Shown here one piece after another: positions 1 through 32,691 of a stretch of 32,691 bases of DNA. Source of the stretch: an uncultured Lamprocystis sp. (GTDB lineage Bacteria > Pseudomonadota > Gammaproteobacteria > Chromatiales > Chromatiaceae); NCBI RefSeq assembly GCF_903933125.1, contig NZ_CAIZIZ010000421.1:1-32691 (forward strand), read 5' to 3'. How positions within the stretch are numbered: the first letter of the stretch is position 1; the number at the start of each line of letters is the position of its first letter. A program made the translations under genes and the position numbers. The notes under the pieces are model-generated. The model made no database searches. It was not told the DNA's origin and was given only the letters and a program-made list of their open reading frames with translations.

Positions 1-240
1 ACCCGTGCCGTCAGGCTCTACCTGGTGCGTCTTTCGGTGACTGTTGGATTTCGCGTTCCCTAGCACGCTCATCGCCCGCACCCGGCCTCACTGCCTGTTC
101 GTGTTCCTACGGTCGTGTCTTTGCTACACCCTGCTTTCAGCGTGGCCTCACGGCTTCCACCTTGGGTGTCGCTACGCTTCGTGTCACTCGCTGCGGTTAC
201 CTCCTTTCAGGTAACAAGTACATGCCCATGTCGGGCACAC
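1..240 (-). mobile_element. Group II intron, 5' end (partial, runs off left edge)
   Basis: Read on the minus strand, the sequence starting at 240 begins GTGTGCCCGACATGGGCATG. This fits the GUGYG 5' splice-site consensus and the first stem of bacterial (chloroplast-like) group II introns. The following 240 nt are rich in short stems and GNRA-like turns, as expected for domain I. No part of the intron-encoded reverse transcriptase is in the window, because it would lie to the left. The 5' exon side (241-260) is a perfect hairpin, GGTCCGC/GCGGACC, so the intron sits immediately after a stem-loop, a placement better known from class C introns. The class and completeness cannot be told here. The alternative is another kind of structured mobile repeat. 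Confidence 0.55.
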
Positions 241-337
241 TAGGGTCCGCTGTGCGGACCGAACCGCCGTGGGACCGCACCGCCGGGACCGAACCGCCGG
301 TGTTGGCCACGAGGGGTGGTCCGCGCAGCGGACCCTA
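241..337. repeat. Pair of inverted REP-like hairpins next to the intron
   Basis: TAGGGTCCGCTGTGCGGACC (241-260) and GGTCCGCGCAGCGGACCCTA (318-337) are inverted copies of each other with one mismatch, and each is itself a 7-bp hairpin. Between them a short motif, GGACCGAACCGCCG, occurs twice. The arrangement is that of a bacterial interspersed mosaic element. The right copy supplies the TAG stop codon of the Nudix gene, and the left copy abuts the group II intron. Confidence 0.6.
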
Positions 338-1204
338 CGGCAGCGGCGAGCGCAACCCCTGGATAAGCGCAATATAATCCGGGTCCTCCTGGGCGATCAC
401 CCCGTGGCGAATCAGGAAGTCGATCACCACCAGGTTGCAGTTGAGCTTGAACTCGTCGGTGTCGCGGACCAACCGCGCCACTTCGGCCGCCGGCAGGAGG
501 GTGAATGACTCGACCTCGCCGTCGGTACAGTGCGGCACGAAGGATTCCGGCAACTCCAGGTCATAGCAGTACATCAGGTCTGGTTTCAGCCCCCGCGCGG
601 CATCACGGCAGTAGGTGATGGCGCTGACGGGCACGGCCTGATCCGCGATGGCGGTTGGAATCGCCGCCTCCTCATGACACTCCTTGCGCAGATTGTCCCG
701 CAGGCTGACCCCGTAGGGCAGGCCGCCCGCGACCAGATTATCCAGATGCAGCGGCGACACGCGCCGGTTGGCCGACCGGCGCCCGACCCAGAGTTGGATC
801 TGGGTCCCGGGATCGCCGCGCCCGGTGCGCACGAAGCCGTTCAGATGCTGCCCGAAGGCGCGGACGCCGAACCAGGGTGCCGCCGCGCGGTCGATCAGAC
901 AACGCGCCTGATCGCGCCGGTTCGGGGTCACGGCATAGGGTTCGCCCTGCAGTGGCTCGATCAAACCCGCCGCCACCAGGATGTCGACCACCCCCGCCAG
1001 GACCGCGGAGCGCGCCGCCATGCTGTCCGGTGCGCCGTACCAATCGACCCGTACATCATCGACATGGAACTGATCCGGCCAACGCTTCAGGTGCGTCGCC
1101 AGGGTGCGCCGTACCGCGCCGACGCGCTCGCCCGCCAGCATCCAGGGGAGAAAATCGGTCGGGTTGCAGGCGTTGCAGGCCCGGATTTTATCAAGATAGC
1201 TCAT
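335..1204 (-). CDS. DUF4743 / Nudix hydrolase
   Basis: 289 aa. The N-terminal ~120 residues match the DUF4743 region found ahead of a Nudix fold in plant NUDX20/24 and yeast YJR142W-type proteins, which remove phosphate from damaged thiamine diphosphates. The Nudix box is degenerate at its start but keeps the metal-binding part: GGLPYGVSLRDNLRKECHEE, with K-E-x-x-E-E in place of R-E-x-x-E-E. The ATG overlaps the mazG stop as ATGA, so the two housecleaning pyrophosphohydrolases are translationally coupled. The stop codon lies in a REP palindrome. The substrate is inferred from the family only. The thiamine link is interesting because thiC with its TPP riboswitch lies at the other end of the window. 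Confidence 0.85.
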   Translation of the reverse strand: MSYLDKIRACNACNPTDFLPWMLAGERVGAVRRTLATHLKRWPDQFHVDDVRVDWYGAPDSMAARSAVLAGVVDILVAAGLIEPLQGEPYAVTPNRRDQARCLIDRAAAPWFGVRAFGQHLNGFVRTGRGDPGTQIQLWVGRRSANRRVSPLHLDNLVAGGLPYGVSLRDNLRKECHEEAAIPTAIADQAVPVSAITYCRDAARGLKPDLMYCYDLELPESFVPHCTDGEVESFTLLPAAEVARLVRDTDEFKLNCNLVVIDFLIRHGVIAQEDPDYIALIQGLRSPLP

Positions 1205-1992
1205 GAATGTGCCTTGGCGTCATCCCATAGACGCTCCATCTCGGTGCGCACCTCCGGGCCCGGCCGCGCACCCTGTGCGGCGAGCCCGGCTTCGATGTGC
1301 GCGAAGCGCCGCTCGAAACGCTGGTTCGCGGCCCGCAGTGCCTGTTCGGCATCGACCCCCAGATGGCGCGCCAGGTTGACGCAGGAGAACAGCAGATCGC
1401 CGACTTCGTGTACCCGCTCGGTCTGATCCGTCTGTTCGGGAAGGGTCGCGTGACATTCGTCCAATTCCTCGCGCACCTTGTCGAACACGCCGGCGATGGT
1501 GTCCCAGTCGAAGCTCACCGCGGCGGCCCGCCGCTGGAGTTTCTCCGCCCGCACCAGGGCCGGCAGCGCCGCGGCGACGCCCGCCAGGACGCCTTGCGCC
1601 TGCGCCGTGCGTCCGCGCTCCGCAGCCTTGGCCTGCTCCCAATGGTGCCGCACCGCCGCCGCGTCGCTCAGGTCCGCGTCGCCGAATACATGCGGGTGGC
1701 GCCGGATCAGCTTGTCGCAGATGGCGCGAACCACATCGGGAAAGGCGAAGGCGCCCTGCTCCTGCGCCATGCGCGCGTGAAAGACCACCTGCAACAGCAG
1801 GTCACCCAGTTCATCGCGCAGGTCCTCCAGGGTGCCGCTCTCGATGGCCTCCGCGACCTCATAGGCTTCCTCCAGGGTGTAGGGCAGGATGGTGCTGAAG
1901 GTCTGCGCCAGGTCCCAGGGACAACCGTCGGTCGGGTCGCGTAAGCGGGCCATGATGGCCAGCAGGGTATCAATAGACGTCTGATCAGACAT
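1201..1992 (-). CDS. mazG: Nucleoside triphosphate pyrophosphohydrolase MazG
   Basis: 263 aa, the usual length for the two-domain enterobacterial-type MazG. It hydrolyses NTPs and dNTPs to the monophosphate and PPi, clearing aberrant nucleotides. The N-terminal MazG domain shows DGCPWD (residues 22-27), EEAYE (41-45) and ELGD (61-64). The C-terminal MazG domain repeats the pattern with EELDE and EVGD, the metal-binding helices. The start is the ATG at 1992, and no longer frame is better supported. The gene overlaps the downstream Nudix gene by 4 nt. Confidence 0.95.
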   Translation of the reverse strand: MSDQTSIDTLLAIMARLRDPTDGCPWDLAQTFSTILPYTLEEAYEVAEAIESGTLEDLRDELGDLLLQVVFHARMAQEQGAFAFPDVVRAICDKLIRRHPHVFGDADLSDAAAVRHHWEQAKAAERGRTAQAQGVLAGVAAALPALVRAEKLQRRAAAVSFDWDTIAGVFDKVREELDECHATLPEQTDQTERVHEVGDLLFSCVNLARHLGVDAEQALRAANQRFERRFAHIEAGLAAQGARPGPEVRTEMERLWDDAKAHS

Positions 1993-2043
1993 GGGATCGA
2001 GTCCGCGTGGTGTCCGGCGATCCGGGATTCAGGGCCGCGCTGC

Positions 2044-2595
2044 TCATGGCGCCTGCTTGACGACAGGGACCAGCCGGCTGTCGGCCACCTCGCTGAACTT
2101 AGCGCAATCCCCCGGTGCGGTATTGAACCGGTTGAGTGTGTCCAGGGTGCACCGCCCCGGGTCCGCGACCTCGATGCGGCTGATCTGCTGGCATTGGAGC
2201 CCTTGAAAGGTGATTTCGCGATAGCTCTGCTCGCTCGGCCGCAGCTCCGAGAAGCTCTTGGTCTGGGTGTCGTAGGGCACGTTGCCGTCGATGATCGGCG
2301 TGAGTCGGAAGGACAGTTCGCTGATCTTGTAAGGCAGGTTGTTGGTCAGTGTGATGCCGAACTTGCAGGCATTCGGGAACGATTTGCGGGTATGGACGCT
2401 CAGTACCGCCGCCGGGCGGGTGCCGCGGGTGACCGGCGGGTGCTGCTCCAGGTCGGGCGGCGCGGCGGCCGGGGCCTTGGACATCAGGCCGATATCCGTG
2501 GCCATATCCGCGCAGCCGGCGGTCAGCAGAAGCAGCATCAGACCGGGCGCGCCGAGGACCAGGGCAGTGGATGGATTGGCTCGAACAACGGACAT
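2044..2595 (-). CDS. Hypothetical lipoprotein
   Basis: 183 aa with a hydrophobic N-terminal segment ending in the lipobox LLTAGC (Cys about residue 28), which predicts an outer- or inner-membrane-anchored lipoprotein. The mature part is mostly beta-like (LTNNLPYKISELSFRLTPII, then QSYREITFQGLQC) and has three later cysteines. The ribosome-binding site GGAGGT lies 8 nt before the ATG, which supports this start. I do not recognise a named family. It follows the CoA-binding gene on the same strand with a 63-nt gap. Confidence 0.75.
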   Translation of the reverse strand: MSVVRANPSTALVLGAPGLMLLLLTAGCADMATDIGLMSKAPAAAPPDLEQHPPVTRGTRPAAVLSVHTRKSFPNACKFGITLTNNLPYKISELSFRLTPIIDGNVPYDTQTKSFSELRPSEQSYREITFQGLQCQQISRIEVADPGRCTLDTLNRFNTAPGDCAKFSEVADSRLVPVVKQAP

Positions 2596-2658
2596 GACAC
2601 GACCTCCAGCGGGACTTCGACAGGCTCCGGCAGGCGCGGCGCGACCGGACCGCGGCCG

Positions 2659-3045
2659 TCAGAACTGTCCGGTGCGCAGCAGCACCAGGGTACAGGCGTG
2701 CTCGTGGGGGATGCCGGCCAGATGCAGCGCGGTCTCCAACTCATGCGATTCGGCGCCCGGATTGAGGATCACCCGCTCCGGCCGCAGGTCCACGATCGCC
2801 TGGATCTCGTCATGAACGCGGTCCGGACCCATGTAGAGGGTGAGGGTATGGACCGGACCCTCGATCGCCGTCAGCCGATGGACCACCGGGATATGCTCGA
2901 TCTGGTGCGCTTTCGGGTGCACCGGAATCACCCGATAACCCTTCTCCTTGAGGAGCTTCACCGCCTGGAAGGAATAGCGCACCGGCTTGGGGCTGGCCCC
3001 CAGCACAACGACTGTATGATCCTCTGGTTTGCGTAGCCTGTGCAC
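2659..3045 (-). CDS. CoA-binding (YccU-type) domain protein
   Basis: About 129 aa of a single Rossmann-like CoA_binding_2 domain. It opens with VVVLGASPKPVRYSFQAV (glycine-rich nucleotide loop), followed by GYRVIPVHPK and the late motif VILNPGAES. Members of this family bind CoA or its derivatives, but the cellular role is not established. I chose the GTG at 3045 because a strong GGGGG ribosome-binding site precedes it and it gives the usual family N-terminus. An in-frame ATG at 3075 (adding MPVFRQGGKG) is possible. The longer upstream frame has no family likeness. Confidence 0.8.
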   Translation of the reverse strand: MHRLRKPEDHTVVVLGASPKPVRYSFQAVKLLKEKGYRVIPVHPKAHQIEHIPVVHRLTAIEGPVHTLTLYMGPDRVHDEIQAIVDLRPERVILNPGAESHELETALHLAGIPHEHACTLVLLRTGQF

Positions 3046-3282
3046 CCCTTTACCCCCTTGCCGGAAAACCGGCATGTTAGCGGAAGCAGCAACCGCAGGT
3101 CCATGCCGGCAGCAAGACTGATGGTGGATGCGCTGCGCTAATCTACGACGAAAACCTGCTCCACTGTAGGGTGGATAAGGCGCGCCGCTCACTGTTGAGA
3201 ACCTGGCACGTCGGTCGCGCGCGCCGCATCCACCGGCCGCGCTGCCACGCTGGCCAACGGTCATCATTTAGAGGAAGACGCA
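3046..3282. repeat. Intergenic region with two REP-like palindromes
   Basis: 3122-3145 (tggtggatgcgctgcgctaa followed by tctac) and 3166-3235 (gtagggtggataaggcgcgc ... gcgccgcatccacc) are two divergently oriented members of the GTAGGGTGGA-n-AAGCGC repeat family that also occurs beside the RAYT gene at 4909. The rest of the gap holds the upstream regions of the divergent flanking genes. No clear promoter was seen. Confidence 0.55.
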
Positions 3283-3981
3283 ATGTGTGGACGCTTCATC
3301 CAGTGCTCTGACCCCCAGACCTATGCCGACGCCTTCGACCTGGCGTGGCTCGCCGCGTCGGCGGCGGAGGTGCGACCGCGTTACAACATCGCCCCGAGCC
3401 AGAGCATATTGGTCATCCGCGTCGGCACCGACGGCAAACGGCGCCTGGACCCCGTGCGCTGGGGGCTGGTTCCGGCCTGGTCGAGCGGCCCGGATAACCG
3501 CTACTCCATGATCAACGCCCGCGCCGAGACCCTCGCCGAGTGGCCCGCCTACCGCACCGCGTTTCGCGAGCGCCGCTGCCTGATCCCGACCGAGGGCTTC
3601 TACGAATGGCGTACCGAATGCGCCAGCCGGCAGCCCTACCTGATCCGCCGGACCGACCGGCGGCCCTTCGCCATGGCCGGACTCTGGGAGCACTGGGCCG
3701 GCACCGCGCAGAGCGGCCCCATCACGTCAGTCACCATCATCGTTACCGCCGCCAACGCCGCCATCGCACCAGTCCACGACCGTATGCCGGTCGTCCTGAA
3801 TCCCGCGCACCATGCCGACTGGCTCGACCCCGCCAAACGCGACACCGCCGCGCTGCACGACCTGCTCCAGAGCGCCCCGGCCGCCGACTGGACCTTGGAA
3901 CCGGTCAGTCGGCGCGTCAACCATGCCCGTGACGACGACCCCGGGCTCATCGAGCCGCTGACGGCGGATTCGATAAAATGA
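3283..3981 (+). CDS. SOS response-associated peptidase (SRAP/YedK, HMCES) family protein
   Basis: 232 aa. SRAP proteins form a stable thiazolidine crosslink to abasic sites in single-stranded DNA through the N-terminal cysteine, shielding the lesion at replication forks. The start MCGRF places Cys2 correctly after Met removal. The other active-site positions are visible: Asn78 (in MINAR), Glu108 (in GFYEW) and His165 (in VHDRMPV). A GAGGAAG ribosome-binding site precedes the ATG. The length is normal for the family. It is the last core gene before the tRNA that carries the island. Confidence 0.95.
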   Translation: MCGRFIQCSDPQTYADAFDLAWLAASAAEVRPRYNIAPSQSILVIRVGTDGKRRLDPVRWGLVPAWSSGPDNRYSMINARAETLAEWPAYRTAFRERRCLIPTEGFYEWRTECASRQPYLIRRTDRRPFAMAGLWEHWAGTAQSGPITSVTIIVTAANAAIAPVHDRMPVVLNPAHHADWLDPAKRDTAALHDLLQSAPAADWTLEPVSRRVNHARDDDPGLIEPLTADSIK

Positions 3982-4010
3982 TTGACAGCACAGCCGATCA
4001 CCGGCATATT
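3982..4010 (+). promoter_or_regulatory. Candidate sigma70 promoter for tRNA-Arg
   Basis: A perfect -35 box TTGACA (3982-3987) is followed after 17 nt by CATATT (4005-4010), which has four of six matches to TATAAT. It lies about 100 nt upstream of the tRNA and overlaps the end of the SRAP gene. The distance implies a tRNA precursor with a 5' leader. Assignment is by pattern only. Confidence 0.4.
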
Positions 4011-4113
4011 ACCGCGCTCAGCGACGGCCGTCTTAGCGGCTCCGTCCACGATCAATCAGCACGCAGGCATGCGCGGCTGGATAAGGCCTCCACGGACGGG
4101 GCACCCCAGATAA

Positions 4114-4190
4114 GCGCCCGTAGCTCAGTTGGATAGAGCACCTGGCTACGAACCAGGGGGTCGGGAGTTCGAATCTCTCCGGGCGCGCCA
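4114..4190 (+). tRNA. tRNA-Arg (anticodon ACG)
   Basis: 77 nt with encoded CCA. The acceptor stem GCGCCCG pairs with CGGGCGC, with G as discriminator. The D-arm is GCTC..GAGC, the anticodon stem CCTGG/CCAGG encloses the loop CTACGAA (anticodon ACG), and the T-arm is GGGAG-TTCGAAT-CTCTC. This is the intact copy at the left border of the island. Its 3' half is repeated at 22196. Confidence 0.97.
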
Positions 4191-4236
4191 ATTAAGACAA
4201 CGGCTTAGACTCAATTGGGTCTAGGCCGTTTTTGTT
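4143..4236 (+). repeat. attL-like direct repeat (tRNA-Arg 3' half + terminator)
   Basis: Starts at TGGCTACGAACC in the anticodon arm and runs through the tRNA 3' end and the terminator to gtttttgtt. It matches 22196-22289 at 91 of 94 positions by direct reading. Confidence 0.8.
4202..4236 (+). terminator. Rho-independent terminator of tRNA-Arg
   Basis: The stem CGGCTTAGAC / GTCTAGGCCG (10 bp with one wobble) is followed directly by TTTTTGTT. It begins 11 nt after the tRNA CCA end. Confidence 0.85.
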
Positions 4237-4542
4237 ATTACGCTCAAGGCTCAAAATTGCCCGCACTCCCCCGGCCGCTTGGGGTTGGTCTCGAAGGCTT
4301 GGTTGATGCCGCGCGTCCCTTCGGCACACGACCGTTGGCCGCCAGTCGCTGTCTTGATTCTGGTGTCGATAATTCAGGATCAGCCTCCAGGCCTCCGCTC
4401 ACAGACCGATGGACGGTAGCCCTGTAGTATGTAGGGGCGGCCCCGCAAAATCGACCGGAAACGCTCGGAAAAGCGGGCGATTACCGCTTCTGCCCTTCTT
4501 GGCGGAACCGTAGATTGCAGCACTACCAAGGCAAGAGTGACC
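4237..4542. other. Gap of about 300 nt without a gene
   Basis: Left end of the island between the att repeat and the FitA-type antitoxin. Short GC-rich inverted repeats are present (gggcggccccg near 4435). I see no integrase remnant, no convincing ORF and no clear promoter. Confidence 0.5.
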
Positions 4543-4812
4543 ATGCCCACAATCACCCTGCACGATGTCCCGGAAACGCTCCATCAACGGTTACAGCAGC
4601 GGGCGTCCATACACCATCGGCCCATCGACAAAGAGGTCATTCTCCTGTTGGAACAGCTTCTGGCGAAGGGCGCCGCACCGGCCCCGCAGTCACCCGAGGA
4701 GCGATTTGCCGCGATCATGGAAATCAGCCGACGCTGTGCTGCATTACCGGATCTCGACCCGCGAAATGCGGACGAGATCGTCGGTTACGACGAAAACGGC
4801 TGGCCCGCGTAA
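4543..4812 (+). CDS. FitA-type (RHH) antitoxin
   Basis: 89 aa from the ATG at 4543; an in-frame GTG at 4537 would add two residues. The N-terminus PTITLHDVPETLHQRL followed by a helix-rich RPIDKEVILLLEQLL is the ribbon-helix-helix pattern of FitA/VapB plasmid-stability antitoxins. The C-terminus DEIVGYDENGWPA is the typical toxin-neutralising tail of this group. Normally a PIN-domain toxin follows directly. Here only a few toxin-like codons remain before a REP element (see 4832-4858), so the antitoxin is orphaned. Confidence 0.8.
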   Translation: MPTITLHDVPETLHQRLQQRASIHHRPIDKEVILLLEQLLAKGAAPAPQSPEERFAAIMEISRRCAALPDLDPRNADEIVGYDENGWPA

Positions 4813-4831
4813 GCCGCAGAGCGAGACGTAC

Positions 4832-4858
4832 ACGATCATTGATACCTCAGTAACGTAG
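4832..4858 (+). pseudogene. Remnant of a PIN-toxin N-terminus
   Basis: Eight codons just after the antitoxin read TIIDTSVT then stop. This resembles the first strand of a PIN domain, where (M)-hydrophobic-x-D-T-S/N carries the first catalytic aspartate. The stop codon TAG is contributed by the REP palindrome starting at 4855. No continuation of the PIN domain is found on the far side of the RAYT element. The stretch is short, so the call rests on position and motif together. Confidence 0.35.
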
Positions 4859-4885
4859 GGTGGAACAAGCGCAGCGGTTCCACCC
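4855..4885 (+). repeat. REP palindrome (left of RAYT)
   Basis: gtagggtggaacaagcgcag followed by cggttccaccc forms an imperfect hairpin (GGGTGGAAC / GTTCCACCC). It lies 24 nt before the RAYT start codon. Confidence 0.8.
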
Positions 4886-4908
4886 ATCCCACGCGATGGC
4901 ACCAACCG

Positions 4909-5427
4909 ATGAGCGATTACCGCAGAGTCTATCAGCCCGGCGGCCACTATTTCTTCACGCTGGTCACCCACAATCGCCTCACGAGGTTCTCCGATCCACA
5001 CGAAATCGAGCGATTACGAGCAGCATTCCGGCATGTCAAAGCACAACATCCTTTTTCCATCGAGGCCATCGTCATCCTACCCGATCATCTTCATGCGCTC
5101 TGGACGCTGCCCACCGGTGATGATGATTTTTCGCTGCGTTGGCGATTAATCAAGCATAAGTTTTCGGTTGGCGTTGAGGCCCCGGTGAACCATCGCGGAG
5201 AAAAGTCGATTTGGCAGCGCCGTTATTGGGAGCATCTGATCCGGGACCCGGATGACTGGGAGAAGCACCTGGACTACATTCATTACAATCCCGTCAAGCA
5301 CGGCTATGTCGGCCGTCCGCGCGACTGGCCTTACAGTTCCTTCGCCCGTTGCGTCGAGCGAGGTTGGTATAGTCCAGAGTGGGGCGCCACCTGTCCGGCG
5401 ATCATCCAAGGTATGAACCCCGAATGA
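4909..5427 (+). CDS. REP-associated tyrosine transposase (RAYT, Y1/HUH)
   Basis: 172 aa. This single-strand nuclease cleaves and joins REP palindromes and is believed to spread them. The HUH motif is H60-L-H62 (in ILPDHLHALW) and the catalytic tyrosine is Y123 in DYIHYNPVKHG, followed by the usual RDWPYSSF tail. The N-terminus YRRVYQPGGHYFFTLVTHNR is typical of the family. The gene is flanked by one REP on the left and two oppositely oriented REPs on the right, the normal RAYT layout. Length and motifs are intact, so it may be active. REPs of the same family are scattered through this window. Confidence 0.93.
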   Translation: MSDYRRVYQPGGHYFFTLVTHNRLTRFSDPHEIERLRAAFRHVKAQHPFSIEAIVILPDHLHALWTLPTGDDDFSLRWRLIKHKFSVGVEAPVNHRGEKSIWQRRYWEHLIRDPDDWEKHLDYIHYNPVKHGYVGRPRDWPYSSFARCVERGWYSPEWGATCPAIIQGMNPE

Positions 5428-5443
5428 TTTGTGGCGGGTGGAA

Positions 5444-5473
5444 GGGTGGAACCGCTGCGCTTGTTCCACCCTA
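5444..5473 (-). repeat. REP palindrome (right of RAYT, inverted)
   Basis: gggtggaaccgctgcgcttg followed by ttccaccctac is the reverse complement of the repeat at 4855. It follows the RAYT stop codon by 16 nt. Confidence 0.8.
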
Positions 5474-5506
5474 CAGAACTACAGAACCAAAGCGCATGGT
5501 CACACC

Positions 5507-5537
5507 GTAGGGTGGAACAAGCGTAGCGGTTCCACCC
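5507..5537 (+). repeat. REP palindrome (third copy, direct)
   Basis: gtagggtggaacaagcgtag followed by cggttccaccc differs from the 4855 copy by one base. Together with 5444-5473 it makes an inverted REP pair (BIME). Confidence 0.8.
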
Positions 5538-5554
5538 CATGCCACTAACCCGAC

Positions 5555-5860
5555 CTACGCGGCGCGGGCAACGGACGACGGCCGCAACAGGGATTCAGGA
5601 CGAAAATCCGCATCCAGATGCAGATCGGCCGGTGTGATATCCAGCGTGGCACATTGGGACAAGAGCGTTGACAGTGCTTCGTAGTAGCCCATCAGACGCC
5701 CTTCGTCATAGGCGGGAAGCCGACCCGGCGCCGGGCGCCGCGTCGAACGCCATGCGGATGTCGGGCGCGCAGGTGGATGAGGCGCTGGCGCGACTTTCCC
5801 CCGCGGCCAAGGCAATTGCCATACGAGTTGCAGCAGCATCTTGATGGGTCGCGCCAGCAA
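5555..5860 (-). CDS. Hypothetical protein, C-terminal part convincing
   Basis: Follows the helicase gene on the same strand. The last ~50 residues (from AYDEGRLMGYYEALSTLL on) have protein-like composition: two amphipathic helices, then an acidic stretch ending in FRPESLL. The first half is proline- and arginine-rich (APAPHPPARPTSAWRSTRRP) and looks like read-through of non-coding or frameshifted DNA. It may be the 3' end of a decayed gene, or a small gene starting inside. I do not recognise the family. Confidence 0.35.
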   Translation of the reverse strand: MLARPIKMLLQLVWQLPWPRGKVAPAPHPPARPTSAWRSTRRPAPGRLPAYDEGRLMGYYEALSTLLSQCATLDITPADLHLDADFRPESLLRPSSVARAA

Positions 5861-5906
5861 ATCGTTGTCAACTCAAACGCGCGGCGCCGACAAGGCTCCA
5901 ATCTTG

Positions 5907-8900
5907 TCATGCTTTCGTGCCGGGTTTCGCGTGCTCCGATCCGGCGGTCCGCATCAAGCAACCCAAGTCGAGACCTTCCAACTCCTGCGGTGCGGCAATC
6001 AAATCCGGAACCGGAAAGAGGGGACTCCCAGGCGACCACAGCTCGGTACTGTCCGGGTGCTGCTCAAAATAGTCGGGGTCGGTGGTGACACGCACCGGCC
6101 CCGCCATGCCGGGCGCCAGCCAGGACCAGTCCCGAGACCCGAGTACCTTGGAGGCGACACCCGGCGGCAGTAGCTCAGGGTGTCCCAACAGAGTGCCAAG
6201 CTCCGCCAACCCATAAGCGGCGGGCGAGCGCTGCGGCTCATCCAACTCATCCTCCGTCACCTCGTCGAGGTCGAACCCGGCCTGCTCGGCAGCCGTCAGC
6301 CCGGATTCGATGTCCGTTACCAAATTAGCCCTGGCCAGCTCGCGATCCGCCGGACGCCCCAAACTGACTTCTGTAATGGCCCGGGGCAGGCGAGCCAGGA
6401 TGGGTTGGAGCCGGCCGACGAAACTCTGGAACAGGTTGATACGATGGCGCAGGGCGTCGTAAACGTCCGCCTCCACGGTGTCCTGATAGTGCAGGTTGAT
6501 GATGCGAATCTCGGGGTGTTCTTGTCCCAGGCGGTCGATACGCCCGATCCGCTGCTCGACCCGCATGGGATTCCAGGGCATGTCGTAGTTCACCAGGGCG
6601 CCGCAAAACTGGAAGTTCAGGCCCTCGGCCGCTGCATCCGTGCAGACCATGATCTCGGCACGGCCCTCCCGAAAGCGTTGCTTGGTCGTCTCTCGCGAGA
6701 TGACCTGCCAGTCGCCCGCGGGGGTCGGAACCTCGCCGCCGCGACCGGAAAAGCAGATCACCCCGGCCCCCAGGGCCTCGGCGATGCGTCCGCGCAGAAA
6801 ATCCATGGTGTCGGTGTACTGGGTAAAGACCATGGCCTGCTGGTAGCCCTGTTCGCGCAGCTCGCGCAGGACCTCGATAAGAACGCCGGCCTTGGTGTCA
6901 TGGGGCAGGCGCTTGGCCGCGGCCAACAGTGCCCGGATGTCGCCTGTCTCTTCCAAGGCCAGTGCGCGCTGCTCCAGGTCGACGGCCTGGTCCGTATCCA
7001 TTGCCTCGTCCGCCAATTCGTCGTCCGGCATGTCCTCATCAATGGCCGGATTGGCGTCTTGACCTGGGGCCATCTGACCCCCGACCGATGCAAGACGCCG
7101 GTCCAACGTCTTGATCAGGGCATGGAAGCTGCTGGCCAGACGGCGGCGATAGATGGTCATCACGAAGCCCACGGCCGTACGCTCCTGGGCCGCGGCGTTG
7201 TTGTAGGTGCTCCCGATGTAATCCTCCACCTGCTCATAGACGTAGCGTTCCGCTGCGGTCATCTCGACGAAGCGGTCCTCCACCCGGCGCGTGGCAATCG
7301 GCGTCTTGAGCTTGCCGGCCGCGTGATAACGGCGCAGTAGCTCCCGCGTGTGGCGCGAGACCAGGGCACGCAGGGGCGTATTGAGTTTCATCAACTGGAC
7401 CGCCGCCTCGCGCTCGGCGGTTTCGAGCTGCTTCAAGGGGATCGAGGCAGTATCCCGCAGCGCCTTAAGAACCTTGCGGACCTTGAGTTTGCTCAATCCC
7501 GGCAAGCGGCGCATGGCCGCGTCCTCGGCCATCGCACCGTAATCCCGCTCCGCCGCCCGAAAGAGGCTCGCCATCTGCCGCAGTTGGTCGTGGGAGGGAT
7601 TGGGTCGGGCGGCGTGGTCGAAGAAGTCCAGGAACGCCTGGGGGTGCCACTCGGTCGGCAGGCCCAGCAAGGCGAGCAGGTCCCAGACCTCGATCGGACT
7701 CACCTGCATCGGTGTGGCCGTGAGCAGGATCAGCCCCGCGGTCCGCTCCCGCAGGGCCTGCATCAGCCGCAGGAGTTGGTTTGGACGTTGGTCCGTGCCC
7801 AGGCCGCCGCCCGCACGGCGTGCGTGGTGGGCCTCGTCCAACACCACCAAATCCCAGGGGTCGGCGCCCGCCAGCAGTTCCGCCGCCCGGTCGCGGCGGC
7901 GCATCAGGTGGCTGGAGGCGAGCACAAATGGCTCGCGATGCCACTCCTTGGGGCCGACCAGGCGTTGCGCCTCCCCCTGGAGCCCTGGGGACTGCAACCA
8001 GCACAGCCGCTGCCCGTCATAGATGGGCCAGTTCAGGTTGAACTTCTCGCGCAGTTCAATTTGCCATTGGCGCAGCACCGCCTTGGGTGCGAGCACCAGC
8101 ATGCGCTTGGCCCGGCCGGCGAGCCACGCCTGGCGCAGCAACAGCCCGGCCTGGATGGTCTTGCCCAGTCCCACCTCGTCGGCAATCAACAGGTGCGGCG
8201 GCCAGTGGCCATAGAGGCGCTGGAAGGCGCGCGCCTGATGGGGCCAGGGCGTCACCGCGCTGGTCGCCTCCCCGACCCGCTCCCCGCCGTCGGGAAAGCC
8301 GGGGGCATGACGGATATAGCCCCAAATCAGACGCCGCTGGTCCAAGTGAGGTCCGGGCGGCTCGACAGTGATGGGGGCCGGCTCGGTGGGCGGCTCAACG
8401 TCGGCATGGGGCCTCTTGAGGCGACCAGGCAAGTCGTCCTTGGGCAGAAACTTGAGCAGTTCCAGGCGCACCGCCGCCGGCACGTCCATGACGATGGCAC
8501 AGGTGGCCCGGTCAGCCCAGAGCCGCGCAAAGCTCTCCTCTTCGGCCTGCACATGCGCCGTCCCGCCGGTCCAGGTGGTATAGACGTGGAAGCTCTCCCA
8601 GTTATGCTTCCAACCGAATTCGGTCTCGTTGATGCTGCCGCAAAAGGCGAGCCGGTTGCCCGCGCCGTCTTCCACGATGCCGGCCTTCTCGTGAAAGAGC
8701 CCAAGCCCGGCGATGGGCCTGCGCCCCTCATCGCAGGGCACGGCGACCTTCACGTCCAGGTGGCCCTTGGCGACCATCCAGGCCAGCAGGGCCAGGGCAT
8801 CGATCGCCGCCGGGTCCGCGGCCCCCAGCGGCTCGGCCAGGAGTGCCGCCTCCACCGTGTCGCGCAGATCTGCGCCCTGCTGGATGGCCGCCAGGTCTTG

Positions 8901-9134
8901 GGGCTTCAAGGTGCAGCCCACCACCAGGCGCATGCGGCCACCGTTGCGGACCAGGCCCTCGATGCCGCGGGCGGCGAGCGCCAGGGCGTAGGCGGAGAAG
9001 TAGCCGGTGGAGCGGTCATAGCGTACCGCGCATTCGAGGGCCGGGACGTAGAATCCCGTGACCAGGTCGCACTGTTCGGGGCTGTACTTGGTCAGCCAGG
9101 CACTGGCCGTCAGGAGCGGTTGCGAAGGGTCCAT
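5907..9134 (-). CDS. PLD-nuclease/SNF2-type helicase, defence-associated
   Basis: 1075 aa. An N-terminal phospholipase D-like domain (about residues 20-215) carries H148-E-K150-x5-D156 and the GSINETEFGW segment. It is joined to a superfamily 2 Snf2-like motor: motif I ADEVGLGKT (318-326), motif II DEAH (433-436), motif III LLTATP, and motif VI QRIGRIDRLGQ (about 860-871). Such proteins act as ATP-driven DNA translocases in DISARM- and Hma-type phage defence. An insertion rich in acidic residues (NPAIDEDMPDDELADEAMD) interrupts the second RecA half. The start lies 14 nt after the DUF29 stop, so it is co-transcribed with the methylase. Whether the PLD half cuts DNA is unknown, since only one clear HxK motif is seen. 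Confidence 0.9.
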   Translation of the reverse strand: MDPSQPLLTASAWLTKYSPEQCDLVTGFYVPALECAVRYDRSTGYFSAYALALAARGIEGLVRNGGRMRLVVGCTLKPQDLAAIQQGADLRDTVEAALLAEPLGAADPAAIDALALLAWMVAKGHLDVKVAVPCDEGRRPIAGLGLFHEKAGIVEDGAGNRLAFCGSINETEFGWKHNWESFHVYTTWTGGTAHVQAEEESFARLWADRATCAIVMDVPAAVRLELLKFLPKDDLPGRLKRPHADVEPPTEPAPITVEPPGPHLDQRRLIWGYIRHAPGFPDGGERVGEATSAVTPWPHQARAFQRLYGHWPPHLLIADEVGLGKTIQAGLLLRQAWLAGRAKRMLVLAPKAVLRQWQIELREKFNLNWPIYDGQRLCWLQSPGLQGEAQRLVGPKEWHREPFVLASSHLMRRRDRAAELLAGADPWDLVVLDEAHHARRAGGGLGTDQRPNQLLRLMQALRERTAGLILLTATPMQVSPIEVWDLLALLGLPTEWHPQAFLDFFDHAARPNPSHDQLRQMASLFRAAERDYGAMAEDAAMRRLPGLSKLKVRKVLKALRDTASIPLKQLETAEREAAVQLMKLNTPLRALVSRHTRELLRRYHAAGKLKTPIATRRVEDRFVEMTAAERYVYEQVEDYIGSTYNNAAAQERTAVGFVMTIYRRRLASSFHALIKTLDRRLASVGGQMAPGQDANPAIDEDMPDDELADEAMDTDQAVDLEQRALALEETGDIRALLAAAKRLPHDTKAGVLIEVLRELREQGYQQAMVFTQYTDTMDFLRGRIAEALGAGVICFSGRGGEVPTPAGDWQVISRETTKQRFREGRAEIMVCTDAAAEGLNFQFCGALVNYDMPWNPMRVEQRIGRIDRLGQEHPEIRIINLHYQDTVEADVYDALRHRINLFQSFVGRLQPILARLPRAITEVSLGRPADRELARANLVTDIESGLTAAEQAGFDLDEVTEDELDEPQRSPAAYGLAELGTLLGHPELLPPGVASKVLGSRDWSWLAPGMAGPVRVTTDPDYFEQHPDSTELWSPGSPLFPVPDLIAAPQELEGLDLGCLMRTAGSEHAKPGTKA

Positions 9135-9148
9135 GTGGCGATCGTCGG

Positions 9149-9595
9149 TCAGGCGTGTGGCCCTGCCGCGGACTCCAGTTGATAGGCCGAGTCGAAGACC
9201 TCTTCCCAGGTCAACTGCTTGATATCCGCGACGCGCCCCATCTCGGCCTCGGCATTGCGTTTGGCCATGATGAAGGCTTTACCCCAGAGGTCGCGGATCA
9301 CCCGCTCGTTGAGGCTGGGCGTCTCCTCGCGGATGTCGGCAATCTCGTCGCGAGCATCCGCGATGCTCGTGACCCAGCTCAATGAGCGACGCTCGGGCTG
9401 GGTCCGCCACTTGATAATGTGGAGCATCAGGCGGACCAACTGGCTCTTCAATGCACGTCGTTCGGACTTGGACAAGGCTTCGATCAACTCCTGAATGCCC
9501 ATAGTGGCCTCGGTGACTCGGCCGGTTTGCAGCGCCTCTTGGATCGCCACCGCGGTGCGATAGGGCGAGTCGCTCGCCAGGGTTTGCCAGTTCAT
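9149..9595 (-). CDS. DUF29 family protein
   Basis: 148 aa. DUF29 proteins are small, helical and common in cyanobacteria and purple bacteria, with no established function. The typical pattern is present: an N-terminal helix, EALSKSERRALKSQLVRLML, HIIKWRTQPERRSLSW, and DIREETPSLNERVIRDLW. The ATG at 9595 overlaps the methylase stop as ATGA. The longer reading frame extending to 10096 is antisense-like overlap and is not used. Position between methylase and helicase suggests a structural or regulatory part of the same complex (inference). A decayed copy of its C-terminus lies at 22871-22960. Confidence 0.85.
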   Translation of the reverse strand: MNWQTLASDSPYRTAVAIQEALQTGRVTEATMGIQELIEALSKSERRALKSQLVRLMLHIIKWRTQPERRSLSWVTSIADARDEIADIREETPSLNERVIRDLWGKAFIMAKRNAEAEMGRVADIKQLTWEEVFDSAYQLESAAGPHA

Positions 9596-12543
9596 GATGA
9601 TGACTCCTCTACAGTCCATAACGAGAGTTGGGTCGGCTTGTCCACCCGGTCGGCATAGGCCAGCCGGCGCAGGTTCTCCAGAACCTCGAAGTCGCTGGCG
9701 GAGGGTAGCACCGCCTCGGCCGGGTCGAAGCCGGTGAAGGCGCGCGACGGCGGCAGCACTTCCAGCACCGCCTCCAGGGCGGACAGGAAGAGCGGTTCCT
9801 GGGTTACTTTGGCGCGCTCCAGCAGGTCCTGGGCGGCTTGAAGGCTGCGCGTGCGGCCAAGGTGGGCGGCGTGGTGGATGGCGTCGATCCAACCGCGGGA
9901 ACCGTCGGCCGGACCCAGGGCGCCCTTGGCGGCGCGCATGGCGCTGTCCCAGAGGATGACGTTGCTGGCCTTCTTCTCGGCGACTCGTCCGATCACCTCG
10001 CGGTCCATGTCCAGCCCTACCACGCGTGCCAGACGCAGCCCTTCGTCGTAAGGGAATTGGGGGGCCTGGAAGGCGTCCCAGGCGAGTACGAACCACTCGG
10101 TGAGCGGGTCCAACTCGGCCTGGCGCTGCATGTGGGTGAGGCTCTCCATGCGCCAGCGTTTCACCTCCCGGCGTGCCGCGTCCAGGGCATCCTCGGGGGT
10201 CGCGAGATAGGGGTCCCAGGCTTCCTCGAACAGGTCAGCCTGGCGTTGCCGGCGCTTGGCCTCGGGCTGCGGGCGCGGGGTTCCGCGGCGCACCGGCCAG
10301 TGGCGGGAGAACTCCTCCAGTGCCGGTCCGAAGCAGGAGAGATAGAGATCCACACCGCGGATGCCGGCGTCCTGGAAATCCTTGATGCGGTTGCGCACCG
10401 CCGCGCGGACTCGGGGCTCCAGGTCCTCCCAGTAGAGTGACTCCTGCGCCTCGCCGCGCTCGGCGCGGGGGCGGCAGATCAGGAAGATGGTGCTGTTGGC
10501 GGCGGACTTGTCCTTGATGTGCAGCGAGCCCTCGGCCTCGGTGTTCACCGGCCAAGATGCGGTGATGACAAAGCCGGCCTCCATCAGGCCCTTGGTGAGC
10601 GCATCCCAGGCGCCGGTGGCCTTATGGGTGAACATCAGGGTCATGATCCCATCGGGCTTCAGTACGCGTCGGCACTCGGCGAAGATGGCGGCCATGCGCT
10701 CCCGGTAGTCCTGGTTGGCCAACTCCTTGGGGGCCTTCTGATCGCGGAACTTGGCCGGGTTGGCAACCGCCTCGTGCTCCTTGTCCGTGAGTGTGCGGCG
10801 AAACAGTTCAGGGTAGACATAGCCCGCGGTGCGCTTGAGCCAGACATAGAAGAAGTCAGACAATTCCGCGTACATCACGTTGTCGTAATAGGGAGGGTCC
10901 ATCACAACCAGGTCCACGGCACCGTCCACGATGTGGTCCAAGCTGTCGCCAGACTTGCAGGTGATGGTTACCGAGGACGGTTTGAAGGACGGCGCGGCGA
11001 ACATGTCCGCGTGACGGCTGTCTTTCTTTGCGGCCTTGACGTCGATGTCGGGGCGGACCAAGTCCACCAGTTCGCCGATGCACTTGGCGGTTTGTTCAAT
11101 GGCCCAGTCATAGCCAAGGCCGACGATGAGGGGGGCCATTTCGGCATAGGACCAGTTGAATGCGAAGTTGTGGCGGTTAAATGTGTTCGCGACCACTTCG
11201 CGCGTTGGCATCCAAATGGACATGCGGGAGCTGTAGTTCAGCAACTTGTCCAGCGCTAACGCGAGGTAGGCAAAGGCAGCCTTGGTCGTGTCTGTCAGTG
11301 CGCCCGTGGTTTGGTCTGATTCCAGAAGTTCCCGAAAGACCTCAACGCCAATGCCGTGGCACAGTAACTGCCTCGGAGAAAATACGTCGCGCCAGAGATA
11401 CATCCCGTACATCCGATGTCCCCTGTCGTAGTTGGACGGGTCTCCGATCGCCTCTGTCGGAACCAGGTCCAAAGCCTCCCACTCCGGCATTTTCTCCGCC
11501 AGGCGCTCGGCGATCAGGTCGGATACGTCGTCCTCGGGCCGCGGGGCACGGTAGCCGCGGACCCACTTCTCGCGCTTCTTGCCGGTCTTGGTGGTGGTCC
11601 AGGTGCGGCGCTTGTAGACCACCGCATAGAGCTGCTCCCCCATCCGGCCCCCCTGGGCCTGGCGCTTAATCTCGTCGCCATCCACCACCCGATCGCAATC
11701 CGGGAAGGGGCAATGGGCATCGCCGCCGGTCACAGTGCCGGCGGATTGTTCCTTCGTACGGCTGACGATCTCGAATCCGCAGCGCCGCTGCCCGGCCTGG
11801 GTGTAGGGTAACAGGCGCACCCCGCTCCCATCCGAGGCCAGGCGCCAGTTGGGCGAGAGTGGAATCAGGCCGTCGCAATAGGGGCAGGTGATGGTCCGAG
11901 CCCAGATGTAGGTCGTGTCAATCTGATCTGGTGCGTATGGCTGAGGAAACAACGCAGCCTGGCGGGCCTCAACCTCGGCACGCCACACATGACTCAGCCT
12001 GAGATATTCCCGGTGGACGTTAAGCCCGAACCGGAGGGGCCAATCTACCGTTGCGCGCAAGAGGAGCGCCGCGACGGGGTTCAGGTCGTTGGCGAGGGTG
12101 TTGAGGTTTAGCCGCGTCGCTTCAAAGGGGATGCTGCCGCCGCCCGCGGTGGGGTCCAACACGGTCGGACTATCCATTCCAAGGCGACGAGCCTCATACC
12201 TGAACCATTCAAGGTCCTCTTGTCCAGGCAAGTAGCCGAAGGCCCGTTTGTATCCGTAGGGGTCCTCGACACGCTCACCCTTTCTTACAGCGCGGTCCAT
12301 CGCTGCCCGAGCAGCCATCGGGTCCCCATGAATCCCCAGCACACGCATGAACCGCTGCCGATCCGCGTCCGCCGGCAGCAGTGCGGCCAGGATGGCGGCG
12401 CGGGAGGCGACCAGGGGTCGGCGTGCCCACCAGACGTGCAGCCGGTTGGGCGCCGGGAAGGGCGTCATGGGCGTGCGCTCGCGCAGGCCCTCCAGTCCGA
12501 TCTCGGCGATGGGCAACCAGGTCTCGATCAGGCGTGTGGTCAT
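9592..12543 (-). CDS. DUF1156-containing adenine-specific DNA methyltransferase
   Basis: 983 aa. Starts with the DUF1156 region (LIETWLPIAEIGLEGLRERT, then NRLHVWWARRPL), typical of COG1743-type methylases linked to phage defence. The SAM-binding motif is VLDPTAGGGS (128-137) and the catalytic motif is DPPYYDNV (about 548-555). Between them a zinc-ribbon-like region has CPYC (about 220) and CPFPDC (about 277). The C-terminal ~250 residues are probably target-recognition or partner-binding sequence. The ATG at 12543 lies 7 nt after the VapC stop. The frame is open further upstream, but that would overlap vapC. It likely methylates host DNA to mark self for the linked helicase and ATPase. Confidence 0.92.
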   Translation of the reverse strand: MTTRLIETWLPIAEIGLEGLRERTPMTPFPAPNRLHVWWARRPLVASRAAILAALLPADADRQRFMRVLGIHGDPMAARAAMDRAVRKGERVEDPYGYKRAFGYLPGQEDLEWFRYEARRLGMDSPTVLDPTAGGGSIPFEATRLNLNTLANDLNPVAALLLRATVDWPLRFGLNVHREYLRLSHVWRAEVEARQAALFPQPYAPDQIDTTYIWARTITCPYCDGLIPLSPNWRLASDGSGVRLLPYTQAGQRRCGFEIVSRTKEQSAGTVTGGDAHCPFPDCDRVVDGDEIKRQAQGGRMGEQLYAVVYKRRTWTTTKTGKKREKWVRGYRAPRPEDDVSDLIAERLAEKMPEWEALDLVPTEAIGDPSNYDRGHRMYGMYLWRDVFSPRQLLCHGIGVEVFRELLESDQTTGALTDTTKAAFAYLALALDKLLNYSSRMSIWMPTREVVANTFNRHNFAFNWSYAEMAPLIVGLGYDWAIEQTAKCIGELVDLVRPDIDVKAAKKDSRHADMFAAPSFKPSSVTITCKSGDSLDHIVDGAVDLVVMDPPYYDNVMYAELSDFFYVWLKRTAGYVYPELFRRTLTDKEHEAVANPAKFRDQKAPKELANQDYRERMAAIFAECRRVLKPDGIMTLMFTHKATGAWDALTKGLMEAGFVITASWPVNTEAEGSLHIKDKSAANSTIFLICRPRAERGEAQESLYWEDLEPRVRAAVRNRIKDFQDAGIRGVDLYLSCFGPALEEFSRHWPVRRGTPRPQPEAKRRQRQADLFEEAWDPYLATPEDALDAARREVKRWRMESLTHMQRQAELDPLTEWFVLAWDAFQAPQFPYDEGLRLARVVGLDMDREVIGRVAEKKASNVILWDSAMRAAKGALGPADGSRGWIDAIHHAAHLGRTRSLQAAQDLLERAKVTQEPLFLSALEAVLEVLPPSRAFTGFDPAEAVLPSASDFEVLENLRRLAYADRVDKPTQLSLWTVEESSS

Positions 12544-12550
12544 GGGGCGT

Positions 12551-12961
12551 TCAGCGCTCGGCGGCCTTCCAGTCTTCGATGGACAAGTGCGCAACGCGCC
12601 TGAATTCCGCCGTATTGTTGGTGACCAGGGTCAATCCGTTCGCGATGGCAATGGCCGCGATCATTGTGTCATAGGGTCCGATGAGACCACCGGCGCGGGA
12701 CAACTCGGCGCGTATGCGTCCGAGGATGTCAGCGCACCGGTCGTCGAATTCCAGGGATGGAAAGCAGCGGAAAAAGGCGCGCTGGGCGCGCAGGGTGCGT
12801 TCCGGGTCCTGACTCTTGTAGGCGCCGTACAGCAACTCCGATTTGACGATGGAACAGAGATAGACATCGCCGGGCTTGGTCGCCCGCAATCGTTCACGGA
12901 TGGCGGGTGTCCCGCGCTTGAGGTAATCGATGCAGGCGTTGGTATCGAGCAACCAGCTCAT
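12551..12961 (-). CDS. vapC: VapC-type PIN-domain ribonuclease toxin
   Basis: 136 aa, standard length. PIN-domain acidic residues are visible: D6 (LLDTN), E42 (SELLYG) and D98 (PYDTMIAA), followed by LVTNNTAEF, the usual fourth motif. VapC toxins cleave RNA, often initiator tRNA. The start overlaps the antitoxin stop as ATGA, the classic vapBC coupling. It is embedded directly ahead of the methylase, with 7 nt between, so loss of the defence operon would also release the toxin (inference). Confidence 0.93.
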   Translation of the reverse strand: MSWLLDTNACIDYLKRGTPAIRERLRATKPGDVYLCSIVKSELLYGAYKSQDPERTLRAQRAFFRCFPSLEFDDRCADILGRIRAELSRAGGLIGPYDTMIAAIAIANGLTLVTNNTAEFRRVAHLSIEDWKAAER

Positions 12962-13200
12962 GGGAATGGCTCGCGCGTCGGATGCTCGCCTTGGGTCTCG
13001 CGCTCGGACAGGTCCGGGATGCTCCCGGCTGTCTGTTCAAAGAAGCCCGTCGGCCAGTCGTCGCGGATACTTTCGGTCAGCGCGGGGACCGGCTCCTCGT
13101 CCAATGCCAGAAACACCACCTCGACGCGACGGCGGCGCATGGTCGGCGGTACGGATAAACGGTCAGGTACGGCATCGTAGACTAGGCGGATCGCATTCAT
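12958..13200 (-). CDS. VapB-like antitoxin
   Basis: 80 aa directly upstream of vapC and overlapping it by 4 nt. The N-terminus NAIRLVYDAVPDRLSVPP is a DNA-binding-like strand-helix region. The C-terminus GFFEQTAGSIPDLSERETQG is the toxin-wrapping tail typical of VapB partners. The ribosome-binding site AGGAGG lies at the ideal distance before ATG 13200. It presumably represses its own promoter together with VapC. Confidence 0.85.
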   Translation of the reverse strand: MNAIRLVYDAVPDRLSVPPTMRRRRVEVVFLALDEEPVPALTESIRDDWPTGFFEQTAGSIPDLSERETQGEHPTREPFP

Positions 13201-13231
13201 TTGTTCCTCCTCTGTGGCAAAGACTCAGTGA

Positions 13232-13264
13232 AGCAGGTTGGGATGCATAATGCTTATCCACCCG
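13232..13264 (-). repeat. REP-like repeat
   Basis: On the minus strand it reads GTCGGGTGGATAAGCATTAT then GCATCCCAACC, a relaxed member of the GGTGGATAAGC repeat class. It overlaps the end of the UPF0175 gene, whose SSGG-stop tail falls in it. Confidence 0.4.
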
Positions 13265-13505
13265 ACGACTCGCGCGCGAGGCTGTCGTCATCCACGACAA
13301 AGACGTCCACACCTTCGTGGGCCAGGGTATGAAGAAAATCGCGTCTGTTCATCCCCGCCAGCTCGGCTGCACGCTCCTGCGACATCAGACCGCGTCCATA
13401 CCAATGGATCGCCGCGGCCAGCTTTAACTCGCGTCCGAGCTCGGTCGGCGAACGCCGCAGGGCGGACAGCGCGGAATCGGGGATGGCCAGGGTCAGTGTC
13501 GGCAT
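13254..13505 (-). CDS. UPF0175 family protein (orphan antitoxin)
   Basis: 83 aa. LTLAIPDSALSALRRSP at the start, then LKLAAAIHWYGRGLMSQERA and AELAGMNRRDFLHTLAHEG, is the UPF0175 pattern, a VapB-like antitoxin normally followed by a DUF3368 PIN toxin. Here no DUF3368 gene follows; the next gene is the unrelated VapB. A DUF3368 C-terminal fragment exists at 21537-21892 in the same island. The gene is upstream of and co-oriented with the methylase operon. Confidence 0.85.
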   Translation of the reverse strand: MPTLTLAIPDSALSALRRSPTELGRELKLAAAIHWYGRGLMSQERAAELAGMNRRDFLHTLAHEGVDVFVVDDDSLARESSGG

Positions 13506-13653
13506 TACACTCTTTCCTCAGCGGGGCGGGCGATATATCCCGTCCCTCATATTTCGGGGCGCCCACCGAAGCCTGTGGTCGCACGCGACATTGAAAAAGT
13601 TCCGCACGGGACGCGGGCCTCGAACGGCTCCACGGCCGGCGGCCTGCGACTTT

Positions 13654-13797
13654 GGCAGGATAGCCGCGGCGCCGGCTGCAGACACGGCAATCTTCGCCTA
13701 CACTGATTGTTGTAACGGTTTGCGGCGACCTCGGGACCTGGGCCACCAGTCGCAAGCCCGGACGGTAGAGAGGCCCCGCTGCCGCTCCCGACCCCAG
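13654..13797 (+). ncRNA. Candidate structured small RNA, copy 1
   Basis: First copy of a duplicated ~144-bp element. A -10-like TACACT (13699-13704) is followed 7 nt later by GTAACGG, the likely transcript start. Two hairpins follow: GGTTTGCG/CGCAAGCC (13717-13758), then CGGTAG/CTGCCG (13763-13784) with loop AGAGGCCCCG. Stem positions differ between the copies but remain paired, and the loop core GAGGCCCCG is conserved. No T-rich terminator is seen. It could instead be a mobile palindromic repeat. Confidence 0.35.
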
Positions 13798-13841
13798 CAG
13801 CCCCATCATGCACCCCGCCGCGCTTGCCCTCAATCAAACCC

Positions 13842-13984
13842 GGCAGGACAGCCGCGGGGCGGATTGCCGATGCTGGCGTGTTGGCCTAGACTGGCCGCGT
13901 AACGGTCGGTTGCGAGGTCGGGATCTGGCGCACCAGCAACCGACTTGGATCGGGGCGAGGCCCCGCCCCTGATCCCGCCTCCCG
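13842..13984 (+). ncRNA. Candidate structured small RNA, copy 2
   Basis: Second copy, offset by about 187 nt. It has a better promoter: TTGCCG (13864-13869), 17-nt spacer, TAGACT (13887-13892), then GTAACGG at 13899. Hairpin 1 is GTCGGTTGC/GCAACCGAC (13905-13944). Hairpin 2 is GGATC-GGGGC/GCCCC-T-GATCC (13947-13975) with loop GAGGCCCC. It lies 40 nt upstream of the Panacea start codon, so it may equally be a structured leader of that gene. Confidence 0.38.
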
Positions 13985-14022
13985 TCCCACATTTCCCCAA
14001 GCGTATTTTGCCGCAAATCCCG

Positions 14023-14682
14023 ATGCTCGTTACCCACGAACGCGAAAAGCTGATCAACGCGATCCTGTACTTTGCCCACAACACCAGGTACCTGGGAAAG
14101 ATCAAGCTGTTCAAGCTCCTATTTTTGCTCGACTTCGAGCACTTCCGGCAAACCGGGCGCAGCGTGACCGGGTTGGAATACCGGGCCTGGAAATTCGGCC
14201 CGGTCCCCGTGCAGGTGATGCAGGAGTGGGACGACCCGGAGCCAGACTTGGCTGCGGCGATCTCCATCCAGCCCGAAAAGGTGATCGACCACGTTCGCGA
14301 GACTGTCGTGCCCCGAGTCCCGTTCGACGATAGCCACTTTACCAGGCGCGATCTGCGCATTATGGACGAGTTGGTGGCGCAGTACCGCGACACTTACTCG
14401 CCGACCATGATCGATGTGACCCATGCCGAAAATGGCGCATGGGCCAAGACTTGGCAGGACGGCAAGGGCATGAACGAGCCGATCCCCTATCCTCTGGGTT
14501 TGGGCGATGACAGCCCGTCACGGGACGCCATCCTGGAGATCGCCAGCGAGTACGAGGCGATCCGCAAGCACCACGTTCGTCCGATGTTGCGGTTACCCAA
14601 GCCCCGAAGGGGCGTGACATACCAGCCCAGGGCAACGCCCTGGGTATGCAGCAAAACAGCGCCTAGCCCTGAAAGGGCGTGA
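14023..14682 (+). CDS. Panacea (SocA-like, DUF4065) domain protein
   Basis: 219 aa from ATG 14023. LVTHEREKLINAILYFAHNT, LGKIKLFKLLFLLDFEHFR, GLEYRAWKFGPVPVQVM and SPTMIDVTHAENGAW are the core of the Panacea/SocA domain, a widespread antitoxin module that can neutralise many unrelated toxins. It is the only gene of the central island on the plus strand, placed between the two halves of the defence locus. No partner toxin is recognisable next to it. The last ~28 residues are encoded by the palindromic repeats at 14600-14682 and are unlikely to be ancestral. A frame open from 13945 would overlap the candidate small RNA and lacks family likeness. Confidence 0.85.
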   Translation: MLVTHEREKLINAILYFAHNTRYLGKIKLFKLLFLLDFEHFRQTGRSVTGLEYRAWKFGPVPVQVMQEWDDPEPDLAAAISIQPEKVIDHVRETVVPRVPFDDSHFTRRDLRIMDELVAQYRDTYSPTMIDVTHAENGAWAKTWQDGKGMNEPIPYPLGLGDDSPSRDAILEIASEYEAIRKHHVRPMLRLPKPRRGVTYQPRATPWVCSKTAPSPERA

Positions 14683-14790
14683 CATAAGGCGCCCCGCCCC
14701 TATGTCACGCCCTTTCAGGGCTGGACTTGCGGATACCGTCAACCCAGGGCGTTGCCCTGGGCTGGTATGTATGACCCCGTTGGGGTCGTG
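14600..14790. repeat. Nested inverted repeats around a 14-nt centre
   Basis: Outer arms 14617-14644 and 14743-14770 are 28-bp exact inverted copies, each containing the hairpin CCCAGGGCAACGCCCTGGG. Inner arms 14665-14686 and 14701-14722 are 22-bp exact inverted copies (AGCCCTGAAAGGGCGTGACA-TA). Outermost are CCCCGAAGGGG (14602) and GACCCCGTTGGGGTC (14773). The block lies between two convergent genes and may serve as a bidirectional terminator or be a REP cluster. Confidence 0.8.
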
Positions 14791-14852
14791 CGGCAAGTTA
14801 AGATGGGATAGGGTACCAGCACCGAGATTCCGCAGACCTGCTGAGGCGGCCC

Positions 14853-15335
14853 TCAAGCCTTGGGATCGATCAAGAGGAAGCGCAGTGCCATGAGCACGCG
14901 CCGGGGGTATTTGCGGTGCATGGCCATGCCGAGCCAGTAGGCGGCCTCCTCGCGGCCCATCGCTTCGATGCCTTCGGCGCAGGCGCGCATGTATTCGCGG
15001 TTGCGCATGGGGGCGAGGATGCGGAACAGGAGCCCCAGGTTGAGTGCGAAGTCCTCATCCAAGGGGAAGGTCTGGCGTTCGCCGACCAGGGTGCCGCCGA
15101 GCTTGATCCTGGCCTTGGCCAGGCGCCGCAGCACGCGATGTTCCACCAGGGCGAGGTTGCGCCCACTTAAGCCCGCGATGCGCACCGGGCTCTTGATGTG
15201 GGGGGTGGCCGGGGCCGGTACCTGCCAGACCTCCATCTCCAGGTTATCCGGCCCGTGGGTGCGGACCCACAGCTCATACCTGGGCATAGCGGCGGCCGGC
15301 CGCTCATCGGGCAAACGAGAGGGCAAGGCACTCAT
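14853..15335 (-). CDS. DUF7680-like protein, partner of the DUF499 ATPase
   Basis: 160 aa, basic and helical. It starts with an ATGA overlap on the DUF499 stop codon, so the two are translated together. Recognisable stretches are RYELWVRTHGPDNLEMEVWQ, LVEHRVLRRLAKARI and LDEDFALNLGLLFRILAPMR, with AAYWLGMAMHRKYPRRVLMA near the end, as in the small proteins found beside DUF499 ATPases. The function is unknown; a role as an adaptor for the ATPase is an inference. Its last codons (LLIDPKA) reappear in the scar ORF at 20340. Confidence 0.7.
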   Translation of the reverse strand: MSALPSRLPDERPAAAMPRYELWVRTHGPDNLEMEVWQVPAPATPHIKSPVRIAGLSGRNLALVEHRVLRRLAKARIKLGGTLVGERQTFPLDEDFALNLGLLFRILAPMRNREYMRACAEGIEAMGREEAAYWLGMAMHRKYPRRVLMALRFLLIDPKA

Positions 15336-18300
15336 GCACTGCCCTCGGCGGTGATGGACACATAGGCCGCCCCGGTGCCGAAGCGGGTCAGACGCTCGGC
15401 GAGCTTCTCGGCGGTGTCGCCCGCGAGGGCGAGTCCGGCGTCATCAAAGCGGATGTCGAAGCGGGCTTCGACCACCTTTTCCTTGGCCGCGCGCAGTTGG
15501 GGGTCCAGGAAGTCCTTCACCGGTTGCGCATCGGTGGGCGGGCCGTTGAATTCGATCTCCAGGGTGCCGCCGTCCGTGGTCACATAGCTGCCGCTCAAGG
15601 CGACCTGTTTCGTGGCGCCCTGGACGGCCGCGACCAGACCCAGGAGGCGGAAGGCGTCGGTGGCGTCGAAGAGCCGCAACGCGATGGTGCGGATATGGGT
15701 GAACTTGCGTGCCCGCGCCCGCTCCCAGAGTTTGGTGAGGGCCTCCTTGAGGACGCCTTCCTCGGTCAGTGTCCCATCCGGCGGCGGCGGAGGTGGCGGC
15801 GGCGGAGGTGGCGGGTCCGGGTCCGGATCTGGTGGCGGCGGGGGTGGCGGTGGCGGAGGTGGCTCGGCCACCTTGGGCCAGATGCCGTTGGTCTTGGCGT
15901 AGGCGGAGGTATGGACGAAGGACTGCTCGTCGATATGGATGCTGGCCCAAGGATCGCCCATGCCACAGGTCAGTTCGCCGCTTTGGTAGACGTACTCGCC
16001 CAGCTCGATGCCGCGGCGGATACCTTTCACGAAGCAGTCGTCGCCGACCAGGATGGGCAGCGCCGGGTCCCGCCGGAACTCGGCGCGCAGGGCGGCGGTG
16101 GTGAGGGTGCCTTTCTTGAGTGGGGTACGGTCGCGGATATAGGTTGGCGAATCCGGCTCGTCCTCGGGCAGGCGCAGCTTGTTGTTGGCGCGCAGCACCT
16201 CGATCACCTGCTTTTGGCCCTGCCCGGGCTTCTCGGAGGCACCCTGAACGTCAATGGCGGTGTGGGCGAGGTCAAGGTTGGCCCCGTCGATGCGGTGCTT
16301 GGAGGCATAGAACACGTGTCGGTAGCACTGCTGGATGGCCAGGGCCAGTTCCTGCTCGGAGCGTTGGTACCATTCCCTGATGCGGTCTTGCTGGTGGTCC
16401 GGGAATTCGTTGAGGCGTTCCGGGCGGCGCAGCTCGTTCAGTGCCAGGCGCCGGACCATCTTGTGCTTCATCTCCTCCTTGCGGGCCTGATCGGCCAGCA
16501 GGAAGACCAGGTTGTTGCGGTTTTTCCGCAGGCCCCCCGCCACGTCCTTGTACTCGTAGATACGGCCCACCAGTTCCGGGATCGCCACGTTGTCGCCCGC
16601 CACTTCCACCGCGTCGTAACCCAACAGGACCAGCGCCGGCTTGCCGTCGCCCGTATCGTCCGAGACCTCGTAGGGGCCGCCGGGGAAGGGGTAGAGGTTG
16701 AAGACGGTCCCGCCAAAGATGGACTTGATCCGGTCGTTGAGCTGGGCGCGGGCCTCCCCGGGGTCCGCCTGGTGCTCCTGTCGGCGCAGGATCTGGGTCA
16801 GATTAGCCTCGGCGGAAAAGCGCAGGGGCACGTTCGGACGGTCGTCCAGATAGGCCGAGCCCTGCACAAATCGCCGCCGGGCGTCGTCGATAAAACTGAG
16901 ATCCGTGCCGGGCGAGAGGATGGAGTAGCGCAGTTCCTCGGGGGTCGCGCCCTTGAGATTTTCGTTGAAGGCCAGGGTGTGGAACAGGATCGCCCGACCC
17001 AGGTAGGAGCCGTAGGGGGCGAGCCCTTGGTAATGTTCGGCATCGAGCTGTTGGGCCAGGGCGCTCTGATCCCCGTCCACGGCGGCCACATCCGATTTGA
17101 TGGCCGGTACGAACTGGCGCTGCCCCAGACGGGTGACGATCTCCTGGCGGATGGGTTCGAAACCCAAATCCAGATGGTGCAGGTGGATGGCGTAGGCGTC
17201 CGCGGGGCGCTGCTCCCACACCCTGGCCACGCTCCTGGCGAGCAATCGGAGCATGCCGCGCACCCGTTGGAAATTGCCCAGGGTGGACATCTTCTCGCGC
17301 AGGGTGTCGATCAACTCCGGGTGCAGAGGGTAACCTGCCGCGAAGGCTTCGAGCCGGGAATCACCAATGCCGGCGGGCGGCAGTTGGTCCCGATGCTGCT
17401 CCCAGAGCCGGCGATAGGACGCGATGACGACCGCGGCCCCGGCGTCGTCGATGCGGGTGAACAGCCGGCGGCGGAGAATCTTGACCGTCTCGTCCTCCTC
17501 AGTTGGATCGAGTAGCGCGGCCTTGCGGGCCGAGACGCTCTCCGCCTCCTCCATCTTGTCGGCGATGAACTGGTTCTCGTCGGTGTAGGCGTCGGTGGCC
17601 TTGCCGCCCTTGCCGATCGCGAGCGTATAGACCACGACGGCGTTGGGCGCGCTTTCCACGGCCTTGAAGAGGGCTGTGAGGAAGGCTGTGAGCTGGCCGC
17701 CCGCAGCCTCGCGCTCCCGCACCTTGAGCTTGCGCAGGTAGACCGACAATTCGTCGATCAGGATGAGCGTCGGCTCGCCGCCGAACAGCTCCTGGATGGT
17801 CGCGGCGCCGGGCGCCCCGCCCTCCTCGTCGCTGCGGCGCACCCGCTCGTAGCCTTCCCGGCCGGCCAGGGCATAGGCGATCTCGCCCCAAGGGGTAAAA
17901 GCGCGCAGGTCGGATGCCAGTGGACGCCCGTTCAAGGGGTCGGCGTTCTCGCCATCGAAGGCGGCGATCCGGACCCGAGCCCTGGGCAGCAACGCGGGGT
18001 CGAGAAATTCGTCGGCGTTCGGCACGCCGGCCATCCCGTTGATGGCGTGGGTGAGCGCGATCAGTGCATGGGTCTTGCCGCCGCCGTAGTTGGTGTCCAA
18101 CCGGAAGATCGACGCCACCTGGTGGGGGTTGCCCGTCAGGCGCAGACAGACGTTGCGCAGCAGGTCTTGCAGCCCGCGGGTGGGGTGCGTGTTGGCGAAG
18201 AATCGGACCGGGTCCAGGTACTCTTTGGGCGCGTCGCCACGCAGCACCTGGGCGAGGTCCGCGGCGAAATCCGACTCCGAGATGGTCCCTTGGAGCACGT

Positions 18301-18343
18301 CCCGGCGCGGTTCGCACAGATCGAAAATGGTCGGCAAGGTCAT
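15332..18343 (-). CDS. DUF499 domain AAA+-like ATPase, defence-associated
   Basis: 1003 aa. The P-loop is TNYGGGKTHA (84-93, Lys90) and Walker B is LILIDELS (193-200), set in the long DUF499 region. Residues about 825-857 are a low-complexity proline-aspartate tract, followed by a C-terminal helical/beta domain of ~150 residues. DUF499 ATPases occur with DUF1156 methylases and PLD-helicases in phage-defence islands. I chose ATG 18343 (MTLPTIFDLCEPRRDV) because it has an AGGAA ribosome-binding site and matches the duplicated leader. A longer frame to 18484 is only read-through of that leader. The poly-Pro linker probably separates motor and partner-binding parts. Confidence 0.92.
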   Translation of the reverse strand: MTLPTIFDLCEPRRDVLQGTISESDFAADLAQVLRGDAPKEYLDPVRFFANTHPTRGLQDLLRNVCLRLTGNPHQVASIFRLDTNYGGGKTHALIALTHAINGMAGVPNADEFLDPALLPRARVRIAAFDGENADPLNGRPLASDLRAFTPWGEIAYALAGREGYERVRRSDEEGGAPGAATIQELFGGEPTLILIDELSVYLRKLKVREREAAGGQLTAFLTALFKAVESAPNAVVVYTLAIGKGGKATDAYTDENQFIADKMEEAESVSARKAALLDPTEEDETVKILRRRLFTRIDDAGAAVVIASYRRLWEQHRDQLPPAGIGDSRLEAFAAGYPLHPELIDTLREKMSTLGNFQRVRGMLRLLARSVARVWEQRPADAYAIHLHHLDLGFEPIRQEIVTRLGQRQFVPAIKSDVAAVDGDQSALAQQLDAEHYQGLAPYGSYLGRAILFHTLAFNENLKGATPEELRYSILSPGTDLSFIDDARRRFVQGSAYLDDRPNVPLRFSAEANLTQILRRQEHQADPGEARAQLNDRIKSIFGGTVFNLYPFPGGPYEVSDDTGDGKPALVLLGYDAVEVAGDNVAIPELVGRIYEYKDVAGGLRKNRNNLVFLLADQARKEEMKHKMVRRLALNELRRPERLNEFPDHQQDRIREWYQRSEQELALAIQQCYRHVFYASKHRIDGANLDLAHTAIDVQGASEKPGQGQKQVIEVLRANNKLRLPEDEPDSPTYIRDRTPLKKGTLTTAALRAEFRRDPALPILVGDDCFVKGIRRGIELGEYVYQSGELTCGMGDPWASIHIDEQSFVHTSAYAKTNGIWPKVAEPPPPPPPPPPPDPDPDPPPPPPPPPPPPDGTLTEEGVLKEALTKLWERARARKFTHIRTIALRLFDATDAFRLLGLVAAVQGATKQVALSGSYVTTDGGTLEIEFNGPPTDAQPVKDFLDPQLRAAKEKVVEARFDIRFDDAGLALAGDTAEKLAERLTRFGTGAAYVSITAEGSA

Positions 18344-18415
18344 TGTCCGTAAATTCCTGCAATCGGCTCGCGAACTCGGCGGAAGTCTATGGCTATGATA
18401 CCTCTTAACTTCAGG
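18327..18415 (-). promoter_or_regulatory. Leader/RBS block shared with the AlbA gene, copy A
   Basis: About 89 nt covering the DUF499 start codon and upstream DNA (GGTATCAT..GAG-TTCGCGAGC..GCAGGA..GGACAATGACC). It matches 20383-20473 with scattered substitutions and small gaps. It includes the ribosome-binding site and the first six codons. A promoter is likely here but its boxes are not clear. Confidence 0.6.
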
Positions 18416-18544
18416 CAGCAGTGATCGCGCCTGCATTTGCCCGCTTCGCCAAGGGCGCCTATGGGCACCAGTGCCAGCTCTCAATCAGGCGCGTTGCCCT
18501 GGCGTCTGCAAACCGGGCTTGGCCGCACATATTAACGGTCACTC

Positions 18545-18600
18545 AAATGCTCGCGCGCAATTCCGCGCGCATTCTTTCCAAGAAAATGCGCGGACAATGC
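18545..18600 (-). terminator. Hairpin cluster after the AlbA gene, candidate terminator
   Basis: On the minus strand, just after the AlbA stop, GCGCG-CATTGTC-CGCGC is followed by ATTTTCTT. Next comes a second hairpin, AATGCGCGCGGAATTGCGCG (arms GCGCGC around GGAATT). This could end the AlbA transcript before the DUF499 leader begins. The T-tract is interrupted, so the call is weak. Confidence 0.35.
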
Positions 18601-18607
18601 GCGCCGC

Positions 18608-20332
18608 TCATTTCTGCCCGAGATCGAGACGGTAACAGGCCGAGCGCCCTGCGCCGTCGAGCAGGATCTTCGGGGTCTCCGCCCGCAGCTCCAGCATCAG
18701 GCGCACCACCTGGTTTCTGTCGTAGTGGGTGATCTGCCGGATCTCCTGATTGCTGAGTCCAGGCCCGCCGCGGCGCGCGCGATCCTTCAGGACACTGAGA
18801 ATACGGGTCTTGGCCGCCTCCCAGGCGATGCGCCGGTCGCGCTCGGGATGGCCGGGGCCGGCCAGTTGACGGTGCAGGTCGGGACGTAGCGCCCAGTAGG
18901 TGCCGCGCCCGGTTCCGCCGCGCTCCAGATAGCCCAGGCCGGTCTCCATGTCGTTGAGCAGCTCGCGGGCCTCGGGCTCGGTGCGCTGGCACAGGCGCGC
19001 CGCGGTGGCCGTGTCCAACTCCGGATGGCCGAGCAGATGATGGAGCACCAGCAAGTGCTCCACGCTCAGGACGCGCCCGGCCTTGCCCTCGTCCGCGACG
19101 AAGAGCCGGAAGGGGGCGGAGATGGGCTGTTTACGGAACCGGACCAGCACGGATTCGCCTTGCTCGGCGAGGGTGGGCGGGGCCTTGCCCTCCATCAGCA
19201 TTGCCTGAAACATGCGACGCACCCCCAGGTTCATGCGATTGACCAGGCGCAGACGCACCAGGGCGTTGACCAGCAAGGGGTTCCGCGGGACCGGGCGATG
19301 GCGCAGGATGTTCTCCGGCGAGACACCGCCGATGAATCCGCCGGCATTGGCGATCTCGATAAGGTCCGGGTACTGGCTCACCAGCAGCGGGCCGCCGACG
19401 CGGAAATCCTGGTGGCACAGGGCGTTCATCAGGGCCTCGCGGAGTGCGATCTCCGGATAGGCGCGGTATTCGTGGTGGAAGAGCCCAAGTTCCAGGGTGC
19501 TGATGGGGTTGTCGGCCATGATGCGGTCGAGGATGCGGTTCAGGGCCACGGGCAGGGCATCGTTGCCGTCCACGCGGTCGCTGTAGCCCAAGTCGCTCGT
19601 CATGCGCGCATGGGTCCAGACATAGCGCGGCAGGTGGCGGCGCAGGGCGTCGGGGTGTCCGGCCAGGAAGAGACCGGCGAAGGACAGCCGGCCATCCCGG
19701 AGCAGGTCCAGCGCGGCGAGGAGGTCGTGGTCGGAGAGATGCAGCAGGTCCTCCGGGGCGCTCTCCCGGCGCGCCGCATCGCGCAAGTGCTCCATGGCGG
19801 CGGCCGAGAGCAGGTCCGCCGGGCGGCCTTCGACGTGCCCGGCGGTAAAATCGGTCTCGCCGGTCTCGACCAGGACGCGGCGGCGTAGGCTGCCCGTCAT
19901 GGGTTGGCAGTCTTTGCCGATGCGCACCTTGGCTCGCCCCTGGCTGTCGGTATAGGGCGGCAGGCCGCCGTAGACCTGCATCAACAGCAGGCGCCCGGTG
20001 CCTTCCGGCACCATCAATTCCTCGAAGACCGGCGTGAGCCGCGGGTCCGTGCGGTCATAGACGGCCTTCAGCAGCAGGTTGATGTCGATCTCCGCGGGTA
20101 CGCCCAGGAGGGCGGCCGCGCGGCCTACCACCCGGTCGCGTACCCCGAAGACCACGGTGCCACCGCCACCGTTGGCCATGCAGACGGCCATTTCGACCAC
20201 CTGGTCCACGGCCTTCTCGCGGCTGCGCTCGGGCCACTCTTTGAAGTCGAGGTCCTGATCCTCCAGGGCATCCGCGGTTGCTGCGTCCAGCTCAGGCAGC
20301 AGGGCCTCGATGTCGCGCAGGGTCCGGGGCAT
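18608..20332 (-). CDS. AlbA_2/Schlafen-like ATP-binding protein
   Basis: 574 aa. The N-terminal AlbA_2 domain (about 22-140) has LDFKEW, ANGGGGTVVFGVRD (53-66) and the later IGKDCQPMTG. A central RecG-like/HATPase_c_4 region follows, with REALMNALCHQDF (about 297-309) and the glycine-rich GGFIGGVSPEN. The C-terminal ~130 residues hold winged-helix-like DNA-binding segments (LSNQEIRQITHYDRNQVVRL). Such proteins act as regulators or Schlafen-type nucleases in defence islands. The start ATG 20332 is preceded by AAGGAG inside the scar ORF. It lies between Fic and DUF499 on the same strand. Whether it is nuclease or regulator cannot be told here. Confidence 0.88.
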   Translation of the reverse strand: MPRTLRDIEALLPELDAATADALEDQDLDFKEWPERSREKAVDQVVEMAVCMANGGGGTVVFGVRDRVVGRAAALLGVPAEIDINLLLKAVYDRTDPRLTPVFEELMVPEGTGRLLLMQVYGGLPPYTDSQGRAKVRIGKDCQPMTGSLRRRVLVETGETDFTAGHVEGRPADLLSAAAMEHLRDAARRESAPEDLLHLSDHDLLAALDLLRDGRLSFAGLFLAGHPDALRRHLPRYVWTHARMTSDLGYSDRVDGNDALPVALNRILDRIMADNPISTLELGLFHHEYRAYPEIALREALMNALCHQDFRVGGPLLVSQYPDLIEIANAGGFIGGVSPENILRHRPVPRNPLLVNALVRLRLVNRMNLGVRRMFQAMLMEGKAPPTLAEQGESVLVRFRKQPISAPFRLFVADEGKAGRVLSVEHLLVLHHLLGHPELDTATAARLCQRTEPEARELLNDMETGLGYLERGGTGRGTYWALRPDLHRQLAGPGHPERDRRIAWEAAKTRILSVLKDRARRGGPGLSNQEIRQITHYDRNQVVRLMLELRAETPKILLDGAGRSACYRLDLGQK

Positions 20333-20339
20333 GCGACCT

Positions 20340-20399
20340 CTACTCCTTGGGATCGATCAGGAGGGCGCTGACGGTCCGGGAGATGGTCGGCGAGGTCAT
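20340..20399 (-). pseudogene. 19-codon scar ORF joining DUF499 start to DUF7680 end
   Basis: Reads MTSPTISRTVSALLIDPKE then stop. The first six residues mirror the DUF499 start (MTLPTI) and the last mirror the DUF7680 end (LLIDPKA), including the flanking DNA TGATCGATCCCAAGG. It sits at the same place in the duplicated leader and ends 7 nt before the AlbA ATG, supplying the AAGGAG ribosome-binding site. It looks like a deletion product of a former DUF499-DUF7680 pair. It could still be translated as a leader peptide. Confidence 0.55.
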
Positions 20400-20473
20400 T
20401 GTCAGAAAAACTCCTGCGATCTGCTCGCAAACTGGGCGTGTAGTCGGTCAAGATGATACCCCGTCAAGTCAGG
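20383..20473 (-). promoter_or_regulatory. Leader/RBS block, copy B (upstream of AlbA)
   Basis: 91 nt matching 18327-18415: GGGGTATCAT, AGTTTGCGAGCAGATCGCAG, GACAATGACCTCGCCGACCA. It starts 27 nt after the Fic stop codon. The duplication would put the AlbA gene and DUF499 under similar translational or transcriptional control. Confidence 0.6.
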
Positions 20474-20500
20474 CTCCGGCGATCACACCGGCTATCACTA

Positions 20501-21526
20501 TCAGTGAGTGTCCTGGGTCAGGTCCTGCGCCACCTGTTGTCCTGACCGGGTCAGACGGTATTGCTGTCTGGGACTCTTCGGCGTATCGGGATGTGTCTGC
20601 TCCAGCCAACCAGCGGCGAGCGCCGGTTGCAGATAATCGTAGAGAAAGGTTGGGCGATGGGATAATCTTAGCAGCAGCATCAAAGACTTGGCCGAGTAGC
20701 AGCCGTCCCCCATCGACGCGAGCAGTCGCCGAACTTGTTCGGTAGCTTGTGCGGTTGCTTGTTCGGTCTGGTGGGCACCCAGGGCCTTCCGGATCACACC
20801 CAACATGAAGGCGATAAAAGGCGTCGATGCGCCCTCGTGGGTACTGTCAGCCAGCGCCCGATAATAGTCGCCCTGATGGGCATGGACGATGCTCTCGACT
20901 GGCAGATCGGCAAACAGCGGTTTCCAGCGGCTCAGGATCAGGCTTTGCCAGAGCCGACCCATGCGCCCGTTGCCGTCGTCAAAGGGGTGGATGAATTCAA
21001 ATTCATAATGGAAGACGCAACTGGCGATCAGTGGGTGGACCTCGCACCCGTGCAGCCAGCCGAACAGGCTCTCCATCAAGCCGCGGACGCGACTGGCGGG
21101 TGGCGCCATGTGGACCACCGCGCTACCCGACATGACCCCGACACCACCGCTACGATAAGCGCCAGGCCGATCCACCAGGCCGGCCATCAGCAGGGCATGG
21201 GCGGCGAGCAGGTCATCCTCCAACGCCGGGTTCCAGATCGCGAACCGGTCGTAGGCCAGCAGTGCGTTGCGTACCTCCTGGACCTCGCGGGGTGGGGCAA
21301 TCACCCGCTTCCCCTCCAGGATCGCGGTGATCTGCTGCTCGCTCAAGGTATTGCCTTCAATCGCCAATGAGCCCTGAATGGTACGGATACGATTGACGCG
21401 CCGCAGCCGCAGGGCGGCGGCGGAATCCCCGGCCTGGGCATACTGGCCGACCTGCTCGGCGATGTCGGCGATGAGCGCGACGATGGCGGGGGTGATCGCG
21501 AACGGTGGTGAATAGGGGGCGATCAT
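20501..21526 (-). CDS. Fic-domain AMP transferase (class II)
   Basis: 341 aa. The Fic core motif HPFDDGNGRMGR (180-191) is complete, so NMP transfer from ATP to a hydroxyl on a protein target is expected. The N-terminal SLAIEG (53-58) matches the class II inhibitory motif [S/T]xxxE[G/N], with Glu57 as the auto-inhibitory residue. The C-terminal ~100 residues form a winged-helix-like domain (SAKSLMLLLRLSHRPTFLYD), so it may bind DNA and regulate itself. It is co-oriented with, and 27 nt from, the AlbA leader. The target is unknown. It may act as a host-damaging arm of the island, or may be unrelated cargo. Confidence 0.93.
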   Translation of the reverse strand: MIAPYSPPFAITPAIVALIADIAEQVGQYAQAGDSAAALRLRRVNRIRTIQGSLAIEGNTLSEQQITAILEGKRVIAPPREVQEVRNALLAYDRFAIWNPALEDDLLAAHALLMAGLVDRPGAYRSGGVGVMSGSAVVHMAPPASRVRGLMESLFGWLHGCEVHPLIASCVFHYEFEFIHPFDDGNGRMGRLWQSLILSRWKPLFADLPVESIVHAHQGDYYRALADSTHEGASTPFIAFMLGVIRKALGAHQTEQATAQATEQVRRLLASMGDGCYSAKSLMLLLRLSHRPTFLYDYLQPALAAGWLEQTHPDTPKSPRQQYRLTRSGQQVAQDLTQDTH

Positions 21527-21536
21527 GGGCTTCGAC

Positions 21537-21892
21537 TCAATCCCGCATTGCGCAACTAGTTGATTCTATCTCGCCGACGCGTCTCAGTACCGTCGCGATC
21601 ACCTGCGCCGAGATTCGGAAGTCGGAGCCGTGCAGACGGGTAAACGCGTCCCGCGCCGAACCGATCAGCCCCCGCGTCTTGGCCATCCCGATGATCGCCG
21701 CGGTGCCGGCCACGGCCAGGCTATGCTCCATGGCGACCGCACGGCCGGCGCGCTCGTCCATCAACACCAGGCTGGCCCCGGGGTGAGCCAGGGCGAGGCG
21801 AATGCAGGCGGCTTCTCCCTCATCGAGGTCAGGGAGCACCAAGTCGCCTCGCTGGGCTTGTTCTTGAGTCCGCTGACGTTGACGGTCTCCAT
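21537..21892 (-). pseudogene. Antitoxin-DUF3368 toxin fusion relic
   Basis: A start with a good ribosome-binding site (GGGAGC, ATG 21892) encodes METVNVSGLKNKPSEA, an antitoxin N-terminus. A shift of one frame then gives DLVLPDLDEGEAACIRLALA through MDERAGRAVA to FRISAQVIATVLRRVGE, the C-terminal half of a DUF3368 PIN toxin. Most of the antitoxin and the toxin N-terminus, with its first catalytic aspartate, are gone. The longer open frame up to 22244 comes from antisense of the tRNA fragment and is spurious. Confidence 0.65.
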
Positions 21893-22195
21893 GCCTAGCT
21901 CCCATGGGAATATCTGATGGGCATAATCTTAGCAAAGGCACGCGCCGCTTCACCTTGGGGAGCGCTGTAGCGCGACGCCTTTTTTGGAGCACGCTGGTGA
22001 TGATGTGGCACGGCACCTTTGCGCGAGAGTAGGACGCACAGATGCCCCCTGGGGTGCTGGCCGCGGCCTGGATGGCGTGACGGAAACGTGACGCCGTCAG
22101 GTCAGGTGCCGCTCCCGCGTGTCTTTCGCAGTCACAGTAGCGTGGGGCAGGATGTGCTAAAGTGTTGACTCTAAAGCGTTGTTTTGGCGACCGCG
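21893..22195. other. Gap of about 300 nt at the right end of the island
   Basis: Holds the promoter region of the toxin-antitoxin relic. I see no gene. An open frame running through it on the minus strand starts in the antisense of the tRNA fragment and has no protein-like composition. Confidence 0.5.
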
Positions 22196-22289
22196 TGGCT
22201 ACGAACCAGGGGGTCGGGAGTTCGAATCTCTCCGGGCGCGCCAATTAAGACAACGGTTTAGACTCAATCGGGTGTAGGCCGTTTTTGTT
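22196..22289 (+). repeat. attR-like direct repeat (tRNA-Arg 3' fragment + terminator)
   Basis: Copy of 4143-4236 that lacks the tRNA 5' half, so it is not a functional tRNA. The included terminator stem CGGTTTAGAC/GTGTAGGCCG has one mismatch but is still followed by TTTTTGTTT. Confidence 0.8.
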
Positions 22290-22377
22290 TGCGCAACCGG
22301 GTCTCGTGCGCGTGAAAGTAGGGGACTGCGCCGACCAACGGATTGTCGCCTAATGCAGTCATCGAGGATCTGACGTC

Positions 22378-22740
22378 GTGCGTGATTGGTCTGAACTCTG
22401 GATGTGGCGCACCGCTTTTATCCTGTGCGTGCTCAGCGTCCTGACGTTGGCTTTGTTGCCCGACGCTGCGCCGCTGATGCTCGTCAGCACAGGTTGGGAC
22501 AAGGCCAACCATGTCCTGGCTTTTTTTGTACTTGGTATGCTGGGCTTGAGGGCATTTCCCGGGGCTGCGTGGCGGGTGGCAGCGGGCCTGTTGGGGTATG
22601 GCGCACTGATTGAGTTACTACAGGGTATGACCACGTGGCGCACGGCGGAGTGGCAGGATTTGCTGCCCGACTTGATCGGAATCACGGCTGCGCTGGGGGT
22701 GCTTGCTGTGCTGCGGCGTGCGCCTTGTCGGGGGACATGA
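22378..22740 (+). CDS. VanZ-like membrane protein
   Basis: 120 aa starting at GTG 22378, with GAGGATC 9 nt before. Four hydrophobic helices are visible: AFILCVLSVLTLALL, HVLAFFVLGMLGL, VAAGLLGYGALIELLQ and LIGITAALGVLAVL. The motif DKANHVLAFFVLG and the end ELLQ-x8-EWQDLLPDLIG are typical of the small gammaproteobacterial VanZ-like family, of unknown function. It is the first core gene to the right of the island. Confidence 0.85.
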   Translation: MRDWSELWMWRTAFILCVLSVLTLALLPDAAPLMLVSTGWDKANHVLAFFVLGMLGLRAFPGAAWRVAAGLLGYGALIELLQGMTTWRTAEWQDLLPDLIGITAALGVLAVLRRAPCRGT

Positions 22741-22800
22741 TCGGGCGCGCTGAAAAAGTGGCGCGGGCCGCCGTCACTGTTCAGGCGCAGCCGGTTTGTG

Positions 22801-22960
22801 GCTGTACTTGGTGAGCCGGCACCTGGCTGTCAGGAGCGGTCCCGATGGTCCATGTGGCGGTCTTCGGTCAGGCTTGTGGCGCAGTCGCGGATTCCAGGTG
22901 ATAGGCCATGTCAACGATCGCTCGACGACGACGTCAACACACCCGATCTCGTCGGCCATC
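22801..22960 (-). pseudogene. Decayed second copy of the DUF29/helicase junction
   Basis: 22801-22910 aligns with 9081-9188 over its whole length with scattered changes. On the minus strand it encodes AYHLESATAPQA-stop (compare AYQLESAAGPHA-stop of the DUF29 protein). Then comes an ATG and, after a frameshift, LLTARCRLTKYS (compare LLTASAWLTKYS of the helicase). Only the junction survives. It lies outside the right att repeat. Confidence 0.7.
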
Positions 22961-23078
22961 CGACAGCGGGAAACCCGCAAGCTGAACCCTGAAGGACGCC
23001 CGCGCCACACATGAAACTCACCCTCGCCGACACCATAAATGCCTCTAAATGCCGGCCAGGTCGCGGCTGGAACTCGTC

Positions 23079-23122
23079 GCGGCCGGGGCCGCTCCTACAG
23101 CGTAGGAGCGGCCCCCGGCCGC
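23079..23122. repeat. Strong palindrome
   Basis: GCGGCCGGGGCCGCTCCTAC (23079-23098), a short AGC loop, then an almost exact inverted copy to 23122. This is a REP-type element and a possible terminator. The 22741-23353 gap otherwise has only the decayed junction and the REP at 23206. Confidence 0.75.
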
Positions 23123-23205
23123 AATGGGCTGCCGCAAGGGCTGGTGGCCGGATTTATGATCAAGGCTGGCGCGGGCCTTGATCACGGTTCCGGCCACGGG
23201 ACATC

Positions 23206-23250
23206 GTAGGGTGGACAAGCGCCGCACTGCGGCTCGCGCTTGTCCACTAC
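23206..23250. repeat. REP palindrome
   Basis: gtagggtggacaagcgccgc followed by actgcggctcgcgcttgtcc and actac is a longer member of the same family as the RAYT-flanking repeats, with an extended GGACAAGCG/CGCTTGTCC stem. It lies downstream of phoX. Confidence 0.75.
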
Positions 23251-23353
23251 GGCCGGAACGATGATTAAGGCCGCCGGCAACAGCCATCCGCTCAATGAGC
23301 GCCGCCGCGATGTCCTCGCCGTGACAATGTCGCGGCAGGCGCTCCCATCGGGA

Positions 23354-25426
23354 TCAGGCCGCGCCGATCACCCCGCCGTCCGTGCGGGTGATGACGATGG
23401 TCCCCGAGCGCGGTCGTGCTCCGCGGTCGGGCCAACTGCTCACCGCCGTCGGGTTTTCACTGGTTCCACCCTCACCCGGATGCTGGATATTTACGAACAG
23501 GGCACGGTTGTCGGGTGTCGCGGTGACGCCAGTGACCTCGCACCCCCTGGGACCGGTCAGGAAGCGACGCGTCTCGCCGGTCAACGGGTCCGCGCAGAGC
23601 ATCTGATTGGTTCCGATCCGCTCGTTCACGCCACCCTCGGCATAGCTGGACTCGCTCGTGGTGGCATCGGTTTGAATCCACAGCCGACCGGTCGAGTCGA
23701 ACCAGAGTCCGTCCGGGCTGTTGTATTCATCGCCGAGGATGTTGCCCTTGAGCTTGTCGACGCTTTGCGCCCGGTCACCGGCCAGGGCGAAGATGTCCCA
23801 GGTGAAGGTGAGAGCGGTGTTGTCTCCGCCAGCTTCGTGCCAGCGAATGATATGACCGTAGACGTTACCCGAGCCAAACCCCTCGCCGGCGTCACCGCCG
23901 CGCGGGTTGGCCGTGTCTATCGGGGGTCGAGCCGAGCCCGCGTTGGTCGTCGGGGTGTTGACCGATGCCGGGGTGCGGCCGCGGTTGCTATTATTGGTGA
24001 GGGTGCAATACACGGTCGAGCGTTTGAACGGATGGGCGCTGATCCACTCCGGCCGATCCATCATGGTCGCACCCGCCAGATCCGCTGCCTGGCGGGTGCG
24101 AATACAGATCTCCGCCTGGGTCCAGCCCGCCAACGCGGGATTGTCGGGTGTCAGCTCGAGCCACTCACCGCTGCCATCCTCATGGAAACGGGCCACATAG
24201 AGGGTCCCCTCGTCGAGCAGGTCCATGTTGGCGCGACGCTGATTCGGGTCGAAGCGCCCCTTGGTGACGAACTTATAGATGTACTCATTACGCTCATCAT
24301 CACCGGTATAGACGACCACCTGGCCATCAGGGGCGACCACCAGTTCGGCGTTCTCGTGCTTGACGCGCCCCAAGGCGGTCCGTTTTTTGGGCGTGCCACG
24401 CCGATTGAAGGGATCGATCTCGACCACATAGCCGAAGCGATGCGGTTCATTGGGATTGAAATCGGCACGGAAGCGCGCGTCGACCTCATGCCACCGGTAC
24501 CCGACACCTTCCTGGGTAATGCCATAGCGGGATTGGCCGGCGAGGATTTCGAGTTTTTGATCTTCACCCGGAACGCTTTCGACATCGCCGGTGGGATTGG
24601 CGAAATAGCCGTTCCAGTTTTCCTCACAGGTCAGATAGGTCCCCCAAGGGGTGCGTCCACTCGCGCAGTTGTTCAGCGTGCCCAGCACCAGGGTGCCGGT
24701 CGGATCGGCGGCGGTTTGCAGCAGCGGGTGGCCGGCCGCGGGACCCGACAGCAGCATCGGGGTGTTGCCGTGGATCCGGCGGGCAAAGCGTGACGGACGC
24801 TTCACTTCCCAACCGCCCGTGACCCGATCGACCCCGATCTCGATGACGCTCACGCCATGCGCATGCTGGGATTTTCGGGCCTTTTCCAGCGACCAGTTCT
24901 CCATGCCATCGGGAAACAGGAGCTCCTGATCGTTATACTCATGATTCACGCACAGGATGCCGCGATAGCCCTTTCCCTTCTGCGGGAATGCGAAGAACTT
25001 CATGCCGTCGTGGTGGTCACCCGACTGCAGCGTCTGCTCCTCGGCGGTGTTACCGGCATCGTCCTTCCAGGCCGGCGCGCCTGGCGTTTGGCCGAGCGCG
25101 CCGATTGGATCACCCCAGGCATAGAGCACCTGGTAGGTGTAGCCGGGCGGCAGACGCACATCGTCGAGCAGACCCGCGGCGAGCGTGTTGGCTGGAATCC
25201 CGTCGAAGCCGATGCCGCCAAAGCCGGGGCGCGGTGGGATCGAGGTATCGTATGCACGCGCTTCACGCAGACCGCCCGGAACGGGAATCCCGAGAAAACC
25301 AAGTGCCGCGGCGCTCAACCCACCGATCAGGAGTTGCCGACGTTTCATATTGACCGCGACGATCTCATTGAGATGGCGGTTTCCGCTGACATTACTGACA
25401 CTATCTTCTTCATTGGACGAGCGCAT
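23354..25426 (-). CDS. phoX: PhoX-family alkaline phosphatase (DUF839), Tat-exported
   Basis: 690 aa from ATG 25426, chosen for its GGGAGGA ribosome-binding site. The N-terminal region has MKRRQLLIGGLSAAALGFLG, a twin-arginine signal. PhoX enzymes are periplasmic Ca/Fe-dependent phosphomonoesterases induced by phosphate limitation. Conserved landmarks are NCASGRTPWGTYLTCEENW, GRVKHENAELVVAPDGQVVV, YTGDDERNEYIYKFV and SPDGLWFDSTGRLWIQTD. The length is normal. No Pho box could be confidently read upstream. A longer frame to 25489 is less likely. Confidence 0.92.
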   Translation of the reverse strand: MRSSNEEDSVSNVSGNRHLNEIVAVNMKRRQLLIGGLSAAALGFLGIPVPGGLREARAYDTSIPPRPGFGGIGFDGIPANTLAAGLLDDVRLPPGYTYQVLYAWGDPIGALGQTPGAPAWKDDAGNTAEEQTLQSGDHHDGMKFFAFPQKGKGYRGILCVNHEYNDQELLFPDGMENWSLEKARKSQHAHGVSVIEIGVDRVTGGWEVKRPSRFARRIHGNTPMLLSGPAAGHPLLQTAADPTGTLVLGTLNNCASGRTPWGTYLTCEENWNGYFANPTGDVESVPGEDQKLEILAGQSRYGITQEGVGYRWHEVDARFRADFNPNEPHRFGYVVEIDPFNRRGTPKKRTALGRVKHENAELVVAPDGQVVVYTGDDERNEYIYKFVTKGRFDPNQRRANMDLLDEGTLYVARFHEDGSGEWLELTPDNPALAGWTQAEICIRTRQAADLAGATMMDRPEWISAHPFKRSTVYCTLTNNSNRGRTPASVNTPTTNAGSARPPIDTANPRGGDAGEGFGSGNVYGHIIRWHEAGGDNTALTFTWDIFALAGDRAQSVDKLKGNILGDEYNSPDGLWFDSTGRLWIQTDATTSESSYAEGGVNERIGTNQMLCADPLTGETRRFLTGPRGCEVTGVTATPDNRALFVNIQHPGEGGTSENPTAVSSWPDRGARPRSGTIVITRTDGGVIGAA

Positions 25427-25489
25427 GACAATCCTCCCGGCGTGATCGTGACAGCCTTGACTGATGTTGGCGGGAAGGGCTGGCAACAC

Positions 25490-25738
25490 GTGCCTCGATC
25501 CCGCGTCACGGTACAGTCTAATGTCTGATCATTACAGTCGGATTAAGGTCGGGGGCGTCGCGATCGGCGTCGGACGAGATCCGAGACCGTCGCCTGGTGA
25601 TGTATCGCCGTCGGAAGGGATAACCGGATGTGGGGGCGGGTTTCAAGCCCGCCTTTACGCCAAGGGTCGGTCCGTATATCAGGTACGAAGGCGATCAATG
25701 CGGTCGATATGTCATCAGCTTCGCTTGGGCGCCGGCGC
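25490..25738. other. Intergenic gap of about 250 nt
   Basis: Between the phoX 5' region and the DUF4124 stop. The only visible element is a hairpin GGCGGG-TTTCAAG-CCCGCC (25635-25653), of the kind seen as scattered repeats or terminators. Confidence 0.45.
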
Positions 25739-26437
25739 TCATGGTTGCGGTTCTTTGGTGTGCCAGCTCTTCGCGTTGGCCCGCTGTTCCTCGGCTTGGG
25801 CTTGCTTTTTCGCTTCCTGTGAACGCAATTGCGCCTCCCGCTGCGCCTGCTCGGCCCTTGCTTGCGCCGCGCGCGTAACAGATTCAGCCTCCAAGGCGTC
25901 TTTCCTGGCGCGGCGCTCGATGTCGGCCGTCCGGGGGCGGCGTCCGCTAAGGAGGTCACGCTCCCGACGCAGTTGCGCCTGCTGTTCGAGTAGCGTGGCA
26001 AGTTCTTCGCGAGCCCATCGCTTGCGGATCGGTGATGCGTCGCCACCCAGGTCGTCGCGCAGATTCCGTTCACCGCGCGCCAAGGTGCGGAGCTGTTCCT
26101 TGATGTCCCGCAGTCTGGCGTGATGATCCGGGTTTGCCGCATCGCGCCGCGGCGTTTTATGCCGGCCCTGTTCCCGCTCCAGCCGCTTGACCTGCTCGAT
26201 GGCGGAGTAGGGGTTGTCGTCGGCCGTCCGGCCGGAGGCGCGCCGAGAGGGTCGACTCTGGATATCCAACTCGTCCGTGGCGACGCCGGTGGGGCAGGGT
26301 TCGTCCGAGAATCCGACCTCTCCTGCCGCGTTGGTGCATCGGTAGATCGCTGCGGTGGCCGGATTGGGGCTGTTCAAGGCGGCGATGCTGATGCCGAGTG
26401 TCAGTACCAGAGACATTGATGAAAGGGGCTTGGCCAT
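25739..26437 (-). CDS. DUF4124 domain-containing exported protein
   Basis: 232 aa. A signal peptide (MAKPLSSMSLVLTLGISIAA, cleavage likely after ATAA) is followed by the short DUF4124 domain (IYRCTNAAGEVGFSDEPCP) with its two conserved cysteines. From about residue 75 the protein is a charged coiled coil (ARKDALEAESVTRAAQARAE, then QREAQLRSQEAKKQAQAEEQ). It is probably periplasmic. The function is unknown; similar proteins are common in gammaproteobacteria. Confidence 0.85.
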   Translation of the reverse strand: MAKPLSSMSLVLTLGISIAALNSPNPATAAIYRCTNAAGEVGFSDEPCPTGVATDELDIQSRPSRRASGRTADDNPYSAIEQVKRLEREQGRHKTPRRDAANPDHHARLRDIKEQLRTLARGERNLRDDLGGDASPIRKRWAREELATLLEQQAQLRRERDLLSGRRPRTADIERRARKDALEAESVTRAAQARAEQAQREAQLRSQEAKKQAQAEEQRANAKSWHTKEPQP

Positions 26438-26725
26438 GATCCAGATCCTTGTTGCGTTGTGACATTGCCAACCGGATTAACGATAGCAGACCGCCGTGAG
26501 ACCGGCTTCGCAGGATCGGCAATCGGTCCGGCTGTCGGACCCCGTGGATCTTGATCGTCGTCAGGTTCGACCGGGCTTGCTCGCTGTCTGTATCCGGGCT
26601 ACATTCGAACCCTTATCGTACCTGGGGCGGTCGGTTTTCTTGCCTTGTCGCGGCCGCCGGCCGCACCGCCCGCGGCTGCACACGCAAGCCCGTGCCGGGT
26701 CTCACCGAAACATGACGCAGACTGC

Positions 26726-27613
26726 ATGTCCACCACTGACACCATTACAGAAACACAGAAGATCCGGGGCGACGCCCTGGCCAAAGACGTTCGCCAGGCG
26801 GTTGCCGCGCGTGCCGCGGTGCTGACGGCAGCCGGTCTCAAGCCGAAAATGGCGGTGATCCTTGCATCCGAGGACCCGGCGTCGCTCAGCTATTCGCAAG
26901 CGAAGCAACGCACCGCCGCCCAACTGGGTATCGAACTTGATATCCATGACCTGGGCAGCGATACCACGCAGGAGCGACTGGAGGAGACCTGTCGGGCGCT
27001 GTCGCGGGATGTGACGGTGCACGGCATTCTGTTGGAGCTGCCGCTCGCCCCGCACCTTCACGGCGACCGGGCATTGGACCTGATCGCGCCGGCCAAAGAT
27101 ATCGACGGCATGACGGCCTACAGCATGGGTCTGATCGCTACCGGACGCGAGGACGAGGCGCTGACCTCGGCGACGGCGCAGGCCTGCATCATGCTCGCGG
27201 AGACGCGGGGCTCAGTGGCCGGCAAGCAGGTGGCCGTCATCGGGCGCGGACGCACCGTCGGCCGACCCCTGGCCAGTATGCTGGTGAATCGCCATGCCAC
27301 GGTGACCGTGTGCCACAGCCGCACCCGTGATCTCGCGGCGGTGGCGGCGGAGTGTGAGCTGGTGTTCGTGGCCATCGGCCGGGCCCATCAGATCGGGCGC
27401 GCGCACGTGCGGGCCGGCCAGATCCTTATCGATGCGGGCATCAATTATCTGAACGGCAAGCTGGTCGGAGACCTGGACGCGGCCGCGGTCGAGGGCCTCG
27501 CCGCGGCGCTGACGCCGGTTCCCGGCGGCGTCGGGCCATTGACCTCCGCGCTGATTTTTCAGAATCTGATCCACGCGGCAGAGAGACAACAGGCTGATCT
27601 TACGACGCGATGA
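26726..27613 (+). CDS. folD: FolD-like methylene-tetrahydrofolate dehydrogenase
   Basis: 295 aa from ATG 26726. The fold signature and catalytic lysine are present (Y56-S-Q-A-K60), as are the NADP-binding GRGRTVGRPL and PVPGGVGPLTSALIFQN. Two deviations matter. The usual VQLPLP is LELPLA, so the glutamine equivalent to E. coli Gln98, needed for cyclohydrolase activity, is Glu104. The PCTPxG motif is also replaced (SATAQA). Asp127 of DIDG is kept. The stop overlaps the next gene (fchA) as ATGA. I infer that this protein does the dehydrogenase step and leaves the cyclohydrolase step to FchA. Confidence 0.85.
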   Translation: MSTTDTITETQKIRGDALAKDVRQAVAARAAVLTAAGLKPKMAVILASEDPASLSYSQAKQRTAAQLGIELDIHDLGSDTTQERLEETCRALSRDVTVHGILLELPLAPHLHGDRALDLIAPAKDIDGMTAYSMGLIATGREDEALTSATAQACIMLAETRGSVAGKQVAVIGRGRTVGRPLASMLVNRHATVTVCHSRTRDLAAVAAECELVFVAIGRAHQIGRAHVRAGQILIDAGINYLNGKLVGDLDAAAVEGLAAALTPVPGGVGPLTSALIFQNLIHAAERQQADLTTR

Positions 27614-28281
27614 ACACCCCAATCACCGATTCGACCGATGTGACCGACACGCTCTGGACGCAGTCGCTGCAGGACTTTTTGTCCGCCACCGCGAGTGCCC
27701 AGCCCACGCCCGGCGGCGGCAGTGTCGCCGGTGTGACCGCGGCCTGCGGCCTGGCTCTGGTGGTGATGGCGCTGGAGATTTCCGGCAAGCGCAAGGACGT
27801 GGCGTTGCCCGCGCAGATCAGCGCGCTGCTGGCCGAATCACGCCAGGTGATGGCGCAGATCGCCGGTGCGGCGGATGCGGATATCGCGGCCTTCCGCGCC
27901 TACATGGCGGCACTCAAACTGCCGAAGGACACGGATGATCAGAAACAGCAGCGCGCCGAGTCCCTGCAGGCCGCGGTGATCCGCGCGACTGAGTCACCGC
28001 TGCAGGCGGCACGGTTCATGGTCGCCGCGCTGCATCTGGCGACGCGGGCCCTGCCGCTCACCCATCCCCATGTGCTGAGCGATGTCGGGGCCGGCGCCGG
28101 CATCCTGGAGGGCGCGCTCAAGGCCGTGCTCTTCAATGTGGACATCAATCTTCCCGGCTTGCGGGATGCTGCATTCCAATCGGCGTGCGGCGCGGCCCGC
28201 GTCCAATTGGCCGAGGAAGGTTCCCGGCTCGCGGCGGAGGTGCTGGCAACCGTTTCGCGCGGCCTGGGCGGCCCGGCCTGA
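27610..28281 (+). CDS. fchA: Methenyl-tetrahydrofolate cyclohydrolase / cyclodeaminase family (FchA)
   Basis: 223 aa, all-helical FTCD_C fold. The glycine-rich loop TPGGGSVAGVTAACGLALVV is the family signature, followed by a helical bundle and LSDVGAGAGILEGAL near the C-terminus. FchA converts methenyl-THF to formyl-THF, while homologues act as formimino-THF cyclodeaminases. The 4-nt overlap with folD and the loss of the key FolD glutamine favour the cyclohydrolase role. No histidine-degradation genes are nearby. Confidence 0.88.
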   Translation: MNTPITDSTDVTDTLWTQSLQDFLSATASAQPTPGGGSVAGVTAACGLALVVMALEISGKRKDVALPAQISALLAESRQVMAQIAGAADADIAAFRAYMAALKLPKDTDDQKQQRAESLQAAVIRATESPLQAARFMVAALHLATRALPLTHPHVLSDVGAGAGILEGALKAVLFNVDINLPGLRDAAFQSACGAARVQLAEEGSRLAAEVLATVSRGLGGPA

Positions 28282-28298
28282 GTTTGGCGCTCATCCCC

Positions 28299-28889
28299 AT
28301 GCCCACCGTCATCGACCCACCCGCCGCCACCGACAACGCGGTGCAGCGCATCCTGCTCGAAGGGGTCTCCTGGCAGCGCTTCGAGCAGTTGTCCGCCTGC
28401 TTCGAAGACAGCCGCGCGGTCCGCCTCACTTACCTCGATGGGAGCCTGGAGATCATGTCGCCGATCGGGCCAGAGCACGAAACGCGCAAGATGAGCATCG
28501 GCTATCTCCTCGAGGCCTATCTGACCGCGCAAGGGATCCGCTTCTATGGCCGCGGCGGCTTCACCCTGAAGCAGCCCGGCCGGGCCGCCGGGGAGCCGGA
28601 CCAGTCCTACTGCATCGGCGCCGACAAGTCACTGCCGGATCTCGTCATCGAGGTCGTCATCACCCACGAGGCGCTCAGCAAGTTCCCGCTTTATCAGGGG
28701 TTGGGGATCCCGGAGGTCTGGCTCTGGCGCAACGGCGATCTGGAGGTCTATCTACTGGAACCCGACGGCTACCGCCGTGACACCCGCAGCCGACTGCTGC
28801 CGGATCTGGACTTGGCCCTGCTCGCCGCTCATGCGCGGATGCCGGACCAATACGACGCGGTGCAGGCGTTTCGGCGCGTGATCGCTTAG
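28299..28889 (+). CDS. Uma2 family (DUF820) PD-(D/E)XK nuclease-like protein
   Basis: 196 aa. The start ATG 28299 gives MPTVIDPPA. The nuclease-like core is visible: YLDGSLEIMSPIGPEHE, then GEPDQSYCIG and LPDLVIEVVITHEALSKF, where D and E-V-V mark the PD-(D/E)XK site. The end is PEVWLWRNGDLEVYLLEPDG. Uma2 proteins are very common in cyanobacteria and purple bacteria and their role is not settled. It lies 17 nt after fchA and converges on the regulator gene, the two stop codons overlapping. Confidence 0.9.
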   Translation: MPTVIDPPAATDNAVQRILLEGVSWQRFEQLSACFEDSRAVRLTYLDGSLEIMSPIGPEHETRKMSIGYLLEAYLTAQGIRFYGRGGFTLKQPGRAAGEPDQSYCIGADKSLPDLVIEVVITHEALSKFPLYQGLGIPEVWLWRNGDLEVYLLEPDGYRRDTRSRLLPDLDLALLAAHARMPDQYDAVQAFRRVIA

Positions 28890-30979
28890 GCGAGATACTC
28901 CGCCTTGGCAAAGTCGTAATTGAGTTCCGTACTCGGCAACTGGAGATAATTGCCCTGCAGAAAATCCGGGCGGCAGTTCCAGACACGCGCGATGGTGTCC
29001 GGGTCCTCGATGCCTGCGGCGATGACCGCCGACCCCAGGTCGTGCAGGTCACGGATGATCCCTGCCAGCACGCCCTGCTCGGAATTCGTCAGGGTATGGG
29101 TGGCGAGCTTGACCAGGGAGACCGCGAATTCAGCCAGAATCTGCCGCTCGGCGGGGCTGCCGGAGTAGTCGGCGATGCAGACCTGGACCCCGTAGTTGCG
29201 CAGGTTGGCCATCAAGGGCCTGGCCGTGTCCAGGTCGCCCAGGATCTCGCCCATCCGCAGCGCCAGCAGCGGCCGTAAGCGGATCAGGTTGCGCTGGACG
29301 ATCTGGTCGCGAAACCACTGGAGCCACTGGGGCGCGGCGACCGCGGTCAGTGTCTGATGGACGAGCAGGCGCAGCCGCGGGTGCGCGACCCGCTGGACGT
29401 CCATCACGTCCATCGCGTGCTGCATCACCCAGCGGTCGATCGTCGGCATCAGCCCGGTCCGTTCGGCCACGGGCAGGAAGTCGTGGGGTGGGATGTGCTC
29501 GCCGTCCGGGGCGCGCAGTCGCAACTGGACTTCGTAAAGTTCGCCCGCGTCCTGGCCCAGCGACAGGATGGGTTGGAACAGCAGCATCAGTCCCTGGCGG
29601 CCAATGGCGCCTTCAATCAGCGTGCGGATTTGGGCATCCGCCTGCGCTGGCTGCCCCGGTGTGACCGCCGGCTCCCAGAACTGTACCCGATTCCCGCCGG
29701 CCGCCTGGGCGGCCATGGCAGCCTTTTGCCCGCGCGAGAGCATGGTGAGCGCGTCGTTCGCCGCGGGTGCGAAGCGTCCGATCCCGATGCTGACGGTTGT
29801 CTTGTACTCCGTGGCCTCCGCCGGCGACCCTGTGCGATCCGCCGACCCGGTGTCAGCGAGCAGGTGGCGTAGCCGCTCCGCCAAGTCCAGCAGTGCGCGT
29901 GTATCGTCGCGTTTGGCCAGCAAGGCATAGCTGAAGTCCCCCAGCCGTGTGGCGCACTCCTCGGGCGTCATGCGGTTGCTGAGTTCGACCTCCAGGCGGC
30001 GCGACAGTCGATCGGTCCCGTCGAAACCGAGCCGGTCGAGGGTCGCTTGCGGCGAGTCGATCTCGATCAGCAAGAGTCCGACTTCCCCCGGAGTCTTGCT
30101 GGCGCGCACACAACGGTCCAGGTGCCGCATGAAATGGTCGGTCTGAAGCAGTCCGGCGGCGGCATCGCGGCGACTGACCGCCAGCCGGCGCTCGCGCAGC
30201 CAGCGGGCCATGCGGATGCGGTGGTCAATCGAGTCGACCAGCAGTTTGCGCTGGACCGGCTTGGCGAGAAAGCTATCGCCGCCCACGCGCAAGGCATCCA
30301 TCTGCCGGTCCAGGTCCAGCTCCGAAGACAGAAAGATGATGGGCAGATCGAGGAACGCGTCCTGATCACGGATAATCGCCGTAAGCTCGTCGCCGTTGGC
30401 GTCCGGCATGTAGAGATCCATCAATACCAGATCCGGCCGGAAGGAGCGGATCGCGTCCAGGACCTTGAGCGGTTCGCCGACCACCTGCGATTCGATGTTG
30501 GAATTGCGCAGCAGCAGGGCGACATACTTTGCCTGGGCCGGGTCATCCTCGACCACCAGGACACGGTAGCGGCTGGCGCCGTCGATGCCGCTGAGTTGAG
30601 CCACCCGCTGCGCCAGATCCCCGGCGGACACTGGGTCCAGGTAGACGCCTTGGGCGCCGGCCCGCATAGCGTGCAGGCGGGTTTCGATGGCCTCCTGCGC
30701 GGCGATGCACAGGAGTTCCGGGCGTTGCTCCGCGTTGGCCAGCAGGCCGTTGAGGAAGGGTTCCAGGGTCGTGCCGGTCGGGATTTTGCTCATCTCCAGG
30801 ATCAACACCGCCGGGGCGGTCTGCGCGGTCGCCGCGGCCAAGGCGTCCGGGGTGGCGAATATCCGCAGCGTCAATCCCTTCTGGTTGATGAGCGAACCCA
30901 GGTCGAGGCACAGGGCCGTATCGTCACCCAGGTAGTAGACGTGGTTGTTGGGTATCCGGTGCGTCATGGGAGTTGGCAT
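28886..30979 (-). CDS. Response regulator with degenerate GGDEF and EAL domains
   Basis: 697 aa from ATG 30979 (GAGG upstream). Order: a receiver-like domain without the phospho-acceptor Asp (about 5-125), a true receiver domain (RVLVVEDDPAQ .. LVLMDLYMPD .. LAKPVQ), a GGDEF-like domain whose active site reads LGDFSY, and an EAL-like domain with YEVQLRLR in place of EAL-x-R. The later EAL metal and catalytic motifs are also lost (IADYSGSPAE replaces DDFG). It therefore probably binds c-di-GMP or partners rather than making or breaking it, similar in layout to FimX-type proteins. No partner kinase is in the window. Confidence 0.88.
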   Translation of the reverse strand: MPTPMTHRIPNNHVYYLGDDTALCLDLGSLINQKGLTLRIFATPDALAAATAQTAPAVLILEMSKIPTGTTLEPFLNGLLANAEQRPELLCIAAQEAIETRLHAMRAGAQGVYLDPVSAGDLAQRVAQLSGIDGASRYRVLVVEDDPAQAKYVALLLRNSNIESQVVGEPLKVLDAIRSFRPDLVLMDLYMPDANGDELTAIIRDQDAFLDLPIIFLSSELDLDRQMDALRVGGDSFLAKPVQRKLLVDSIDHRIRMARWLRERRLAVSRRDAAAGLLQTDHFMRHLDRCVRASKTPGEVGLLLIEIDSPQATLDRLGFDGTDRLSRRLEVELSNRMTPEECATRLGDFSYALLAKRDDTRALLDLAERLRHLLADTGSADRTGSPAEATEYKTTVSIGIGRFAPAANDALTMLSRGQKAAMAAQAAGGNRVQFWEPAVTPGQPAQADAQIRTLIEGAIGRQGLMLLFQPILSLGQDAGELYEVQLRLRAPDGEHIPPHDFLPVAERTGLMPTIDRWVMQHAMDVMDVQRVAHPRLRLLVHQTLTAVAAPQWLQWFRDQIVQRNLIRLRPLLALRMGEILGDLDTARPLMANLRNYGVQVCIADYSGSPAERQILAEFAVSLVKLATHTLTNSEQGVLAGIIRDLHDLGSAVIAAGIEDPDTIARVWNCRPDFLQGNYLQLPSTELNYDFAKAEYLA

Positions 30980-31197
30980 CTCGTGAACCTCGATGCAGTC
31001 TGCTTGGTTTCCCACGGCCGAAACGTGCCTGCACGCCGGCCTTCCTGCTGTCGCTAACCGACAGACCGCGCCTTTTCCGCGGCGTCCGCGGCGCGTAGTG
31101 GCTGTCGGCGCGTGCTTAAGGTAGCACGTTCGGGCCGTTGGTTTGCGTCCTGGCGGCCCCGGCGGGCCTGCCCGACCGTGTATTCGCATCACGGTGG
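30980..31197. other. Intergenic gap of about 220 nt upstream of the thiC leader
   Basis: Divergent region between the regulator gene and the thiC leader. It contains GC-rich inverted repeats (ccgcggcgtccgcggcgcg near 31077). No clear promoter for the regulator was identified. Confidence 0.4.
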
Positions 31198-31226
31198 TTG
31201 AAATCCGCCGACGATTTCTATAGGTT
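31198..31226 (+). promoter_or_regulatory. Candidate promoter of thiC leader
   Basis: TTGAAA (31198-31203) is followed by TATAGG (31219-31224, 15-nt spacer) or TAGGTT (31221-31226, 17-nt spacer). Either places the start just ahead of the riboswitch at 31240. Pattern only. Confidence 0.4.
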
Positions 31227-31239
31227 TCCCGTTTGAAAC

Positions 31240-32691
<1,452 letters not shown>

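Follow-up and report, generated by a model that had tools for sequence, protein, structure and literature searches.

An uncultured Lamprocystis sp. (Chromatiaceae), a purple sulfur bacterium, appears to carry a phage defence system that resembles restriction-modification, has four core genes and is of the DUF499-centred BREX-related (Hma) kind, a reading that we put at a probability of about 0.6. The locus lies in a stretch of 32,691 nucleotides, here called the window (GCF_903933125.1, contig NZ_CAIZIZ010000421.1, positions 1–32,691). What is new in it is DUF7680, a small fourth gene in a known kind of defence; the three-gene core and the embedding of other genes in it were already known. The genes named at 5907–20332 in an earlier sequence-only reading were confirmed by ORF coordinates, Pfam and PADLOC, and the locus is laid out as follows.

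4114–4190 (+): tRNA-Arg (ACG) at which the island is integrated (ARAGORN); same tRNA and left flank in the same-genus loci L231 and L234
4143–4236 (+): left copy of an att-like direct repeat, made up of the tRNA-Arg 3' part and flank; 94 nt with 96.8% identity to 22196–22289
5907–9134 (-): HKD(PLD)-SNF2 helicase, core; Pfam SNF2 and Helicase_C, PADLOC HmaA / PLD_Helicase, HKD motif
9149–9595 (-): DUF29 gene, cargo between methylase and helicase; Pfam 1e-17, ATGA overlap with methylase
9592–12543 (-): DUF1156 DNA methylase, core; Pfam, HmaB, DPPY motif; start inferred, open frame begins at 12594
12551–12961 (-): VapC-like PIN toxin, cargo; Pfam PIN 2.7e-19
12958–13200 (-): small gene overlapping the PIN gene, no Pfam match; likely its antitoxin by position, with a homologue in the same place in L068
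13254–13505 (-): UPF0175 protein (antitoxin-like), cargo; Pfam 3.9e-22
13945–14682 (+): SocA/Panacea-domain protein (SocA_Panacea), opposite strand, cargo; Pfam 2.7e-16
14853–15335 (-): DUF7680, proposed fourth core gene; Pfam 1.9e-46, linkage, structure model
15332–18343 (-): DUF499 AAA+ ATPase, core; Pfam 1.1e-30, HmaC 1.2e-89, GGGKT motif; start inferred, open frame begins at 18484
18474–20359 (-): displaced AlbA block (DUF7680 end, AlbA, start of AlbA-methylase spacer); 84% over 1,894 nt with L022 12367–10476
18608–20332 (-): SLFN_AlbA_2 and HATPase_c_4 protein (Pfam), cargo from a lost second operon
20340–20492 (-): scar, DUF499 leader and first codons fused to last DUF7680 codons (sequence comparison)
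20501–21526 (-): Fic-domain protein, far end of island; Pfam Fic 5.2e-20
22196–22289 (+): att-like direct repeat, right copy, from comparison with the left copy

The core, comprised of the DUF499 ATPase, DUF7680, the DUF1156 methylase and the HKD(PLD)-SNF2 helicase, very probably belongs to the Hma or DUF499-centred BREX-related (BR) systems. All three PADLOC Hma models were matched in the one locus (HmaA at 6.7e-57, HmaB at 2.2e-70 and HmaC at the value listed above), which bears out the Hma likeness seen earlier. The HKD motif at the helicase N-terminus aligns with the HKD motifs of helicases from DUF3780 loci, a Type-2 BR feature; the Pfam PLDc_2 match to the helicase is weak (6.8e-4, under the Pfam cut-off) and Pfam, which often misses such domains, showed neither an N-terminal TUDOR nor a C-terminal PD-(D/E)XK domain. 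The likeness to DISARM that had also been proposed is confined to the helicase (DrmA/DrmD in PADLOC), and since no window ORF scanned with Pfam matched DUF1998 (DrmB), we dropped that identity. DUF3780 had no match within the window; the same genome has two DUF3780 genes, both on other contigs.

The DUF7680 start and DUF499 stop share an ATGA (15335–15332), as do the DUF29 start at 9595 and the methylase stop (9595–9592), and the VapC stop lies 7 nt ahead of the methylase ATG at 12543; these arrangements, and the split of the core by toxin-antitoxin and Panacea genes, are as first described from the sequence. We regard the limits given above for DUF29, as most likely, and for the methylase and DUF499 as the best gene boundaries.

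Relatives of the locus were gathered from a genome scan (the best 80 of 108 relatives, giving 79 loci) and from 8 of 17 plasmid records. In 77 of the 83 evaluable loci, which come from several phyla, the DUF499 gene ends no more than 700 nt upstream of DUF7680, and in 73 of them no more than 120 nt; the earlier suggestion that DUF7680 is part of the system thus holds up elsewhere. DUF7680 is probably a regular, fourth core part of this branch and a translationally coupled ATPase partner. Loci with DUF7680 and no DUF499 also occur (L074, L075, L205 and L206). The predicted DUF7680 model (pLDDT 88.9, pTM 0.82) consists of four strands and five helices, and the family has a conserved REEAAYW motif. 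A search of a viral library with the model gave no fold relatives at E 0.001 or better. No PADLOC model matched DUF7680 and no paper found in the literature searched, apart from supplementary tables, which could list it, names it; in that literature DUF3780 turned up in one paper, as did the pair of DUF499 and DUF1156. Hence the earlier statement that this exact composition could not be named stands for DUF7680, whose description was not found, and falls for the three-gene core with embedded defence genes, which the available text of PMC8565338, PMC12839542 and PMC12988326 describes. If a fourth gene is standard in this branch, failure of a clone with just three could have a trivial cause.

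In both kinds of locus the gene order is DUF499-X-MTase-Hel, where X is DUF7680 or DUF3780, and the HKD motif is present in 41/41 helicases of DUF7680 loci, 2/2 of DUF3780 loci and 0/8 of other BR loci. Judged by gene order and helicase, DUF7680 occupies the slot of DUF3780 in Type-2 BR systems. DUF3780, compared by description only, is likewise reported to have four strands and five helices in the text available of PMC12839542. Profile comparison hints at a distant homology: the two families scored 29.2 over the same columns, compared to a maximum of 21.5 among 100 column shuffles (one series, run with a single version of the DUF3780 alignment) and 18.6 when reversed. A second comparison gave 22.5, barely over the shuffle maximum, with an hhalign probability of 3.4%; other hhalign probabilities were also low (19%; 5.6 and 24%; 38% in forced global mode).

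A first DUF499 tree was built from 74 of the 103 sequences; its thinning hit the window's own clade, and two rows labelled 'none' came from a split contig (L064) and from inserted genes (L018). In the final tree of 80 rows these two were relabelled, the long row L151 was dropped and seven viral DUF3780 rows were added. The DUF7680 rows, the window among them, fall on one side of a branch with a support of only 61, while the DUF3780 rows form their own group, with support 100, that excludes the window DUF499; the tree does not show the two groups as sisters. Stand-alone copies are found in viruses, DUF7680 in L205 and L206 and DUF3780, with no recognised DUF499, in at least 9 of 32 IMG/VR loci. 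It is a doubtful further step that DUF7680 and DUF3780 belong to a single superfamily that supplies HKD-helicase BR/Hma systems with an obligatory fourth subunit, one for self-mark licensing. On this view those systems would be a four-subunit class apart from the three-subunit Type-1 BR, and the viral copies would act as decoys to turn them off. Were the two one family, a single small subunit would be a candidate coupling point of self-recognition to attack.

The other genes of the locus are embedded cargo (VapBC, Panacea, UPF0175, AlbA/Schlafen), and the embedding of other defence genes is a known habit of Hma systems in the available text of PMC8565338, PMC12839542 and PMC12988326. We scanned 118 of 171 cargo ORFs of at least 75 aa, picked by eye; four further proteins (L020, L054, L067, L139) that were PIN-like by eye only were not counted. 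DUF29, previously taken as part of the system, was found in 3 of 121 loci, namely the window, the broken same-genus L066, which shares the DUF29-helicase junction, and L021, with DUF29 upstream on the opposite strand. With 27 DUF29 matches in the same genome we rejected it as a core part; it is a local addition. A literature search gave nothing related by title on DUF29 and antiphage activity. AlbA directly follows DUF7680 in nine other loci and is recurrent cargo. Addiction of the system to VapBC, as had been suggested, is possible because several loci have a PIN pair directly next to a core gene.

The leader repeat shared by AlbA and the ATPase was confirmed, at 73.6% over 110 nt with E 2e-10, and at 89% over 27 nt in a second comparison. 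A reading as shared regulation was replaced: before AlbA, a DUF499 start is joined to a DUF7680 end, and the repeat is a recombination scar left by a second operon, DUF499-DUF7680-AlbA-methylase. The scar illustrates the passage of cargo genes between tandem defence operons. The defence locus belongs to a larger, ~18-kb island (4143–22289) bounded by the 94-nt tRNA-Arg-end repeats, which extended to 101 nt at 94% in a second comparison.

Gene content, order and linkage, conserved motifs, the model fold, the scar and the island ends are what the analysis shows; as to mechanism, we infer every biochemical step. Most likely, the methylase would mark host DNA, probably at N6-adenine, the DUF499 ATPase would sense the invader and assemble the complex, and the HKD-SNF2 helicase would translocate on and cut unmarked DNA. 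DUF7680 would be a dedicated ATPase partner that reads the mark, linking self-mark recognition to the licensing of ATPase and nuclease; this role is drawn from the one proposed for DUF3780 in Type-2 BR systems in the available text of PMC12839542. VapBC, UPF0175, Panacea, AlbA/Schlafen and DUF29 would be exchangeable cargo, some perhaps serving as backup or guard modules.

An unlikely alternative is that DUF7680 acts as a brake and inhibits the ATPase or nuclease, its place beside DUF499 serving dosage control. The tight stop/start overlap would be as apt for a stoichiometric inhibitor as for a subunit, and the REEAAYW motif and broad linkage fit both alike, but the DUF3780 parallel favours a subunit. 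That DUF7680 is a mere passenger in an ordinary three-gene Hma system would agree with published definitions, which in the available text of PMC8565338 and PMC12839542 list three genes, or add DUF3780 or PglZ to them. However, other cargo changes from locus to locus whereas DUF7680 is constant, and we hold this very improbable. There is also a small chance that the locus is a defence relic, whole-looking yet inactive and on its way to loss: the copies in the same genus (L066/L235 and L068/L243) are broken, recombination produced the AlbA block and the window ORFs scanned with Pfam included no integrase. Against this, each of the four core genes is a long open frame that keeps its catalytic motifs.

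Among known systems, BREX and DISARM have a helicase and methylase related in sequence to those of the window (PADLOC); they differ from it in that none of the window ORFs scanned with Pfam matched DUF1998 or PglZ, the latter being the mark of BREX and Type-3 BR. According to the text available for each source, Type-1 BR shares the ATPase, methylase and SNF2 helicase (PMC12839542), and Hma, reported from 26 phyla, shares HmaA, HmaB, HmaC and embedded defence genes (PMC8565338). Unlike the window, the Type-1-like loci in our comparison have the order helicase-methylase-ATPase and helicases without the HKD motif, and Hma is defined as three genes, to which the window adds DUF7680. Type-2 BR, as described in that portion of PMC12839542, shares the DUF499 ATPase, the DUF1156 methylase, the SNF2 helicase with N-terminal HKD motif and, between the ATPase and methylase genes, one for a small alpha+beta protein. 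There a standalone DUF3780 is in the core locus in 98% of taxa; in the window DUF7680 replaces it, and the window-type DUF499 proteins form a separate tree group.

The window spans the entire contig C421 of a 7.1-Mb genome, and each of its three large proteins matches one of the HmaA, HmaB and HmaC models of the PADLOC helicase-methylase-ATPase (Hma) system. ORF coordinates together with domain and defence-model matches confirmed the positions of the genes named in the sequence-only reading. The translational couplings it proposed were borne out as ATGA overlaps of DUF499 with DUF7680 and of the methylase with DUF29, and the PIN gene indeed lies 7 nt ahead of the methylase. All enzymatic steps of the system are predicted from protein families. 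The genome (G000) carries six DUF499 genes, of which two adjoin DUF7680 (window and contig C310), two adjoin DUF3780 (C10 and C520, neither being the window's contig) and two adjoin neither (C243 and C139). It also contains 27 DUF29 matches.

To gauge how regularly DUF7680 accompanies DUF499, we compared 87 loci (L numbers), comprising 79 named loci from a genome scan (best 80 of 108 relatives) and 8 plasmid loci (8 of 17 plasmid records included). As the scan was seeded with DUF7680, it measures the linkage of DUF7680 and not the share of BREX-related (BR) systems that have it. At least 600 nt precede the DUF7680 domain in 83 of the 87 loci, and in 77 of these 83 a DUF499 gene on the same strand ends within 700 nt upstream (within 120 nt in 73). 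The exceptions are L018 and L031, where DUF499 is present, yet 8.6 kb and 2.8 kb distant, L068, which is rearranged by deletions, L073, where the contig is short, and L074 and L075, where DUF499 was not found near DUF7680 within the locus DNA examined. The DUF7680 genes of the last two, both bacterial loci, are full-length (L074 9848–10495; L075 9662–10495), and that of L074 neighbors transporter, TonB-receptor and histidine-kinase genes. Downstream DNA of 9 kb or more is available for 52 loci, and 47 of them contain the methylase; by the score used it was not detected in L034, L036, L049, L074 and L091. According to tree labels and titles, DUF7680 loci occur in Pseudomonadota, Cyanobacteriota, Acidobacteriota, Actinomycetota, Bacillota, Chloroflexota, Thermodesulfobacteriota and others.

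In the phylum sample (398 genomes), DUF7680 occurs in 4 genomes, all among the 26 with DUF499, the DUF499 match of one (G291) being weak and from a broken gene. Among 55 nearer relatives DUF7680 is found in 8, six of which belong to the 8 same-genus genomes sampled. The share was taken from 34 DUF499 places (the window and L131–L163, from the phylum sample and own genome); DUF7680 is at five (window, L131, L139, L144 and L161) and DUF3780 at three (L132, L133 and L149).

DUF7680 and DUF3780 occupy the same position, X, in the gene order DUF499-X-methylase-helicase. DUF499 is present in 21 of 32 IMG/VR DUF3780 loci; all 21 are ordered DUF499-DUF3780-methylase and in 19 the helicase follows, the remaining two stopping short of its position. 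Loci with neither X gene mostly read helicase-methylase-DUF499 (L134, L136, L140–L143, L152–L154 and L162); in a deep DUF499 group (L135, L156–L159), also with neither, DUF499 precedes the methylase. Among helicases of at least 900 aa, the HKD motif is found in 41/41 from DUF7680 loci, 2/2 from DUF3780 loci and 0/8 from others. In a Pfam scan of eight helicases, four gave a PLDc_2 match (L013, L016, L096 and L149) and four gave none (L076, L084, L136 and L134). In an 80-row DUF499 tree, a branch with support 61 sets off the 48 DUF7680 rows on one of its sides, and a different branch, with support 100, does so for the 10 DUF3780 rows.

The AlphaFold2 model of the window DUF7680 (pLDDT 88.9, pTM 0.82) has the order E E E H E H H H H, and PMC12839542 gives the DUF3780 fold as a four-stranded sheet with five flanking helices. 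Profile alignments of the two are colinear, with REEAAYWL opposite PEERWWL, and scored 29.9, 22.5, 25.3 and 29.2 across comparisons; controls, a single series against one version of the DUF3780 alignment, peaked at 21.5 over 100 shuffles of the columns and gave 18.6 when reversed. As hhalign assigns low probabilities (3 to 24% in local mode, 38% in forced global mode), we regard the two families as only likely homologous. Two IMG/VR loci carry DUF7680 (L205 9803–10219; L206 9776–10204) and nine carry DUF3780 (L189, L192, L194–L200; L197 counted on <1 kb of upstream DNA) with no recognised DUF499 in the DNA examined; such viral genes are possibly anti-defence decoys or orphan parts.

Other genes are frequently embedded in the core. 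The DUF7680-methylase gap exceeds 250 nt in 43/75 loci and the methylase-helicase gap in 22/55. AlbA directly follows DUF7680 in L021–L024, L059–L061, L063 and L065 (L023 and L024 are near copies that end before any methylase). Among 118 cargo proteins, picked by eye from 171 cargo ORFs of at least 75 aa, Pfam matches include AAA_15 (13), AAA_21 (13), GmrSD_N (6), SLFN_AlbA_2 (6) and PIN (5). A single PADLOC PtuA (Septu) model gave 10 matches, although the ATPases concerned are hit by AriA, GajA and other models as well. At least nine loci (window, L012, L015–L019, L025 and L068) have PIN toxins, assigned by Pfam, record annotation or similarity to such proteins; in six of the nine (window, L012, L015, L017, L019 and L025) the gene overlaps the next core gene or lies within 7 nt of it. 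The toxins form at least three groups mutually without BLAST similarity at 1e-3, and this pattern as a whole argues for repeated capture. At L068/L243 (5229–7363), the methylase is mostly deleted and a 620-aa frame, GmrSD-like by eye, precedes the helicase.

Upstream of AlbA, 20492–20383 resembles a DUF499 leader and first codons, with 73.6% identity to the window's own leader (18434–18327) and 86% over 56 nt to the L068 DUF499 start. The DNA that begins at 20359 is similar to the DUF7680 end, AlbA and pre-methylase spacer of Thiocapsa marina L022 (84% over 1,894 nt). At the junction, a short in-frame ORF joins the first DUF499 residues to the last DUF7680 residues, and the order DUF7680-AlbA-methylase is found in L021, L022 and L065. 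Two Thiohalocapsa ML1 contigs beginning at an identical DUF7680 position hold either AlbA (L065) or Panacea (L064) in this slot. Most likely the window formerly carried two tandem operons, the first of which would have been reduced to AlbA. Between Panacea and DUF7680, at 14600–14787, long inverted repeats with arms of 44 nt and 25 nt lie one within the other, and similar DNA lies near DUF7680 and the methylase in the same-genus loci L238 and L242; the repeats are perhaps a recombination site for cargo.

The 3' part of a tRNA-Arg gene and its flank are duplicated at 22196–22289 (94 nt, 97%). Two further features of the window are:
4909–5427, Y1 (IS200-like / REP-type) transposase gene, in an element at 4855–5537 with flanking inverted repeats of ~31–35 nt
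21537–22244, reading frame whose C-terminal domain is DUF3368, extending out of the right repeat
The second resembles a truncated gene for a PIN-like toxin. Two same-genus genomes (L231 and L234) share the tRNA-Arg and its left flank. In G658 (C111; L231, L232), ~20 kb between the tRNA-Arg and a matching right flank encode two DUF4007 proteins, a PAPS-reductase-domain protein, an AlbA protein and three large proteins without Pfam match, and include pieces of the window's Fic region. The site is likely a hotspot for defence-type islands; no empty site was found, nor an integrase among the window ORFs scanned. Same-genus core copies are broken (L066/L235 and L068/L243). Past the right repeat, a fragment at 22794–22907, 84% like the DUF29-helicase junction (9074–9188), was probably left behind by an older copy.

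Cargo inside Hma is already known from the literature, as 'Hma-embedded candidates' and Septu within Hma. Rakesh and Krishnan (PMC12839542) treat this same core trio as DUF499-centred BR systems of three types. As the new element, we propose DUF7680 as a regular fourth gene in one branch of the HKD-type BR/Hma systems and as the counterpart of DUF3780.
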